This document shows, piece after piece, positions 1 through 64,000 of a stretch of 64,000 nt of DNA. Position 1 is the stretch's first letter; each line of letters starts with the position of its first letter. The translations under genes were made by a program, and so were the position numbers. The notes beneath the pieces were generated by a model. It made no database searches, was not told the DNA's origin, and saw only the letters and a program-made list of their open reading frames with translations. This stretch comes from Fibrobacter sp. (GTDB lineage Bacteria > Fibrobacterota > Fibrobacteria > Fibrobacterales > Fibrobacteraceae), in the NCBI GenBank assembly GCA_024398845.1, contig JAKSIM010000004.1, positions 1 to 64,000 of the forward strand, in the 5' to 3' direction.

Positions 1-1110
1 GGCCCAGAAAAGGTATTGGGCCTGCATGTGGATAACGGCATGATGCGCCTCGGCGAATCCCAGAAAATCATGGACTACCTCACCAAGGAAGGCATGAACA
101 ACCTGAAGATCCGCGACGCAAGCGAACACTTCCTTTCGAAGCTCGTGGGCATTACGGCCCCCGAAACCAAGCGCGGCATTATCGGCAAGGAATTCCTCGT
201 GGTGAAAGACGAGGAAATGGCAAAACTCAACTTGGACCCGAACCAGTGGATGATGGCCCAGGGCACCATTTACCCCGACACCATCGAAAGTGGCGGCACC
301 AAGAACGCCGACAAGATCAAGACGCACCACAACCGCGTCAAGGAAGTCCTGGACCTCATGGAAAAGGGCCTCGTGCTGGAACCGCTCGCCGACCTCTACA
401 AGGACGAAGTCCGCGCATTCGGCGAAGAACTCGGCATTCCGCACAACCTCGTGTGGCGCCATCCGTTCCCGGGTCCGGGTCTCGGCGTGCGCCTGCTTTG
501 CAGCGACGGCAAACTCGCCCAAGACATGGTCGCCTTCGATGACGTGAAGGACACCAACGGCGGAACCCTCGCCGACTACCTCAAGGCAAACAACATTTCT
601 GGCCGCATGCTCCCCATCAAGAGCGTGGGCGTGCAAGGCGACGGCCGCACCTACGCGCAGCCGTTCCTCCTCACGACCGCGGGCCTCTCCTGGAAGCAGT
701 GCGAAAAGTTCTCGACCGAACTTGCGAACCGTTTCAAGGCCATCAACCGCGTGATTTACCAGATTGGTAGCGTCGCCGATGAAGACCCGAAACTCGTGGA
801 ACAGTTCGCCACCCGCGAAAACTTCGACACGCTCCGCAAGTTCGACGACATCTGCACCACGTTCCTGCAAGAAAACAACCTGTACGAACAAATTTGGCAG
901 ATGCCCGTGGTGAGCGTCCCGCTCCGTACCGCAGGCAAGCCCTGCATCGTGATGCGCCCGGTGAACTCCACCGAAGCCATGACCGCGAACTTCGCCGAAA
1001 TCGACCAAGCGATGCTTGCAGGCCTCTGGCGCAAGTTCGAAGCCGAAGGCGCAGGCTCCCTCTGGTACGACGTCACCCACAAACCCCCGGGAACCATTGA
1101 ATGGGAGTAG
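1..1110 (+). CDS. guaA: GMP synthase (glutamine-hydrolysing), 3' part
   Basis: Makes GMP from XMP, ATP and glutamine in the cytoplasm, the last step of guanine nucleotide synthesis. The reading frame is open from base 1, so the gene begins outside the window; about 370 residues are visible. These cover most of the ATP-pyrophosphatase domain and the C-terminal dimerisation domain, with the motif RHPFPGPGLGVR in the middle and the family-typical ending HKPPGTIEWE. The N-terminal glutaminase domain and the P-loop are cut off. GC-rich codon use fits the chromosome rather than the island that follows. The stop is 5 bp before the first 303-bp repeat, so the coding region is intact at its 3' end. 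Its likely terminator lies inside that repeat. Confidence 0.97.
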   Translation, partial: GPEKVLGLHVDNGMMRLGESQKIMDYLTKEGMNNLKIRDASEHFLSKLVGITAPETKRGIIGKEFLVVKDEEMAKLNLDPNQWMMAQGTIYPDTIESGGTKNADKIKTHHNRVKEVLDLMEKGLVLEPLADLYKDEVRAFGEELGIPHNLVWRHPFPGPGLGVRLLCSDGKLAQDMVAFDDVKDTNGGTLADYLKANNISGRMLPIKSVGVQGDGRTYAQPFLLTTAGLSWKQCEKFSTELANRFKAINRVIYQIGSVADEDPKLVEQFATRENFDTLRKFDDICTTFLQENNLYEQIWQMPVVSVPLRTAGKPCIVMRPVNSTEAMTANFAEIDQAMLAGLWRKFEAEGAGSLWYDVTHKPPGTIEWE

Positions 1111-1115
1111 CGCGG

Positions 1116-1418
1116 ATGTTACCGAACTAGGTTGCCCACCCCCGTAGCAAACCCCCGTTCCAACCCCTTTGCAAAGGCCTCTGAGTTTTTCTCAGAGGCT
1201 TTTTTTGTTTGTGTGCAAACAGGTGTGGAACCAGGTTAGCAACTAGGTTAAAAACGCCTATTTCGCACTGGATTGGCCACTTTTGGTTGCAAACAACGTT
1301 GCAAATCTTGGTGGCAAAAATGGTGGCAAACTGGGTTGCAAAAACACGTTTCCAAGTAGCCAAGGATGGTGTGGAACTGAGGTGTGCAATTCGGTGGAAC
1401 AAGGGTTCTTAACCATCA
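1116..1418. repeat. 303-bp direct repeat, guaA-side copy (12-bp-period array plus terminator)
   Basis: This matches 26617-26919 base for base as far as I can read, at a constant offset of 25501. The flanks diverge at once on both sides (G versus T before it, T versus G after it). Most of it is a degenerate tandem array with a period of 12 to 13 bp and a core near GGTTGCAAA. Units start at about 1130, 1143, 1156 and 1167, at 1222, 1234 and 1246, at 1285, 1297, 1310, 1322 and 1334, and at 1368, 1381 and 1393. A hairpin terminator sits between the first and second groups. Single-base shifts between units rule out a coding repeat. Function is unknown; an attachment or protein-binding array is possible. 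Confidence 0.93.
1177..1206 (+). terminator. Rho-independent terminator for guaA, inside the direct repeat
   Basis: A 9-bp stem GCCTCTGAG/CTCAGAGGC with a five-T loop is followed by seven T. It lies 66 bp after the guaA stop. The same structure recurs at 26678-26707 in the second repeat, so the pre-insertion chromosome probably also had it here. Confidence 0.9.
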
Positions 1419-1619
1419 TAGAGAAAATTCACTCATTCCATTTTCGGGGAATCGGGAATGGCGATTTTGAGCGAATTTCAACGTTTTTCTTGCGGATTCC
1501 GCAATGGGATTCCCAGAAATTCGGCCCCAATTTCGGGACTTTCCCGAAAAGCGGGGAAAATCGACGTTTTTCGGGAATTGATTTGCGAATTTCGGACACC
1601 ATCTACCTGGAGGTTGCCT
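1419..1619. repeat. Repeat-dense region between direct repeat and tnsA; candidate transposon end
   Basis: No gene fits here. The 200 bp are packed with short direct repeats: GCGAATTTC at 1471 and 1585, ACGTTTTTC at 1481 and 1564, and CGGGAAT at 1453 and again near 1572. There are also inverted repeats: TTTCGGG/CCCGAAA at 1531-1549 and TTTCCC/GGGAAA at 1540-1559. Ends of Tn7 relatives carry several transposase-binding sites immediately before tnsA, and this position and texture fit that role. No matching copy was seen at the other end of the island, so the call is inference. The tail (TGGAGG, about 1608-1613) is the Shine-Dalgarno of tnsA. Confidence 0.5.
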
Positions 1620-1976
1620 ATGCAACGAAAAGAGCCCAAATGTCGCTGTGAAAAACGTGTAGTGGAAAAATCTACAGGCGTTTGCCGCCTATATAGCAGG
1701 CTCCAATCTGCCTACCTAGACATTCTTCAAGGAAGTGAATTCATTGAGTCCATTCAATGCAATGTACCTCTGGATGGTTTTTCCATGGGCGAATATACTA
1801 GCGATTTCCTTTGCAAACGTAAGGACGGAACGTTCATGGTCAGGGAATGCGTCGAAAGAAGATTCCTGACCAAACCCATGGTCATTTCCCTTCTGGATGC
1901 TTCAAGGCTTTTCTGGGCCAAGCGAGAAGTTTCTGATTGGGGTATAGTCACTACCCAGGAGAAAGCAGATGCATGA
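1620..1976 (+). CDS. tnsA: TnsA-like transposase endonuclease subunit (short form)
   Basis: In Tn7 relatives TnsA cuts the 5' ends of the element and partners TnsB. The ATG at 1620 has a strong ribosome site (TGGAGG) just upstream; the frame is open further upstream but without such a site. The product is only 118 residues, against about 270 for Tn7 TnsA, and covers just the nuclease-fold part. Visible blocks are SRLQSAYLDILQ, YTSDFLCKRKDG, VRECVERR and LLDASRLFWAKREVSDWGIV. The Asp of the PD-(D/E)XK fold is present. The usual first Glu position reads Gln, and the usual E-x-K reads E-C-V. The stop overlaps the tnsB start by 8 bp. The assignment rests on these blocks plus gene order. Confidence 0.8.
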   Translation: MQRKEPKCRCEKRVVEKSTGVCRLYSRLQSAYLDILQGSEFIESIQCNVPLDGFSMGEYTSDFLCKRKDGTFMVRECVERRFLTKPMVISLLDASRLFWAKREVSDWGIVTTQEKADA

Positions 1977-3792
1977 TATCAATTCGCTTTGGGAATCCAA
2001 TGACACAATCTATCGCATCCTGGATATCGTAGATGACGAATACCTGGTCATTGATTGCATAAAGCGTTGTAACCCGACCTTCATCAAGATGACAGACCTG
2101 GAGTCTGCAACCGCCATTACAGAAGAGGAATTAAGGCAAAGGGCAGGCATCACCATCCGAGACAACCTAAGTAGTCAGGAGCTGGCTGAGTGCAACAGGC
2201 GTTATACAATCATTAAGGATATCTTCAATGTCATCGGCAGTGACATTCAAAGATGCGAACAACTTCGAACTATGGCAAAGCTTAACAACCACAGCATACG
2301 TGGTGTTAAGAAATGGTTATACAAGTATGCAGCCTTCCAAGACATGCGAGTGTTTGCACCCAAAGAACAGACAGTTAAAGAATTGACGGAAGACCAGAAG
2401 AATTTTCGCTGGGCATTAAACAAGTTCTATTATACCCGTCACGGCAAGAACTTGTCTGACACATATATATGCCTTATTAAGGAAAAATATTGTGATGCCG
2501 AGGGTAAAATTCTACCCAACCGCCCAACAATGTTCCAGTTCAGGCACTTCTTCAAGAAACATCGGAACCTTCAGACAGAGTACATTAGCAGAGATGGTCT
2601 TAAAGATTATCAAATGAATCATCGGCCTCTACTTGGCGATGGTGTACAACAATTTGCCCCCACCATTGGCACTGGGATGCTAGATTCCACCATCTGTGAC
2701 ATCTACCTTTGCGACAATCAGGGTAACGTTGTAGGAAGACCAGTTCTTACTGCATGCGTAGATGCTTATAGTGGAATGTGTTGTGGTTATTCCCTTGGCT
2801 GGGAGGGTGGCATGTATAGCCTCAGAACTCTACTTACCAATGTAATTTCTGATAAGATTGTCCATTGTCGAAGCTTTGGTATTGAGATTACAAGGGACCA
2901 ATGGCCTTGTCAAGAATTACCCGCCACCCTAGTCACAGACAAGGGTTCTGAATACGCTTCAATGAATTTTGAACAATTAGCAGAACTTGGCATAACCATC
3001 GTAAACCTTCCTGCTTTTAGACCCGAATTAAAGGGACGTGTAGAAAAGCTCTTTGACCTCATTCAAACGTCCTATAAGCCGCATCTTAAAGGTCGTGGCG
3101 TCATTCAGACCGATTTCCAGAAGAGAGGTGGACATGATTATCGTCGGGATGCGAGTCTTACACTTCGAGATTTCGAATCCATCATCATCCATTCCATAAT
3201 CTATCATAACAACAGGCGAATGCTTGAAAAATTTCCATACACAGAAGACATGCTAAAACTAGAAGTTCCACCATTTCCTGTAAGTATTTGGAGCTACCAA
3301 AAGGAGCGTGGTTTAGGCAATCTAGTTGCAGTAACCAGCGAGATGCTTATCGCTGTGATGCTTCCCAGAACTACTGGAAAATTTACCCGAAAAGGACTTG
3401 TCGTTAATCGTCTTCGATATGCTTGCGATGGCTTTGCCGAGGAATTCCTGAAGGGAGGTAAAGTCATTGTAGCTTACAACCCTGACGATGTTTCCCATGT
3501 CTATCTGGTTGAGCAGGGATTTAAGAAATTCGAACTTATAGAGTCAAGATTCCTTGGTGCCAATTTGTCCCAAGTCGAAGAAACCCACCAAAAGCAAAGA
3601 GAACTTATGGACAAGTATTCGGAAGCAGCTTTACAAGGTAGAATTGACCTTGTAGCCCATATTCAGACCATAGCCGAACAAAGGTCAATCAAGCCTACAG
3701 ATAAACTGAAATCCATCCGTGAAACACGAAAAATGGAACAGCAAGAAAATCACATTGACCTGCTAAAGGAGCTTAACGATGGCAAACTTTAG
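1969..3792 (+). CDS. tnsB: TnsB-like DDE transposase
   Basis: This is the strand-joining transposase of the Tn7-like module. At 607 residues it is close to the family size. The N-terminal ~200 residues look like the DNA-binding region. The central retroviral-integrase-type domain shows Asp in MLDSTICDIYL (about residue 238), Asp in LVTDKGSEY (about 323) and Glu in LKGRVEKLFD (about 358), which together make a complete DDE set. A Mu-type beta-barrel and a charged tail that probably contacts TnsC follow. The start overlaps tnsA and has AGGAG upstream; the stop overlaps tnsC by 14 bp, so translation is likely coupled. Nothing suggests inactivation. Confidence 0.93.
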   Translation: MHDINSLWESNDTIYRILDIVDDEYLVIDCIKRCNPTFIKMTDLESATAITEEELRQRAGITIRDNLSSQELAECNRRYTIIKDIFNVIGSDIQRCEQLRTMAKLNNHSIRGVKKWLYKYAAFQDMRVFAPKEQTVKELTEDQKNFRWALNKFYYTRHGKNLSDTYICLIKEKYCDAEGKILPNRPTMFQFRHFFKKHRNLQTEYISRDGLKDYQMNHRPLLGDGVQQFAPTIGTGMLDSTICDIYLCDNQGNVVGRPVLTACVDAYSGMCCGYSLGWEGGMYSLRTLLTNVISDKIVHCRSFGIEITRDQWPCQELPATLVTDKGSEYASMNFEQLAELGITIVNLPAFRPELKGRVEKLFDLIQTSYKPHLKGRGVIQTDFQKRGGHDYRRDASLTLRDFESIIIHSIIYHNNRRMLEKFPYTEDMLKLEVPPFPVSIWSYQKERGLGNLVAVTSEMLIAVMLPRTTGKFTRKGLVVNRLRYACDGFAEEFLKGGKVIVAYNPDDVSHVYLVEQGFKKFELIESRFLGANLSQVEETHQKQRELMDKYSEAALQGRIDLVAHIQTIAEQRSIKPTDKLKSIRETRKMEQQENHIDLLKELNDGKL

Positions 3793-5014
3793 TTCTATGC
3801 TACCTCAATTATTACTAGGTGAGGACCTAGAGAAGGCACTCACTTGCCTTCCGCAATACAACCGTGAGGAAATCAAGACTTTATCAGCGAGCGAAAGACT
3901 TCTGAAACTTACTGACATCTATCGTATTTTCATTCCTACATCGATGACATACGAGATATACCAGAAGCTGTACACCATGGTTTCCATGTCCCTTCGGCAA
4001 AAAGGGAACATCGATTCCATAAAGCAGATGAACGCCAACTATAAGTGGGCACACGGTGGCGAGTTCCATGGCGTAGTCACAGGAGCATCCAGTAGTACAA
4101 TCATTGGCAATAGTGGCATCGGCAAAACATCGGCCATCCAATACGCCATTGGATTATTGGGTCCTATTCTGGAAACAGAAAAGCCTTACCATAAGGTTAT
4201 CCCCGTTCTTATGGTGAGTTGTCCATTTGACAGCAATTACAAAGGATTACTATGTCAAATTCTCATCAGTATTGACGAAATTCTTGGCACTAACTATTAC
4301 GAGCGAAGCGAAAAGAGCCACATGAACGCCCAACAAGTCCTAGGAATGGCATGTCAGCTTTGCCATCTATACGTTGGCACCCTAATCATAGACGAAATCC
4401 AATTCATCGTAGAACACAGAGCTGGCAAACAGCTTTACCTTATGATATTGCAACTCATTAACACCAGTTGTATTTCTGTTCTATTGGTTGGAACATCTGA
4501 ATGCATCTATTTCTTTCGCCAGGCTCCACAGATAGCAAGACGGTCTGTTGGACTTGAATATGGCCCTATGGATTTCGGAAATGATTTCAAGAAACTTTGT
4601 CAAACACTTTTCAACTACCAGTATGTTGCGAAGGATTCCGCACTTACAGATTCTTTAGTCTACTGGTTATATGAACATTCAGGAGGTATCAGTGCTTCAC
4701 TGGTCAGCCTTATTCATGACGCACAGGAAATCGCCATCATGAAGGGCAAGGAAATTCTTGGCATCGAAACGCTAACGGAGGCTTATAATTCCAGGCTAAA
4801 AATGCTCCACGGCTATACCACAGGTTCCATCACAAAACTTCAAACGTCAACCCATAAAGACAAGGTGGAATCAGCCTTTGCAACCTTCAAGCAAACAAAA
4901 TCTATTGATGTAGATGTCTCCATTGCCGATATCGTAGCCAAGGCAAAGAGGGACATGGCAGATGTCATGACCAGACTAAGAGAGCATATTACCATAGAGG
5001 TAATTCCATGTTAG
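3779..5014 (+). CDS. tnsC: TnsC-like AAA+ ATPase transposition regulator
   Basis: An ATP-dependent regulator that links the target-site protein to the TnsAB transposase. Its 411 residues include a clear Walker A (GNSGIGKTSA, about residues 110-118) and Walker B (LIIDEIQF, about 202-209). A sensor-like segment VLLVGTSE follows. This is the TniB/TnsC arrangement of AAA+ proteins. It begins inside the end of tnsB after AAAGGAG and overlaps the next gene by 7 bp, as part of one operon. All nucleotide-binding residues are intact, so it is probably active. Confidence 0.92.
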   Translation: MANFSSMLPQLLLGEDLEKALTCLPQYNREEIKTLSASERLLKLTDIYRIFIPTSMTYEIYQKLYTMVSMSLRQKGNIDSIKQMNANYKWAHGGEFHGVVTGASSSTIIGNSGIGKTSAIQYAIGLLGPILETEKPYHKVIPVLMVSCPFDSNYKGLLCQILISIDEILGTNYYERSEKSHMNAQQVLGMACQLCHLYVGTLIIDEIQFIVEHRAGKQLYLMILQLINTSCISVLLVGTSECIYFFRQAPQIARRSVGLEYGPMDFGNDFKKLCQTLFNYQYVAKDSALTDSLVYWLYEHSGGISASLVSLIHDAQEIAIMKGKEILGIETLTEAYNSRLKMLHGYTTGSITKLQTSTHKDKVESAFATFKQTKSIDVDVSIADIVAKAKRDMADVMTRLREHITIEVIPC

Positions 5015-6336
5015 GCTACATGCCAGAAATATACCCAGACGAACTCATTTATAGCTGGGTCAGTCGCTATTATAGTCACAATGGTTATCCAGGCTATAGG
5101 CAGGCTCTTGATGACCTGCTTGTTGGGAACAATGGCAGAGTCCACTTTGAGTTTGCTGGATATTTTAATGCGGACGCAATGAGTGTTATCAACTCCATGT
5201 ACTCTTTTCGAGATTTAATTCTGCAACACACCATGTTCCCTTACTACGCCCGATTCGACACATTAGAGCGTAGGCAAAATGCTTTAGCAGGCTTAATTGC
5301 TGGGGACAGGAAACTAGATTCTATGATGCAGTTTCCAAATGATAAAGTCCATCACCATCTAAAATTCTGTCCATCATGTTCCTATGAAGACCGTCAAAAG
5401 TATGGTGAAGCGTACTTCCATCGAATGCACCAAATTAGATGCATCAGCACATGTGCCAAGCACCATTGCAAACTTGTTGAAACACCCGTGAGGCTATATG
5501 GCAACGCTTCACCAAGGCTCCACGTCGCTGAGGAAATCATTTCCCAAACAGCAGAATCAATTCTTTCAAGTGATTTGGAAACAAAATTTTCCACCTACCT
5601 TGTGGACCTATTCAATGCCCCCATAAACTTTTCCAACTCAGTCCCCATCGGGGAATACTTGGCATCACGTCTGGAAGGAACGCAATACAAATCAACAATC
5701 AAATCTTACGTCTATTGTAAAGCCTTGGCTGATGACCTCAACCATTTTTATAGTCAAGATTGCATCCTGACGCACCATATCCAGAAGATTATCACGGGAA
5801 AACGCATTGATTTCACTCAGATTGCAAGAATCGGATTCTTTCTAGGAATAGCCACCAACGAACTAACCAATCCAATTATCATCCACCAGGAAAATCCATA
5901 CACACCAAGGATAAGAAAACCTCAGAATCACGATGTTCGAAGTGGAATGCAGACGGAGAACTGGAATGCCATGGACTCAGCCTCGTTACCGCTCGTAAGG
6001 AAGGTTATCGAAGACATCAAGCATGGTCAGGAAAGACCTGGCAAAATATCATCCAGAATTATCTGTCAAAAGATGGGTTGGCCAAGCAAGCGTCTAAATT
6101 ACTTGCCGTTATGCCGAGATGAAGTTTCAAGAAACATGGAACCCTTCGAGGAATACTGGGCAAAGGAAGTCGTATGGGCATTCAAAAAGGTCAAAGTAGT
6201 CGCTGGGCAAAAAAGGGTGTATTGGCGAGACATCAGAAACTTGACGAATATTCGAAGGGAACAGTTCCTGGCAACATTCCCCCTCTTAGCGAACTTCACC
6301 TCCAAGGACATTGCCGATGAAATCCAAAAACTTTAA
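5008..6336 (+). CDS. TniQ/TnsD-like target-selection protein
   Basis: In Tn7 relatives a TniQ-domain protein recognises the insertion site and recruits TnsC. Its 442 residues open with a TniQ-like segment (MPEIYPDELIYSWVSRYY). A zinc-finger region follows with CPSC near residue 120 and CISTCAKHHC near 145-154. The length is nearer to TnsD than to the short TniQ of CRISPR-associated transposons, and no Cas gene is present, so DNA-sequence-specific targeting is the likelier mode. The element sits just downstream of guaA, so guaA's 3' region is the obvious candidate target; that is inference. It is the last gene of the tns operon. Confidence 0.87.
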   Translation: MLGYMPEIYPDELIYSWVSRYYSHNGYPGYRQALDDLLVGNNGRVHFEFAGYFNADAMSVINSMYSFRDLILQHTMFPYYARFDTLERRQNALAGLIAGDRKLDSMMQFPNDKVHHHLKFCPSCSYEDRQKYGEAYFHRMHQIRCISTCAKHHCKLVETPVRLYGNASPRLHVAEEIISQTAESILSSDLETKFSTYLVDLFNAPINFSNSVPIGEYLASRLEGTQYKSTIKSYVYCKALADDLNHFYSQDCILTHHIQKIITGKRIDFTQIARIGFFLGIATNELTNPIIIHQENPYTPRIRKPQNHDVRSGMQTENWNAMDSASLPLVRKVIEDIKHGQERPGKISSRIICQKMGWPSKRLNYLPLCRDEVSRNMEPFEEYWAKEVVWAFKKVKVVAGQKRVYWRDIRNLTNIRREQFLATFPLLANFTSKDIADEIQKL

Positions 6337-6368
6337 CAAAAAATGTCCGCTCGTAAAAAAAATCCATT

Positions 6369-6397
6369 TTGACATCTTTTGACATCGAGGCTAATCT
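6369..6397 (+). promoter_or_regulatory. Promoter for the tyrosine recombinase gene
   Basis: TTGACA at 6369-6374 and TAATCT at 6392-6397 are separated by 17 bp, a good sigma-70-type pair. The -35 box lies in a tandem direct repeat TTTTGACATC (6367-6376 and 6377-6386), which could also be an operator. Confidence 0.6.
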
Positions 6398-6416
6398 ACA
6401 TTTAGAGAAAACGGAA

Positions 6417-6443
6417 CCTTACATAACTTTCGCTTATGTAAGG
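6417..6443 (+). promoter_or_regulatory. 10-bp inverted repeat in the leader of the recombinase gene
   Basis: CCTTACATAA (6417-6426) and TTATGTAAGG (6434-6443) form a perfect 10-bp stem with a 7-base loop, 20 bp before the recombinase ATG. It has no T-tract, so an operator or an RNA hairpin is likelier than a terminator. Confidence 0.6.
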
Positions 6444-6463
6444 CATAAAAAAGGGGAAAAATC

Positions 6464-7525
6464 ATGAACACAGCAAATCAGTCTATTCAGACCATCAATC
6501 CCTCCAATTTTCCCATTACCGAAGCCAACGCTGTCGAGATTCTTAACAGCAAGCCTGATTTTAATTCCCTTCCTGAATCTGACCGAACCCAGATTTTGAA
6601 AATTGCCGCAATCGATGATTACAAGAGTGAACTCCAACATAAGGCTAAAATTGCCAAGCTCAACTATTCTGACCTTAAGGCAACATTCCTGACCAACGCT
6701 AAATCAGTCCATACTAGAGAAGCCTATGTATTAGCCTTATCAAGATTGGAAATGTATTTGGGCATGCTGGGTAAATCCTTTGCAGAAATTTCAACTCTTG
6801 AAGCAGATAAGTTTATCCAGAGCCATTTCCTCTCCAAGCCCTTGTCCAAAGGGGCTTTAAACATGATGGCAGCAGACAGAGCCAGTGCATCTATTAGAAG
6901 AGACGCCTCCTGCATCGGAGCCTTCTATTCCTTTGTCCAGCGAATAAGCAATAATGAATTCGCCAATCCCTTCAGGGGAACAAGAGCAAAACCAGCTTTG
7001 CAACCTGTCAAAGAGCTTTGCGTACCCAGCAAGGAAGAGGTCGCTACCATCCTTGCTTCAAAGGATGTTCCAAAGGAATTACGAGCAGCAATCGCAATCA
7101 TGGCATACAGGGGAATTCGTGTTGGTGGACTTCCTGGATTGAACATTGATTACGTCAATCAGTCGTTCACCACTATGTCCAAGGGTAAGGCATACAACGG
7201 TCACTTGACCGAACTTGATTCTATAGGCTCCACCCCAGTTCTTAAATACTTCAATGTATTTGAGGGAAAAAAGAAACCCTTCAATGGAATGACAGCCCCG
7301 CAAATCAAAATGCAGGTGGCTTATTGGATGAAGAGGCTCCACCAGAAGGGAGCAATTTCTGTTTGTTATTCTTGTCATGACTTCAGACATCATTTTGCAG
7401 TAGCACAATATCGTGGCGATTACGCCAACAGCAATAAAGGCGACATTTATAGGCTCCAGAAGTTGCTAAATCATTCCAGCATCAGCATTACCGAAACTTA
7501 CCTGAAGACCCTGAACCTTATTTAA
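6464..7525 (+). CDS. Tyrosine recombinase/integrase
   Basis: A site-specific recombinase of the phage-integrase family, 353 residues. The N-terminal part (about 60-170) resembles a SAM-like core-binding domain. The catalytic part shows Arg in MAYRGIRVGGL (about 216), the HxxR box in CHDFRHHF (about 303-308), a later His in LLNHSSISITETYL and the nucleophile Tyr close to the C-terminus. It has its own promoter and leader, ribosome site AAGGGG and a terminator, so it is a separate unit from tnsABC-tniQ. It could have used the flanking 303-bp repeats as attachment sites, or resolve cointegrates. Which of these it does cannot be read from sequence. Confidence 0.9.
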   Translation: MNTANQSIQTINPSNFPITEANAVEILNSKPDFNSLPESDRTQILKIAAIDDYKSELQHKAKIAKLNYSDLKATFLTNAKSVHTREAYVLALSRLEMYLGMLGKSFAEISTLEADKFIQSHFLSKPLSKGALNMMAADRASASIRRDASCIGAFYSFVQRISNNEFANPFRGTRAKPALQPVKELCVPSKEEVATILASKDVPKELRAAIAIMAYRGIRVGGLPGLNIDYVNQSFTTMSKGKAYNGHLTELDSIGSTPVLKYFNVFEGKKKPFNGMTAPQIKMQVAYWMKRLHQKGAISVCYSCHDFRHHFAVAQYRGDYANSNKGDIYRLQKLLNHSSISITETYLKTLNLI

Positions 7526-7532
7526 AACAAAA

Positions 7533-7556
7533 AGAGGACCAAGGTCCTCTTTTTTT
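7533..7556. terminator. Bidirectional terminator
   Basis: AGAGGACC/GGTCCTCT stem, T-run on the right and A-rich run on the left, between the convergent recombinase gene and the coiled-coil gene. Confidence 0.9.
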
Positions 7557-7573
7557 GAACGAAGCAAATAAAA

Positions 7574-9274
7574 CTACTCTGTCCACAGGAATGCTTTTAC
7601 CAAGTCCGCAGCTTCATTTTTACCACCCCTCACATCACTTCCTGTTGATGCTTCTGAAGCAAGATACCTCTCTTGCGAGTCCTTAATGAAACTGATTTTG
7701 CCATGATTATTCCCTTTTGTCACAAAATCTAATCCAAATGGCTTCATCACCTTTGTTCCATCAGACTTAAGAGCTTCTTTTCTTGCAACACCTTCCAACG
7801 CAGCCCTATTTCGTTTCATCGCTTCATATTTCTTCACGGATTCCGAATTTGCAGCAAGAATATTTTCAAGAATATCTTTGGCACGAATCCTTGGAGAATT
7901 ACTTGTTTTAGGAGTATTTGCAGCTCCTCGTTGTAACAAGGAAACTAAATGACAAATATACTCATCTTGATACATTTCATCTTCATTAGGCAACAGTAAT
8001 GGAATGAATCGTCCCTCTTGATTTTTCAACGAATCAACGCTACTCTTCAGCACAGCATTTGCGGTCTGCTCATTAAACAAATCTTCCTTTAATTGAGCGA
8101 TTTCTTCATCTTGAGCTTTTATTCTAGCATCATTTTCAATGACAAAGCCCTCATAAGTATCACGTTCATTCTGACAAGAATCCAAATCAGCTTTAATTTT
8201 GTCCAATTCGCAATTACGAGAATCCAGTTCATGGCGAAGTTCCTCAATCTGCTTTTGTAACTCTTGATTGAGTTTCATCTGCGATATTGCAGATTTTTGA
8301 GCGACATCAGCTTCGACAGAACGTAATTCAAGTTCTCGTTTTAACAAAAGTTGGTGTTCCGACTCCCGATGTTGAATTCCAACACGATACTGTTGTTCTA
8401 GTTCAAAATCCCTGAACTGTCTTTGAACAAGAAGGTAGTCTTCCCAGGAAAAATCAAATTTCGTCGATAAACTTTTCTTCAAGACCCCTAACAAAAAGTC
8501 TTGTACCAAAGCTCTAGGGTTTTCTTGCCAAGAGGCATTATCCCTACGATTTACAATCCGAACATTCTCCCCTGCATAACAAATACCAATTTCCCCCTTT
8601 TGAGGGAACGGAGTTTTCACATCTATTTTTATTCGGTCGTTTAAGTATTTATCCCTTTCAGCAAATACATGAGCGACACCAAAGAGCTGACTGGCAAGGG
8701 CACTAGGCTTAATTGCATGAGTTCGTTCTGAACTACTCAAATATATAATAGGAAGTCGATTGCCTTTTGTTCCTTTAAATATGGATATAGCTTCATCAAC
8801 ATTTAGCCCACTGACAAAATGAGGGCTGTTTGAAACAGAAATGTTGCCATCACCATCCTGAAACTTAGCAAGGTAGTCAATAATTTTAGGTTTTGATATT
8901 GGAGGAAATGATGCTCCCTTCTCTATCTCACAATCTAAAGAAACAAAACAAACAACATGCTTATTCGTTCGTTTTAATGCAATTCTGGTACGCCATCGTC
9001 TAAAATTATTTAATACAGAGAAGGTAAAACCTAAATAATCATGGCCACCATACGTAAATGCTTCGTATTCAAGAGACTCACCTGCAAACTCACATTTATC
9101 CTTACGAGTCTGTTTAAAATCTACGGTTCGAGGCAATCGTCGCAATATGGCATAATTCTTTTGGCCTGTCTTCTTATTTTCACTGCCATTAATCCATGGA
9201 TAAACGCATTCATTATAGACCTTTTCCCAAGGAAGGTCACTTCTTAAATTAAACGATGTACGAAATAATAGCAT
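7574..9274 (-). CDS. Coiled-coil protein with HicA-like C-terminal tail, function unknown
   Basis: I do not recognise the family. Of 566 residues, the first ~290 form a globular region with segments such as LPIIYLSSSERTHA and KGEIGICYAGENVRIV. Residues about 300-415 are a long charged coiled coil. The last ~65 residues (GLDFVTKGNNHGKISF, then SDVRGGKNEAADLVKAFL) resemble the small RNA-binding fold of HicA-type mRNA interferases and related tails. It is a single-gene unit between two terminators, converging on the recombinase. Its place among restriction and toxin-like genes suggests defence, but this is inference. No Shine-Dalgarno is obvious at the chosen start. Confidence 0.75.
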   Translation of the reverse strand: MLLFRTSFNLRSDLPWEKVYNECVYPWINGSENKKTGQKNYAILRRLPRTVDFKQTRKDKCEFAGESLEYEAFTYGGHDYLGFTFSVLNNFRRWRTRIALKRTNKHVVCFVSLDCEIEKGASFPPISKPKIIDYLAKFQDGDGNISVSNSPHFVSGLNVDEAISIFKGTKGNRLPIIYLSSSERTHAIKPSALASQLFGVAHVFAERDKYLNDRIKIDVKTPFPQKGEIGICYAGENVRIVNRRDNASWQENPRALVQDFLLGVLKKSLSTKFDFSWEDYLLVQRQFRDFELEQQYRVGIQHRESEHQLLLKRELELRSVEADVAQKSAISQMKLNQELQKQIEELRHELDSRNCELDKIKADLDSCQNERDTYEGFVIENDARIKAQDEEIAQLKEDLFNEQTANAVLKSSVDSLKNQEGRFIPLLLPNEDEMYQDEYICHLVSLLQRGAANTPKTSNSPRIRAKDILENILAANSESVKKYEAMKRNRAALEGVARKEALKSDGTKVMKPFGLDFVTKGNNHGKISFIKDSQERYLASEASTGSDVRGGKNEAADLVKAFLWTE

Positions 9275-9394
9275 ACATCTAATATACGATATTTTTCATA
9301 CATATTTACAAAAGCCCTACATTTTCGTTTAAGAAAAGCAAGGTTTTCAGTCACTTCAAAAATCAAGCAGTAGATTCATTCATATGACGCAAAA

Positions 9395-9424
9395 GAGCTG
9401 GGTCAATTTAACCCAGCCCTCTTT
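9395..9424. terminator. Bidirectional terminator
   Basis: GCTGGGT (9397-9403) pairs with ACCCAGC (9411-9417), extended by AGAG/CTCT. An A-run precedes it and a T-run follows it. It sits just past the stop of the 126-residue gene. Confidence 0.8.
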
Positions 9425-9805
9425 TTATGTGGGATTATTACAGGCTCTAACCTTAGGCCCATTTTCTGGGTCATCTAGCAAAAACCTCATCATGGACGCC
9501 TTCATTTCTATTGATAAATTAGCCCATAACCAACTTAGATATGGATGTATTGTATAATCGCCACAGGTTTTCAAACTAAGCACAGAAACATCATAGGTCT
9601 CCACATCAAAGTAAATTTCAAACACAGGCGATTTCTGCGTCATGGAATCTTTTTTACTTGCATACACGAACAAAGCAACGTTATATACATCTATTCGTGT
9701 TTCAATTCCAAACTTTTCCAGATATGACTGGAGCCTCACAAGCTGCAAGCCCACATCAAATAATCCAAATTCAGCATAATCATCTAAAGTCATATTTTCC
9801 CACAT
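9425..9805 (-). CDS. Small hypothetical protein
   Basis: A 126-residue acidic protein with no family that I recognise. It has alternating hydrophobic stretches (YNVALFVYASK, FEIYFDVETYDVSVLSL) that suggest a small alpha/beta domain, and no signal peptide. A clear terminator lies at its stop and another (9849-9872) lies upstream, so it is a monocistronic cargo gene. Opposite-strand frames here are short and look like shadows. Confidence 0.6.
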   Translation of the reverse strand: MWENMTLDDYAEFGLFDVGLQLVRLQSYLEKFGIETRIDVYNVALFVYASKKDSMTQKSPVFEIYFDVETYDVSVLSLKTCGDYTIHPYLSWLWANLSIEMKASMMRFLLDDPENGPKVRACNNPT

Positions 9806-9848
9806 GTAGATTCTATGTATAGTTTATAATATCAGTCGAAACACAAAA

Positions 9849-9872
9849 AAGGCACCCCATCGGGCACCTTTT
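9849..9872 (-). terminator. Terminator of the hsd-GIY-YIG operon
   Basis: Read on the minus strand, AAGGTGCCC pairs with GGGGTGCCTT using two G-U pairs and is followed by TTTTTTGTG. It lies 28 bp past the stop of the last operon gene. Confidence 0.75.
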
Positions 9873-9899
9873 CAAGAGTCATTGATACAACAAAATTGT

Positions 9900-10628
9900 C
9901 TATATATCTTTTCGAGGCTGCTTGGCAAAGACCTTTTTCAAGTTTTTCAAACATTGTTCTTGATGTTCAGGCCATTTTGATGATTTTTTAGCCCCCTCAA
10001 TTGAACCAAAAAATCCCTTTATGCACCAGGCAAAATTGGTTTTATCAGTGTTCAAAAGATTGTCTAAAAAGCCCTCTTGGATAGCCCTAATAATGAGGTA
10101 AGTTTCCATTGTATAAATAAGCGAACCTTTCTTATCATAGACTTCCTTACCATCTACCATTTTTCTTCCATTGAGAATTTTATTCGTTTTGCCATTCCAA
10201 AAAATAAGATAAAGATGGAGATGGTTCTTATAAGTCTTCTTATCCCAATTTTTATCACAGAAAAAGTCTTTAAGTAAATCCCGTTTATGCTTTGCAAAGC
10301 ATTCTTGGAAAAAGCCTCTCCTTCCTCCAGCCATACCTATATAGATTGGTGTAGTCCCCCATGTAAAGATATAGCACCCTTGTTCATTACGATACTTTCG
10401 ACGATTTGCACTTCGTTCGCCATAAGCTTTAGAAAGTTTATCATCAACACGAGTCCAAAAAGCTTCACGCAATTCTATGTCCGATGTTTTATTTGGGTCA
10501 AGAACGTCGTTCAGCTCTGTTATATACCAATTATCCTTATTTTTTTCCTTACGATACTTAAAATATTCCGTAGATATGTTTAAAGGCGGTGATATTCGGA
10601 AAAAACTTTCTACTACACTTTCAGACAT
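9900..10628 (-). CDS. GIY-YIG-like nuclease protein
   Basis: About 242 residues. The segment GCYIFTWGTTPIYIGMAGG (about residues 83-101) is a GIY-YIG signature in the variant form YIF...YIG, followed by conserved basic residues. The family are metal-dependent DNA nucleases found in restriction enzymes, homing enzymes and repair proteins. The ATG at 10628 is preferred to an in-frame TTG at 10637. It is the last gene of a minus-strand run hsdM-hsdS-hsdR-GIY-GIY, 25 bp after the previous gene, so it is probably co-transcribed with the restriction system. Its role there is unknown. Confidence 0.78.
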   Translation of the reverse strand: MSESVVESFFRISPPLNISTEYFKYRKEKNKDNWYITELNDVLDPNKTSDIELREAFWTRVDDKLSKAYGERSANRRKYRNEQGCYIFTWGTTPIYIGMAGGRRGFFQECFAKHKRDLLKDFFCDKNWDKKTYKNHLHLYLIFWNGKTNKILNGRKMVDGKEVYDKKGSLIYTMETYLIIRAIQEGFLDNLLNTDKTNFAWCIKGFFGSIEGAKKSSKWPEHQEQCLKNLKKVFAKQPRKDI

Positions 10629-10653
10629 AAAACTCAATACTATCTAATTAAAC

Positions 10654-11532
10654 TTATTTCCCCTTACGGAACTTTTTTAGCTTGGAACCATCATCACATC
10701 TCCAGTTAGTCCAGCCATTGCAAGATGAGCCTATTACAAAGGCGCCAGCACCAGATGGAGAATCAAAAGTCACATCATCCTGAAGGATTCCATTCTCAAT
10801 GATGGCATTATTGCGTTTTTCCACCACAGCATCCCACATTCCGATACCTTCACCCTGGCAAATTTCACTGCCTTTCAAGACTATGAACATACCATCACAA
10901 ACCTTCATTGTAGCAGAAACAGATTTATTTCCAATACGTTTTATCTTACGGCAAAGATGATAGGTCCCATTGGGAATGACACTGAAATCATTGCTACCTA
11001 CATCATCATCGATATCAACATCTACGTCTTCCTTATCAACCTTGCTGGTAATCAAATCAAGACCTATGGCATCCAACATTTCCAAAGCCTCCTTAATGTA
11101 TTCCTGGCAAGGAGTTTCATCGGAAGCATTGGCTGTAGATGAAGAAGTCACCTTAGTTGTATTATTGAATCTACCAAGGCCATTCACGGTTTCATTGAGG
11201 TAATTTTCAATGTATTGAATGGTTCCATCATTGAAGAAGGTTCTTTCCTTGAACTGGGTCAATACATAGCAGAAACGCCAAGAATCACTCTTATCATCAT
11301 GAGCTGTAGGCCTATTCTTCAAGCCATTCTTCGACTTTCCAACGTATATCTTTTCGTCATCACTTACAAGGATATAGACAATAAAGTTATTGTCCACAGG
11401 GAACGCACTTCCACCCTGCAAAAGCGTCAAGTAAGGGATTCGATATACCAGAGTAGTACTGTTCGCCTTGCTAATTTCAACAGAGCGGCCCCTGTACTTG
11501 ATACGGTAATTCTTTTCACTTAAATCTGCCAT
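10654..11532 (-). CDS. GIY-YIG nuclease with C-terminal DUF4357 domain
   Basis: 292 residues. FIVYILVSDDEKIYVGKS (about 50-67) is a GIY-YIG box. The C-terminal part ends SSCNGWTNWRCDDG, typical of DUF4357, a small module found at the end of such nucleases and of some methyltransferases. A Ser/Thr- and Asp-rich linker (residues about 125-185) joins the two. The start has AAAGGA upstream and lies 11 bp after the hsdR stop, so it belongs to the hsd operon. It is likely an accessory nuclease or modifier of the restriction system; substrate unknown. Confidence 0.85.
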   Translation of the reverse strand: MADLSEKNYRIKYRGRSVEISKANSTTLVYRIPYLTLLQGGSAFPVDNNFIVYILVSDDEKIYVGKSKNGLKNRPTAHDDKSDSWRFCYVLTQFKERTFFNDGTIQYIENYLNETVNGLGRFNNTTKVTSSSTANASDETPCQEYIKEALEMLDAIGLDLITSKVDKEDVDVDIDDDVGSNDFSVIPNGTYHLCRKIKRIGNKSVSATMKVCDGMFIVLKGSEICQGEGIGMWDAVVEKRNNAIIENGILQDDVTFDSPSGAGAFVIGSSCNGWTNWRCDDGSKLKKFRKGK

Positions 11533-11543
11533 AATGGATTCCT

Positions 11544-14500
11544 TTACGCCTGTTGCCCAGGATTGACTACTCCATGAATGTTTTCAAGATAGTTCTTGAG
11601 AGGCACCATCTTGTCGCTAAACACTTCCAGTTGTTCGTCAAACGGAGACTCATTAACCACAGTTTCGGTGGTAATATCGCCATTTTCGCACACATAGGAA
11701 ATAACATCCATCAAGAACTCTTCCTGCATGGAGTTCAGCTTTGAACCTGACAGGAACTGGCTAAATCTCTGAACAGCAACCTTGCGGTCCACGCCAATCA
11801 AAGAACGAATCAAGATGGCAACGTTTTCACCACAAACCATACCTTGGGTGTACTTCTCGTACTCTTCCTTGGAGCCTAATTCCTCCCAGAAAATGTGTTC
11901 CAGTTCGACGATATCATCAGTGGAAAGCTGTTCCATATTGTATATCTTGTCAAGCACTGGTGTATTACGTTTCTGAGCGATGTAATCCAAGACCCTTTGC
12001 TTATAGGTTGTCTTTGTTTGGATGTTTGTACTTTCGCCATCGTCTGTAATGGTATCTGCAATGTTGATGACGAAGGTCTGACCCTTGTCGCCCATAAGGA
12101 ACTTTACCAGTTCTCGGATATCTAAACGAACCTTTTCAAGCCAAGCAAGATTCATGTTCTGCCATGCAGTTGGATTCAATACTTCCTTGATGGTGTCCAT
12201 CTTCTGAACTACCTGCGGGATTGTCGCCTTGTCCAAAAGCCTTTCGCCAATCTTCTGGATTAGAATCACTGACTTACCTGCATCATAGGCATCACAAATC
12301 ATGCCCAATTCCACAGCAAGAACCAAGACATCAAACTTCTTGGCATTTTCATCCTGGGTATTGCGGGGCAACAAATGTGCAATTTTGCCCTTCAAAGTCT
12401 GCACATCAGCTTCAGCCAAGCATACCCAAGCCTTTGCATCCTGGAACTTTGAAACGGAATCCCACTCAGTACGGACAGATATATGGCTATTGGAAAGCAC
12501 GCCTACCTGCTGTTTCATGATTTCTTTCAGGTCATCATGCAAGCCCTTGGCAAATTCGTCTTCCTGATATTTTTGATGCTGCAAATGGAATGCGATTTCA
12601 GCTCTTAGATGGAATAGATGTTCCGTCAAGGACAAAGCTGGCTTAGCTTCCTTGCCATCAGGATTCTTCTCGAAATACTCAAAATTGCGGCACCAATCGA
12701 AGATGTAGAAGCATTCCTTATCCTGTCCTGGTCCGAAAATATCAGCAGACAAACGGGTGCCACGACCAATCATTTGCATGAACTTAATCTTGGACTTCAC
12801 AATCTTGAAGAACACCAGATTCAGTACATCAGGAACATCGATACCAGTATCTAGCATATCAACAGAAACAGCTATCTGTGGATTGGCATCTCGCTTTTCA
12901 AGATTGTCGATTAAGTCTTGGGAGTAGGTCACATAGTTGTCAATAAGAACACAGAAATCGGCACCATATTCAGGGTACAATTCATGGAAGCGTTCCACAA
13001 TAAGCTCAGCATGCTTATGGTTGTAGGCAAAGATGATGGCCTTTCCGATGCGTTCGCCACTCTGCACCCTAAGTCCATGTTCCATTAGGTCTTGAAGAAC
13101 TTTATCAACCGTATTCTTGTTGAAAATGTACTTGAAGATTTCATCGCTACGGATGTCTCGGCCATGGAGCTTGCCATCAATGGCATCCTTGGTTTCCTCA
13201 TATTCCCAGACCTTTTCAAGCTCATCCTTTTCTGCTTGGGACAACGAACTGTACTTGATGCCCTCCTTGAGAATCATTGAACCACGTTTGAAACCATGAT
13301 AGTAGACCAGGAATCCATCGTCCACGGCTTTTTCAAGTTCGTAGGCGTAGTTCGGTTCCCCTTCTTCCATACCGAAGAGGTCATAGGTACTCTTATCCAC
13401 CTCTTTTCTCGGAGTGGCTGTAAGACCTATCAGAAGCGAATCAAAGTAGTTGAAAATGGCCCCATACTTACCGAAAATGGAACGATGAGCTTCATCAATG
13501 ATTATCAAGTCAAATCGGCCTACTGAGAAAGGCTTATCCTCTGTGTCGATATAGTTAATCATTGTCTGGTAAGTCGAAAAGACAATACGGGCATTCAGGT
13601 CTATATCGGCCTTATTGGTCTTATCACTCAATACGGTCGTAGTCGTGTTCGGCAACAGCTTCACGAAGTTCCTGTGAGCCTGTCCAACCAAAGACGTTCT
13701 ATCAGCAAGGAACAAGACATTCTTTACCCAATCATTTCGGGTAAGGACATCCACCAGGGATATGGAAACACGGGTCTTGCCAGTACCTGTAGCCATAACA
13801 AGAAGACCACGACGATGCTTGGCGTTATACCATTCACAAACAGCCTTGATAGCCATCTTCTGGTAATATCGGTCAGTTATGTTCGGCTTAACCTCAAAAT
13901 CATCGATATCATGTCGACCTCTTTTCTGAATCATCAGTTCCAGGTCAGCCTCTGTATGGAAGCCGTAAAGGCGACGAGGGGGATATCCAAGGCCATCTAT
14001 GATATAGGTTTCAAACCCATTGGTGTAATAGATGACAGGCAAGCGGCCACATGACTTTTCTAGGCACTTTGCGTAAAGTTCCGCCTGGTGTTTACCCTTG
14101 ATTGGCGATACCGACGAACGTTTAGCCTCAACCACAGCAAGAGGCAATCCATCTGCCCCGTACAGCACATAGTCTGCATAGCCTTCATTATGGTTGTTGG
14201 GCATGCCTTCCACATAGACTTCAACACAGGCCTTTGAGGGAATCACCTGACCATCAACAGTCAGCACATCCCAGCCAGCTTCACGGAGCATGAGGTCGAT
14301 GAACATCTTGCGGGTTTCAGCCTCGGTAAGGTCAGTGGGCATTTCATGGACTGATGCAGAACTATTGGCAGCTTGTTTATCAGATTTGCTTACCAAAGCA
14401 TCGTTATCATCAACCTTGATATTCTCATCAACGAAGGACGGGGCAAACTTTGAATTGGGTATGAGGGCCTTATCCAGCTTTGCTACAGAATCAACAACCT

Positions 14501-14870
14501 TCAGCTTGATAAGAACAGATGCCACCACATTGTAGATATTCAGTAAACAGAAGAACGATTCAGTCTTACCAACCTTGCCATCATGTGCCCCAGCATTGCC
14601 AACCCTTCGTACATAATGAGCGGCCATCATCACCTTTTCATCATTGATGAAGCCACGGAACGGTTCTGCATCCATCAGCTCATAGAGAGAGGCCCTTTCG
14701 GGTATGACGGCCTGTTTCATGGTATAGATGGACTTTACCACGTATTCCAAGGCTCGTCTTGCATTGATGGCACTGAGGTCAGGATGGTTTATCTGGTTGT
14801 CCTCAGCAGCGGAGCAGAAGTTGTATAGCCTGGGCAAACCAAGGGACTGCATGTAGTCAAAGTTCTTCAT
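11544..14870 (-). CDS. hsdR: Type I restriction enzyme, HsdR subunit
   Basis: The motor and nuclease subunit that translocates DNA and cuts unmodified sequence. 1108 residues. The N-terminus (about 10-110, with NARRALEYVVKSIY) looks like a DUF4145-type helical domain. The HSDR nuclease domain with AVVEAKRS (about 245-255) follows. The helicase has Walker A in MATGTGKTRVS (about 358-366), DEAH in LIIIDEAHRS (about 455-462), and later MIGRGTRL. The C-terminal part is of the EcoEI type. It follows hsdS by 4 bp. All key motifs are intact. Confidence 0.96.
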   Translation of the reverse strand: MKNFDYMQSLGLPRLYNFCSAAEDNQINHPDLSAINARRALEYVVKSIYTMKQAVIPERASLYELMDAEPFRGFINDEKVMMAAHYVRRVGNAGAHDGKVGKTESFFCLLNIYNVVASVLIKLKVVDSVAKLDKALIPNSKFAPSFVDENIKVDDNDALVSKSDKQAANSSASVHEMPTDLTEAETRKMFIDLMLREAGWDVLTVDGQVIPSKACVEVYVEGMPNNHNEGYADYVLYGADGLPLAVVEAKRSSVSPIKGKHQAELYAKCLEKSCGRLPVIYYTNGFETYIIDGLGYPPRRLYGFHTEADLELMIQKRGRHDIDDFEVKPNITDRYYQKMAIKAVCEWYNAKHRRGLLVMATGTGKTRVSISLVDVLTRNDWVKNVLFLADRTSLVGQAHRNFVKLLPNTTTTVLSDKTNKADIDLNARIVFSTYQTMINYIDTEDKPFSVGRFDLIIIDEAHRSIFGKYGAIFNYFDSLLIGLTATPRKEVDKSTYDLFGMEEGEPNYAYELEKAVDDGFLVYYHGFKRGSMILKEGIKYSSLSQAEKDELEKVWEYEETKDAIDGKLHGRDIRSDEIFKYIFNKNTVDKVLQDLMEHGLRVQSGERIGKAIIFAYNHKHAELIVERFHELYPEYGADFCVLIDNYVTYSQDLIDNLEKRDANPQIAVSVDMLDTGIDVPDVLNLVFFKIVKSKIKFMQMIGRGTRLSADIFGPGQDKECFYIFDWCRNFEYFEKNPDGKEAKPALSLTEHLFHLRAEIAFHLQHQKYQEDEFAKGLHDDLKEIMKQQVGVLSNSHISVRTEWDSVSKFQDAKAWVCLAEADVQTLKGKIAHLLPRNTQDENAKKFDVLVLAVELGMICDAYDAGKSVILIQKIGERLLDKATIPQVVQKMDTIKEVLNPTAWQNMNLAWLEKVRLDIRELVKFLMGDKGQTFVINIADTITDDGESTNIQTKTTYKQRVLDYIAQKRNTPVLDKIYNMEQLSTDDIVELEHIFWEELGSKEEYEKYTQGMVCGENVAILIRSLIGVDRKVAVQRFSQFLSGSKLNSMQEEFLMDVISYVCENGDITTETVVNESPFDEQLEVFSDKMVPLKNYLENIHGVVNPGQQA

Positions 14871-14874
14871 AGGC

Positions 14875-16050
14875 TTACCCGAAATACTTGTCCATGGTAT
14901 AGCCCAGAAGCTTCTGAGTTTCGGCTATGGACTGGTTGATTGCGTCCTTCTGAGATTCAATAAAGGCAATCTTATCAGCGAATTGTTGTTGGAGAGTGAA
15001 TGGAGGAAGCTCACATTCGTAAGACATCAATGCTTCTCTATTTATTTTAGGTATATTTGCTCGTCCTGAATGAGAAATTGCGTACTCGATAAATTTACGT
15101 TGCGTGAGCACATACTTAAGATATTGTCTATTTACCAAACCATTTTTTGGAATGATAGGATACATATCAGCACTACATATTCCAACAAATGTCGGCAATG
15201 CTACCTTGTTTAAATTTGGACGAATTTTCGAATACAGAACCATTGTATCGTCAAAAAGGTACTTTCCGCTAATCAAACCTTCGTCTTTAGCTAGTTTAAC
15301 ATCAACAAATGCCCCTGTATTTGATTGTATGTTAGCACCTCCAATATGAGGGTAATTACAATAAGGTTCTTCATTTGGATTTACTAAACCATTAACCACT
15401 GAAGATATTTCGCCCAATCGTTTTACTTCCCACCCCTTCGTGTTTTCAATGGGGTCGCCAAACATGTCGTAGAAGATGGCCTGAGCCAGGTTGTCCAATT
15501 CCTTCAGCTGAGCCTTCTGTTTGTCCAATACGCCATTCAGCAGGTCAAGTTCCGTAACTATGCGTTCCTGCTCTGGCATTGGCGGGACAGGGATTTCAAA
15601 CTTTGATAATTCGCTCCATTTAAGGTTATTTATGTTTGCCCCATTAAATATGGTGTTTAAAAACATCCTATAAGATTGCGAACGGCAGCTATAAAACATA
15701 TAGCGTGGGGACACCAAAGTCTGCTTTGGTTCTATAGCCCCCATAAAGCCACCAAAGGCCATATCAAGATTAGAGGATATATAAGCGACCTTACCTAAAT
15801 GCTGGGTACTTCCATTGGACATACATATAAATATGTCTCCAGCATGAAGTTTTTTATCATCGGGAATAACAAAGTCTTCTCGCAAACACGCAACATCCTC
15901 AAAATTAAGAGTAGATGACTCAAGAGATATGTTGTTAGAACGCAAAACCTTCTTACAGGTTCCTTCTGCCACATCATTTTTAGCAAAAGTCAAGCCCCGA
16001 CGAAACAAGGCTATATCGCTAAATCTACACAAATTACAAGACTGATTCAT
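14875..16050 (-). CDS. hsdS: Type I restriction enzyme, HsdS specificity subunit
   Basis: Gives the restriction-modification complex its DNA target. 391 residues. Two target-recognition domains are each followed by a conserved helical spacer: LSKFEIPVPPMPEQERIV (about 150-165) ends the first and YECELPPFTLQQQFADK the second. GWEVKRLGEISSVVNG marks the start of the second recognition domain. It lies between hsdM (11 bp upstream) and hsdR (4 bp downstream) on the same strand. It is full length, so the bipartite specificity is probably functional. The recognised sequence cannot be inferred. Confidence 0.94.
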   Translation of the reverse strand: MNQSCNLCRFSDIALFRRGLTFAKNDVAEGTCKKVLRSNNISLESSTLNFEDVACLREDFVIPDDKKLHAGDIFICMSNGSTQHLGKVAYISSNLDMAFGGFMGAIEPKQTLVSPRYMFYSCRSQSYRMFLNTIFNGANINNLKWSELSKFEIPVPPMPEQERIVTELDLLNGVLDKQKAQLKELDNLAQAIFYDMFGDPIENTKGWEVKRLGEISSVVNGLVNPNEEPYCNYPHIGGANIQSNTGAFVDVKLAKDEGLISGKYLFDDTMVLYSKIRPNLNKVALPTFVGICSADMYPIIPKNGLVNRQYLKYVLTQRKFIEYAISHSGRANIPKINREALMSYECELPPFTLQQQFADKIAFIESQKDAINQSIAETQKLLGYTMDKYFG

Positions 16051-16061
16051 AACACACCACC

Positions 16062-17555
16062 TTACAGGTACTTCTCCTGGAACTCGGTCATGGCGGCAGT
16101 AATCTCATCCTGCAACTTCTTGATACGCTTGAATACTGCTTTCGGAGATTCGTATTCCACCTTGACCTTCTCAACTTCCTTGTACTTGTTGATGGACAGG
16201 TCATAGTCATTGGCGACAATCTCTTCCTTGGAAACAAAGAAGGACTGGTCCTTACGGGTCCTGTTTTCCTCAGCTTCAAGATTATTCCAACGGGCAATGA
16301 TGTCAGGAATGTCGTTTTCGGAGCATTCTGTACGCTTCTGGTCAAGAGTATAACCATCGGCCTTCATATCGTAGAACCACACCTTGTCGGTGCCACCAGC
16401 ATTAGTCTTGGTGAATATCAAGATTGCCGTGGAAACACCGCTATAGGGCTGGAATACGCCACTGGGCATGCTAATCACAGCTTGCAAACGCTGGTTGTCT
16501 ACCAATTCCTTGCGAATGGCCTTATGGCCCGTACTATTACCGAACAGAACACCATCAGGCACAATGGAGGCACAACGGCCACCAAGCTTCAGCATGCGAA
16601 CAAACAGTGCAAGGAACAGCAATTCCGTCTTCTTGGTCTTGGTAATGGCAAGCAAGCTCTTAGCAACCACTTCATAGTCAAGGCTACCAGCAAACGGAGG
16701 ATTGGCCAGACAGAGTGTATAACGGCCTTCATCGGTGTTATCGGAACTTAGGCTGTCCTGGAACTTGATATCGGGATTATCTACCCCGTGAAGCATCAGG
16801 TTCATAGCACCTATACGGAGCATGGTCGGGTCAGTATCAAAGCCATGGAACATCTCGTTGCGGTAATGTTCCTGGTTCTCCTTCTTCAGCAATTCCTTCT
16901 TGAACTTTTCAAGGACATACTTGGCAGATTCCACTACAAAGCCAGCGGAACCCATGGCAGGGTCGCTCATGACGTCCTTCAAGGTAGGCTTCATCAATTC
17001 TACCATCATGCGGATGATATGGCGGGGGGTACGGAACTGTCCGTTATTGCCACTTGCAGCCATCTTACCAAGGACATACTCATAGACATCGCCCATGGTG
17101 TCCCTATTGTTCATGTCAAGGCCATCGATACCCTCAACAATCTTCACGAGGGTACGTGCATTCTGAATCATGAAGGTGGCACTATCCATGAACCTGCTGT
17201 AAGCGGATTCCTTGCCATCGTTCAAGGTCTTGATAAAGATGAAAACATCCTTGGAAACAAGGCGGTACATCGCCTCGGCTTCCTTGTTCTTGAAGTTGCT
17301 CCAGCGGAGGTCTGCATAAGGAACATCCTTGTCCGTATCAGGATTATGCCATTTCCCTTCCTTGAATACAGGGTCCTTGACCTTCACGCCCATCACATTT
17401 GCGGCAGATTCCTTCTTCTTCTGGCTATCATCAAGCATCTTCATAAAGAAGAGGTAGGTCATCTGCTCCAAAATTGTCATTGAATTGGTGATGCCACCCG
17501 TCCAGAAACTATCCCAAATAGCGTCAATACGATTCTTGATGTCGCCTGTAATCAT
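16062..17555 (-). CDS. hsdM: Type I restriction enzyme, HsdM methyltransferase subunit
   Basis: N6-adenine methyltransferase that, with HsdS, protects host DNA and supplies the core of the restriction complex. 497 residues. An N-terminal helical domain (MTILEQMTYLFFMKML) is followed by the SAM-binding motif DPAMGSAGF (about 196-204) and the catalytic NPPFAGS (about 283-289). It is first in the operon, and AAGG lies before its ATG. The 140 bp between it and the divergent protease-like gene must hold both promoters. Confidence 0.96.
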   Translation of the reverse strand: MITGDIKNRIDAIWDSFWTGGITNSMTILEQMTYLFFMKMLDDSQKKKESAANVMGVKVKDPVFKEGKWHNPDTDKDVPYADLRWSNFKNKEAEAMYRLVSKDVFIFIKTLNDGKESAYSRFMDSATFMIQNARTLVKIVEGIDGLDMNNRDTMGDVYEYVLGKMAASGNNGQFRTPRHIIRMMVELMKPTLKDVMSDPAMGSAGFVVESAKYVLEKFKKELLKKENQEHYRNEMFHGFDTDPTMLRIGAMNLMLHGVDNPDIKFQDSLSSDNTDEGRYTLCLANPPFAGSLDYEVVAKSLLAITKTKKTELLFLALFVRMLKLGGRCASIVPDGVLFGNSTGHKAIRKELVDNQRLQAVISMPSGVFQPYSGVSTAILIFTKTNAGGTDKVWFYDMKADGYTLDQKRTECSENDIPDIIARWNNLEAEENRTRKDQSFFVSKEEIVANDYDLSINKYKEVEKVKVEYESPKAVFKRIKKLQDEITAAMTEFQEKYL

Positions 17556-17695
17556 ATAGCAAATACCTTGATGTAGTAATACAATGGAAATATAGTTCTA
17601 ACATAATATTTTATAGACCATAAACAGTTATAATTACAGGAAAAACGACAAAAACAGTTAATCTTAGAATACAAAGTCATTGCAAGGATGAGTAA

Positions 17696-18298
17696 ATGTC
17701 ACAAATAGATGATGAAAGAATGTTAACAGCCTACCATGAGGCAGGCCATATCGCAATATCCTACTATTTCGGATTCTCTGTAAAAGGCTCCAAACTATTA
17801 TTTAAAGACGATGACCCAGATTTCTTCACTTTGATGAACAGCAAGGACAAATGGATTGGTGTAACTCCCATAAAATATGGGAATTACATGCCTTATGCAA
17901 AGGCTCTAAATAATATCGACGAACAAGCTGTCAATGAATATTCTAATCAAGAGCCATTTGGACTGTTTGTTCAAAAATTCGCTCTTGTTATGGCTGCTGG
18001 ATGGTATGGAGAAATTCTCTATTGGACAGAATGTAAATCAAAAAGGCCTTCAGATGTGCCTCAGGAAATGGATGATGGTCCAGACAGAGATGTTCTGAAC
18101 TTTATCTATACCCTTGATTCAAAGTTTAAAACATATATCAACACTTATTGTCCGATAATGTTAGACTTACACAAAGAACAAATAAAGGCTATAGCGTCCG
18201 CACTTTATGAAAAGAAAGAGTTAAACTCTAGTGAAATTGAGGCAATCATATCAGCAAACCCAATGACCCCTCCAACCGAGGAATTGCGAAATCTTTAA
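17696..18298 (+). CDS. Stand-alone M41 (FtsH-type) metalloprotease-like domain protein
   Basis: 200 residues. [16 protein letters not shown] (residues about 11-26) contains the zinc motif HEAGH exactly as in the FtsH peptidase domain. ALVMAAGWYGEILYW and the acidic GPDRDVLNFIY further on fit the family's second conserved block and third zinc ligand. No AAA+ ATPase domain or membrane segment is present, so the protease half stands alone. The next gene starts 51 bp downstream on the same strand with its own ribosome site, so the two are probably an operon. It is divergent from hsdM. Likely a cargo gene of a defence or regulatory system; substrate unknown. Confidence 0.78.
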   Translation: MSQIDDERMLTAYHEAGHIAISYYFGFSVKGSKLLFKDDDPDFFTLMNSKDKWIGVTPIKYGNYMPYAKALNNIDEQAVNEYSNQEPFGLFVQKFALVMAAGWYGEILYWTECKSKRPSDVPQEMDDGPDRDVLNFIYTLDSKFKTYINTYCPIMLDLHKEQIKAIASALYEKKELNSSEIEAIISANPMTPPTEELRNL

Positions 18299-18349
18299 TC
18301 AAAAATCATCTTACGGACGAAATCGAAACTCTAAAGGAAAATAAGAATA

Positions 18350-19204
18350 ATGTCTTCTACTACAACGCTGCAACAATATAGATTTTCAGAAACCGATTAT
18401 AATACATTAGATACAACAAGGCAAACCCAGTTATTCGACACTGCTATAGCCTACATCAAAAACCGTCACGCAGAAATCAACGACGCCTGCACAAAGGTCT
18501 TCGATGATGGAACCAAAGTCGCAGGAATTCTTGTATTTGAAAATTGTGCATCATTCATCGAATTTCTAGGCAGACTGACTCTAAAGAAAACTAAAGAAGA
18601 CGACTGGAAAATCTACACCAATTTTATAAAGACTTTCTTTCCAAGTGGCTATAAGGACGCAGAATTTGATACAGTTCCCCAAATATCAGACGGTTTAGAT
18701 TCAGACAACCCTGCAACTTTCATGATAAGGAAAAGTCTTCCTGGAGTAATGTATAGGGTTTTTCGATGTGGGTTATTGCATAGGTTGTCTCTCGCAAACC
18801 AGATTTTGGACAATACACAAAGAATCCTGCTTAGTGAATGTGGCAACCCAAAAGAGGATGGCAGTAACATTTCAAAAGCAGACCACTTACTCCATAAAAA
18901 TGATGCTGGCTTTGATGCTTTTGTATTAGTAAAAGAACAATTAGTTGAAGATATAGGGGCGGCAATAACATCTATTTCGACAACAAACGACCCTGAATTG
19001 CGAAAATGGGTTTCAATCAATTATGCATCAATGAGAAACATTACTGGATTGAAAACATCAACAGACTGCACGGATGCAACTGTTGCTACAACAGAAGAAT
19101 CCGTATCTAACGGCTCAACTAACCAACCCTCGTTAGACCAACCGAATGTATCATTTTCTGGTATGGGACCAGATGATATCAATAAGATTATAGCCTCAAC
19201 ATAA
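18350..19204 (+). CDS. Hypothetical protein with RxxxxH (HEPN-like) motif
   Basis: 284 residues, no named family that I recognise. Around residues 135-146 it reads VFRCGLLHRL. The Arg-x4-His pattern at the end of a predicted helix resembles the catalytic motif of HEPN ribonucleases and similar helical proteins in defence systems. The N-terminal 130 residues are mostly helical and charged. The last ~60 are Ser/Thr-rich and probably disordered. A ribosome site AAAGGA precedes the ATG. It is paired with the upstream M41-like gene. The HEPN reading is inference from one motif. Confidence 0.65.
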   Translation: MSSTTTLQQYRFSETDYNTLDTTRQTQLFDTAIAYIKNRHAEINDACTKVFDDGTKVAGILVFENCASFIEFLGRLTLKKTKEDDWKIYTNFIKTFFPSGYKDAEFDTVPQISDGLDSDNPATFMIRKSLPGVMYRVFRCGLLHRLSLANQILDNTQRILLSECGNPKEDGSNISKADHLLHKNDAGFDAFVLVKEQLVEDIGAAITSISTTNDPELRKWVSINYASMRNITGLKTSTDCTDATVATTEESVSNGSTNQPSLDQPNVSFSGMGPDDINKIIAST

Positions 19205-19521
19205 GTTTAATTAACTATATTCATATTACTTTATGTGTATAAAATCACAGAATTTACCACAATTTGGATATTTTCGCAGTACAAGAGCCAAGAAATAGGT
19301 ATATTTGTAAGGGTGCTGTCATAAGACAGCAATAGAGTCGGCCATCCTATGGGTCACTCAATCATCTTGTCTTCCTAAAGATGATGCAGCCTCTCACGCA
19401 ACAGAATAGGAAACCACCGTTCCTCATTGGGTACGGGGTTATTTCTGTATGCGTTCTTCACAAAATCAAACACAAAACCTCACCTTATAAACTATACGTG
19501 ATAAACCTTCGCTGGCCTATT
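19205..19521 (+). other. Non-coding stretch with two hairpins before the primase-like gene
   Basis: No gene is seen. TGCTGTC/GACAGCA (19314-19331) and ATCATCTT/AAGATGAT (19361-19385) are short perfect inverted repeats. Neither has a T-run. AT-rich sequence at the start could hold a promoter. With the adjacent loop-pairing region it probably forms a long structured leader or an origin-like segment for the downstream gene. Confidence 0.45.
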
Positions 19522-19620
19522 GAGAGAGGCTGTCAGCGATAGTATATGTTTTCTTTCGGGGTGGACCATCAAGCCTCTCTCTATTACGATGGTCCACCCA
19601 TATCATTTTTAGAGAGAGGC
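19522..19620 (+). promoter_or_regulatory. Structured leader: hairpin loop complementary to the Shine-Dalgarno of the primase-like gene
   Basis: GGGTGGACCATC (19559-19570) and GATGGTCCACCC (19588-19599) form a perfect 12-bp stem. Its loop holds GCCTCTCTCTA, which is complementary over 11 bases to TAGAGAGAGGC (19610-19620), the ribosome-binding region just before the ATG at 19625. The same loop is complementary over 10 bases to GAGAGAGGCT at 19522-19531 upstream of the hairpin. Three copies arranged this way allow two exclusive pairings, one of which hides the ribosome site. Translational control, as for plasmid replication genes with loop pseudoknots, is the natural reading. Confidence 0.7.
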
Positions 19621-19624
19621 AAAC

Positions 19625-21604
19625 ATGCAACAATTCCCCTACCATGACGATAAGACTGGTTTCAACTTCACTAACCTCGGCAACAATCGCATATACGAGC
19701 CAAATTTCTACCTGCCCAAGCCACCCAAATCCAGCATTCCCCAGGAACAGATATTCGAAGAGTATCTGGTTGTCGATAATATCGCCTGTACAACTAAGCT
19801 CAAGGATATAGGCACTAAAGGAAACATGTTCAAATACAATAACACAGAGAATAAGGAGGTATATCTCTTTAATTTCCGAGGGACATGGGAGCAACTTAAA
19901 GAGGATATTTCGCTACTTAGTCAACTGGGGGTGTCATGGAAGAGAAATGTGGAAAAATACAGCAACACATTGACTCATTTTCTAATCATGGATTTCGATG
20001 ACTTGAACCCATTCGGTGCCGAAACCCTCCTCAAAGCAAAGAAGGACAAGAACATCCTAATCACAGAAAGTGCGTCTTGCAACTATATTCCTGTTGAAGA
20101 TGGTGCGGAGATTGACTTAAGCAAGGAATGGAAGTGCAAGTACCACGTTTTTCAGCTTATCCCCAATGGATATGAACTCAATTCAAAAAATTTGTTTAAG
20201 CTGACTGATGATTTTGCAGAAAAGCAGCAAAATTTGAGTGAAGGAAGAGATGGTTTCGTATATGACACCCACCTATGCACCAACTGTTGGAATGTCATAT
20301 ATTCAAAGGCTCCAATCCCAGAGCAATCAAAAATCGCAACAAACACCCGCTACTCATGTGAGGCAGGCCAGGTTTTCGATTACGTTGACTTCGAAAGTCT
20401 TTTTGAACACAATCATTCCGTCATTCTGACCAGGTGTACGGACTATGTGCCAAATGCAAATAAGATTAAATATAAGGACGCATCCTATGATGCAAAGGAT
20501 GAGTATAAAAAACAAATCAACCAAAGCAAGGAACTCATAAAAGAATTTAACGTAGATACCCTTGCGAAAATCCGCCAGGAACCATCAGACCCTCTTTCCA
20601 TCAAGAAATTACTTGAACTGGCAGGTGTTCCAGAAGGATGTTCTGTAGAATTTCCTCATTTCAGAGTCGGAAGGCCACGACAAGTCAAAGAGGGAAACAG
20701 AAATGGGATTGCCTCCCTTATATGCCACCTAATCGCTTTCAACATCTACTCATTTGAGAAGACCTTCAAGATTTCGGGCAAAATTAAGCCAGAAGACATA
20801 ATCAAGTCTTTCAACTGTGCATTCAATGAGTCCAACGTTGAATACTATAAGGATTTCATGCGGGACTTTAACATCATCAAGGCGATTGAGCAAAATAAGC
20901 GTATAGATGCAGAATACAAGACTGTCTGCGAAAAAAAGAAACACCCCTCAATCAAGTGTACTAAATTGCGTTTAAAGGCGAGAAACATACACAAGTGTCT
21001 GGACAGCGACTTGATTACCATAAAGAAATTCATGCCGTCAGATGGTGTTATCAAGGTTCCCAGTACAAAAACGGCCATCAAACAGCTTACAAAAGTATAT
21101 ACCAATGGCATTATTGACGAGAATAAGATATGCAGGCAATATGAGGTCAAAGATAGCGATGTGGAGGAACTCATAAAGATAAAGTTTCAGGAATATGGCA
21201 TACCTCTCCCTCCCACAAAAAGAACAGAGACAGAGTATTTCCATCCATTTGAGGACATCCTTGAAATGGAGCCTTTCATTATGCCCACAGAAAGCAATCC
21301 AAGCAACAGGTTTAAGCACCTGTTTGAAGCCGATTTTATATTGAAGTGTGAAAAGGCCAAGATACAAAGAAGTGATGCAACCTTTTCCCATTGCTACCCA
21401 GAAACAAGAGCACAACGCTCAGACAAGGGCAAGACACACAATGTCCATAAGCAAAATTCAAACAAGGGAAAATCAAAGTATGATTTTCTTATGGAGATGT
21501 CTGAGGAAGAACAGAACGAATGGTTCAAAGCAAATATAAAACCTAAGGATAAACAAAAGAAGTACTATATCAGGGGTGTAATCACAGGTAAAAAACAACT
21601 TTAA
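19625..21604 (+). CDS. Primase-like protein (archaeo-eukaryotic primase fold with PriCT-like domain)
   Basis: 659 residues. FLIMDFDDL (about 117-125) gives an acidic D-x-D-type motif. KYHVFQLIP (about 171-179) supplies the His, and FVYDTHLCTNCWNVIYSK (about 212-229) may be the third motif. The set resembles AEP-family replication primases. Residues about 350-400, with GNRNGIASLICHLIAFN, look like a PriCT helical domain, which often follows such primases in plasmids and phages. The C-terminal ~200 residues are Lys-rich and unassigned. No helicase is present. Probable role: replication initiation or priming for a mobile element, alone or with host proteins. The assignment is from motifs only. 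Confidence 0.68.
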   Translation: MQQFPYHDDKTGFNFTNLGNNRIYEPNFYLPKPPKSSIPQEQIFEEYLVVDNIACTTKLKDIGTKGNMFKYNNTENKEVYLFNFRGTWEQLKEDISLLSQLGVSWKRNVEKYSNTLTHFLIMDFDDLNPFGAETLLKAKKDKNILITESASCNYIPVEDGAEIDLSKEWKCKYHVFQLIPNGYELNSKNLFKLTDDFAEKQQNLSEGRDGFVYDTHLCTNCWNVIYSKAPIPEQSKIATNTRYSCEAGQVFDYVDFESLFEHNHSVILTRCTDYVPNANKIKYKDASYDAKDEYKKQINQSKELIKEFNVDTLAKIRQEPSDPLSIKKLLELAGVPEGCSVEFPHFRVGRPRQVKEGNRNGIASLICHLIAFNIYSFEKTFKISGKIKPEDIIKSFNCAFNESNVEYYKDFMRDFNIIKAIEQNKRIDAEYKTVCEKKKHPSIKCTKLRLKARNIHKCLDSDLITIKKFMPSDGVIKVPSTKTAIKQLTKVYTNGIIDENKICRQYEVKDSDVEELIKIKFQEYGIPLPPTKRTETEYFHPFEDILEMEPFIMPTESNPSNRFKHLFEADFILKCEKAKIQRSDATFSHCYPETRAQRSDKGKTHNVHKQNSNKGKSKYDFLMEMSEEEQNEWFKANIKPKDKQKKYYIRGVITGKKQL

Positions 21605-21857
21605 TTTATGTCATAATAAGGTGCCCACCCTCTTTCACATATAATACACAATACAATTAAATAGTATTGTACCACAACATTTCAATCAAGACAAGATACC
21701 TATGTTAAGAAGAAAGATGAACCAAACTGAGCGTTCATATTCGAAAGAATGGATGGGTTTCCTTTATTTATACCGCATAGGTATAAAATGTACGCAGATG
21801 TATATAATGAAAAACATTATATTATGACACAACGCTTTCTAAGGAGAAAATCAGTAA

Positions 21858-22496
21858 ATGGATTCACTAGACAATGAAGATTTACATGTCCGTCTCAGAA
21901 GTGCCATATCACTTGCCTGGACCATTCTTCAAAATAAGGTTGCACACGGTCTGATTGAAATCAACAAGGAAGCGTCCCTTCAGCTCCAATTTGCGAACAT
22001 TTTGCAGAATGTCATCTCGTTGATAACCTTTTCTAAAGATGAAGAAGTTTTCCTACTGCTGGAGGAAACCCTGAATGATGGGAACGGCACCTGTGAAGCA
22101 GATGTGGTCTTGAAGGGCAGAAAAGGGAAAAAGACTCATTCTATCGCAATCGAGATGAAATGCTACAAAAGGCTAGCTAGTTCTGGCAATCCAAGAGGAG
22201 CTCAAGACATATTCCACAAGGATGTTTACGAAGACATTGCTGCACTGGAACGTTATATCGCCAATCATCAATGTAACGAAACGGTCTTCCTGGCAATGAC
22301 CGATTTCATCAACATAGTAAGCCCAAAGCGAAAAGTTGGAAAACTTTGGAACTACGATATTTCTAACGGATATGTACTTAATGGTCCTGCCTGTTTTACT
22401 ACTCCTATTGGTGGTAAAGACGTCAATATCCATATAGCCCATTCATATACATTTAAATGGATTCCCAAAGGAGACTATTTCTTTCTAGAATTATAG
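21858..22496 (+). CDS. PD-(D/E)XK nuclease-like protein
   Basis: 212 residues. EASLQLQFANIL, CEADVVL (about 79-85) and SIAIEMKCYKR (about 95-105) match the helix, Asp-containing strand and E-x-K strand of the restriction-endonuclease fold. DVYEDIAALERY follows, as often seen in this superfamily. It is preceded by AAGGAG and an inverted repeat TATAATG/CATTATA (21803-21821), and ends in a strong terminator, so it is a single-gene unit. Defence or mobile-element maintenance is likely; the target is unknown. Confidence 0.72.
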   Translation: MDSLDNEDLHVRLRSAISLAWTILQNKVAHGLIEINKEASLQLQFANILQNVISLITFSKDEEVFLLLEETLNDGNGTCEADVVLKGRKGKKTHSIAIEMKCYKRLASSGNPRGAQDIFHKDVYEDIAALERYIANHQCNETVFLAMTDFINIVSPKRKVGKLWNYDISNGYVLNGPACFTTPIGGKDVNIHIAHSYTFKWIPKGDYFFLEL

Positions 22497-22519
22497 CCTC
22501 CCCCCAAAAAAATTTTTTT

Positions 22520-22550
22520 GCCCATGGTTGTTCCCATGGGCTTTTTTTTT
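22520..22550 (+). terminator. Rho-independent terminator
   Basis: GCCCATGG/CCATGGGC stem with a 6-base loop and a nine-T run, 23 bp after the nuclease-like gene. Confidence 0.92.
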
Positions 22551-23065
22551 ATCCCCATACATCAAATTAAAGACACTCATTAAGAAGACAACCAATGCAA
22601 CCATGCTACCAGTAGATACTAGACGACATATTGCATAAACACGTCTTACATGTGTATCGCTGCACAGTCAAAAATCTTAGCGAATCACTATAACAGATAC
22701 CCCCCTCTACCCCCCAAAAATTTTTCAAGGGGGTACTACCCTGCTACACAGCTGCATTTTTCAAAAAGTTACCCCCACTTTTCCATTTTGATTTTTTGGA
22801 GAATCACATTAAATGCTGGTGACATTCGACGCTTATATAATGTCGCTTTTCCCCCGCAAAATAAGCCTAAAGGGCATTTCCCAAAAGTAACCATCGTGTA
22901 TAGGCATAGGGTGTTGAACTCACGACATTACCACTGCCCATGACGTTCTTATAGCCATGCTAGACACCCCCCTATATGAGGTTTTGGGAGGTGAGAACAA
23001 TACCTCCTAAGGGTCAGTAACGACCACAAGTGATACACTAACAAACCAGCAAGGAGCAAAAGCCA
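22551..23065. other. Non-coding stretch with C-tract stem-loop
   Basis: I see no convincing gene in these 515 bp. TACCCCC (22708-22714) and GGGGGTA (22729-22735) flank AAAAATTTTT and form a stem. Several other C-runs occur on the plus strand (22701-22715, 22772-22776, 22852-22856, 22968-22973). This could be an origin of transfer, a single-strand origin or a decayed element end ahead of the ArdC-like gene. None of these can be shown here. Confidence 0.4.
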
Positions 23066-23176
23066 ATGAAGAACAATAACACCAAACCAACGAAACAACA
23101 AAAACAGCAATGGGTAAAGCAAGCTGTAAAGATGGGCCTTGGCAACATCTACGGCATCAAGCGAACAGGCAAGTAA
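23066..23176 (+). CDS. Small basic protein, 36 residues
   Basis: ATG at 23066 with AAGGAG at 23051, running to TAA at 23176. The product is strongly basic and Gln/Asn/Lys-rich (it starts MKNNNTKPTKQQKQQW), so nucleic-acid binding is possible. It lies 35 bp before the ArdC-like gene and could be co-transcribed. The good ribosome site is the main support; no family is recognised. Confidence 0.5.
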   Translation: MKNNNTKPTKQQKQQWVKQAVKMGLGNIYGIKRTGK

Positions 23177-23211
23177 CCAGGCAAGGAATTAAGCCAAAAG
23201 GAGTACAGATT

Positions 23212-24066
23212 ATGGAAAAGCTGCATCAAGAAATCACCGACAAGATTATCGCTATGCTTCAGCAAGGGGAAATTCCTTGGACCAAGCCCTGGGTTTGCGG
23301 GGGGCAAATTCTTAGTTACGCTAGCGGCAAGCCGTACAGCTTACTAAATCGCATGCTATTAGGTCGCCCTGGGGAATATGCAACCTTCAAACAGGTCCAG
23401 GAAGCAGGTGGTAGGGTTCGTAAGGGTGCTAAGTCTGAACGTATTTATTTTTATAAGCCTTTTGTTACCGAAATCATTTCCGAAGAAGATGGAAAAAAGG
23501 TCATCAAACAGAAAATATCTTTGATTTTTAAGGCCTATAATGTCTTCCACATCAGCGACACTCAGGGATTAGCCCCCCGCTGGACAAAAGAAAATTCCAA
23601 CGTCATGGATAATGAAACTCATGATATAGCCGAGGGAATTGTACAATCATACACCAATCGAGAAAACATCAAACTTGTACATAGCGAAGAAGATTCGGCA
23701 TTCTTTTCGCCATCTCAGGATAAAGTCCAGCTCCCCCCAATAAGCAAGTTCAAATCTAGTAACGACTATTACGGGGTACTTTTCCATGAATTGACACATT
23801 CTACTGGAGTTAAAACTAGATTAAATCGATTTACGGAAGGTCCCCAGCCCTTTGGCTCTGAAGACTATTCCAAAGAGGAATTAGTTGCAGAAATGGGTTC
23901 CGCCATGATGCTTGCAGAATTGGGGCTGGAAACCAATACGACCCATACCAGTAACGCAGCTTATATTCAGAATTGGTTGACTCATATCAAAGGTGACGCA
24001 AATCTAGTGGTTAGTGCTGCGTCAAAAGCTGAGAAAGCAATCAATTTCATTATGGGCGTCAAATAA
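23212..24066 (+). CDS. ArdC-like antirestriction protein
   Basis: 284 residues from the ATG at 23212, which follows AAAGGAG. A longer frame to 23110 lacks a ribosome site. The N-terminal domain (EITDKIIAMLQQGEIPWTKPW, RKGAKSERIYFYKP) is the single-strand-DNA-binding part of ArdC and DUF1738 proteins. The C-terminal zincin domain has FHELTHSTG (about 192) and EELVAEMGSAMM with the third ligand Glu. ArdC proteins shield incoming plasmid DNA from restriction and are typical of conjugative elements. This suggests part of the island came from, or travelled on, such an element. The island also carries hsdMSR, which this protein might spare during transfer. Confidence 0.88.
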   Translation: MEKLHQEITDKIIAMLQQGEIPWTKPWVCGGQILSYASGKPYSLLNRMLLGRPGEYATFKQVQEAGGRVRKGAKSERIYFYKPFVTEIISEEDGKKVIKQKISLIFKAYNVFHISDTQGLAPRWTKENSNVMDNETHDIAEGIVQSYTNRENIKLVHSEEDSAFFSPSQDKVQLPPISKFKSSNDYYGVLFHELTHSTGVKTRLNRFTEGPQPFGSEDYSKEELVAEMGSAMMLAELGLETNTTHTSNAAYIQNWLTHIKGDANLVVSAASKAEKAINFIMGVK

Positions 24067-24074
24067 TAAAATAT

Positions 24075-24104
24075 AATAAGGAGGCGCCAGCCTCCTTATT
24101 TTGT
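24075..24104. terminator. Bidirectional terminator
   Basis: Perfect 11-bp stem AATAAGGAGGC/GCCTCCTTATT with a 4-base loop between two convergent genes, T-rich after and A-rich before. Confidence 0.92.
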
Positions 24105-24134
24105 TTTCAAACCGTAGAAAATGCACATTCAAAT

Positions 24135-25298
24135 TCAATCTTCATCAGAAAGCATTTTGGCCAATGAATGATATTCTGCACGTTCAAAAAGTCGGACATT
24201 TCCACCAGTACCAAGTCGAATAATATCATTGCATTTTTTCAACCTGGACAACATAGGCAAAATTATATTCTTTCCATGGTCAACAAAGTCAAAAAGTTCA
24301 TTTTCTTCTGAAGGAATCTTATACCCTTTTGCACTACTGGCGATTACAACATCATGGTCCCTTAATTTTGCAATAATTCTATTCCTGAACGCATGCTGAG
24401 AAACCTTCCCATACCCTAAGAATTCTAATTGCCTTATCAATTCTATTGTAGGAATATACTTCCTGGGAGAACGATTCATAAATCTGAACAAGAGATATTT
24501 CAAGACCGCAATCTGCATTTTGACATCAGTTTCCGTCGCCTTATCATTCACTTGAATAAATTTTTCTGCCCTACGATAGCAGGTTTCTGCAATTTGAGGA
24601 TTAAATTGGGGATTCAACGGGTCAGGCTGCACTTTGAACGAGTCATAGGACGCAGGAAACTCTCGTATTTGGAGAATTTTTTCAGAGAGCATCGACCGAT
24701 AATCATTCCCATCAGACTTGGCTATACGATGTTCATCAAAGCTAAAAGACAATGAGCCACTAACAATATCTGCAATTTGGATAAGAACAGAATCATTGCT
24801 ATTCTCAAAACGAAAATCGCTCTCATCAAAAAATGATAAAGGTTGTTCCTTACGCTTAATATATTTTGCAAATGACTGGATAAAATCGTTATTCCCCAAT
24901 TCATCAGCCGATATCACAAGCTTTGGAAACGCTACCCTAAGTTCTTGATAAACATAATTGTGCAAAAACTTATAAAACGAAGGTTTAAACTGATAAAGTC
25001 CTGAATTATCACTCAGCTTTCGCTTATCACAGACAAAGGCATATATTTTGAACGGTAATTTTTGCAATTCATGAAGAATGATTTTACGTCGCCTATGATT
25101 TTTTCCAATGCTGCTAGACTTCATTTCTCCAGATTGGAAATAACGAGACCTTATCGCTTCGGCCCCATCATGTACTTGCTGAATTTCATCGGCATCAATA
25201 ATGATAGCTGTTATGATGAAGTGTGTCGAAGTGGAATCATTTTCAAAATTGAAACCATACCCTCCAAACTCATCAATATACGCATACTTTAAACCCAT
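24135..25298 (-). CDS. DUF3800 family protein
   Basis: About 387 residues from the ATG at 25298, which has AAGGGA upstream and is preferred to an in-frame TTG at 25313. The opening MGLKYAYIDEFGGYGF, then FIITAIII, and ISADELGN further on are typical of DUF3800, an RNase H-like fold often met near toxin, phage and defence genes. The C-terminal ~130 residues (PRKYIPTIELIRQLEF and on) look like an added winged-helix or regulatory region. A nuclease role is plausible but unproven. It is convergent with ardC and divergent from the HipA-like gene. Confidence 0.83.
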   Translation of the reverse strand: MGLKYAYIDEFGGYGFNFENDSTSTHFIITAIIIDADEIQQVHDGAEAIRSRYFQSGEMKSSSIGKNHRRRKIILHELQKLPFKIYAFVCDKRKLSDNSGLYQFKPSFYKFLHNYVYQELRVAFPKLVISADELGNNDFIQSFAKYIKRKEQPLSFFDESDFRFENSNDSVLIQIADIVSGSLSFSFDEHRIAKSDGNDYRSMLSEKILQIREFPASYDSFKVQPDPLNPQFNPQIAETCYRRAEKFIQVNDKATETDVKMQIAVLKYLLFRFMNRSPRKYIPTIELIRQLEFLGYGKVSQHAFRNRIIAKLRDHDVVIASSAKGYKIPSEENELFDFVDHGKNIILPMLSRLKKCNDIIRLGTGGNVRLFERAEYHSLAKMLSDED

Positions 25299-25433
25299 TG
25301 AGATTCCCTTCAATCAAATCTGCTAAACCTATCCACTTCTTCAACCACAACTACTTAGAAGATAGCTAAACTTCTTAACAAAATGGATTGTTCCGCAATC
25401 ACAAAATCTCAATAAAATCTATCTTTCTGCCAG

Positions 25434-26549
25434 ATGTCCTTAAAAATCCGATACAAAGACCAAGACGTGTTGAAATTTTCCGTAGCACCAGCCTCGGAAA
25501 ACTTTGCCATATCTATAGAATGGATTACGTCAAAGAAAGCCCTGCTACCAATGGGAATGGCTCCCGACAACAAAGGAATTTCAGATTGGCTTGCCCACAG
25601 GGCTATTTCAAAGAACAGAGCTTATGCAAATGCCATAGCCGCCAAGTTCAGAAAGTCCTTAAACCGTCCTATAGACATTTTAGTAGCCAACAAAGGTCTA
25701 TCTCTTGACGACAACTATAATATCGTAGAAGACAGTAGTGAAGCCCCCTATGACGAGCTAGACTTACATCATAAAGCTATAGACAACAGACTAGCAATTC
25801 TTGCATTATCAGGTAAGACTTTCAAGGGACTATGTGCAAAGCCTTCGCCTGAACTCACAACACAGGGCAACACCCCCAAATGCTGGATTCGCAAAAATGG
25901 AAAATTGATTCTACTAAAGAGTAATTCCCTTGGAAATGAAGTCTTTTCTGAATTTTATGCTGGCCAGATTGCAGAAGCTTTAGGAATCAATGCAGTTAAA
26001 TACGGATTGAACAACCATAAAGGCGTATTATGTTCATCATGCAAATCATTCACATCTTCTGGTGTAGGATTTGCAACAATCAGGCAACTCCTGCCCAAGG
26101 CAACCTTCAAAGACATTGCGGAATACTACACCAAAAACAAAACCTTCAAAGAAGCATTCAAGGATATGCTAATCCTTGATGCACTAACGCTTAATACAGA
26201 CAGGCATGTAGGAAACATTGGTGTTTTATTCGATGAACGAAACAAAATCATCGGTCCTGCACCCATCTTTGACAATGGATGTTCTCTATTATCCAGAGCA
26301 CCATCATCAGCATTCAAGAACATTACCACACTTGAAAAATACGCATCAAAACTTGTTCCTCGACTTTACGATGACTTCATTGGTGTTGCCAAGCAATACA
26401 TCAACAATAACGACAAGGAACGAATCGCTTCCTTAGGAACATTCAAGTTTAAGAAACATCCTAGATACAACCTACCAGCAAATCACCTGAAATTACTGGA
26501 AGAAATCATCCACCGACAATCGGAAAAGTTAATCGGGGACATTAAGTAA
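25434..26549 (+). CDS. HipA-like kinase-fold protein
   Basis: 371 residues. ALTLNTDRHVGNIGVLF (about 249-265) matches the catalytic loop and PIFDNGCSL (about 277-285) the metal-binding segment of HipA-type Ser/Thr kinases. KLILLKSNSLGNEVFSEFYAGQIA carries the likely ATP-anchoring Lys and Glu. No HipB-like antitoxin is visible next to it. The neighbours are a divergent DUF3800 gene and the right-hand 303-bp repeat. It could act as a stand-alone toxin-like or phage-responsive kinase. The start lacks a clear ribosome site. Confidence 0.82.
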   Translation: MSLKIRYKDQDVLKFSVAPASENFAISIEWITSKKALLPMGMAPDNKGISDWLAHRAISKNRAYANAIAAKFRKSLNRPIDILVANKGLSLDDNYNIVEDSSEAPYDELDLHHKAIDNRLAILALSGKTFKGLCAKPSPELTTQGNTPKCWIRKNGKLILLKSNSLGNEVFSEFYAGQIAEALGINAVKYGLNNHKGVLCSSCKSFTSSGVGFATIRQLLPKATFKDIAEYYTKNKTFKEAFKDMLILDALTLNTDRHVGNIGVLFDERNKIIGPAPIFDNGCSLLSRAPSSAFKNITTLEKYASKLVPRLYDDFIGVAKQYINNNDKERIASLGTFKFKKHPRYNLPANHLKLLEEIIHRQSEKLIGDIK

Positions 26550-26616
26550 AATTTCAGTTTTACTCTTGTCAAAAGTTCTTCTAAATGGTATATTGGAGAG
26601 TGAAGAAAAACTCTCT

Positions 26617-26919
26617 ATGTTACCGAACTAGGTTGCCCACCCCCGTAGCAAACCCCCGTTCCAACCCCTTTGCAAAGGCCTCTGAGTTTTTCTCAGAGGC
26701 TTTTTTTGTTTGTGTGCAAACAGGTGTGGAACCAGGTTAGCAACTAGGTTAAAAACGCCTATTTCGCACTGGATTGGCCACTTTTGGTTGCAAACAACGT
26801 TGCAAATCTTGGTGGCAAAAATGGTGGCAAACTGGGTTGCAAAAACACGTTTCCAAGTAGCCAAGGATGGTGTGGAACTGAGGTGTGCAATTCGGTGGAA
26901 CAAGGGTTCTTAACCATCA
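26617..26919. repeat. 303-bp direct repeat, distal copy
   Basis: Second copy of the 1116-1418 repeat, same orientation, with the same 12-bp array and the same terminator (26678-26707). It directly follows a short hairpin GAGAGT/ACTCTC (26596-26615) at the island side. On the other side it joins the chromosomal stretch before the UPF0340 gene. The two perfect copies could recombine to delete about 25.5 kb and leave guaA, one repeat and the UPF0340 gene. Confidence 0.93.
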
Positions 26920-27045
26920 GCGGAGCCGAGTGTCGCAAAAATGAGCTTGCTCATTTTTATGACCGAGGCGAACAAGCAGACGCTGAAGCCGTAGGCGTAA
27001 GCGTCAGTAAAAGTCCCCAAGCGTTGTAAAAAAGGACATTCCGTT
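26920..27045. repeat. Palindrome-rich spacer between island and UPF0340 gene
   Basis: AAAAATGAGC/GCTCATTTTT (26937-26958) is a 10-bp perfect inverted repeat. GACGCT/AGCGTC (26979-27005) encloses GCC/GGC as a nested palindrome. These resemble short chromosomal intergenic palindromes. No gene is seen. Confidence 0.55.
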
Positions 27046-27627
27046 ATGGCAGGCACTACATACGAAGTCGAAGACAAGTCCCTCGTGGACCAAATCAGGA
27101 ACGACGCGAAGAGCGCCGCCCTCGAACTCATTGAAGTGGCTCACCTCACAAGGGGCCAAATCGTGGTCATCGGTTGCAGCACGAGCGAAACGCTCGGAAA
27201 CCAGGTCGGAAGCCATTCCGTGCCGGAAGTGGGCAAAGCCATTTTCGAAGGACTCGATAGCGCATTCTCCCCTGCCGGAATTTTTATCGCAGCCCAGTGC
27301 TGCGAACACCTGAACCGCGCCATCATCGTCGAGCGCGAAGCAGCCCCCTTTGCCGAAATCGTGAACGTCGTCCCGCAGCCAAAGGCGGGCGGCTCGTTTG
27401 CAACGGCCTGCTACGGAGCATTCAAGGCTCCAGTCGCCCTCGAGCACATCAAGGCAGACGCCGGGCTCGACATCGGCGGAACGCTCATCGGCATGCACCT
27501 TAAGGAAGTCGCCGTCCCCGTGCGCTTAAAGCAGAACCATATCGGAAAGGCGATTTTACTCGCCGCACGCACGCGCCCCAAGTTCATCGGCGGCGAACGC
27601 GCCCACTACGACGACAACCTAAAATAA
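27046..27627 (+). CDS. UPF0340 / YwlG family protein
   Basis: 193 residues, the full family length. Conserved segments are VVIGCSTSETLGNQVGSHS near the start, FIAAQCCEHLNRAIIVE in the middle and GLDIGGTLIGMHLK. The family is cytoplasmic and of unknown biochemical function. GC-rich codon use marks a return to chromosomal sequence. AAAGGAC upstream is its ribosome site. Before the island arrived it was probably guaA's downstream neighbour. Confidence 0.9.
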   Translation: MAGTTYEVEDKSLVDQIRNDAKSAALELIEVAHLTRGQIVVIGCSTSETLGNQVGSHSVPEVGKAIFEGLDSAFSPAGIFIAAQCCEHLNRAIIVEREAAPFAEIVNVVPQPKAGGSFATACYGAFKAPVALEHIKADAGLDIGGTLIGMHLKEVAVPVRLKQNHIGKAILLAARTRPKFIGGERAHYDDNLK

Positions 27628-27633
27628 ACGAGA

Positions 27634-28128
27634 TTATCGTTCAAGGCAGGCGTCGATGCTTTTGGCGACGAGCGGGTTTCCTGCGAACTGAAGCAGCCCA
27701 GCCTTTTCAAGAATCAAACGGACTCGGTCTGCGGAATCTAAAGAAAACGCAGTGCATTTTTCGGCCACTTCCATGGCTGCATTTTTCAGGCTTTGAAGCA
27801 TTTGCAAACTCGCTTCAGACATACTTTTGAACTTTTCGGAATCATAAACCGAGTCCCACGCCGGGCAAAAGAACTTCACGTTTTTCATGCCACAAAGCCG
27901 TTGAATCGTGAGGACACTTTCTTCGTAATTCACAAAAATCGGGAGGTCCGTCACCACCGGAATCGCATCTCCCACGAACAAACTGGTATCATTCAGCAAA
28001 TACGACATGGAACCGTGTGAATGCCCGTGCGTCGCCAGAAAATTCGGAATCGGGCGATCCCGGAATTGATTTTCAATATTTTCAATCCAGTCCAGTTCCC
28101 TTGACGGAGTGACCACCGGCGTGACCAT
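27634..28128 (-). pseudogene. Truncated metallo-beta-lactamase-fold hydrolase
   Basis: The 164 residues match only the second half of an MBL-fold hydrolase: FLATHGHSHGSMSYLL, then LFVGDAIPVV. The N-terminal half with the HxHxDH zinc motif is absent, and the 82 bp upstream contain no room for it. No convincing ribosome site precedes the ATG at 28128. The most likely reading is a 5'-deleted remnant. A short functional protein is possible but would lack part of the active site. Confidence 0.7.
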
Positions 28129-28210
28129 GAAAGCTTTTCAAATCAAAAAAACATTTTCGTTAATTTGCATAGACGTAATTTATATTTTTTATCAAAAAGA
28201 TCCCAAACAA

Positions 28211-29485
28211 TCAATATCGCTTTAAGGGATTTGTAAAACGGGACTTCAAACTCGCACCAAAGTATTCCTTTTGACCATCGCGTCCCTCATGCACCAATAC
28301 GCGCATAGAACGATTCTTGAGATCGTAAATGCTCGTATAAGAGGTAAACCAAAGCGGAGTCTCCGCCTTGTACCATAACGCAGTATCGTTAAAAGCGGCT
28401 TTGGCTTTTAAAACGAGATTATTGAATTTTGAATTTTCCCAAATCTTCGGATTATTGTAAAGTTCATCATTCGTCAAGCTATCAACAACATACTCCGAAA
28501 AAAAGAAATCGTCAGACTTTATTTCTTTTGTATAAGTATTGGAGTACCAAACACTTTTCATCAGTTGTTCAAAACCAGAGAACGATTCCGGAACCAAATC
28601 ATACTGATTCTTTAAAAGATTAAAGCGTTCATAACCAACACCATGAGGCTGAACGAGCCCCGCCAACATTACTTTATTCGTAAAGTTTGTCATAACGTTC
28701 GCATAAGAAGCTTCATCAATTTTTGCCGATTCCGTATACATCGGTTTATTTTCAATAAATTCCAAAATAACCGTCTTTGAAGAATCCGCAATCAACCAGT
28801 GGAGCGATTGGGACTTATGGGTATTCATATTGTTTTTTGATTCATACCAGTTAACCCGTTCAATCAATCTTTCAGCATCGTCTACAGATTCGGCGTTATC
28901 CAACACAAAACGAACCAGATGCACAACATCGTATGTGCTGTCTTCATTTTCGGGATTGGTGTAGGCGGCCCCCAAGCCCCACTCCCCCGACTTCCAGCGG
29001 GAACTATCCAACGAAGTTTCACCCGTCGGCATCACGTTTACGCCAGCGTAAACACCCTTTTCATTAACGCCATCCAACGTATGCAAGGGCAAATCCTCAT
29101 ATATCTCATTCGGGACACCCTTCTCAATCACATCAAGAGTCATTTCGGGAATCACTCCAGCCATACCGATGGAGGCTTGGCGATGAGCTGTGCCATTCAC
29201 CTTGATAATGACCGAAGGTTCATTGTTAATGAACCAATCTAAATTTCGCCCTACAAAATTACCCTTGCGAACTTCGGAGCAACCCGGACTAACATGTTCA
29301 AACCTGTCCTTGTGCCGATCTACAGAAAGTTCAAAATTATAATCGTCGATTTCTACGGCAAATAGGAATTTATTAATCCGGGTCATTTTCCCATCAGGAC
29401 TCTTTTCTACAGGCTCTCTAGAGCATGATGTTCCGAAAATTCCCTATGCAAAAAGAAACAGCGGCAAAACAACAGCTTTTTTCAT
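28211..29485 (-). pseudogene. Choloylglycine-hydrolase-like (Ntn) lipoprotein, amber codon in signal peptide
   Basis: An intact 391-residue frame runs from 29386, but a much better start is the ATG at 29485, with GGAGAGG upstream. It encodes a signal peptide MKKAVVLPLFLFA, then an in-frame TAG (29446-29444), then GIFGTSCSRE with a lipobox-like Cys, then the rest without a shift. The body shows SPGCSEVRKGNFVGRNLDW, with the Cys and GRNxD expected of linear-amide (choloylglycine or penicillin-acylase-like) hydrolases. The sequence therefore reads as a secreted lipoprotein gene with one nonsense change, a sequencing error, or a site of readthrough. Confidence 0.75.
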
Positions 29486-29542
29486 TTCCTCTCCTTCGAA
29501 TTTTATGAACTTCTTGAAAAAATCCATAAAAAAATAAAAAAA

Positions 29543-29581
29543 GCTCGGTGCAACCACGAGAGAATATGGAGAGCACCGAGC
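29543..29581 (-). terminator. Minus-strand hairpin terminator upstream of the broken lipoprotein gene
   Basis: GCTCGGTGC/GCACCGAGC, a 9-bp stem with a 21-base loop, followed on the minus strand by seven T, an A and seven more T. It ends about 58 bp before the ATG at 29485, with no gene upstream on that strand. It may be an attenuator in the leader or the end of a small RNA. Confidence 0.65.
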
Positions 29582-29698
29582 CAAATCACCCAAGTCCGTT
29601 ACCCAGCGACTACAAATTAATGTCGCAAGTAAAATCAAACCTGTACAATTTTAAACTACACTTTTGTGTGATAAAAATCAAGTTTCTATATTTAAATC

Positions 29699-30970
29699 AT
29701 GACTGAAACATATTCCAACTTGGACCAATACGCCGAAGAATTGGCGAAAAACGCAAAAAAAGCCACCCGCGGTCTCCGCACCTTGAGTGCCGAACGCCGT
29801 AACGCCGCCCTCAACCTGGTCGCCCAAAAGCTCCGCGCCCAAAAAGCAGAGATTCTCGCTGCAAATAAACTGGACCTGGAAGCTAGCGTAGGCAAGATTA
29901 GCGACGCCATGATGGACCGCCTCACACTCAACGACACCCGCATCGAAGCGATGGCCAAGGGCGCCGAAGAAATCGCGGCATTTGCAGATCCACTGGGCCG
30001 CACCCTCGAATCCCGCGACCTCAAGAATGGAATTCACATCAGCCGCGTCGCCGTCCCGCTCGGCGCCATATTCTTTATTTACGAGAGCCGTCCGAACGTG
30101 ACCATCGACGGCGCATGCCTCTGCTTCAAGTCCGGCAACGCCGTGGTGCTCCGCGGTGGCAAGGAATCCCTCAAGTCTTCCCAGCTTTTGGCAAGCATTT
30201 TCCGCAGCGCCCTGGAAGAATGCGGCATTGACAAGAATGCCGTGCAGCTTGTAGAAAATCCGGACCACGCCCTGGTGACCAAGCTCCTCCAGATGAACAA
30301 CTACCTGGACCTAGTCATCCCCCGCGGTGGCGAACGCCTGATTCGTGCGGTCGTGGACCAGAGCAAGATTCCCGTCATCAAGCACTTCAACGGCATCTGC
30401 CACGTGTACATTGACAAGAGCGCCGACATCGAGAAGGCCCGCAACATTCTCATCAACGCAAAGACGCAACGCACCGGCGTGTGCAACGCCATGGAATGCG
30501 TGCTCTTTGACCGCAGTCTCGACAAGGCTGCCGTACTTGACCTCGTAAAGGCACTGCAAGACAAGGGCGTGGAATTCTTCGGCAACGCCGAATGCGTCCG
30601 CGAACTCCCGAACGTCCAGGACATCGGTGACGAAAGCAACTACCATCACGAATACCTCGCCCTCAAATCCAGCGTGAAGTTCGTAGACGGCGTCGCTGAA
30701 GCCTGCGACCACATCGAGAAGAACAGCAGCGGCCACACCGAGGCAATCGTTGCCGAAGACGAAGCCGCGCTCAATTACTTTGCTGCAAACGTAGACTCCA
30801 GCAGCGTGATGCTCAACGCAAGCACCCGTTTTGCCGACGGCGGCGAATACGGCCTGGGTGCCGAAGTCGGAATTTCTACCGACAAGATTCACGCTCGCGG
30901 ACCAATGGGCGTAGAAAGCCTCTGCACCTACAAGTGGATTCTCAAAGGCAACGGTCAAGTCCGCGGCTAA
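29699..30970 (+). CDS. proA: Gamma-glutamyl phosphate reductase (glutamate-5-semialdehyde dehydrogenase)
   Basis: Reduces gamma-glutamyl phosphate to glutamate semialdehyde with NADPH, the second step of proline synthesis. 423 residues, full length. VPLGAIFFIYESRPNVT, VLRGGKES and VDQSKIPVIKHFNGICHVY are family hallmarks. The catalytic Cys is in TGVCNAMECVLF (about residue 261). The C-terminus has ADGGEYGLGAEVGIST and RGPMGVESL. No proB is adjacent. It ends in a clear terminator and appears monocistronic. Confidence 0.97.
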   Translation: MTETYSNLDQYAEELAKNAKKATRGLRTLSAERRNAALNLVAQKLRAQKAEILAANKLDLEASVGKISDAMMDRLTLNDTRIEAMAKGAEEIAAFADPLGRTLESRDLKNGIHISRVAVPLGAIFFIYESRPNVTIDGACLCFKSGNAVVLRGGKESLKSSQLLASIFRSALEECGIDKNAVQLVENPDHALVTKLLQMNNYLDLVIPRGGERLIRAVVDQSKIPVIKHFNGICHVYIDKSADIEKARNILINAKTQRTGVCNAMECVLFDRSLDKAAVLDLVKALQDKGVEFFGNAECVRELPNVQDIGDESNYHHEYLALKSSVKFVDGVAEACDHIEKNSSGHTEAIVAEDEAALNYFAANVDSSSVMLNASTRFADGGEYGLGAEVGISTDKIHARGPMGVESLCTYKWILKGNGQVRG

Positions 30971-30988
30971 CAGATTCATCAAATACGA

Positions 30989-31017
30989 AAAACGCGGATT
31001 CAAGTCCGCGTTTTTTT
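30989..31017 (+). terminator. proA terminator
   Basis: AAAACGCGGA pairs with TCCGCGTTTT around a 6-base loop, followed by more T, shortly after the proA stop. Confidence 0.9.
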
Positions 31018-31063
31018 GTGCGACGTTTTGCAACTTTTTTCAGCGCTTTTGTGAAGTCAAATT

Positions 31064-33043
31064 TTACCTTACGGAAATTCTCGTAGTCTTGTGGCCAACA
31101 CGCACGAGGTATGTTCCGGAACGTACTGTTCCAAGGTAAATGTCTCGTCCAAAGCCCTTACGAACGGTTACGCCGTTCACATCTAAAAGAGTCCAGTCAC
31201 AGGCATCGGAGAAATGCACCAAACGATTCTGCACGTCCATCTGAACGTCAATCGGAACAATCGCGCGAAGAGACGTTTTGGACGTATCCGCAGACGAAGT
31301 ATCGGCAGCAGCACCGAACTTGATGTTTCCAATCCTGAGTTCATCGCCCAAGCCTTCCACGGTCAGGTAGAAGTCCTGGATTCCCTCAAGCTTCGGCAGG
31401 TTTGAGCACCTAACGTCAACCCACTTGGAGTCGCCGCAAGTTGCCGGAAGTTCGCACTTGGAAATCACATCGCCCTTTTTACCCTCGGTACGGAGCGACA
31501 GCGTTCCTCCGGCACAATTCTTGAGTTCCACGCTCACGCCAGCGCCCACGATGGAATCGGTAATCACGTTTTCAAAAAGCACGTAGCCGCCATCCCTGAG
31601 GGCGAGTTCGTCCTTGTCCGTCAGGCGGGCGCGAATGCCGTTGTCGAAGCCGTTGCCGGGAATCGTATCGCGGATGATGCGCAAGAAGTCGAGGCGGTCG
31701 AGTTCGGCGTAATGTTCGCCCTTGGTCACTTCAATGAAGTTGCTCCCGCGCTTGAGTTTCGTCGGGATGTAAACAATGGACTTTTCGGGGAATTCGCTCC
31801 AGGCGCCCGTCAGCGGCAACTTGACCTCTTGCGTTTTTCCGTTGATGCTCACAAAGTGGGAACTGCCATTCGCACCGTTGTCCGTCCAGTTGTTGTCGTA
31901 GCGGTAACGAATCAAGTAATCGCCCGCCTGCATGATATTCATCGGCAAGCGAATCTTGCTGTCTTCGTAATTGATGTAAGCGACGAATTCACCGCCCGAA
32001 GCCATGGAACTGCTAGAAACATCCACATGCGTCAAAATACCGTGTTCCGCCTCGGCGCTCAAATAGCGGCCCATGAACGGCTGCCCCATCTCGGGCCAGT
32101 TGTCTTCGGTGAACACAAGGTCGCGCACTTGAATGTAAGACTTTCCGCCTTCAGGCTTGTTGTAGTAATGATGCACAAAGCGCAAACGGTTGATGTCTTC
32201 GAATGCTTCGCCGCCGCCGGTACCGTAGTAGCGCCCGTAACGCTGCATCATGAGCGTTCCGCCGCCATTCAAGAGCGCCTTGCCCGACCTATCTACATAG
32301 CCGCCGTCAATCTTGTTGGAACGGCCGACCATTGTCTTGTAGGTGTTGTTTTCAAGGTCCGCGTCGTACTTGCAGCAGTTATCCCAGGACGTGAACAGGA
32401 AATACTGCCCGTTGTGTTCGAGAAGGCTCGCCGCCTCGATACCAGAACCGCCGCGATTCGCGATATTCACCATCTTCGCGCCGTTCTTCACCTTGCCCGT
32501 AGTCTCGTCAAGTTCAATAATGTGAATGCCCGTTCCCCACGAACCGAACGCCATCCAAACACGACCATCAAGGTCCTTCAGCACGGCGGCGTCGATCGCG
32601 TTGTACGAATCGCTCTTGACCGTATGGATGACTTCGCCCTGGTCCGTCCAGCCGTAGCCGGGCTTCTTCGGGTCGATTTCCTTGCTCGACATGAATCCCA
32701 TGCCCGAAGAGCGGATGCCCATCTCGGAGCCGCAATAGTACATGCGGTATTCGCCGCCAATGTAATGGATGTCCGGAGCCCAGATGTCCTTCATGTTCGG
32801 AGCGTAGTTGTAGAGCCACTTCGAGAATTCCGGCATGGCGGGCTTATCGTTTTCCCAGTTCAAGGCATCTTCCGACACCTGGATGAGCATGTGGTTGTCC
32901 GTATCGACAAGCACGTAACCATCATCGAAGCGGATAATGTCCGGGTCATGCCCTGCCCACTTGGTTTCCTTACCGTACCACTCAACAGCTAAAGAGGGCG
33001 CTATAAGCAACGCCACCGCTGCAACAAAAAAGCGTTTGGACAT
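31064..33043 (-). CDS. Secreted glycoside hydrolase family 43 enzyme with CBM6 and C-terminal sorting-like domain
   Basis: Likely cuts arabinan or arabinoxylan side chains outside the cell. 659 residues: signal peptide (MSKRFFVAAVALLIAPSLA), a five-bladed GH43 domain (about 25-315) with catalytic-type acidic residues in GHDPDIIRF, NAIDAAVLKD and GIEAAS, and a CBM6 carbohydrate-binding domain (about 325-460, AEAEHGILTHVDVSSSS, YLIRYRYDN). A beta-rich module follows, then a 70-residue tail (WTLLDVNGVTVRKGFG, SGTYLVRV) like the T9SS-type sorting domains on Fibrobacter secreted enzymes. Substrate is inferred from the family. Confidence 0.9.
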   Translation of the reverse strand: MSKRFFVAAVALLIAPSLAVEWYGKETKWAGHDPDIIRFDDGYVLVDTDNHMLIQVSEDALNWENDKPAMPEFSKWLYNYAPNMKDIWAPDIHYIGGEYRMYYCGSEMGIRSSGMGFMSSKEIDPKKPGYGWTDQGEVIHTVKSDSYNAIDAAVLKDLDGRVWMAFGSWGTGIHIIELDETTGKVKNGAKMVNIANRGGSGIEAASLLEHNGQYFLFTSWDNCCKYDADLENNTYKTMVGRSNKIDGGYVDRSGKALLNGGGTLMMQRYGRYYGTGGGEAFEDINRLRFVHHYYNKPEGGKSYIQVRDLVFTEDNWPEMGQPFMGRYLSAEAEHGILTHVDVSSSSMASGGEFVAYINYEDSKIRLPMNIMQAGDYLIRYRYDNNWTDNGANGSSHFVSINGKTQEVKLPLTGAWSEFPEKSIVYIPTKLKRGSNFIEVTKGEHYAELDRLDFLRIIRDTIPGNGFDNGIRARLTDKDELALRDGGYVLFENVITDSIVGAGVSVELKNCAGGTLSLRTEGKKGDVISKCELPATCGDSKWVDVRCSNLPKLEGIQDFYLTVEGLGDELRIGNIKFGAAADTSSADTSKTSLRAIVPIDVQMDVQNRLVHFSDACDWTLLDVNGVTVRKGFGRDIYLGTVRSGTYLVRVGHKTTRISVR

Positions 33044-33088
33044 AATGGACTCCTAAAATTCAATCCCTATATCCAAATATATACAAGA

Positions 33089-34840
33089 TTAAAGAACAAC
33101 TACCTTATTCTTTCCTGTTTTCTTGGCCTTATAAAGAGCATCGTCAACACGAACGCAAATTGAATCGCTCGTATCGCCCTTTCTGAGTTCTGTTACACCA
33201 AGACTGATGGTCTTTTTACCAACTAATTCAAATTCAAGCTTAGAAAATCCCGTACGAACCGCTTCCGCAAAAGCAACGGCTTCCTTGGCCCCCATATCGG
33301 GGAGCATAATCATAAATTCTTCGCCACCCCAACGGCCGGCATCGGCATCAGGCGCATTTTCGAACGAAGCCATTTGAATTTGTTTCGAAAGCCCCATAAT
33401 AACATTGTCGCCTTCCTTATGGCCAAAGGTATCGTTCACCGACTTGAAGTTATCTATGTCAATCATCACGAGAGACATTTTTTCTGCAGGGAACTCGGCA
33501 AAGCGTTCTTCAATACGGCGCTGGATTTCGGCACGGTTATACAAGTCCGTCAATCCATCCGTAATGGAGTTCTTGGTCATCTTGTTGTACATTTCCATCA
33601 GTTCCGCAGACGAAACGTTGGTAAAGTTGGCCAAGCGGCTAATAACAGAGACTTTTCCATCGCTGAGGCTATCCGCAAATACGGCAACCTTCTGCTTTGA
33701 AAAATCAGCGGGACCTTCACGCATGGCCACAAGAGCCATCACTGAATTATGCAAATTCACAATACCATTCGTGCGCAAAAATTCACATGCCGTCACAGCA
33801 CCCGACGTGGAAGCAATCGTATTAAAGGGCAATGTTTCTTTATTGACATCCTTTTCGCCCCAAAAGGACTTTCTCGCCACACTAGCGTACAAAAAAATGG
33901 CATCCGGACAGAACTTGGATAAACGGCCCGCGCCAATACGAACACTATCCATAATGGACTGGGGGTCGCCGTACGAAATACGAACAAACGTGCCCATGGG
34001 AATATCAGCGGCAAGCATCAAGGCTCCTTCTTCGGAGCATGCTATTGGGCAACGGAAAATATTATCCCCGCTACCATAATAAAAAAGCGGGAATTCCAGC
34101 GTATTCTGCGAAAAATAGTAGTCGTTTTGGATATTCAAATACTTTGAATAGGTCTCAAAAGCAGGCTGATTATCAAGTTCCCACAAAATATTCTTATTGG
34201 CCTTGGTAACCGTAAAGTTTCTACCCAAAGGCTTCCAACCAGAAACACTAGTCGTCTCTACGTGGAGGTTCTCACCACCATAAAGAATGCAAATAACGGC
34301 GGACTCCGAAAATCCATGTCTGTTTGAAAACACGTAGGAAGGAATTTCATCATTAATTCGGCCAGCGACGCCGCCAAACACCTGCACTTCCCGTCTAAGC
34401 GCACTCAGCCCTTTGCAAAAATCAGTATAGGACATCGCCGGAGAAGCCGCAAGCAACTGGACGGCGGTTATCCAAGGGCGCTTTTCCACTTCGCGAACCA
34501 AGTCGTCCGCTCTCGCCCGAGCTTGATCCTGGTCCAAAGGATACTGTAAAATGCCAATTCTAGAAGAAGGCTGTTCAAAGATAGTGCAAGATACGGTCAC
34601 CGATTTCCCGGAGAACGCACCTCCAACAAAACTACCATTGCAGGAACTCCCTATGCAAAGAGCATCAGGGAAAACACTAACAACGGTATTGCAAACCTCG
34701 GTCAGCTGATTAAAGTTGTTCTGTTCGGTATAAATTTGGAATAACAATTTTAATGGCAAATCACCACGCAATCTGCCAATCTCACCAAGCTTTGCATTCA
34801 ACTGCCTGGAGTTTTCATATGCAAACAGAACTTGTTTCAC
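33089..34840 (-). CDS. FIST sensor domain protein with diguanylate cyclase (GGDEF) domain
   Basis: 583 residues. The N-terminal ~380 residues form FIST_N and FIST_C domains (CIGSSCNGSFVGGAF, VFGGVAGR, LHNSVMALVAMREGP), thought to sense small ligands such as amino acids. The C-terminal domain begins SITDGLTDLYNRAEIQ and carries the active-site sequence WGGEEFMIMLPD (about residue 498), so it should make cyclic di-GMP. There is no signal peptide or membrane segment, so it acts in the cytoplasm. It stands alone between the GH43 gene and hisI. Confidence 0.93.
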   Translation of the reverse strand: MKQVLFAYENSRQLNAKLGEIGRLRGDLPLKLLFQIYTEQNNFNQLTEVCNTVVSVFPDALCIGSSCNGSFVGGAFSGKSVTVSCTIFEQPSSRIGILQYPLDQDQARARADDLVREVEKRPWITAVQLLAASPAMSYTDFCKGLSALRREVQVFGGVAGRINDEIPSYVFSNRHGFSESAVICILYGGENLHVETTSVSGWKPLGRNFTVTKANKNILWELDNQPAFETYSKYLNIQNDYYFSQNTLEFPLFYYGSGDNIFRCPIACSEEGALMLAADIPMGTFVRISYGDPQSIMDSVRIGAGRLSKFCPDAIFLYASVARKSFWGEKDVNKETLPFNTIASTSGAVTACEFLRTNGIVNLHNSVMALVAMREGPADFSKQKVAVFADSLSDGKVSVISRLANFTNVSSAELMEMYNKMTKNSITDGLTDLYNRAEIQRRIEERFAEFPAEKMSLVMIDIDNFKSVNDTFGHKEGDNVIMGLSKQIQMASFENAPDADAGRWGGEEFMIMLPDMGAKEAVAFAEAVRTGFSKLEFELVGKKTISLGVTELRKGDTSDSICVRVDDALYKAKKTGKNKVVVL

Positions 34841-35007
34841 TTTATTCCAATAACCTCAAAAAAAAGATAATAAAAATAAAAGTTTCGGTACAGCAATATG
34901 TAAAAAAAGTTAACAAAAGACTCAAAAACCTTTAAAAGCGTAAAAAAATCGGGAAATAGACGAATAAAAAGCAATCTATTCTATATTTTGGATAAAAAGA
35001 GGTCTTT

Positions 35008-35358
35008 ATGAAATTCGAAGAAATCATGAAAGAAGTGAAATTCGAAGTGGAAGTGGACGGCGTGAAGCTCGCCCCCGCTATCGTTCAGGATGCCGACAAG
35101 GGCGACGTGCTCATGATGGCGTGGATGAACGAAGAAGCCCTCCGCCGCACCCACGAATGTGGCGAGATGGTGTTCTGGAGCCGCAGCCGCAAGGAATACT
35201 GGCACAAGGGCGACACGAGCGGAAACGTGATGACCGTCGTCGAGTGGGCCGCCGACTGCGACAGTGACGCACTCCTCTTCAAGGTGCGCATGCAAGGCCC
35301 TCAGGTCGCTTGCCACACCGGTGCAAGAAGTTGCTTCTTCAAAAAATGCGAGAAGTAA
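35008..35358 (+). CDS. hisI: Phosphoribosyl-AMP cyclohydrolase
   Basis: Opens the adenine ring of phosphoribosyl-AMP, third step of histidine synthesis. 116 residues, without the HisE pyrophosphohydrolase extension. [33 protein letters not shown], and the metal-binding [10 protein letters not shown] and [11 protein letters not shown] are all family-typical. AGAGGTC precedes the ATG. No other his gene is adjacent. The protein is complete, ending FKKCEK. Confidence 0.97.
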
Positions 35359-35392
35359 GGTTAGTGGTTAGTGGCTAGGGAAGAAAGTCTAT
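35359..35392. repeat. GGTTAGT heptamer repeat after hisI
   Basis: Just after the hisI stop the sequence reads two copies of GGTTAGT followed by a degenerate third (GGCTAGG). The same heptamer recurs in inverted pairs at 61672-61780. Confidence 0.7.
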
Positions 35393-35408
35393 AAAAAAGA
35401 AAGGAAAA

Positions 35409-36386
35409 ATGAAAAAATTATTCGTACTGTGGCTTGCCGCAATGATGTTCGTCGCCTGCGGTGACGACAGCAGTTCCAACGCAGGTCATGATTTTTCAAA
35501 GGACCCCGGAACCATCTACCGCTACTTGGATGTTTCTCAACTTGACGCCAATCAAATTGTCATGGACTACGGATACTGTGATTCGGACAGTCTTGGAAAT
35601 GTCTATTGGAAACCTGGACCAAGAACAGATTTATACTCCATTCGAAACGACACTCTTTTGCTCAGAAGGGTGTATGAAGATGGGGATACAAGTGACGAAT
35701 ATGAGATTTTCACAGGAAACAATAGTGGCATCATTGGCAATTGGCATGAAACAAACTGCGAATACGATTACGACTACGATAGCGGGGAAACAGTGATAGA
35801 TTGCTATGCATCACCATTGGTCACCTACTTGGATATTTCTAATGATTACGCCATAGCCTCTGCTAAACTAAATCCCAATTACGATTTAATGTCCAACGAT
35901 GGAATCTGTTACGACCTATATGAATTTGGTGAAAAATTAGAAGATTTGTGTTATGCAAAATACGATTCTTTTGCGAATATTCACGGAGTGTATTCCGTTC
36001 CTGACGTAGTAGTTCTCAACGACACCATTTCCATAACTCGAAAATCACCCTTAAGCATTGCAGTAAAAATTGGATCTGTCGAGTTTTTGTATAGTGAGGC
36101 AATAGATGTTTCCGAAGACAATTGGACAAGAAATCGCTCTGTATCCCTTGGCGGGAAAACTTGTACCTATGGCTACGCAACAATTTTCATTCCAAAAGAA
36201 AATTGCAACGAAAACGGAGCCAAGGCCTTAGTAGAATTAGAAAAAAATAGTGAAAAAATGAAAGATGAATATAAACAATGTATAGAAGATCTTCACCTTC
36301 CTCAGGTTCAAACCGACTACACCCTCTACAAAAAAGCAGCAATCTATCGCCCCCACACAAAAAAGCGGACTTTATTTGAGAAATAA
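35409..36386 (+). CDS. Putative lipoprotein, function unknown
   Basis: 325 residues. The N-terminus is a lipoprotein signal (MKKLFVLWLAAMMFVACGDD, lipobox FVAC) followed by a Ser/Asn linker. The body is rich in Asp and Tyr and looks beta-structured (YDYDYDSGETVIDCYA, DISNDYAIASAKLN). No catalytic motif is seen. AAAGGAAAA precedes the ATG. The stop overlaps the TTG start of tilS by 11 bp. Low-similarity lipoproteins of this kind are common in Fibrobacter. Confidence 0.85.
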   Translation: MKKLFVLWLAAMMFVACGDDSSSNAGHDFSKDPGTIYRYLDVSQLDANQIVMDYGYCDSDSLGNVYWKPGPRTDLYSIRNDTLLLRRVYEDGDTSDEYEIFTGNNSGIIGNWHETNCEYDYDYDSGETVIDCYASPLVTYLDISNDYAIASAKLNPNYDLMSNDGICYDLYEFGEKLEDLCYAKYDSFANIHGVYSVPDVVVLNDTISITRKSPLSIAVKIGSVEFLYSEAIDVSEDNWTRNRSVSLGGKTCTYGYATIFIPKENCNENGAKALVELEKNSEKMKDEYKQCIEDLHLPQVQTDYTLYKKAAIYRPHTKKRTLFEK

Positions 36387-37638
36387 TCTAGCCACAGAAA
36401 TTCAGCAACAACTCAATGACCGAAAATTTCGGCGGTTGTTGCTTGCTGTTTCCGGCGGCTTGGACTCCATTTGTTTAGCTCATTACTTTATCACAAATCG
36501 AGACGTTCTAGGCGTTGAATGGCTAGGCATAGCCCACGTGAACCACGGTCTGCGTGCAGGTTCCGCCGATTTGGACGAGAAGTTGGTCCGCGATTTTGCA
36601 ACGGCGTACGGCATTCCTTTTTTCTGTGCGCATTTGGACGGGGCTGCTTTAAAATCTGCAGAAGGTTCCCTTGAAGAAAATGCCCGCGACGCGCGATACG
36701 ACGCCCTACGCAATTTTGCTGAGGAAGCGCTCGCCGACGCCATCCTGACAGCACACCATGCGGGCGACCAGGCGGAAACCGTCTATATGCGACTCCGGCG
36801 AGGTACGACTCTTGCAGGCCTTCGCGGCATGCAAAGTATCCGTCAAACAGCCAAGACTCCCATTTACCGTCCGTTCCTGAATGTCCCCCGCGAAGAACTG
36901 CGCGACTACGCCCGCGAAAACAGCCTCACTTGGCGTGAAGACGAAAGCAATACCGACACCAAATTCACTCGAAACCTAGTGCGTCAAAAACTGCTCCCAG
37001 CACTCGAAGAGACAAACGCCGGAGCTTCGGCACAACTCAGCCGTATCGCCACGCTCGCCGACAACGTCTACCGCAAGGCTATAGAAGCCGCCAACCGAAT
37101 TTTCGAACCTATGGTCGTCGCCGCCGTGAATTGGCCCTTCGAAGCAAATATTTCGCCTTATAAAAAAGTTTTTGCGTTAAACGCGGCAAAAGTTTCGGCC
37201 TTCGCCGAGATGACGAAGGTTTCAGCAGGAATGGCAGAACTTTTTCGTCTTTGGCTTGATTCTCGAGGATTTCGCTTCCCTGTGGGCACCTTTGATACAT
37301 CGGCGCAGCCTTCTGCGTTCACTTCAACAAGCTATCGCACGCGCTTTATCGAGAAATGCCGCAATATTATCTGGATTTACGATTCAGCCTTGTGTCAAAA
37401 ACAAAACAATTTGTATTTTTTGAGCGATAAACAAAGATTTTCCGATGTGGAAGGTGTTTGGAGAGCCCCAATGGACGGGGATATCCTCACACCACCTGAT
37501 TCGAAAATTAAATCTCGGCCCCTAAAGCAGTGGCTTCAAGAGAAGGGAATTCCGCACTGGGTGCGCCCATCTTTACAAGTTTTTGCCCAAGGGAGTCAGA
37601 TTCTATTTGTATCGGGCATCTGCATCAAAAAGGTTTAA
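36376..37638 (+). CDS. tilS: tRNA(Ile)-lysidine synthase
   Basis: Converts the wobble cytidine of tRNA-Ile (CAU) to lysidine with ATP and lysine. 420 residues. The PP-loop LAVSGGLDSICLAHYF (about 23-38) is clear. GIAHVNHGLR, ENARDARYDALR and TAHHAGDQAETVYMRLRRGT are conserved TilS blocks. The C-terminal domain ends KIKSRPLKQWLQEKGIPHWVR. Translation probably begins at TTG 36376, inside the end of the previous gene. It heads the common bacterial arrangement tilS-ftsH-folP-cdaA. Confidence 0.94.
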   Translation: MRNNLATEIQQQLNDRKFRRLLLAVSGGLDSICLAHYFITNRDVLGVEWLGIAHVNHGLRAGSADLDEKLVRDFATAYGIPFFCAHLDGAALKSAEGSLEENARDARYDALRNFAEEALADAILTAHHAGDQAETVYMRLRRGTTLAGLRGMQSIRQTAKTPIYRPFLNVPREELRDYARENSLTWREDESNTDTKFTRNLVRQKLLPALEETNAGASAQLSRIATLADNVYRKAIEAANRIFEPMVVAAVNWPFEANISPYKKVFALNAAKVSAFAEMTKVSAGMAELFRLWLDSRGFRFPVGTFDTSAQPSAFTSTSYRTRFIEKCRNIIWIYDSALCQKQNNLYFLSDKQRFSDVEGVWRAPMDGDILTPPDSKIKSRPLKQWLQEKGIPHWVRPSLQVFAQGSQILFVSGICIKKV

Positions 37639-37651
37639 AATAGGTAATTGA

Positions 37652-39787
37652 TTGAAAAAAGATAATTTGAATCCTGGGCCAGTTAAAAAGCCCTCCCCGT
37701 TCAAGAATAGAAACTTTATCATAGTTCTTGTAATGCTTCTTATGCTGTTCGTCATGTTCCCGCTCACGGGTAAATCTGTCGAACAAGATTTGACGCGAAC
37801 CGAATTCCTCGCCATGATGGGCGACTCGACCAAGGTTATCACGGAACTCTCCCTGCAAAAGACTCCTGACGGCATCATCATCGAAGGCGCTCGTGAAATG
37901 ACCTCCGACGAAATCGCCGAGGCCAAAAAAAATCGTAGCGCCATTGCAAGATTTACACGCGCCGATGACGACGGTTCCAAGACAAAGCACTTCAAGAGCC
38001 ACATGCTCGAAGTTTCGAACGACCAAATCACAGCATGGGAAATGTTCAAGGGCGTCAAAGTCAAGGTCATCCACGAATCCTCGACCTGGATCGACACCAT
38101 CATGGCATTCCTCCCTGTCGTTATTCTCATCGCGTTCTTCTGGATTATGACCAGCCGTCAAATGGGCGGTGGCGGCAAGAACCCGTTCAGCTTTGGCAAG
38201 AGCCAGGCTAAGATTCTGAGTAACGACCCCAAGAAAAAGACCCTCTTTAGCGATGTCGCCGGTTGCGACGAAGCAAAGCAGGACTTGCAAGAAGTTGTAG
38301 AATTTTTGAAGTGTCCCAAGAAGTACGACGAACTTGGCGGTCGCATTCCAAAGGGAGCCCTCCTTGTCGGTCCTCCGGGCACCGGCAAGACGCTTCTCGC
38401 CCGCGCGGTTGCTGGCGAAGCGGGCGTCCCGTTCTTTAGCATGAGCGGTTCCGACTTCGTAGAAATGTTCGTAGGCGTGGGAGCCTCCCGTGTGCGCGAC
38501 CTTTTTGAAACCGGCAAAAAGAACGCTCCTTGCATTTTGTTCATCGATGAAATCGATGCCGTCGGTCGCCAGCGTGGCGCAGGTCTCGGTGGCGGTCACG
38601 ATGAACGCGAACAGACTTTGAACCAGTTGCTCGTCGAGATGGACGGCTTTGCCGCAAACGAGGGCGTCATCTTGATTGCTGCAACGAACCGCCCCGACGT
38701 GCTCGACAAGGCTCTGCTCCGTCCGGGTCGTTTCGACCGCCAGATTGTGGTCGGCCTCCCCGACCTCAAGGGACGTGAAGAAATTTTGAAGGTCCACTTG
38801 AAAAAGCGCAAAGTTCCTCTGGCAAACGACGTGGATGTTTCCGCCATCGCCAAGGGAACGCCAGGCCTCGCCGGTGCGGACCTCGAGAACCTCGTGAACG
38901 AAGCGGCGCTCCTCGCCGCCCGCTTCAACAACAAGAAAGTGACGATGCTCGACTTCGAGGAAGCTCGCGACAAGCTCAGCATGGGCGCCGAACGCCGCAC
39001 GCTCATCATGACCGAAGAAGAAAAGCGCCACACGGCCTACCACGAAGCGGGCCACGCCCTCATGACGCTTTTGTGCAAGCACAGCGACCCGCTCCACAAG
39101 ATTACCATCATTCCGCGTGGACGCGCTCTTGGCATCACCATGAGTCTGCCCGAACGCGACCAGGTGAGTTACAGCCGCGAATACGCCGAAGAACGCATCA
39201 TGATTATGATGTCCGGCCGACTCGCCGAACTCATTTTCTTCAACCACCAGAGTACAGGCGCCTCGAACGATATTCAGCGCGCCACAGAGCTCGCCCGCAA
39301 GATGATTACGGAATGGGGCTTTGACGAAGAGATTGGACCGGTCTGCTACGCCCGCGCCGACGGCGAAGTGTTCCTCGGCAGAGAAATTTCAAAGCCAAAG
39401 GAAATGAGCGAAATGATGGCCGAGAAAATCGACAACGCCGTCAACAATCTCATCAAGCGTATGGACGCAGCCGCCAAGAAACTTCTTGAAGAAAACAAGG
39501 ATAAGCTTATTGATCTTGCCGAGGCGCTGTTTGAATTTGAAGTTCTGGACCGCGAGGAAATCGACCGCGTAATGGCCGGCGAAAAGCTCGAAGGCACCAA
39601 GAAGAGCCGCCAATACAAGGCCTTGGAAGAACTTGCACAAAAGAAAAAGCGCGAAGAGGAACCACCTCCAGATCCGGGCAAGCAACCGCCAGTCGCTCCC
39701 GTAGCCGACGCTCCAATTGCCGAAGTTTCTCCGAAGCCCGCCACCGGTAGCGAAGCCGCCAGCGACCACTCCGAAGGAAGAGGTTAA
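37652..39787 (+). CDS. ftsH: ATP-dependent zinc metalloprotease FtsH
   Basis: Membrane-bound AAA+ protease that degrades unfolded and regulatory proteins. 711 residues. Two membrane segments (about 14-33 and 150-168) enclose an outer domain. The AAA+ domain has GPPGTGKT (about 241-248), [14 protein letters not shown] and the [20 protein letters not shown] region. The M41 domain has YHEAGHALM (about 461-469). The Pro-rich C-terminal tail is longer than usual. The likely start is TTG 37652. The gap to tilS is 13 bp. Confidence 0.97.
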
Positions 39788-39827
39788 GGAAACAAGCGAA
39801 TAAGAACTCAGGTGTTTTTCGTTATTA

Positions 39828-40739
39828 ATGTTTGCCGACCTTCTCAACAGCACTAGCGCACTCCCTTGGAAAATCGGGAATACAGTTATTCCCGCAAAGC
39901 GCATGCCGTTGCTCATGGGAATCGTAAACGTCACGCCAGACAGTTTTTTTGACGGTGGCAAGCACAACTCCCCCGCCGACGCTTTTGAACACGCCATATT
40001 TCTTGTAGAGCAGGGCGCCGACATTCTCGATATCGGCGGAGAAAGCAGCCGTCCGGGAAGTGCCCCCGTTTCTGAGCAAGAAGAACTGGACCGCGTTTGC
40101 CCAGTAGTCGAAAGCCTCGCCCAATTTGCGCACATCGCCGAAATTTCGGGCAACAACCCGCGCAAGTTTTTTATTTCTGTTGACACGACCAAAGCAAAAG
40201 TCGCCGAGGAATGCATGCGACTTGGAGCCAACATCATTAACGACATTAGCGCATGCCAAATGGATGCGCAAATGCCTGCTGTGGTCGCCCGTACCCAAGC
40301 CGCAGTCGTCTTGAACCACATGCGCGGGAACTTCGGCACCATGCAGCAAGACTTTAAGCCCTACGCAAACGTGGTCGCAGAAGTCTGCGAAGAACTTGAC
40401 ATGCGAGCAAAGGCCCTCATAACGGCTGGCGTTGAACCGAGCCGCATTTGCATTGACCCGGGAATTGGATTCGGGAAATCGGTCCAGGATAACATCGACC
40501 TGATGAAATCCCTAGACCGAATGCTCCAATTGGGCTACCCCGTACTACTCGGAAGTTCCCGAAAATCGTATATTAGCGGTATACATGGTCTCGAAAACAG
40601 CGACAGACTCATCCCGACGGTATCTGCAGGCCTTATTGCAGCCCTCCAGGGGGTCTCCGCGCTTCGAGTCCACGACGTTCGCGAAGCAAAAGAATCTATA
40701 CTTTATCTAGAGGCGTTGAAGTCCAATGGTACTGTTTAA
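39828..40739 (+). CDS. folP: Dihydropteroate synthase
   Basis: Condenses p-aminobenzoate with dihydropterin pyrophosphate in folate synthesis. 303 residues. MGIVNVTPDSFFDGG, DIGGESSRPGS, SVDTTKAKVAEE, GANIINDIS, IDPGIGFGKS and LGSSRKS are all standard FolP motifs. The gene ends 14 bp inside the start of cdaA, so the two are probably coupled. The N-terminal ~25 residues before the first motif are an ordinary short extension. Confidence 0.97.
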   Translation: MFADLLNSTSALPWKIGNTVIPAKRMPLLMGIVNVTPDSFFDGGKHNSPADAFEHAIFLVEQGADILDIGGESSRPGSAPVSEQEELDRVCPVVESLAQFAHIAEISGNNPRKFFISVDTTKAKVAEECMRLGANIINDISACQMDAQMPAVVARTQAAVVLNHMRGNFGTMQQDFKPYANVVAEVCEELDMRAKALITAGVEPSRICIDPGIGFGKSVQDNIDLMKSLDRMLQLGYPVLLGSSRKSYISGIHGLENSDRLIPTVSAGLIAALQGVSALRVHDVREAKESILYLEALKSNGTV

Positions 40740-41556
40740 AATATTCGATGTCATTGACGTACGAATGGCCGACATTCTAGATGTTCTTCTGGTGTCCATC
40801 ATTCTCTACTATGTATTCCTGTTGTTCCGCGGGACACGTGCTGTGCAAATGATTGTGGGCGGCCTACTTTTGATTGTGGCCTGGCTCATTGCCCAGTGGT
40901 GGGAACTCAAGTCTGTGACGTGGATTCTCAGTAACCTTACGGGAATCGGTATTATCGCCCTCGTGATTCTATTCCAGCCCGAAATCCGAAGCGCCCTGAC
41001 TAGAATCGGCCAAAGCATTAGCCGCGCCGACTTGCGGCAATTATTCTTTCACCCCAGTGGACTTGACGACGTGACAGAATCCATCACTTCTGCCGTACAA
41101 GATTTAGCCAAGAATCGCGTAGGCGCATTGATAGTTCTCGAAAAACGCGTTGGCCTCCGCAACTACGAAGAAACCGGAGAAATATTGAACGCGCGTATTA
41201 GCTCTCGCTTGCTTCGCGCATTGTTCTTCCCGAATTCCGCCCTGCACGATGGCGCCGTTCTTTTAAATAGCCAGCGCATCGTTGCCGCCGGTTGTATTTT
41301 GCCCATGCCCACAGGTAACGCCGAAGGCGATGCCGGTTACGGAATGCGTCACCGCGCAGCCAAGGCCCTCGCCGCCGAATGTGACGCCATGGTGGTCGTT
41401 GTTTCCGAAGAAACCGGTGGTATATCTATCGCCTACCGCAACAGTCTCCGCCGCAAGCTCAGCATTAAGGAACTGGAAGCCGAAATCAAGCGTCACTGGG
41501 CAGAACTATTCCACGACGAATCTGTTGAAACCAACAAAGTGACCAGCGAAGAATAA
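40726..41556 (+). CDS. cdaA: Diadenylate cyclase CdaA
   Basis: Makes the second messenger cyclic di-AMP from two ATP at the inner membrane. 276 residues. Three membrane helices fill the first ~85 residues. The DAC catalytic domain has NSALHDGAVLL (DGA motif, about 172-175) and YGMRHRAAKAL (RHR motif, about 206-210), followed by VSEETGGISIAY. This is the CdaA (YbbP/DacA) form rather than DisA. It overlaps folP. No CdaR regulator is seen next to it. Confidence 0.95.
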   Translation: MVLFKIFDVIDVRMADILDVLLVSIILYYVFLLFRGTRAVQMIVGGLLLIVAWLIAQWWELKSVTWILSNLTGIGIIALVILFQPEIRSALTRIGQSISRADLRQLFFHPSGLDDVTESITSAVQDLAKNRVGALIVLEKRVGLRNYEETGEILNARISSRLLRALFFPNSALHDGAVLLNSQRIVAAGCILPMPTGNAEGDAGYGMRHRAAKALAAECDAMVVVVSEETGGISIAYRNSLRRKLSIKELEAEIKRHWAELFHDESVETNKVTSEE

Positions 41557-41572
41557 TTTTTTTGAGATTCCA

Positions 41573-42856
41573 ATGAACGAAAATAAGAATTCCAACAATA
41601 CGTCTAGCACCAACAGCAAACGTAAAAAGAAAAATATTACCATTCTCATCCTTATGTTCTTGCTGCTATTGTGCTTGTTCATAGTACAATGCCAGCTTGA
41701 CAAAATGAAACAAGAAGCACTGCGCGAACAACAGCAAACAGAACTCGAAGCTCGTCAACAGCACATCCTCGATAGTTTACGCCAGTTAGAAAAAGCCAAG
41801 GCCGACAGCCTCGCCGCCCTCGAAAACGCAAGACTCGCAGACAGTCTCCGCATCGCCGATAGCTTGCGCGTCGCCGACAGCCTCCGTACGGCAGATAGCC
41901 TTCGCCTCGCAGATTCTCTTGCCGCATTAAAATCCAACGTGAACCGCGACAGCATCCGTCACGTACGAGACAGCTTAAACCATGTGCGTGACAGCCTCGC
42001 CGCCATTGAAACCGCACGTCAGGACAGCCTCAAGCGAGCGAACGACAGTCTCGCCACCATAGAAAAAGCCCGTCTGGATTCCCTCGAAAAGAAACGCATC
42101 CAAGATAGCATCCGCGCCTCAGACCAGGTGCCGCCGACGGCCGAAATCACACCTCCCGCCGGACGCTACTACGACCCCATCAAAATGAAGGTCAAATGCG
42201 ATGAAATCAAGTGCAAAACCTACCTCTCTATTGGCGACACTCTACACCCTCAGGCCGCTGACAAGGCAGTGGATTACAACAAGACCGGCAGTGTATTCTT
42301 CTACGCCGAAGACTCCGTAGGGAACAAGTCCGCTTGGGAAGAAGCCAAGTACGACATGGCAAGCGACAACATTTGCGGCAAGAACGCCTACCCTGTTCCA
42401 GTGGGTGGCAAAACCGTCTGCGTCGATGCTTACGAATTCCCGAACACTCCCGACGAGAATCCGCGAGACATGGTCTCCCAGGAACAGGCCGCCATGCTTT
42501 GCGAACAAGCAGGCAAGCACCTTTGCAGCATTGATGAATGGCAGGCCGCCTGCCGTGGCAAAGACAACTTTAAGTACAGCTATGGCGATGGCTACAAGCA
42601 AAACAAGTGCAACACCAACACCAAGACCGTCAAGCGCAGTGGCCGCAAAGAGCAGTGCCGCAGTTGGTGGGGCATGTACGATATGAACGGAAACCTTTGG
42701 GAATGGACTTCATCTACAAGCAAGGATCACCCGAACATGTACCTTGTAGCCGGCGGTGCCTGGAACACCAATAACGCCAGCAAGTGTACCGAGAGCAAGT
42801 TCAGTTTCTACCCGCAGAACCAATACCCGAGTGTAGGCTTCCGCTGCTGTAAGTAA
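41573..42856 (+). CDS. Membrane-anchored coiled-coil protein with sulfatase-modifying-factor-like domain
   Basis: 427 residues in three parts. A membrane helix (about 22-40) follows a basic Asn/Ser-rich head. A long helical stalk (about 45-180) is built from repeats of the five-residue unit ADSLR and variants. A C-terminal region follows, with a chitobiase-like beta domain (PPTAEITPPAGRYYDP) and an FGE/SUMF1-type fold (CVDAYEFPNTPDENPRD, GKHLCSIDEWQAACRG, MNGNLWEWTSS, VGFRCCK). Cys spacing suggests disulfides outside the cytoplasm. It is unlikely to be a true formylglycine enzyme; a surface or envelope role is likelier. It follows cdaA by 16 bp. Confidence 0.83.
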   Translation: MNENKNSNNTSSTNSKRKKKNITILILMFLLLLCLFIVQCQLDKMKQEALREQQQTELEARQQHILDSLRQLEKAKADSLAALENARLADSLRIADSLRVADSLRTADSLRLADSLAALKSNVNRDSIRHVRDSLNHVRDSLAAIETARQDSLKRANDSLATIEKARLDSLEKKRIQDSIRASDQVPPTAEITPPAGRYYDPIKMKVKCDEIKCKTYLSIGDTLHPQAADKAVDYNKTGSVFFYAEDSVGNKSAWEEAKYDMASDNICGKNAYPVPVGGKTVCVDAYEFPNTPDENPRDMVSQEQAAMLCEQAGKHLCSIDEWQAACRGKDNFKYSYGDGYKQNKCNTNTKTVKRSGRKEQCRSWWGMYDMNGNLWEWTSSTSKDHPNMYLVAGGAWNTNNASKCTESKFSFYPQNQYPSVGFRCCK

Positions 42857-43381
42857 CTATTCAAGCATTTCTACATGCAAGTGTTCCGCATCGCCTTTTT
42901 CCCAGAGCACGCGGAACCTACCCTCTAATTGCTTTTGGCAACGTTCTACAATTTCCCGCCGCTTTTCGACGGGAATAAATTTTATTCTAAAATCTAGAGC
43001 CTTGTTTGCGTAATGCTTCGAGAAACGAGTATGGTAAGGCCAGTCATTCCCGCTGGTAATCACAGGCGTATAATCGTCGCCTAAAACCTTGTGGTAAATA
43101 TTGACAATTTCAATACCAGCCGAATCAAGGGCTGGTTCAAGACTTTCCAGATAAACACCGGGCTTCTGCAAAGTCCTCCGCACCAACAGTCGATGCACCT
43201 CGCGCTGCGTAAATGGTTTTGCTTTCAAGTGCTTGTAATAATCTTCCGGGCTCCAAACAATTTCATCTTGGGCTTTAAATTCATAATGCGGAACAGGCCT
43301 CTTATTCGTTTGTATAAGAAAGTAAACAGAAACAAGAGCTGCTAAAGCAAGAATCGGTGCAATTAAATACAAATATTTCAT
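42857..43381 (-). CDS. Membrane-anchored M15-like peptidase
   Basis: 174 residues. An N-terminal membrane anchor (YLYLIAPILALAALVSVYFL) is followed by a periplasmic domain. RFSKHYANKALDFRI supplies a His and an Asp, and GDAEHLHVEML the second His pair, matching the zinc site of the Hedgehog/DD-peptidase fold (M15 and related). It may trim peptidoglycan peptides. It is convergent with the FGE-like gene, whose stop it meets. Substrate is unproven. Confidence 0.78.
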   Translation of the reverse strand: MKYLYLIAPILALAALVSVYFLIQTNKRPVPHYEFKAQDEIVWSPEDYYKHLKAKPFTQREVHRLLVRRTLQKPGVYLESLEPALDSAGIEIVNIYHKVLGDDYTPVITSGNDWPYHTRFSKHYANKALDFRIKFIPVEKRREIVERCQKQLEGRFRVLWEKGDAEHLHVEMLE

Positions 43382-43412
43382 TTTTCAAATTAAAAATAAC
43401 TATTTTATGGTC

Positions 43413-43769
43413 ATGAAAAAGATTATCACTTTCACAGCACTCTCTCTCTTCTCCCTGATGTTCTCCGCTTGCGGAAACGATGCTCCTGCCAACTACGTGG
43501 GATGCTGGAAGGGTGAAGCCAACATGATTTTTGAAGTCCTTACCGAAAACGGCAGCGATTACATAATCCGCAACGTAAACGGCGACCTGACCGCCAAGAT
43601 TGAAGACGGCGCCCTCCGTGGTAAGAATTCCCTCGATATGGAATACGTTATGAAGGTCAAGGGTGACTCGGCCTACTACGAATTCGGTTCAATTACCACG
43701 GGTTACGCCCGCATTAGCAAAGAAGAATACAAGAAGATTTTTGACGCTCAGTCTAGCGCCGCTAACTAA
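43413..43769 (+). CDS. Small putative lipoprotein
   Basis: 118 residues. The lipoprotein signal is MKKIITFTALSLFSLMFSAC. The body is a small beta-rich domain (YVGCWKGEANMIFEVLTENG, YIIRNVNGDLTAKIEDG), like the short ligand- or inhibitor-like folds of many periplasmic lipoproteins. The ATG at 43413 is preferred to an in-frame ATG two codons earlier because the signal peptide then begins in the usual way. Function unknown. Confidence 0.83.
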   Translation: MKKIITFTALSLFSLMFSACGNDAPANYVGCWKGEANMIFEVLTENGSDYIIRNVNGDLTAKIEDGALRGKNSLDMEYVMKVKGDSAYYEFGSITTGYARISKEEYKKIFDAQSSAAN

Positions 43770-43786
43770 GCGCAACAAATAAATCT

Positions 43787-44557
43787 TTAATTATTCATAG
43801 TCTCTTGAACAATCTGTTCAAGAGCTTTTTCGTTTGGAACGCCACTCCACACTCCCTTGATATAGCCTTCGCCATCCAAGAGCATAAGTGTCGGAACCGA
43901 ACGAATGCCGTAACGGCGCCACAAAGCCTGCGTTGCATCACGATACAGCGGGTACGGCGAGCGATGCTGCCTTTCGTAGAAGGCGTTCAACGTACTCAAG
44001 TCTTCATCGGCAATACCGATGACTTCAAGTCCTTGACCACCCAGCTTTCCATAAATACGTTCCAAAATCGGGAGCGTTTTTCGGCACGGACCGCACCACG
44101 TGGCCCAAAAATCCAAAAGTGTAGCCTTGGGCTTCGCCTTGCGCTTGTCACCATTCTGGTAAAAGTTCTTGCCAAACTCGGCCATTTTGCTACCGATGGC
44201 CGACCCCGTGAGGCTGCTAATATCATCGGGTCTATCGGTCAACTTTATCTTCAAAGACATTTTTTTATTATCGCGCAAAATTTCGATATTAATGGTCTGG
44301 CCAACCTTACTTTTAGCAAGAGTTCCAGAAATCTGCGCCATTTCGGCAAGCGGCTTCCCCGCAAAACCAATAATCTTATCACCCGCAGTAACGCCCGCAC
44401 CAAAGCACCCAGAACCAGGATGCACACCCTTCACATCAAGCGCCAGGTGATTTTCGTACGAAGTCTTTTTAAAGATTACACCCAACCACGGTCCGGCAAA
44501 GGCACTCCCCGCAGCAAGCAAAAACATCAAAGCAAAAATTAAACGTTTTTGAAACAT
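43787..44557 (-). CDS. Periplasmic PDZ-thioredoxin fusion protein
   Basis: About 256 residues. A signal peptide (LIFALMFLLAAGSAFA) is followed by a PDZ domain (about 30-110: GVHPGSGCFGAGVTAGDKII) and a TlpA/ResA-type thioredoxin domain (about 135-250) with active site WATWCGPCRK and the cis-Pro segment GIRSVPTLMLLDGEG. It likely reduces or isomerises protein thiols outside the cytoplasm; the PDZ part may select clients. The ATG at 44557 has GAGG upstream. It follows the 189-residue gene closely on the same strand. Confidence 0.88.
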   Translation of the reverse strand: MFQKRLIFALMFLLAAGSAFAGPWLGVIFKKTSYENHLALDVKGVHPGSGCFGAGVTAGDKIIGFAGKPLAEMAQISGTLAKSKVGQTINIEILRDNKKMSLKIKLTDRPDDISSLTGSAIGSKMAEFGKNFYQNGDKRKAKPKATLLDFWATWCGPCRKTLPILERIYGKLGGQGLEVIGIADEDLSTLNAFYERQHRSPYPLYRDATQALWRRYGIRSVPTLMLLDGEGYIKGVWSGVPNEKALEQIVQETMNN

Positions 44558-44571
44558 TCTTATTTCAAGCC

Positions 44572-45141
44572 TCAAAAGAACAACAAAGAGAAATTCAAAT
44601 AAACTAAAAAATGACCCGGGTAATTATTCGAGTCATCACTAGACTTTTTGGCTAACGTTTCCCCAAGCAAATATCCACAGTGCACATCAATGCGCCCCAC
44701 TAGGTTCGCTGTTTTAAAGAACAAAACATCACGTCCATAGCCAATCACAGCAAGCGGGGACACATACGATTTTCCATTTTTTTCCATGAACATGGCGGCA
44801 AATGTAGCACGTAAAAAGTCATCGTGTCCCGACATTAAGGAACCCATAAAATAGAATCGGTAATCCAAGCCAATATCTATTAAATCGTTTCCAAAAAAGA
44901 GATGACCAGAAGTTCCCAAAGAATGGTGAACGCCCAAACGGCGATCTGCCGAAAGCTCAATTCCTCCATCAATGGAATTCAAGTAGTACGACAAAAAGCC
45001 ACCACCACCCAAAATCCACGTTGGAAGTTCGCGATTCTGTTCACGCACAGGATCTTCAATAGGAATGCCCATAAAATCTTTTGCCATTGGCAGAGACACC
45101 GCAAACAAAAGTCCCAAAAGAATTCTACGAACAAACTTCAT
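44572..45141 (-). CDS. Hypothetical exported protein, outer-membrane-like
   Basis: 189 residues. A signal peptide (MKFVRRILLGLLFAVSLPMA) precedes alternating hydrophobic and polar strands with many Gly and aromatic residues (GGGGFLSYYLNSIDGGIEL, DIGLDYRFYFMGSLM). It ends in a run of aromatic and hydrophobic residues (FLVYLNFSLLFF), as beta-barrel outer-membrane proteins often do. No named family is recognised. It is probably co-transcribed with the PDZ-thioredoxin gene. Confidence 0.75.
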   Translation of the reverse strand: MKFVRRILLGLLFAVSLPMAKDFMGIPIEDPVREQNRELPTWILGGGGFLSYYLNSIDGGIELSADRRLGVHHSLGTSGHLFFGNDLIDIGLDYRFYFMGSLMSGHDDFLRATFAAMFMEKNGKSYVSPLAVIGYGRDVLFFKTANLVGRIDVHCGYLLGETLAKKSSDDSNNYPGHFLVYLNFSLLFF

Positions 45142-45164
45142 ATTGGCAGACCAAACGTCAAAAA

Positions 45165-46340
45165 TTACTTTTTGGGGTTACGCTCGTCGAATTCACCCAG
45201 GGACTTGTAGCCGTCGTTCAAAAGGGCGTCGTAGAGTTCGTTGCGCATGGCATGGGCGGCCATCCAACGGAAAGCCACCACAGAATAGCACTGTACCGCA
45301 TCGCAACCCATCTTAATAAGGTCATAAGCCTTGTAGCCATGATCAATACCGCCACAAGCAATAACACTCATTTGCGGGTAATGTTCGCGAATATACTTTA
45401 CATTCCATACCATATTCTCGTACAGCGGGCGGCCCGACATCCCCCCGCAGTCGCCGTCGGCGCGGAGCGGAGTCAGCTCCTCGAACTTCGTTTCTACCGG
45501 GAGTTCGCTAATCTTTGCCGACGGGTAAGTATTCCCCACTACCACGCCATTCACGCCCGTACGCACAAGCATATCCATAATGGCAATCAAGTGACGTTCC
45601 GACAAATCCGGGCTGAGCTTAGCGTAAACAGCCTTGCGCAGTCCAAGCGTATTGCGGAAGTTCATAATTTCGGTAAAGATGCGTTCCGAGAAACTCATAT
45701 CGAGGTCTACACGAGATTCCCCGGTATTCGGGCAACTCACATTGATTTCAATATAGTCGGCAGCCTTGTAGGCAATCGAAAAACTTTCAATAATATCTTT
45801 GAGTTTTTCTTCTTCATCGGTAATGCCCGGAGTTTCTGCAACGGAAATACCAACGCTCATGCCTACCTTGTGCGCTCGCCCCAACTGAGAGTCAACGCGC
45901 CTAGCAATAACATCTACGCCTTCGTTATTGAGGCCCATGCTATTGTGAATCGCGCGGTCCTTTTCAATGAATCCTATACGCGGACGGTGCGTATTGCCTT
46001 CGCGGAACTTGCGCGTCGCCGTACCAACGGTAATGCCACCAAAACCAACATTCGCATAATCACAAATGCGGTTCGCCGTCTTATTTGCACCGGCGGCCAA
46101 AATAATCGGACAACCAAAATACAGCGAATTACTGTGGTCCGCAAAAGTCACGACACGCCTTAAAGGCTTGCTCAAGTCCGGACGACCACCCATAAACGGG
46201 ATTAACGGAGCAAACCTTGCGACATGCTTAAACGAATCATGTCGGAATTCTGGAGAATTGTGAAAAATTTTACGAATCAGCGCCAAAATTTTGTCGCTAA
46301 AGCGTAGGTAATATTCATGATTAATACATTCAAAAGCCAT
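45165..46340 (-). CDS. pyrD: Dihydroorotate dehydrogenase-like protein
   Basis: Oxidises dihydroorotate to orotate in pyrimidine synthesis, with FMN. 391 residues. GFGGITVGTAT, NSMGLNNEGVDVIARR, EINVSCPNT and YAKLSPDLS are DHODH hallmarks. GGIDHGYKAYDLIKMGCDAVQCYS forms the phosphate-binding end. The N-terminal ~90 residues hold helices, as in membrane-associated class 2 enzymes. The electron acceptor is probably a quinone, which would fit the menaquinone gene nearby. It is divergent from the M20 peptidase gene. Confidence 0.9.
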   Translation of the reverse strand: MAFECINHEYYLRFSDKILALIRKIFHNSPEFRHDSFKHVARFAPLIPFMGGRPDLSKPLRRVVTFADHSNSLYFGCPIILAAGANKTANRICDYANVGFGGITVGTATRKFREGNTHRPRIGFIEKDRAIHNSMGLNNEGVDVIARRVDSQLGRAHKVGMSVGISVAETPGITDEEEKLKDIIESFSIAYKAADYIEINVSCPNTGESRVDLDMSFSERIFTEIMNFRNTLGLRKAVYAKLSPDLSERHLIAIMDMLVRTGVNGVVVGNTYPSAKISELPVETKFEELTPLRADGDCGGMSGRPLYENMVWNVKYIREHYPQMSVIACGGIDHGYKAYDLIKMGCDAVQCYSVVAFRWMAAHAMRNELYDALLNDGYKSLGEFDERNPKK

Positions 46341-46373
46341 ATGTAACTAAATTATAAAAAAAGAGGTAGCAAA

Positions 46374-47759
46374 ATGAATTTTGACGCAGAAAAAAGGATA
46401 CATGAGAGCCTCCCGAAGTATATAGAGGCCCTAAAACAGCTCGTACGCATTCCGTCCATCAGTTTTGACAATTTTGACAAGAAATTTGTTCTTGAGAGCG
46501 CAGACGCTGTCAAGGAAATGTTCCAAAAAGCCGGATTTACGAATATTCAATTCTTAACGCCTCCCAGCGGGCGCCCCACGGTTTATGCCGAGAGCCTTAC
46601 CCGCAAAGACAAACCGACCGTTTTGCTGTACGCCCACCACGATGTGCAGCCCACCATGCGTGAAGCCCTGTGGCAAACCAAGCCCTTTGAGCCAATCCTA
46701 AAGGGAGACCGCCTGTACGGGCGCGGTACCGCCGACGACAAAGCGGGCATCATCACGCATATCGCCGCCACCGAACAGGTCCGCGAATTTCTGGGCGACG
46801 AGGGCCCGAATCTCAAATTTATCATCGAAGGCGAAGAAGAATCCGGCAGCGCGGGTTTTGAATCCATTTTGAGCGAACACGCCGAACTCTTAAAATGCGA
46901 TGCCGTCATTGTCGCTGACCTCGGAAACTTCGCCAAAGGCGTTCCGTCCATTACCACGACGCTCCGTGGCATGAGTGCCGTAGCCGTGACATTAAGCGCT
47001 ACCAAGGCGCCACTCCATTCGGGCAGCTGGTCAGGCCCGATTCCGGACCCCACGCAGGCCCTTTGCCGCATGATAGCCTCCCTCACCCGCGATGACGGCA
47101 GCATTGCCATTCCGCATTTCGAAGACGGCCTTGTTCCCCCAACCGAAGCGGAACTCGCCTCGTACCGGAGTCTCGGTTACAGCGAAAAAACTCTCCGTTC
47201 CGAAGCAGGCGTCTTGGCTGGAACCAAACTAACCGTACCCGAAAAAGAAATTCTGGAATCGCTGTGGCGCAGACCATCCATAGTCGTCACCGCCATTGAA
47301 TCTGGAAGCCGAGTCAACGCCGGAAACGTTTTGCAAAACAGCGCCTATGCCCGCATAGGCATTCGCCTTGCCCCAGGGATGGACGCCAACGATTGTACGC
47401 AAAAACTCGTTGACTTTTTAAAAGTTCGCGTTCCGAACGGACTCGAAAGCGAATTTATTATTGAAGACGGCGCAAACCCATTCACTACCGACACAACACA
47501 CCCCTTCTTTAAAAAGATGAGTGACGCCATGGCTTGTGCCTACAAAACCGAGACAAAATTCATTGGTTGCGGAGCCAGTATCCCCGGAGCAGAGCTCTTC
47601 CGCAAGACCTTTGGCGACATTCCAATACTCCTAGTTGGAATAGAAGATCCGGAGTGTGCAGCCCATGGAGAAAACGAAAGCTTGTACGTACCCGATTTTG
47701 AGCACGGAATCGTGGCCGAAACGCTATTTTTTGCAAGTCTCGGCCAAGCTCAAAAGTGA
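46374..47759 (+). CDS. M20 family dipeptidase
   Basis: 461 residues. The zinc site is clear: YAHHDVQP, GRGTADDKAG and EGEEESGS supply His, bridging Asp and Glu ligands. A lid or dimerisation domain (about 200-330) and a late His in CAAHGENESLYV follow. Family members (CNDP-like) cleave dipeptides or acylated amino acids in the cytoplasm. No signal peptide is seen. AGAGGTAGC precedes the ATG. Exact substrate unknown. Confidence 0.93.
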   Translation: MNFDAEKRIHESLPKYIEALKQLVRIPSISFDNFDKKFVLESADAVKEMFQKAGFTNIQFLTPPSGRPTVYAESLTRKDKPTVLLYAHHDVQPTMREALWQTKPFEPILKGDRLYGRGTADDKAGIITHIAATEQVREFLGDEGPNLKFIIEGEEESGSAGFESILSEHAELLKCDAVIVADLGNFAKGVPSITTTLRGMSAVAVTLSATKAPLHSGSWSGPIPDPTQALCRMIASLTRDDGSIAIPHFEDGLVPPTEAELASYRSLGYSEKTLRSEAGVLAGTKLTVPEKEILESLWRRPSIVVTAIESGSRVNAGNVLQNSAYARIGIRLAPGMDANDCTQKLVDFLKVRVPNGLESEFIIEDGANPFTTDTTHPFFKKMSDAMACAYKTETKFIGCGASIPGAELFRKTFGDIPILLVGIEDPECAAHGENESLYVPDFEHGIVAETLFFASLGQAQK

Positions 47760-47834
47760 TTTAAAACACACGGGCCTTTTGCTAATCCATTCATAGACAA
47801 ATAATTACCTAAATTAAGTTATGAAAGGTGCAAT

Positions 47835-48524
47835 ATGGGTAATCGACTGGTAATTTTAACAGGCGCAGGAATAAGCGCAGAATCGGGTCTCCGAACATTC
47901 CGCGGAAACGACGGAATGTGGGAACACGAAAACATCGAGGATGTGTGCACTCCTCGTGCTCTTCGTCGTGACCCGAAACGCGTTATGGATTTCTATAACT
48001 TTTTGCGCAAAGGACTCCCGAGCCACCAGCCAAACGCCGCCCATATCGCCCTCGCCGAATTAGAAGACCGTCTTGGGGACGATTTCCTTTTGATTACCCA
48101 AAACGTCGATGACCTGCACGAACGTGCGGGAAGCAAGCGAGTTCTCCACATGCACGGAGACTTAATGAAACTCCGCTGCACGCACAACGAGAACCACGTT
48201 TTCCTTTTTGACAAAGAAGAAACGCTAGACACAAAGTGTCCATTCTGCGGAGCTGGAACTCGCCCCGACATTGTATTCTTTGAAGAAATCCCTCTATACA
48301 TGGATCAAATTCAAGAAGCCTTGAGAGAATGCGATGACTTCGTATACATTGGCACGAGCAGCGTTGTTTACCCGGCAGCAGGCTTCAAGAATTTCGCCAA
48401 GCAATTTGGCGCGAAAGTCACCTGCCTCAATTTGGAAATTCCGGCACACGACCGAGATACCGATGTTTTTATTCAGGGCAAGGCAACCGAAATCGTGCCC
48501 AAGTGGTGCAAGGAATTCAAGTAG
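47835..48524 (+). CDS. cobB: NAD-dependent protein deacylase (sirtuin)
   Basis: Removes acyl groups from lysines using NAD. 229 residues, the size of bacterial class III sirtuins. GAGISAESGLRTFRG, TQNVDDLHERAGS and LHMHGDL (catalytic His) are intact. The zinc-binding part is unusual: LRCTHNENHVF then TKCPFCGAG, giving three Cys rather than the usual four. A His may substitute. GTSSVVYPAAGF and CLNLE near the end bind NAD. Confidence 0.93.
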   Translation: MGNRLVILTGAGISAESGLRTFRGNDGMWEHENIEDVCTPRALRRDPKRVMDFYNFLRKGLPSHQPNAAHIALAELEDRLGDDFLLITQNVDDLHERAGSKRVLHMHGDLMKLRCTHNENHVFLFDKEETLDTKCPFCGAGTRPDIVFFEEIPLYMDQIQEALRECDDFVYIGTSSVVYPAAGFKNFAKQFGAKVTCLNLEIPAHDRDTDVFIQGKATEIVPKWCKEFK

Positions 48525-48587
48525 TCCGCACCAACAACACGCATAAACAGTCCGCGCAGCACACTTTCAAAAAACTATATTTGCGGC

Positions 48588-49628
48588 ATGTCCCGAATTT
48601 CAGAATCCGAAGCTCTTGATTTATTTTTGAACGCTCCTTTGGAGGAGCTTTGCTATCGCGCGAATGCAGAAAAGGAATCCCGCCACGGGAAATCCGTGTA
48701 TTGGGTCAACAACCGTCAAATCAATTACACAAACGTTTGCGTATTGCACTGCAAGTTCTGCGCGTTTAGCCGCATCAAAAAAGATAGCCCGACCGCCTAC
48801 GACTGGGACTACGAAACCATCCGCGGCAAGGCGGCCGAAGCGGTGAACGCGGGTGCGCGCGAACTGCACATTGTAGGCGGTCTCCATCCGGACCACCCGT
48901 TCGACTACTACATCGAAATGCTCCGCAAATTGCGCAAGGAATTCCCGCATGCAAACCTGAAGGCCTTTACCGCCGTGGAAATCTGCCATTTCGCAAAACT
49001 TTCGGGTCAAACTCCCTACGACATCATGGCGACCTTGAAAGACGCAGGTCTTGACGCCCTCCCCGGTGGAGGCGCCGAAATCTTGGTGCAGAGCGTACGC
49101 GACCAGATTTGCCCCGGCAAGGAAACCGGCGAGGAATGGCTCGAAGTGCACAGGGCCGCCCACAAATTGGGAATCCCGACAAACGCGACCATGCTCTTTG
49201 GCCACATCGAGAAGCCGAAGGACCGCATCGCCCACATGGCAATGCTCCGCAAGTTGCAGGACGAAGCGCCGGGATTCTTCGCGTTCATCCCGCTCGTCTA
49301 CCATCCGGAGCACAACGCGCTGCACAAGATTGTACCGAACATCACGACGCAAGAAGACATTTTGCGCACGGTCGCCGTCGCGCGCCTGTTCCTCGACAAC
49401 TTCCCGCACATCAAGGCGTACTGGATCCAGATGGGCATCGAGACCGCCATGAAGGCCCTGCACGCAGGCGCGAGCGATTTGGACGGGACAATAATCGAGG
49501 AGAAAATCACCCATGCGGCGGGCGCTACGGTACCCGTCGGGATGAGCCCCGAAAGGATGCGTGCGCTGATTACAAGCGAAGGCCTCGAACCCGTGGAACG
49601 CGACGCCCTGTACGAACGCTTCTCGTAA
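48588..49628 (+). CDS. mqnE: Aminodeoxyfutalosine synthase
   Basis: Radical-SAM enzyme of the futalosine route to menaquinone. 346 residues. The cluster-binding Cys are in NVCVLHCKFCAF (about 50-61). HIVGGLHPD, LKAFTAVEICHFA, LPGGGAEI and ATMLFGHIE are typical of MqnE rather than MqnC. The product is cytoplasmic. No other mqn gene is in the window. Menaquinone is the likely quinone for the succinate dehydrogenase/fumarate reductase encoded at 57571-61123. Confidence 0.93.
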   Translation: MSRISESEALDLFLNAPLEELCYRANAEKESRHGKSVYWVNNRQINYTNVCVLHCKFCAFSRIKKDSPTAYDWDYETIRGKAAEAVNAGARELHIVGGLHPDHPFDYYIEMLRKLRKEFPHANLKAFTAVEICHFAKLSGQTPYDIMATLKDAGLDALPGGGAEILVQSVRDQICPGKETGEEWLEVHRAAHKLGIPTNATMLFGHIEKPKDRIAHMAMLRKLQDEAPGFFAFIPLVYHPEHNALHKIVPNITTQEDILRTVAVARLFLDNFPHIKAYWIQMGIETAMKALHAGASDLDGTIIEEKITHAAGATVPVGMSPERMRALITSEGLEPVERDALYERFS

Positions 49629-49725
49629 CAGGAACGCAAGGCAACTTCGCCCCTAAAAAGCCTAAACTTTTAGATTTTAAACGAGAATCCAATTCACTCG
49701 TCAAAAATCTTTGTACATTATGGGT

Positions 49726-51333
49726 ATGAAGATTTTGTCAAAAGTATTATCCATTTTAGCGGTTTTGGCCGCCTTCTCATTCGCCGACAGCACCATCGTT
49801 GATACGGCAAAAACCGCCGCGAACTCGGCCACATTTAACCGCCCTGCAGACACAGTCATTTCAACATCGGAAGCTGAAAAACAGGCAGCCGATTCCAAGC
49901 ATGAAGCTGTTTGGATTAAACTAGAAGGCGATGTAGAGCCCAGCATGTACGACTTTTGCGCCCGCGCCATTGGCGAAGCTTTAGAGAAAAAGCCGGATTA
50001 TATCATCTTTGAAATCAACACCTTCGGTGGCCGCCTCGACGCCGCCTTCGATATTGTTGACACCATTATGGCGGTCAAAGGCGCCACAACCATAGCACTC
50101 GTCAAAAAGAAGGCCATTAGCGCAGGTTCCCTCATTGCGCTCTCTTGTCAGCGCCTTTACATGCTTGAGGCTACGACGATTGGCGACTGCGCCCCCATTG
50201 TGCAAAACAGCGACGGCACGCCGCAAATCATAGGCGAAAAAATTCAATCTCCGCTCCGTGCCAAGTTCCGCAATTTGGCCCAACGAAACGGCTACCCGGA
50301 ACTCTTGAGTTCAGCCTTCGTCACTCCGGAACTCGAAATTCTGGAACTCTCCGCCAAACTAGACGCAGGCAAAAAGACCGAACGCGACACGACTCTCGTG
50401 ATTGAAGGTGAAAAATATATGGTGATGAGCGATAGCGCCAAAGCCTTCTGGGGTTCGCCCAAGATTCTCGTAAAAGAGGGCGAGCTCCTCACCATGACCG
50501 ACAAGGAAGCCTATGAACTCGGGTTCTCCAAGGGGACCTTCAAGGACCGCGAAGACTTTGAGACAAAACTCGCCATTGTGCAAAAAAGCGAAGTCGAGAC
50601 AACGATGGGAGAAGACATCGCAAGCGCTATCGCCGCAATTTCGGGTTTGCTCCTGATTCTCGGATTCGGCGCGCTGTACATTGAATTCAAGACGCCTGGC
50701 TTTGGCATGTTCGGCGTCATCGGGATTATCTTGATTGGAGTCGTATTCCTCGGGCAATTCGCGCCGCAGCTCGACGGCTACATTCCGGTCATTTTGCTCG
50801 TGGCAGGCATCGCCCTCTTCCTCGTCGAGATTTTCGTGATGCCGGGGACGTTCCTGTTTGGCGTTGGAGGCATCATCTGCATGATTTTTGCGCTCGCCTT
50901 GAGCTACGACCCGACGAACATTCCGGAGTACGTCCCCGAAGCCGTCGAAACAACATTTGACGCGACGCCCTGGCTGTTTGGCTTGCTATTTATATTGACA
51001 TGCGCGGCCGTGGCACTAATCATCCCAGTGGCAGCAAGCAAGTACCTGATTCCGCTGTTGCCCGAAGGCTGGACCCCGATGCTCAAGACGGACCTCGAAA
51101 GTGCAGCCTCCCCCACCGAAGACGTGCAAGAAGTGAACGTGGGCGATACGGGAACGGCCAAGACGTTCCTCCGTCCTGTTGGCCAAGCAAGCTTTACCAT
51201 GGCGGACGGCAGCACAAAGCTGCTTGACGTGCAAACCCGCGGCGAAATCATCGAAGCCGGCCAGAAGGTGCAAGTCATCGCCGTACAGGAAGCGCACATT
51301 TTCGTATCTGCCGACGAAAGAGGACTATCCTAA
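49726..51333 (+). CDS. NfeD-family membrane protein with ClpP-like serine protease domain
   Basis: About 535 residues. Signal peptide (MKILSKVLSILAVLAAFSFA), then a periplasmic ClpP/SppA-class domain (about 45-260) with FEINTFGGRLDAAFDI and the catalytic-type KKAISAGSLIALSC. Four or five membrane helices follow (about 300-435), then a C-terminal OB-fold domain (TGTAKTFLRPVG, QKVQVIAVQEAHIFV). Such proteins partner flotillins and may process stomatin-like proteins. The floA gene follows, the usual pairing. ATG 49726 was chosen for the signal peptide; ATG 49720 is also possible. Confidence 0.92.
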   Translation: MKILSKVLSILAVLAAFSFADSTIVDTAKTAANSATFNRPADTVISTSEAEKQAADSKHEAVWIKLEGDVEPSMYDFCARAIGEALEKKPDYIIFEINTFGGRLDAAFDIVDTIMAVKGATTIALVKKKAISAGSLIALSCQRLYMLEATTIGDCAPIVQNSDGTPQIIGEKIQSPLRAKFRNLAQRNGYPELLSSAFVTPELEILELSAKLDAGKKTERDTTLVIEGEKYMVMSDSAKAFWGSPKILVKEGELLTMTDKEAYELGFSKGTFKDREDFETKLAIVQKSEVETTMGEDIASAIAAISGLLLILGFGALYIEFKTPGFGMFGVIGIILIGVVFLGQFAPQLDGYIPVILLVAGIALFLVEIFVMPGTFLFGVGGIICMIFALALSYDPTNIPEYVPEAVETTFDATPWLFGLLFILTCAAVALIIPVAASKYLIPLLPEGWTPMLKTDLESAASPTEDVQEVNVGDTGTAKTFLRPVGQASFTMADGSTKLLDVQTRGEIIEAGQKVQVIAVQEAHIFVSADERGLS

Positions 51334-51366
51334 GCGCAATCCTATCAAGTATTTTAGTAGAAAATC

Positions 51367-51408
51367 GGCTCCAACCGAGCAAGTCCTCGGAATTTGGAGC
51401 CTTTTTTT
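51367..51408 (+). terminator. Terminator after the nfeD-like gene
   Basis: GGCTCCAA/TTGGAGCC outer stem with an inner CCGAG/CTCGG stem and a seven-T run. floA therefore probably also has its own promoter. Confidence 0.88.
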
Positions 51409-51465
51409 GTTTTATCATCTTTTTTTTGCTATTATAGTCTTAGATAACATTTACGGAGAATCTTT

Positions 51466-52437
51466 ATGAACACTCTTCTCACCGCAGGCATTGTCCTTGC
51501 AGCCATTATCGTCCTCATCCTCCTCGTCTTCATGGCGAAGTTCTTTAGCCTGTGGTTGCAGGCTTTGTTCTCTAGGGCGAACGTGAGCATTTTCCAGCTC
51601 ATCGGTATGCGTTTGCGTAAGGTGCCGCCTCAGGTGATTGTGGAAGCGCGCATCCTCAGCTGCAAGGCCGGCCTCCCGGTCGACACGAACCTCCTCGAAG
51701 CCCACTACCTTTCCCGCGGTAACGTGCTCCGCGTGATTCAGGCTTTGATTGCCGCCAACAAGGCTAACATCAAGCTCGACTTCAAGGAAGCCGCCGCCAT
51801 CGACCTCGCTGGCCGTAATGTGCTGGAAGCCGTGCAGATGTCCGTGAACCCGAAGGTCATCGAAACCCCGAAGGTTTCCGCCGTGGCTCTCGACGGTATC
51901 CAGCTCCACGCCATCACCCGCATTACCGTGCGTGCAAGCATCCAGAAGCTCGTCGGCGGCGCTGGCGAAGAAACGGTCGTCGCCCGCGTTGGCGAAGGCA
52001 TCGTGAGTTCCATCGGTTCAGCTCAGAGCCACAAGGAAGTGCTCGAGAACCCGAACATGATTTCGAAGAAGGTGCTCGCTTCCGGCCTCGACGCCGGTAC
52101 CGCATTCGAAATTCTCTCCATCGACATCGCCGACGTGGACGTGGGCCAGAACATCGGCGCCATCCTCGAAACCGACCGTGCCGAAGCTGACAAGAAGATT
52201 GCACAGGCAAAGGCAGAAGAACGCCGCGCCATGGCTTACGCCGCCGAACAAGAAATGAAGGCGAAGGTCATGGAAATGAAGGCCAAGCTCGTGGAAGCCG
52301 AAGCCCAAATCCCGATGGCCATGGCAAGCGCACTCCGCGACGGCAAACTCGGCGTGATGGACTATTACAACCTCAAGAACATCGAAGCCGACACGCAGAT
52401 GCGTAAAGAAATCGGCAACGCTCCCGAGGCAAAGTAA
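51466..52437 (+). CDS. floA: Flotillin-like protein FloA
   Basis: Scaffold of functional membrane microdomains. 323 residues, family length. One N-terminal membrane helix ([19 protein letters not shown]), then a PHB-like domain ([53 protein letters not shown]) and a helical Ala/Glu/Lys-rich tail ([19 protein letters not shown]). Upstream is its usual partner, an NfeD-type protease. Confidence 0.95.
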
Positions 52438-52456
52438 CAACGGGCACGGAGCCTAG

Positions 52457-53362
52457 ATGGAATCCTTACTCATTCTCGTAGCGATTTTCGTTATTGACGC
52501 AGTCATCAAGAGTGCGGCAAAAAAACGTAAGCAGCAACAGCAGTTGCCGCCGCAAAATCAGTCGCACCCTAAGAATTCCGAAGACGAGGAAAACGACCGT
52601 AGCCAGGCTCCGCGAAGCCTCCAGGACTTGATCCGTCAATTCCAGGAAGCGCAGCGCGAAGCATCGCAAGGCACATACGTGCCGCCTACGCCCCCCGTAG
52701 AGGAAGACGAAGACGATGTGGACGAGTTGCCCGTGGTTACACCTGCAAATCCAGGGCATTTCAGTTTCATGGAAATCGCGGAATCCGTCATCCAGTGGGA
52801 AGAAGTCAGCGTTGATTACTTGCAAGACGCTTTTGGTTTTTCCAAGGCTACGGCAACGAAGGTTCTCGCAGAACTGCAAGAGCACAAGATTGTCGGCCGC
52901 GACATGGGCGACGGTTACTGTGACGTGCTTGTTCACGACAAGGTGGAACTAGCAAACCTGTTCAAACGCGAACAGCTTGAAGCTAAAAAAGCCATGCAAA
53001 AAGAGCTTGCCCGCAAAAAGGCTGAACTCCAAAGCAAATGGAAGCACAAGGCAGAAACGCCCAAAGCCTCCATTGAAGCCAACGCACCCAACGCAGTCAA
53101 CGGCATCGACGCAGAGTTGGAACGTCAGCGCCAGCTGAACGAACTGGAAGCACGCGCCCACGAGTCCCGCGAAGCAGCTCATGCAGCAAACAGCGGGGAA
53201 CTCGAAGCTCTTGCCGCCGCAGCAGCCTCTGTAGACGCCTCCACTACTGCAAAAACAATCCAACGCCACTTTAACATCGCCGAAATCCGCCACGGATTCA
53301 TTTGGGCAAAAGTCATTGACGAGCCAAGATTCAAGCGTCGCTGGAGCGCTCGGGCTCGATAA
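52457..53362 (+). CDS. Membrane-anchored protein with FtsK-gamma-like winged helix
   Basis: 301 residues. The start MESLLILVAIFVIDAVI is a membrane anchor, followed by a Gln/Pro/Glu-rich linker (about 25-90). Residues about 100-165 (VSVDYLQDAFGFSKATATK, AELQEHKIVG) resemble the winged-helix gamma domain of FtsK, which reads DNA. A long charged helix and a basic end (FKRRWSARAR) follow. It is 19 bp after floA and likely co-transcribed. Role unknown; a link between membrane and DNA is conceivable. Confidence 0.75.
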   Translation: MESLLILVAIFVIDAVIKSAAKKRKQQQQLPPQNQSHPKNSEDEENDRSQAPRSLQDLIRQFQEAQREASQGTYVPPTPPVEEDEDDVDELPVVTPANPGHFSFMEIAESVIQWEEVSVDYLQDAFGFSKATATKVLAELQEHKIVGRDMGDGYCDVLVHDKVELANLFKREQLEAKKAMQKELARKKAELQSKWKHKAETPKASIEANAPNAVNGIDAELERQRQLNELEARAHESREAAHAANSGELEALAAAAASVDASTTAKTIQRHFNIAEIRHGFIWAKVIDEPRFKRRWSARAR

Positions 53363-53396
53363 TCATTCAAGCCCCTTTCAAGTCCAATTCTAGCTC

Positions 53397-53440
53397 AAAA
53401 TAGAACTTATCTCTTTTTTATCGAGAGAAAGTTCTATTTT
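53397..53440. terminator. Bidirectional terminator
   Basis: AAAATAGAACTT pairs with AAGTTCTATTTT around a 20-base loop containing CTCT/AGAG. It lies between two convergent genes. Confidence 0.88.
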
Positions 53441-53452
53441 CGCGTGTTTAAA

Positions 53453-54226
53453 TTACCCCTTCGCAAATCTGCTCAAGAATGCGTTCAGGCGTTCGTTGCC
53501 CGACTGGTTGAACACGAAATCAGGCGTTCCCTGTTCCACAACCACGCCCTTGTCCATGAAGATGACCTTGTTCGCCACATCGCGGGCAAAGGCCATTTCG
53601 TGCGTCACGATGACCATCGTCATGCGGTCTTCTGCAAGGTCCTTGATAATCTTCAAAACTTCGCCAGTGAGTTCCGGGTCCAAGGCGCTCGTCGGTTCAT
53701 CGAAGAACAGAATTTTAGGATTCATAGCGAGGGCGCGGGCAATCGAAACGCGCTGCTGCTGGCCACCGCTCAATTCGCACGGGTATGCCTTTTCCTTGCC
53801 CTCGAGCCCCATGCGTTTTAGCAAAAAAAGCCCCATGGCGCGGGCATCCTTGCGATCGTTGCCCAGGACGCGCACCGGAGCAAGGCACAAATTCTGAAGC
53901 ACCGTCAAATGCGGGAACAAGTTGAAATTCTGGAACACAAGCCCTGTAGAGAGGCGGATTTCACGAAGCACGCTTGCCGAGGCGTATTTTGCGGCACCCT
54001 TCTTGTCCACCCCCACAATCATATCCTTGCCATTCACAGAAACGGTTCCCGCATCAAGCATTTCAAGCTGGGTAATGCAACGAAGAAGCGTGCTCTTGCC
54101 GGAACCGCTCGGGCCAATAATCGAAAGCACCTCGCCCTCGTTCAAGTCAAAGGAGATGTCCTTCAGCACAAGGTTTTCGCCAAAGGATTTCTTCAGGTGT
54201 TCCACTTTTAAAATTGCATTATCCAT
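53453..54226 (-). CDS. Polar amino-acid ABC transporter, ATP-binding protein
   Basis: Drives amino-acid uptake with ATP. About 257 residues from the ATG at 54226 (a TTG 18 bp upstream is the alternative). Walker A is GPSGSGKSTLL, the signature LSGGQQQRVSIARAL, Walker B ILFFDEPTSALDPEL and the switch VTHEM. This is the GlnQ/HisP subfamily. It follows the permease gene closely on the same strand. The substrate cannot be fixed from sequence. Confidence 0.94.
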   Translation of the reverse strand: MDNAILKVEHLKKSFGENLVLKDISFDLNEGEVLSIIGPSGSGKSTLLRCITQLEMLDAGTVSVNGKDMIVGVDKKGAAKYASASVLREIRLSTGLVFQNFNLFPHLTVLQNLCLAPVRVLGNDRKDARAMGLFLLKRMGLEGKEKAYPCELSGGQQQRVSIARALAMNPKILFFDEPTSALDPELTGEVLKIIKDLAEDRMTMVIVTHEMAFARDVANKVIFMDKGVVVEQGTPDFVFNQSGNERLNAFLSRFAKG

Positions 54227-54247
54227 TTTCAAACCGCCGTTCAACCA

Positions 54248-54907
54248 CTACCTGTAATAATTCAGTTTCTTTTCCAAATAGGCAAAAAGCGTACTGAGCA
54301 AAAGATTCGCGACATAGTAAAACACGCCTGCGACGAACAACGGATAGATGCTTGCATAGGCGGCCTGCTGCTTCTTGGCGAGCGAAAAAAGTTCCGTCAC
54401 GGCAATCACCTGTGCGAGGGAAGTATCCTTCACCAAGGTAATCACTTCGTTCGCGCTCGCGGGCACCACCTGCTTTACCACCTGCGGCAAAATGATGCGG
54501 AAGAACGTCTGCTTTTTGGTAAGCCCAAGCATTGTCGCCGCCTCGTACTGCCCCTTGGGAATCGCCTGGATTCCACCGCGGAAGATTTCGGCAAAGTATG
54601 CCGCATAGTTTATGCTGAACGCAGCAATCACCGCCGGGAAACGGTCAAAGGAAATCCCGAGCCCAGAATATTCGCTCAGGTAGTAACTGCCGAAGTAAAT
54701 AGCCACAATCTGCAACAGCAAAGGCGTTCCGCGCATCACGGAGATGTAAAACGACACCGGATAACGAATGACACGGAACCGGCTCATCTTGAGGACCGCA
54801 ATGAGAAGCCCAAGCGGAATGGAGAACAGGAGCGTGAGCCCGAAGATGGCGAGCGTCGTGCAGAATCCATCCCAGAGAATCGGCAGAAGAGTTGCTAAAT
54901 CAGACAT
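54248..54907 (-). CDS. Polar amino-acid ABC transporter, permease
   Basis: 219 residues with about five membrane helices. MRGTPLLLQIVAIYFG and the EAA loop AATMLGLTKKQTFFRIILPQ are typical of the HisM/GlnP family. A single permease gene suggests a homodimer. It lies between the binding protein and the ATPase in one operon. Confidence 0.94.
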   Translation of the reverse strand: MSDLATLLPILWDGFCTTLAIFGLTLLFSIPLGLLIAVLKMSRFRVIRYPVSFYISVMRGTPLLLQIVAIYFGSYYLSEYSGLGISFDRFPAVIAAFSINYAAYFAEIFRGGIQAIPKGQYEAATMLGLTKKQTFFRIILPQVVKQVVPASANEVITLVKDTSLAQVIAVTELFSLAKKQQAAYASIYPLFVAGVFYYVANLLLSTLFAYLEKKLNYYR

Positions 54908-54910
54908 AAT

Positions 54911-55074
54911 TAGACGAGAGACGAGAGACGAGAGAAATTTTTTTAGACGAGAGAGATTTTTTTAGACGACAACTGCACAAGGCGAGAGATTTATGATATA
55001 ACAAAACATTTTTCCAAACGGAGTAAAAGCAACTCAACAACGTAATCATCTAGCTATCTTTCGTCTCTCGTCTG
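54911..55074. repeat. GACGAGA heptamer repeat with inverted counterpart
   Basis: Three tandem GACGAGA units (54913-54933), two more degenerate groups up to about 54970, and the reverse complement TCGTCTCTCGTC at 55061-55072. The 196-bp gap between binding-protein and permease genes is otherwise empty. Pairing in the transcript could form a long-range hairpin that changes the ratio of the two products. Confidence 0.75.
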
Positions 55075-55103
55075 TAGCTTTGCGAAGCAAAGCGTTCTTT
55101 CGC

Positions 55104-55883
55104 CTACTTACCGAACCACTTGGCCTGGATTTCAGCGAACTTGCCGTCAGCCTGCATAGCCTTGATGGTTTCGTTCACGGCGTCGCGGAGAGCCTGGTCC
55201 TTTTTGCGGAAACCAATGGCGTAGACTTCATCGCTGAGCCCCTCTTCCATCACCACGAAATCCTTGGCGTTCGAAGTAATCCAATACTTCGCGACAATTT
55301 CATCGAGGAACACGGCGTCGACACCACCCTTGTCCAAGTCCATCATAGCGGTCTGGTTGTCATCGAAGGGAACGATTTCCTTGGCGGCCTTGCCCGCGTC
55401 GGAAGCTTCAAGCAACTTCTGGGCGGTAGAGCCGTTCTGCACGGCAATCTTCTTACCGGCAAGTGCCACAAGGTTTGCAAGGGACTTGTCCTTCACGGAG
55501 AAAATCATGCGGTTCTTGAGATACGGGTCGCTCAAGTTCATGGCGGCGGCGCGGGCAGAGTCAACGCTCATTCCGTTCCAGATGCAGTCGATCTTGCCGG
55601 TGTTCAGTTCCTGTTCCTTGGCATCCCAGGAAATCGGCTGGGTCTTGAGCTTCACGCCAAGGCGTGCGCAAACTTCTGCAGCAAGGTCAATGTCAAAGCC
55701 CACAATGTTGTTGTCCTTGTCGCGGAAACCCATCGGCGGGAAGGAATCGTCGAGGCCGAGCACAAATTCGCCGGCGGCCTTCACCTTGTTCAAGGATTCG
55801 TCGGCCTTCGGGGCGTCGGACTTTTGTTCGTTACAGCCGACAAAGAAAGCGGCCAGGGCGATGCATGCAAGAAATTTTTTCAT
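55104..55883 (-). CDS. Polar amino-acid ABC transporter, substrate-binding lipoprotein
   Basis: 259 residues. Lipoprotein signal MKKFLACIALAAFFVGC. The SBP family 3 fold shows FVLGLDDSFPPMGFRDKDN, VGFDIDLAAEVCARLG, IDCIWNGMSV and DAVFLDEIVAKYW. It captures an amino acid outside the inner membrane and hands it to the permease encoded downstream. It is the first gene of the operon. Confidence 0.94.
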   Translation of the reverse strand: MKKFLACIALAAFFVGCNEQKSDAPKADESLNKVKAAGEFVLGLDDSFPPMGFRDKDNNIVGFDIDLAAEVCARLGVKLKTQPISWDAKEQELNTGKIDCIWNGMSVDSARAAAMNLSDPYLKNRMIFSVKDKSLANLVALAGKKIAVQNGSTAQKLLEASDAGKAAKEIVPFDDNQTAMMDLDKGGVDAVFLDEIVAKYWITSNAKDFVVMEEGLSDEVYAIGFRKKDQALRDAVNETIKAMQADGKFAEIQAKWFGK

Positions 55884-55924
55884 TTTGTGTACTCCATTTT
55901 TATCAAACTAAAATGTAGAAAAAA

Positions 55925-55951
55925 AGGTGCGGGAGTATAATCCACGCACCT
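55925..55951 (-). terminator. Terminator of the phosphatase gene
   Basis: On the minus strand AGGTGCG/CGCACCT with a 13-base loop is followed by a T-run. It lies just past the phosphatase stop. Confidence 0.8.
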
Positions 55952-55987
55952 CAAATCTCCTGTCAAAACAGGCCGCTCTAAAAAAAT

Positions 55988-57271
55988 CTAATCGGAAAGC
56001 CGAGATTCCAAGGTCTTGATTTCCGTAGCGTCCAAGCCCAGCTTTTCAAGGTAATTTTCGGTAGCGGCCTGCAAGTCGACTTTTTCAAAATCATCGAATT
56101 CCACCCCCTCGGCAGCATAGGACAAGCGAAGATTTTGCACAATAATCTTTGCGAACCATTCCTTCTGCTCTTCGGTCAGCTTAACCTGTTTGTCATCTTG
56201 AACATTGTAATAGTTGGTGTAAGTCTTGACGTAGTCTTCCTTGATTTCGTCAAGCGAAGCGCCCATCAAGGCTTCGAGAACCGCAGACACGTAGCCCGCG
56301 CGATCCTTGCCCTCGCGGCAATGCACTAAATAAGGTCCCTTCATGGTAATCATGTGGCGGAGTCCCTTTACAAAACCATCCTTAAAGGCACTCGAAGAGA
56401 ATGCCGCCGGGAGTCCCAGGAACAAAACATTTTGCGAGGCATAGTACGAATCGGCAAAACCCTCGTAGCTTTCGGCCCCAGCCTTAGTGTCGGTCAAGTT
56501 CAGGAATACGGCAATATGAGCTTCACGCGCCAGGGAATCTACGTAAGCGCTGCGGCCAAGGCTCGGATCAATCGGGCTTGAAGAACGGTAGAACCGACCC
56601 TCACCCATTCCCGTAGTTTTCACCATACGGAAATTCGCATATTCCGGCACCGTCAAATTCGGATAATTATCAATGGATGTTCCCTGATTCTGCGCTTCAC
56701 GCATTTTGAGGTTTTCTAGGTAACCACCCTTTTCCTTCATCACAATGCGAACCTTAATAGGAAGTTCAATACCGCCATCAATAATGTACGGCGTTGCCGC
56801 GGCTCCCTCGGAATCCTTCGCAATCTTCAGTTGGCGTGTATCACCAAGATCCACACCCACCTGACCGTAGTTAATGGCAAACGTCAAATACTTTTTTCCC
56901 TTCGCCACGCGCAACAGATACTCACCCGACGAGACGTCATCGTAGTTCCCAACCACAGGGGCAACAAAAGTATCGTAGCCCTCCAATTCAATAGAAACAA
57001 CGTCACCATATTCGAACACCTGCAAGAACGAATCCGCAGGCATAGCGAAATTCAAGTGGCCGTAGTTGAGCATATCGGATCCTTCCTCTAAAACGGAAGT
57101 TTCAATTTGAGAAAGACTTGACGCAAATCCACCAAAGCTGTTCTGCTCTTCGGAAACGGCTCCAGCAAAAGGCGAATCGGAATCATTCGTCGATTCCGAG
57201 CATGAGACACAAAAAAGGACAGAGGCACCCAAAAGCACACGTCCCAAGACATTCATTGAAAAAATTTTCAT
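55988..57271 (-). CDS. Secreted tyrosine-phosphatase-like lipoprotein
   Basis: About 427 residues from the ATG at 57271, which has GGAGGGGG upstream. Lipoprotein signal ending VLFCVSC. Residues about 25-180 form an unassigned beta-rich domain. The C-terminal half is a Y_phosphatase3-type domain: FRMVKTTGMGEGRFYRSSSP, NLTDTKAG and the C-x5-R active site LVHCREGKDRAGYVS (about 312-326). Lipid anchoring puts the activity outside the cytoplasm, so the substrate may be a phosphorylated surface protein, sugar or inositol phosphate. Monocistronic. Confidence 0.88.
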   Translation of the reverse strand: MKIFSMNVLGRVLLGASVLFCVSCSESTNDSDSPFAGAVSEEQNSFGGFASSLSQIETSVLEEGSDMLNYGHLNFAMPADSFLQVFEYGDVVSIELEGYDTFVAPVVGNYDDVSSGEYLLRVAKGKKYLTFAINYGQVGVDLGDTRQLKIAKDSEGAAATPYIIDGGIELPIKVRIVMKEKGGYLENLKMREAQNQGTSIDNYPNLTVPEYANFRMVKTTGMGEGRFYRSSSPIDPSLGRSAYVDSLAREAHIAVFLNLTDTKAGAESYEGFADSYYASQNVLFLGLPAAFSSSAFKDGFVKGLRHMITMKGPYLVHCREGKDRAGYVSAVLEALMGASLDEIKEDYVKTYTNYYNVQDDKQVKLTEEQKEWFAKIIVQNLRLSYAAEGVEFDDFEKVDLQAATENYLEKLGLDATEIKTLESRLSD

Positions 57272-57382
57272 GATTAAACCCCCTCCCATAAAATCAGGCT
57301 ATTCCTGAAAATTTTCGGATTATCTCATAAATATATAAAAAAATTCGCAGCACGGCATTTTTTTTAATTGGACCATTGCGGA

Positions 57383-57478
57383 ATGTCAAATACCCGCTAT
57401 AACGAAGAAATGCTGCTTCAAACCGTAAAACTGGTCCTGAAAGGCGACAAGTCTGCCGCAAAAATCGCCAGTTTTTAA
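57383..57478 (+). pseudogene. Remnant of a transposase helix-turn-helix N-terminus
   Basis: A 31-codon frame reads MSNTRYNEEMLLQTVKLVLK then GDKSAAKIASF and stops. This resembles the first helices of IS3-type OrfA or similar HTH_Tnp proteins, and the rest of the transposase is missing. It has no ribosome site. It lies between the phosphatase gene and the sdhB terminator. Confidence 0.55.
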
Positions 57479-57523
57479 GTTGAATTTCAGTGGACGCTAG
57501 TGAACTCACTTAAAAGCAAAACA

Positions 57524-57545
57524 CTCCGCCACTTTTGTGGCGGAG
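57524..57545 (-). terminator. sdhCAB terminator
   Basis: CTCCGCCAC/GTGGCGGAG with a 4-base loop, followed on the minus strand by TGTTTTGCTTTT, shortly past the sdhB stop. Confidence 0.88.
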
Positions 57546-57570
57546 CGTTTATTTGGAAATCCGTTAAGGA

Positions 57571-58347
57571 TTAGTCCTTTCCGTACACCTTTTCGGCGTA
57601 GGTGGCAGTAGCCATGAGGTATTCGCGGTTCATCTTGGCGATGTAATCGACGGTGATACCCTTCGGGCAGGCAGCCTGGCATTCGTAAAGGTTCGTGCAG
57701 TTGCCGAAGCCTTCCTTGTCCATCTGTGCGACCATGGCAAGCACGCGCTTCTTTGCTTCGACCTTGCCCTGCGGGAGGAAGCTCAGGTGAGCGACCTTGG
57801 CAGAAACGAAGAGCATAGCGGAAGCGTTCTTACATGCAGCGACGCAAGCACCGCAACCAATGCAAGCGGCAGCGTCGAAGGCGCGGTCGGCATCAGCCTT
57901 GGGAACCGGAATCACGGATGCTTCAGGAGCAGCACCGGTGTTGACGGAAACGAAGCCGCCAGCCTGGATAATGCGGTCGAATGCGCTGCGGTCAACGGCG
58001 CAGTCACGGATGACCGGGAATGCAGAAGCACGCCACGGTTCGATGACGATGGTGTCGCCATCCTTGAACTTGCGCATGTGAAGCTGGCAGGTAGTCGTTG
58101 CATGGTCAGGACCGTGCGGCATACCGTTGATGACGAGAGAGCACATACCGCAAATGCCTTCGCGGCAGTCGTGGTCGAAAGCGAAGCCTTCCTTGCCCTG
58201 CTTCATCTGTTCTTCGTTCACAATGTCCAACATTTCGAGGAAGGACATGTCCGGAGATACATCGTTGATCTTGACAGTTTCGAATTGACCCTTGGTCTTG
58301 GCATCCTTCTGACGCCAAATCTTCAAAGTTAAATTGAGTCCGGCCAT
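57571..58347 (-). CDS. sdhB: Succinate dehydrogenase/fumarate reductase iron-sulfur subunit
   Basis: Carries electrons between the flavin subunit and the membrane cytochrome. 258 residues. The [2Fe-2S] ligands are in [17 protein letters not shown]. The C-terminal [4Fe-4S] and [3Fe-4S] sites are in [15 protein letters not shown] and [15 protein letters not shown]. Its start overlaps the sdhA stop by one base. In a succinate producer the complex probably works mainly as fumarate reductase. Confidence 0.95.
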
Positions 58348-60260
58348 TATTTGTAGCTCCTAGTAACGAGGTGGACGTTATCAAATGTGAGAGGTTCCTT
58401 GGAAAGTTCCGGTGCGACACCGTCGCCCTTGTATTCCCAAGCACCGACGTAGCAGAAGTTTTCATCATCACGCTTTGCTTCGCCTTCTTCGGTCTGGCTT
58501 TCTTCACGGAAGTGACCGCCGCAAGATTCTTCACGGTGGAGGGCGTCGAGGGTGAGGACTTCTGCGAATTCGAGGAAGTCAGCCAGACGGCCGGCACGTT
58601 CCAGGTTCTGGTTGAAGGAACCTTCGGAGCCGACGACGTTGACGTTGTGCCAGAATTCGTCGCGGAGAGCAGGAATCTTTTCGAGGGCAGTCTTAAGACC
58701 GGCTTCGTTACGAGCCATGCCCACGTATTCCCACATGATGTTACCGAGTTCACGATGGATGTCGTTCACAGTGCGATGACCCTTGATGCTGAGGAGCTTC
58801 TGGATCTTTTCAGCAGTCTGTTTCTTGCAGTCTTCGAAGGCCGGATCGGATTCGGAAACCTTTTCGAGCTTCGTGCCGGCGAAGTAGCCGCCGATGGTGA
58901 ACGGAATCACGAAGTAGCCGTCGGAGAGGCCCTGCATAAGAGCAGAAGCGCCGAGGCGGTTTGCACCGTGGTCAGAGAAGTTTGCTTCACCGAGGACGAA
59001 GCAGCCCGGGATGGTGGACATCAAATCGTAGTCAACCCACAGACCACCCATGGTGTAGTGGATTGCCGGGAAGATGCGCATCGGGACCTTGTACGGGTCT
59101 TCGTCGGTGATCTTTTCGTACATCTGGAAGAGGTTGCCGTACTTGGCGGAAACGCCTGCAACGCCCATGCGTTCGATAGCATCGGCGAAGTCAAGGTACA
59201 CAGCCTGCTTGGTGTTACCCACGCCGAGGCCAGCATCGCAAACCTGCTTGGCGTTACGGGAAGCCACGTCACGCGGGACGAGGTTACCGAAGCTCGGGTA
59301 CTTTTCTTCGAGGTAGTAGTAACGATCTTCTTCCGGGATCTGGTCCGGAGAGCGGGTATCGCCCACCTTCTTCGGGACCCAAATACGACCGTCGTTACGG
59401 AGGGATTCACTCATAAGAGTGAGCTTGGACTGCAGGTCGCCATGACGCGGAATGCAAGTCGGGTGAATTTGTGTGTAGCACGGGTTTGCAAAGAGGGCGC
59501 CCTTCTTGTATGCACGGAAGGCAGCCGTCACGTTGGAACCCTGAGCGTTGGTGGAAAGGTAGTAGACGTTACCGTAACCGCCGGTGCAAAGGCATACTGC
59601 GTCACCCACGTGGCTTTCGAGTTCGCCAGTGATGAGGTTACGGACGATGATACCGCGAGCCTTGCCGTCAACAACGACGAGGTCCATCATTTCGCGGCGG
59701 GGGAACATCTTGACCTTACCGGCGGCAACCTGGCGCATAAGAGCCTGGTAGGCACCGAGCAAGAGCTGCTGACCCGTCTGACCACGAGCGTAGAACGTAC
59801 GGGACACCTGGGTACCACCGAAGGAGCGGTTGTCGAGGAGGCCACCGTATTCGCGGCCGAACGGAACGCCCTGGGCCACGCACTGGTCGATGATGAGGTT
59901 GGAGTTTTCGGCCAAGCGGTGAACGTTGGCTTCGCGAGCGCGGAAGTCACCACCCTTGACGGTATCGTAGAAAAGACGGTAGACGGAGTCGCCATCGTTC
60001 TTGTAACCCTTGGCAGCGTTGATACCGCCCTGGGCAGCGATGGAGTGAGCACGACGCGGGCTATCCTGAATGCAGAAGCTCTTGACGTTGTAGCCAAGTT
60101 CTGCAAGGGAGGCTGCAGCGGATGCACCGGCAAGGCCAGTACCCACGACGAGAACCGTGAACTTACGCTTGTTGGTCGGGTTCACGAGCTTGAGTTCAAA
60201 CTTATGCTTGGTCCACTTTTCAGAAATCGAACCACCGGGGATTTTAGAATCAAGAATCAT
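58347..60260 (-). CDS. sdhA: Succinate dehydrogenase/fumarate reductase flavoprotein subunit
   Basis: Holds the FAD and dicarboxylate site. 637 residues, the long form seen with b-type single-cytochrome complexes. [20 protein letters not shown] binds FAD, and [17 protein letters not shown] contains the flavinylation His. [39 protein letters not shown] and the substrate loop [10 protein letters not shown] are family features. It sits 11 bp after sdhC. Confidence 0.96.
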
Positions 60261-60271
60261 TAGTGGTCTCC

Positions 60272-61123
60272 TTAGTCAATATTGAAAGAAACTTGAACTT
60301 CGCCAACGGACGGAATGACGAAGGCGGCCTTTTCAGCAGCGGCCTTCTGCTGCTGTTGCTGTTCGTACTGCGGCTGGAGAGCGCGGGACTTTTCGATGAG
60401 TTCCTGCGTAGCCGGCTGGTTAGCCAGGTAGAAGGCGGCAACGGCGGTGACGCCAAAGCCGAGAGCGATAATAACACTGTAGACAATGCCACAGATGTCG
60501 ATAATCGGGGTCCACTTCTGGTGGGCAATACCCATGGTCTGGAAGGCAGATGCGATAGCGTGGAACAAGTGCATACCAACGACGAACATGCTAATGACGT
60601 AGAAGGCGGCCCAAGCCGGCTGAGCAAACATCTGGATCGTGGTGAGCCACATGTCGCGGACAATTTCACCTTCGGCATTCACATAGAGGTAGTGTTCGCC
60701 GAACTTGAGCATCATGAGATGCTGGACGAGGAAAGCGACAACGAAGAGGCCAGACCAAATCATGGTGAACGTTGCAAAAGTCTTCTTACCCTTGCGAGCA
60801 TTGACTTCGTAACCGACATCGCCACGAGCCTTCTTGTTTTCGAGCTTAAGCGTCACTGCGAGGAAGATGTGCAGTGCGAATGCAGCCACGAGCACCAGTT
60901 CGATGAGGTAAATCAGCTTTACCGGGAAGTGGAGCGGGTTGAAGCTCGTCAAGAACTGCGTGTAGGCGTTGTATGAAGCCTGAGCAGAAGCCTGATCAAA
61001 GTTCAAGAGTTGGAAGTTACCACACATGTGGCCAAGAACGAACAGGGCGAGGAACGCACCTGTGCATCCCATGATCTGCTTCTTACCGATGGAAGAAGTA
61101 AGATACTTGATGATCCATTGCAT
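60272..61123 (-). CDS. sdhC: Succinate dehydrogenase/fumarate reductase cytochrome b subunit
   Basis: Membrane anchor and quinone/haem-binding subunit. 283 residues with five membrane helices. [14 protein letters not shown] and [19 protein letters not shown] in the first half and [15 protein letters not shown] later supply haem-ligand His residues, as in the b558 single-subunit type. The C-terminal ~45 residues are a Gln/Ala-rich extension. First gene of the sdhCAB operon; 45 bp separate it from ndk upstream. Confidence 0.93.
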
Positions 61124-61168
61124 TTTGAGTTTATCTCCTTGAGAGGGGTCTTTTTTGTTTGTTAAAAC

Positions 61169-61621
61169 TTAGAGAACGCAGCAAGCCTTGAGAGACGGCA
61201 TTTCGTAAGCGTAGCGTTCTTCCTTCTTGAACCAGAAGTCGAGCTCGCGTTCGGCAGAAGCCGGACTATCAGAGCTGTGGACGACGTTTTCGGTCATGGA
61301 AGGGGCAAAATCGTAGCGAAGGGTACCGGGTTCCGCCTTAGCTGGATTGGTGGCACCGTTAATAGCGCGAACCTTTGCAATAGCATTTTCACCACCGAGA
61401 CAGAGCATCACGGACGGGCCTTTGGTCATGTAGGCTTCAAGTTCCGGGAAGAACGGCTTCTCGACGTGTTCGGCATAAAAACCACGAGCGTCGGCAGACG
61501 TCATCTGGTGCATCTTGACTGCGCAGACGGAGAGGCCTGCGCTGATGTAACGATCGATAATACGACCAACCAAACCAGACTTCACTGCATTCGGCTTGAT
61601 CATTGCAAATGTCATTTCCAT
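61169..61621 (-). CDS. ndk: Nucleoside diphosphate kinase
   Basis: Transfers phosphate between nucleoside di- and triphosphates. About 150 residues from the ATG at 61621, with AAGG 11 bp upstream; a GTG at 61633 is less likely. TFAMIKPNAVKSGLVGRI begins the fold. INGATNPAKAEPGTLRYDFA and NVVHSSDSPASAERELDFWF (with catalytic His) are standard. It ends in a short Cys-containing tail. It lies directly upstream of sdhC on the same strand. Confidence 0.96.
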   Translation of the reverse strand: MEMTFAMIKPNAVKSGLVGRIIDRYISAGLSVCAVKMHQMTSADARGFYAEHVEKPFFPELEAYMTKGPSVMLCLGGENAIAKVRAINGATNPAKAEPGTLRYDFAPSMTENVVHSSDSPASAERELDFWFKKEERYAYEMPSLKACCVL

Positions 61622-61671
61622 TATTAGTACCACCTTTTTGTGAGTGTGTGTGAAATATAGTAAGGATTTAA

Positions 61672-61780
61672 CGATTAGTGGTTGGTGGTTAGTGGTTAGT
61701 GATTAGAATTTCGGGAAAGTTCTGCACCTTCATTCTCTGTTTACTAACCACTGTTTACCAACCACTTTAATCACTCTTCC
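61672..61780. repeat. GGTTAGT-type heptamer repeats in inverted arrangement
   Basis: 61674-61707 reads ATTAGTG, GTTGGTG, GTTAGTG, GTTAGTG and ATTAG in series. About 40 bp on, TTACTAACCACTG and TTACCAACCACT give the reverse complement. The block fills the gap between the PpiC-type gene and ndk and reaches the PpiC gene's stop. A shorter copy follows hisI at 35359. Confidence 0.75.
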
Positions 61781-63840
61781 GAGATTTTTTTCATGAGGTC
61801 GTCGGCAAGTTTTCCGTTACTCTTGATGTTCTCGACTAGCCAGTCCACCGATTCCTTGAGTTCGCTCTTAGGATATTTCTGCTGGAATTCCTCAAGAACT
61901 TCCAGAGCCTCGTCCGAACGTTTAAGATTTTCGTCCAAAATGAAGCCTCGACTGAACAAGGCCTTCTCGGCATTCGGGTGATCCGGATACATTCGGTAGA
62001 ACGCATGATATTCACCCTGAGCCTTCTCGTAATCCTCATCGGTTTCGCCCAGCATTTGCGCAATCTGGAACGTGGCCCACGCAAACAGGCTATCCTGCTC
62101 CGGATACAGGTTACGCAAGCGTTCCAACTTACCAACGGCCAAACTGACGAGTCTCATCTTGTAAAGAGAGTCCGCGGACTTCACCAAATTTTCAGGAGTT
62201 TGTCCGTAAAAATCAAAATTCAAACTATCACGATACAAAGCAATCTTCGCTTCCTTCCAAGCGTCTGCGTAATAGCGATCCATGCGGGACTTACGATAAT
62301 CCGTAAGATTCCTCATTATTGCCGACAAGTGAGCTCTCTTTTCTGAAAGGTTGCTCTTGCTATTATAGCTACGATAATACATCCAATTTTCCAAATTTTT
62401 TGGATAAGTCATGTAATCGTAAATATCATTTCGAGCGGTGCTGAAGTTACGCACCGTAGGGTTCAGCGGATCGCCCCCACTTTCAAACAAGGTCCTCAAG
62501 GAATCTTCCGTAAAGCCCTTGGCCTCCATTTCAAAATCCTTGTACATATCACAAACATAATCGCGATGACCTTGACGAACAAGAGCCAAATATTCCCAGC
62601 TCTTATCGAGTTTATTCGCCCTGGCCTCAGCAGCAAAAGCAGCCCCCTCCATAAGCATATCTACAATGCGTTCGCGATTTTCGTTACTCGGAGTCACATT
62701 CGGGTTCATCTTGTATAAGCCCCACACATCGCGTTCGCGGACCACCGGTTCGCCATTCATGCTGGCAAGCACAAAGTTGGAATCCAAATCGTAATTAACC
62801 GCCTTTACCGCAGTTTCGACACTCTTCTTAGCGCGGTCAAACGATTTCTGTTCAGCCGGCACCTGCTCGGCAAGATAGAACACATGGTAAGCATTTTGAG
62901 AGGACTTTAAAATCGGAGAGACACTACCGGCAGGTTTCCCCTCAAAAACATGGAACAAGCCATTGACCATGCCAATGCCATACGGCAAAGCGTAATCCTT
63001 TTTGACTTTACCCACAAAACCACCATGGGCAGCCGTTTCCTGATTTTCACTGAACTTAGATGCTAGCGCCATAAATGCAGCGGAATCCTGAGGAAGCTTA
63101 GTCATTTTCTTCGCTAGTTTAGCGGAATCCGCCGACTGAATATGGTAAACGACCATGGCAGGAACAGTCATAAACTCGGACTGGTGAGCATCGTAGTAGG
63201 CTTTCAAGTCGGGCTCAGGAATCGGCTCCTTTTTAATGTTGTACTTTTCAATAAGTTCCTTACCCTTATATTTGGCCCAGGAATGCTTAACTTCGTTTAT
63301 AAAAGCAGTATCGGCACTAGCCGTATCGGCATTCTGGAACTGAGCAAGCCTGTTACGCTTAAAGACCATTAAAGAATCCGCATTTGAAGCCAAGTACATG
63401 CGAAACGCAATGCTCGGGCGCAATTCCATAAACGACTTCATGGAATCGCTAGCAAAATCACTTTGATGCCCCTGATAGTAGTTTCTCAGCTGTTCGTCAG
63501 AGAACATCATATTGCCCATCGAGAAAAAACGCTGGTAGGCAATCATTAAATAACGTGTTTCAAGAAGAGCGAATTCTTCCTGCCACTTTTTTTCTATTTC
63601 AGGGTACTTCGATAGGGCCAAGGAAGTAAGCGCGGCCTTCGAAAAAGCCTTTTGGACTTCATCCCTATATGCCGGAGAACGATCCCAATCGCGCTGGCCT
63701 AGAGCAATAAAATCCAAATCGGCTTGGTACAAATTTTCGGAACCGATTCGAGCCACTAATTCATCCTTAGGCCCGACGCCATTACAGGCAGAAAAGAACA
63801 TGGAAGCTAAAGAAAGCGAGAGAAGTGCTTTTAATTTCAT
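61771..63840 (-). CDS. PpiC/SurA-type peptidyl-prolyl isomerase lipoprotein
   Basis: About 689 residues from the ATG at 63840, which has GAGGATTTA upstream. Lipoprotein signal MKLKALLSLSLASMFFSAC. A SurA-like N-terminal helical region is followed by a parvulin domain (about 220-335) with VVYHIQSADSA, FSENQETAAHGGFVG and GSVSPILKSSQNAYHVF. The C-terminal ~200 residues are helical repeats (LGETDEDYEKAQGEYHAFYR, YPDHPNAEKALFSRG) of TPR type. Probably a periplasmic foldase for outer-membrane or surface proteins. Confidence 0.9.
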   Translation of the reverse strand: MKLKALLSLSLASMFFSACNGVGPKDELVARIGSENLYQADLDFIALGQRDWDRSPAYRDEVQKAFSKAALTSLALSKYPEIEKKWQEEFALLETRYLMIAYQRFFSMGNMMFSDEQLRNYYQGHQSDFASDSMKSFMELRPSIAFRMYLASNADSLMVFKRNRLAQFQNADTASADTAFINEVKHSWAKYKGKELIEKYNIKKEPIPEPDLKAYYDAHQSEFMTVPAMVVYHIQSADSAKLAKKMTKLPQDSAAFMALASKFSENQETAAHGGFVGKVKKDYALPYGIGMVNGLFHVFEGKPAGSVSPILKSSQNAYHVFYLAEQVPAEQKSFDRAKKSVETAVKAVNYDLDSNFVLASMNGEPVVRERDVWGLYKMNPNVTPSNENRERIVDMLMEGAAFAAEARANKLDKSWEYLALVRQGHRDYVCDMYKDFEMEAKGFTEDSLRTLFESGGDPLNPTVRNFSTARNDIYDYMTYPKNLENWMYYRSYNSKSNLSEKRAHLSAIMRNLTDYRKSRMDRYYADAWKEAKIALYRDSLNFDFYGQTPENLVKSADSLYKMRLVSLAVGKLERLRNLYPEQDSLFAWATFQIAQMLGETDEDYEKAQGEYHAFYRMYPDHPNAEKALFSRGFILDENLKRSDEALEVLEEFQQKYPKSELKESVDWLVENIKSNGKLADDLMKKISEE

Positions 63841-64000
63841 TAAATCCTCGAAAATCTGCATCAAATATATAAAACGAACTACACACACATCGCGATTCAG
63901 GCAGATGTTTCAAGAGTTTTCCGTACGGTAAGCGAAAACGCAAACAAAAATTTACAATCGTTTGCAAATTCCATACCTTTTTCACCGTAACTTTTTTGTA

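Follow-up and report, generated by a model that had tools for sequence, protein, structure and literature searches.

The 3' end of guaA in the window (the whole stretch of Fibrobacter DNA analysed here, 64 000 nucleotides) is followed by a long direct repeat rich in short units spaced 12-13 bp apart. The question raised by this locus is what such an array serves for, and what the repeat that carries it is. In an earlier note the array was read as a set of sites bound cooperatively by one protein (TnsB, a TniQ-like protein or a recombinase) along one face of the DNA, within a repeat flanking an element. The non-coding array of probable protein-binding sites is retained here; the single DNA face and the repeat as a mere flank are given up.

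The array and the repeated unit at guaA

The extent of the repeat was confirmed: 1116-1418 and 26617-26919 are identical at 303 of 303 positions. Autocorrelation on these 303 bp gave a peak at lag 12 (z 7.0), a height reached by none of 2000 dinucleotide shuffles, with satellites at lags 13, 24, 25 and 37. Pairs of identical 4-mers at lag 12-13 numbered 38 (3.5 expected), and periods of 12 and 25 were obtained independently with Tandem Repeats Finder. The unit starts noted earlier were recovered as GGT at 1222, 1234, 1246, 1285, 1310, 1322, 1334, 1368, 1381 and 1393; another listed start, 1297, reads CGTTGCAAA, not GGT. Within runs the units are spaced by about 12.3 bp on average, with one-base slips and gaps. 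A protein-coding repeat was rejected because of these slips, as had already been argued. B-DNA has 10.5 bp per turn, and steps of 12.3 bp turn successive units by about 60 degrees; since this spacing is not a whole helical turn, the units wind round the DNA and do not follow one face. The unit (about GTTTGCAAAC) comes close to a palindrome, and a matrix trained on the right part of the array scored 7.6-8.0 on both strands at the left-end units. The orientation of such a unit is not reliably readable from the matrix, so that an inverted orientation of the array is unproven.

In sister genomes, the guaA stop codon is followed by TAGCGCGGAGCCGAG. In the window this sequence is interrupted after GCGGA, and GCGGA occurs again after the right repeat. 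The window flanks, once joined, were aligned without gaps to the empty sister sites over 162 bp (93-94% identity). The gapless alignment and the GCGGA on both sides identify 1117-26919 as an insertion with a 5-bp duplication. Base 1116 is part of this duplication, and the repeated element is 302 bp long (1117-1418); it is called X below.

1112-1116: left target duplication GCGGA, 5 bp, just after the guaA stop codon (1108-1110); matches the right flank
1117-1418: left X, 302-bp gene-less mini-transposon with TG...CA ends; identical to 26618-26919, with homologous X in G059, G057, G046 and G071
1132-1175: left-end units of the array (12-13 bp spacing), upstream of the terminator (right-part-trained matrix)
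1175-1206, + strand: intrinsic terminator, with a hairpin at 1175-1201 (-18.3 kcal/mol) and then a T run at 1200-1206
1209-1400, + strand: right-end units, about 13 near GGTTGCAAA, spaced 12-13 bp apart with gaps (autocorrelation, Tandem Repeats Finder, matrix matches)
26618-26919: right X, identical to the left X (sequence comparison)
26920-26924: right target duplication GCGGA, 5 bp (flank comparison)

Long direct repeats, a tyrosine recombinase gene and a location 3' of guaA would also suit a classical genomic island, inserted at guaA by the recombinase, with the 303-bp repeats as attL and attR. At the empty guaA sites of the sister genomes the 302 bp are missing and the 5-bp target alone is present. 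The repeat is thus not present once at the empty host site, unlike that of attL/attR islands, and its reading as an att site was rejected on this ground. A 5-bp duplication is found instead, guaA sequence is absent from the repeat, and the architecture is common to elements with a serine recombinase or none. The island explanation is barely credible.

Each X of the window reads, in order, as a TG end, a few units, the terminator, about 13 more units and a CA end, without a conserved ORF; the tns genes sit in the DNA between the copies, the core. Each copy is hence a complete mini-transposon with both transposon ends, not simply the border of an element. Solo copies were found at guaA in G046, with its own duplication (ACCAA), and in G071, without duplication. 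The termini of X are inverted and match at 17-22 of 30 positions in G059, G057, G046, G071, G044, G170, G174 and G171; they pair more weakly in L075, G173 and the window (11/27 in the last).

The search was extended to other guaA loci, and the 12-bp period was found in G059, G057, G046 and G071 (lag-12 z 5.2-5.8), all of which bear the element or a solo X. The array was missing only from empty guaA sites, as predicted for an array carried by the element. Only X of the Fibrobacter guaA lineage show the 12-bp period (five X, z 5.2-7.5); other X have periods of 24 bp (G174 and G171) or, weakly, 22 bp (G173). Judging from these sequences, the most likely role of the 12-base repeats is that of ends at which the transposase binds, carried by a gene-less mini-transposon of 302 bases, with TnsB as the most likely ligand of the units. 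TnsB touches DNA through two tandem N-terminal domains (PMC9527255); a repeat spacing of 12 or 24 bp fits these two domains, which is agreement and not proof. An Rfam search of the right X gave sub-threshold matches only, which were taken as chance.

Two further types of sequence were observed near guaA. A second X-like fragment (TGTGACGAAGTAAGCGACGGTTCC...), with a terminator near +90, follows guaA in Fibrobacter L034, L039, L186, L205 and L206, with a GTAGC repeat on either side in L034 and L205; these fragments are probably fossils of another X lineage. An intergenic repeat family (GCCGAGTGTCGCAAAAATGAGCTTGCTCATTTTTATGACCGAGGCG...) occurs in one or several copies across Fibrobacter, at 26925-27020 of the window and in many guaA flanks (e.g. 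L029, L182).

The core, its genes and related elements

The transposase genes and cargo form a block of about 25 kb between the X copies, and the whole unit, X-core-X, spans 1117-26919.

1419-26617: element core, both edges adjoining X with inverted CTCTA/TG ... CA/TAGAG (conserved edges)
1620-1976, + strand: TnsA-fold protein of 118 aa with substitutions at the catalytic Glu and Lys (AF2, Foldseek, weak Pfam TnsA_N, alignment)
1969-3792, + strand: TnsB transposase, D239/D324/E359 invariant (Pfam Mu-transpos_C; TnsB alignment)
3779-5014, + strand: TnsC/TniB-like AAA ATPase (Pfam TniB, 2.2e-14)
5008-6336, + strand: TniQ/TnsD-like target selector (Pfam TniQ, 2.8e-19)
6464-7525, + strand: tyrosine recombinase, catalytic pattern kept (Pfam Phage_integrase, 4.7e-7; alignment)
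7574-26549: cargo, including ArdC (23110-24066), DUF3800 (24135-25313) and a HipA-like protein (25434-26549) (Pfam)

By eye, the cargo at 11544-17555 resembles a type I restriction-modification system, alongside the ArdC antirestriction protein identified with Pfam at 23110-24066. As in Tn7-like elements, TnsB (DDE), TnsC (AAA) and TniQ are encoded in one operon, in the same order in most related loci. Its proteins, duplication and target place the element in the Tn7-like family, but its ends are not found on either side of the transposition genes as separate arrays; these genes lie between two complete X.

The first gene product was modelled with AF2 (pLDDT 94) and matched 1t0f in Foldseek (E 4.9e-6, query TM 0.77); a profile search against PDB sequences gave no match. 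Aligned to canonical TnsA, the protein keeps the Asp; the Glu is mostly Gln, and essentially none of 57 loci retains the Lys. The protein thus appears, with residues assigned by alignment, to be a TnsA nuclease fold without the catalytic Glu and Lys. A natural TnsA-TnsB fusion was observed at L074:805-3003, where a single ORF of 732 aa matches both proteins. Systems without TnsA yield cointegrates (PMC8188705), and loss of TnsA together with a resolvase predicts a replicative route (PMC8649781). From TnsA-less cointegrate formation, an X carried on a circle should give target-X-core-X-target with a 5-bp duplication, the arrangement seen here.

TnsB was aligned across 64 related loci, mainly from Clostridia, with some from Fibrobacter. 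Ten cases of X-core-X were found: the window, G059, G063, G057 (assembled across two contigs), G044, L075 (Blautia), G170 (Ruminiclostridium), G171, G173 and G174. The core edges are the same in G059, G057 and G063 and similar in G044, L075, G170, G171 and G174. The guaA stop codon lies a few bp upstream of the insertion in the window, G059, G063, G057, G046, G174 and G170. The TG...CA termini are general, with departures at one terminus (L075 ends in TA, G173 begins with TA). X measures 244-405 bp among the elements and about 216 bp in G171. In L065, L223 and L224, a subgroup, insertion follows a gene whose C-terminus resembles pyruvate phosphate dikinase (ppdK), and the X of this subgroup have long inverted termini of about 26 bp. 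No second X was found within about 70 kb downstream in G168, and the DNA available for G175 held a single X and no further copy.

Exact 5-bp duplications bound nine of the ten X-core-X (GCGGA, CGGCT, GGTTT, GGAGC, TACAA, ATAAA, TTTCA, AACGG and TGAAT); G170 has none. X sequences are strongly diverged between elements, and within elements the two copies are 100% identical in the seven that are fully sequenced, 99.5% in G171 and 97% in G174; both copies in G063 contain N runs. These figures bear on the idea that site-specific or homologous recombination brings a circle into a solo X already present at guaA, X being a MITE-like relic used as an attachment site. The solo X in G046 and G071, the apparent stacking of a solo X beside another in G021 C70 and the presence of a recombinase are in its favour. 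Entry of this kind into diverged X would often give mosaics, which the seven identical pairs do not show, and the duplications all differ, so that X was deposited independently each time. As a general account it is distinctly unlikely, although integration into a solo X may coexist with transposition.

A recombinase is encoded in eight of nine closed elements (four tyrosine, four serine), which is consistent with exchange between X copies. The array could be mainly a binding and synapsis region for the recombinase, as an extended res or IRS-like site within X, with TnsB at the outermost units only. In favour of such a role, a recombinase accompanies nearly all elements, and the window, G063 and G074 have both the recombinase family and similar units in common; repeated half-sites are also found in resolution sites. 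Against it, G059 retains the array without a recombinase gene, 24-bp repeats occur in the X of serine-recombinase elements, so that repeats do not track one class, and the units reach both transposon termini. A mainly recombinase-binding array is therefore unlikely. The G059 element (L046/L047) is an X-core-X of 8.6 kb with a shortened tnsC and without tniQ or recombinase; it is apparently degenerate yet keeps identical X copies and a 5-bp duplication.

Inner edges, edge promoter and leader

The core carries an outward promoter at its right edge, followed by a leader with a partner inside X.

26566-26594, + strand: sigma70-type promoter TTGTCA-N17-TATATT, 23 bp before X, directed outward (conserved place in closed elements)
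26606-26613, + strand: leader AAAAACTC, complement of GAGTTTTT in the terminator of X (pairing test)
1183-1190, + strand: GAGTTTTT, predicted antiterminator partner within the X terminator (complementarity)

A -10-like hexamer was found 17-23 bp before the right X in 9/9 closed elements, with TTG at -35 spacing in eight (chance expectation about 1% per element). This promoter reaches tnsA-B-C-tniQ only if the right edge of the core is joined through X to the left edge, which argues for a circle. The inner edges of the core, inverted and conserved (CTA/TG...CA/TAG in most elements, across phyla), also support a circle; they would be irrelevant if the element moved by its outer ends. The core-X-core junction itself was found in three IMG/VR metagenome contigs (L215, L225 and L219/L227), outside any host flank; in each, the promoter-bearing right edge runs through one X to tnsA. 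These contigs could be circles; tandem insertions would look alike. Also in line with a circle, many contigs break off some 600-780 bp upstream of tnsB, in the way that assemblies end at repeats. No closed circular contig was found by end overlap, and plasmid records held only distant TnsB relatives (about 30% identity).

X-core-X could alternatively be an ordinary cut-and-paste transposon mobilized by its outermost ends, with the inner ends of X as baggage and the copies kept identical by gene conversion. The 5-bp duplications do bound the whole unit, and a TnsA-fold protein is always encoded. This explanation leaves the inner edges, the promoter directed through X, the junction contigs and the loss of TnsA residues unaccounted for, and is highly improbable.

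An intrinsic terminator was found by a simple T-run search in every X examined except that of G044, and the leader of the junction promoter complements the 5' part of this terminator. The pairs are ACAAGGT/ACCTTGT in several Clostridia, ACTCTC/GAGAGT in G059 and AAAAACTC/GAGTTTTT in the window, with long matches in G173 and G174. Own pairs had a mean of -12.1 kcal/mol vs -7.3 kcal/mol for mismatched pairs (set-level permutation P 5e-5). In ten of 11 cases the pairing was stronger than in shuffles of the same pair (P<0.05), the window alone being non-significant (P 0.18), and the set amounts to about four independent lineages because several elements share ancestry. This complementarity suggests that the transposase genes are on only in circles. 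Transcripts from guaA would stop in the left X; those made in the circle would bear the leader, which is predicted to disrupt the terminator of X, and would continue into the tns operon. In the integrated state, transcription from the edge promoter should likewise cross the right X and enter host DNA.

Proposed cycle and comparison with known systems

A cycle can be proposed from the observed architecture, duplications, empty and solo sites, inner junctions and promoter, and core-X-core contigs, with TnsB binding, replicative integration, recombinase action on X and antitermination as its inferred steps. X would have its permanent place in a larger circle that also carries tnsA*-tnsB-tnsC-tniQ, cargo and a site-specific recombinase. 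Guided by TniQ, the complex would reach guaA at its 3' edge, where TnsB, without active TnsA, would join the target to the 3' ends of X. X would then be replicated, which would make the entire circle part of the chromosome in the form X-core-X, with 5 bp duplicated; this cointegrate would be the normal integrated state. Recombination between the two X copies by the recombinase (or RecA) would free the core with one X and leave a solo X. In the circle only, the edge promoter would drive X and then the tns operon. That TnsB binds the array, as part of the two ends of X, and that an X-bearing circle integrates as a cointegrate released by the recombinase, is considered reasonably probable.

The broader claim is more tentative, and its chances are close to evenly balanced: that these elements form an undescribed Tn7-like class, an inside-out transposon whose ends sit as a 220-400 bp cassette on a circle, with a stable cointegrate, excision by a dedicated recombinase and a topology-switched operon. 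Topology would act as the switch because the promoter and antiterminator leader are joined to the terminator-bearing cassette and the tns genes in the circle alone. No description of the X-core-X architecture was found in the literature searched, which covered a minority of subscription papers.

Such elements would be a natural site-specific system in which transposon ends are separated from transposon genes. For an entire circle to enter guaA, a very small end cassette might suffice, a point of interest for genome-insertion tools aimed at gut anaerobes. The cycle suggests a possible reason why some Tn7-like systems manage without active TnsA, and offers a concrete RNA-level hypothesis for telling the integrated from the circular state. 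It may also help to account for the breaks in assemblies and the solo fragments met at guaA, and at other targets, in genomes from rumen and gut. Callers seeking inverted-repeat arrays that flank tnsB may misdelimit X-core-X elements.

Among known systems, replicative Tn7-like transposons (Tn5053/Tn402 type and type V-K CAST; clades 2 and 3 in Benler et al. 2021, PMC8649781) have in common with the window element TnsB-TnsC-TniQ, a 5-bp duplication, TG...CA ends, an accompanying serine or tyrosine resolvase, insertion beside a conserved gene and, as seems to hold for the window element, no functional TnsA. Their genes lie between the two ends and their cointegrate is transient, whereas in the window element both ends share a gene-less cassette that lies outside the genes, and the cointegrate would be the integrated form. 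The cut-and-paste Tn7 has a TnsA with catalytic Glu, Asp and Lys, of which the window family appears, from the alignment, to keep the Asp and not the Glu or Lys.

The translocatable units and pseudo-compound transposons of IS26/IS6, in which a circle with one transposing unit enters as a cointegrate (PMC7986276), are also close to the cycle proposed here: their circle holds one transposing unit and neighbouring DNA, direct copies bound the integrated form and excision leaves one copy. IS26, however, encodes its own transposase within the repeated unit, generates 8-bp duplications and has no gene target, whereas X has no gene and would depend on TnsBC-TniQ from the core. By analogy only, X resembles MITEs and solo LTRs, as a short non-coding unit with transposon ends and solo copies left by recombination between direct copies, and X-core-X resembles LTR elements in its TG...CA termini and identical flanking copies; unlike these, it is bacterial, has a Tn7-type DDE transposase and involves no reverse transcription or RNA intermediate. 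In Tn916-type elements, circularization puts genes under a promoter from the opposite element end, and the window element would likewise have its genes switched on by circularization. It differs from the Tn916 type in that integration looks transpositional, with a 5-bp duplication, and in that a predicted leader antiterminator would gate the operon through X.
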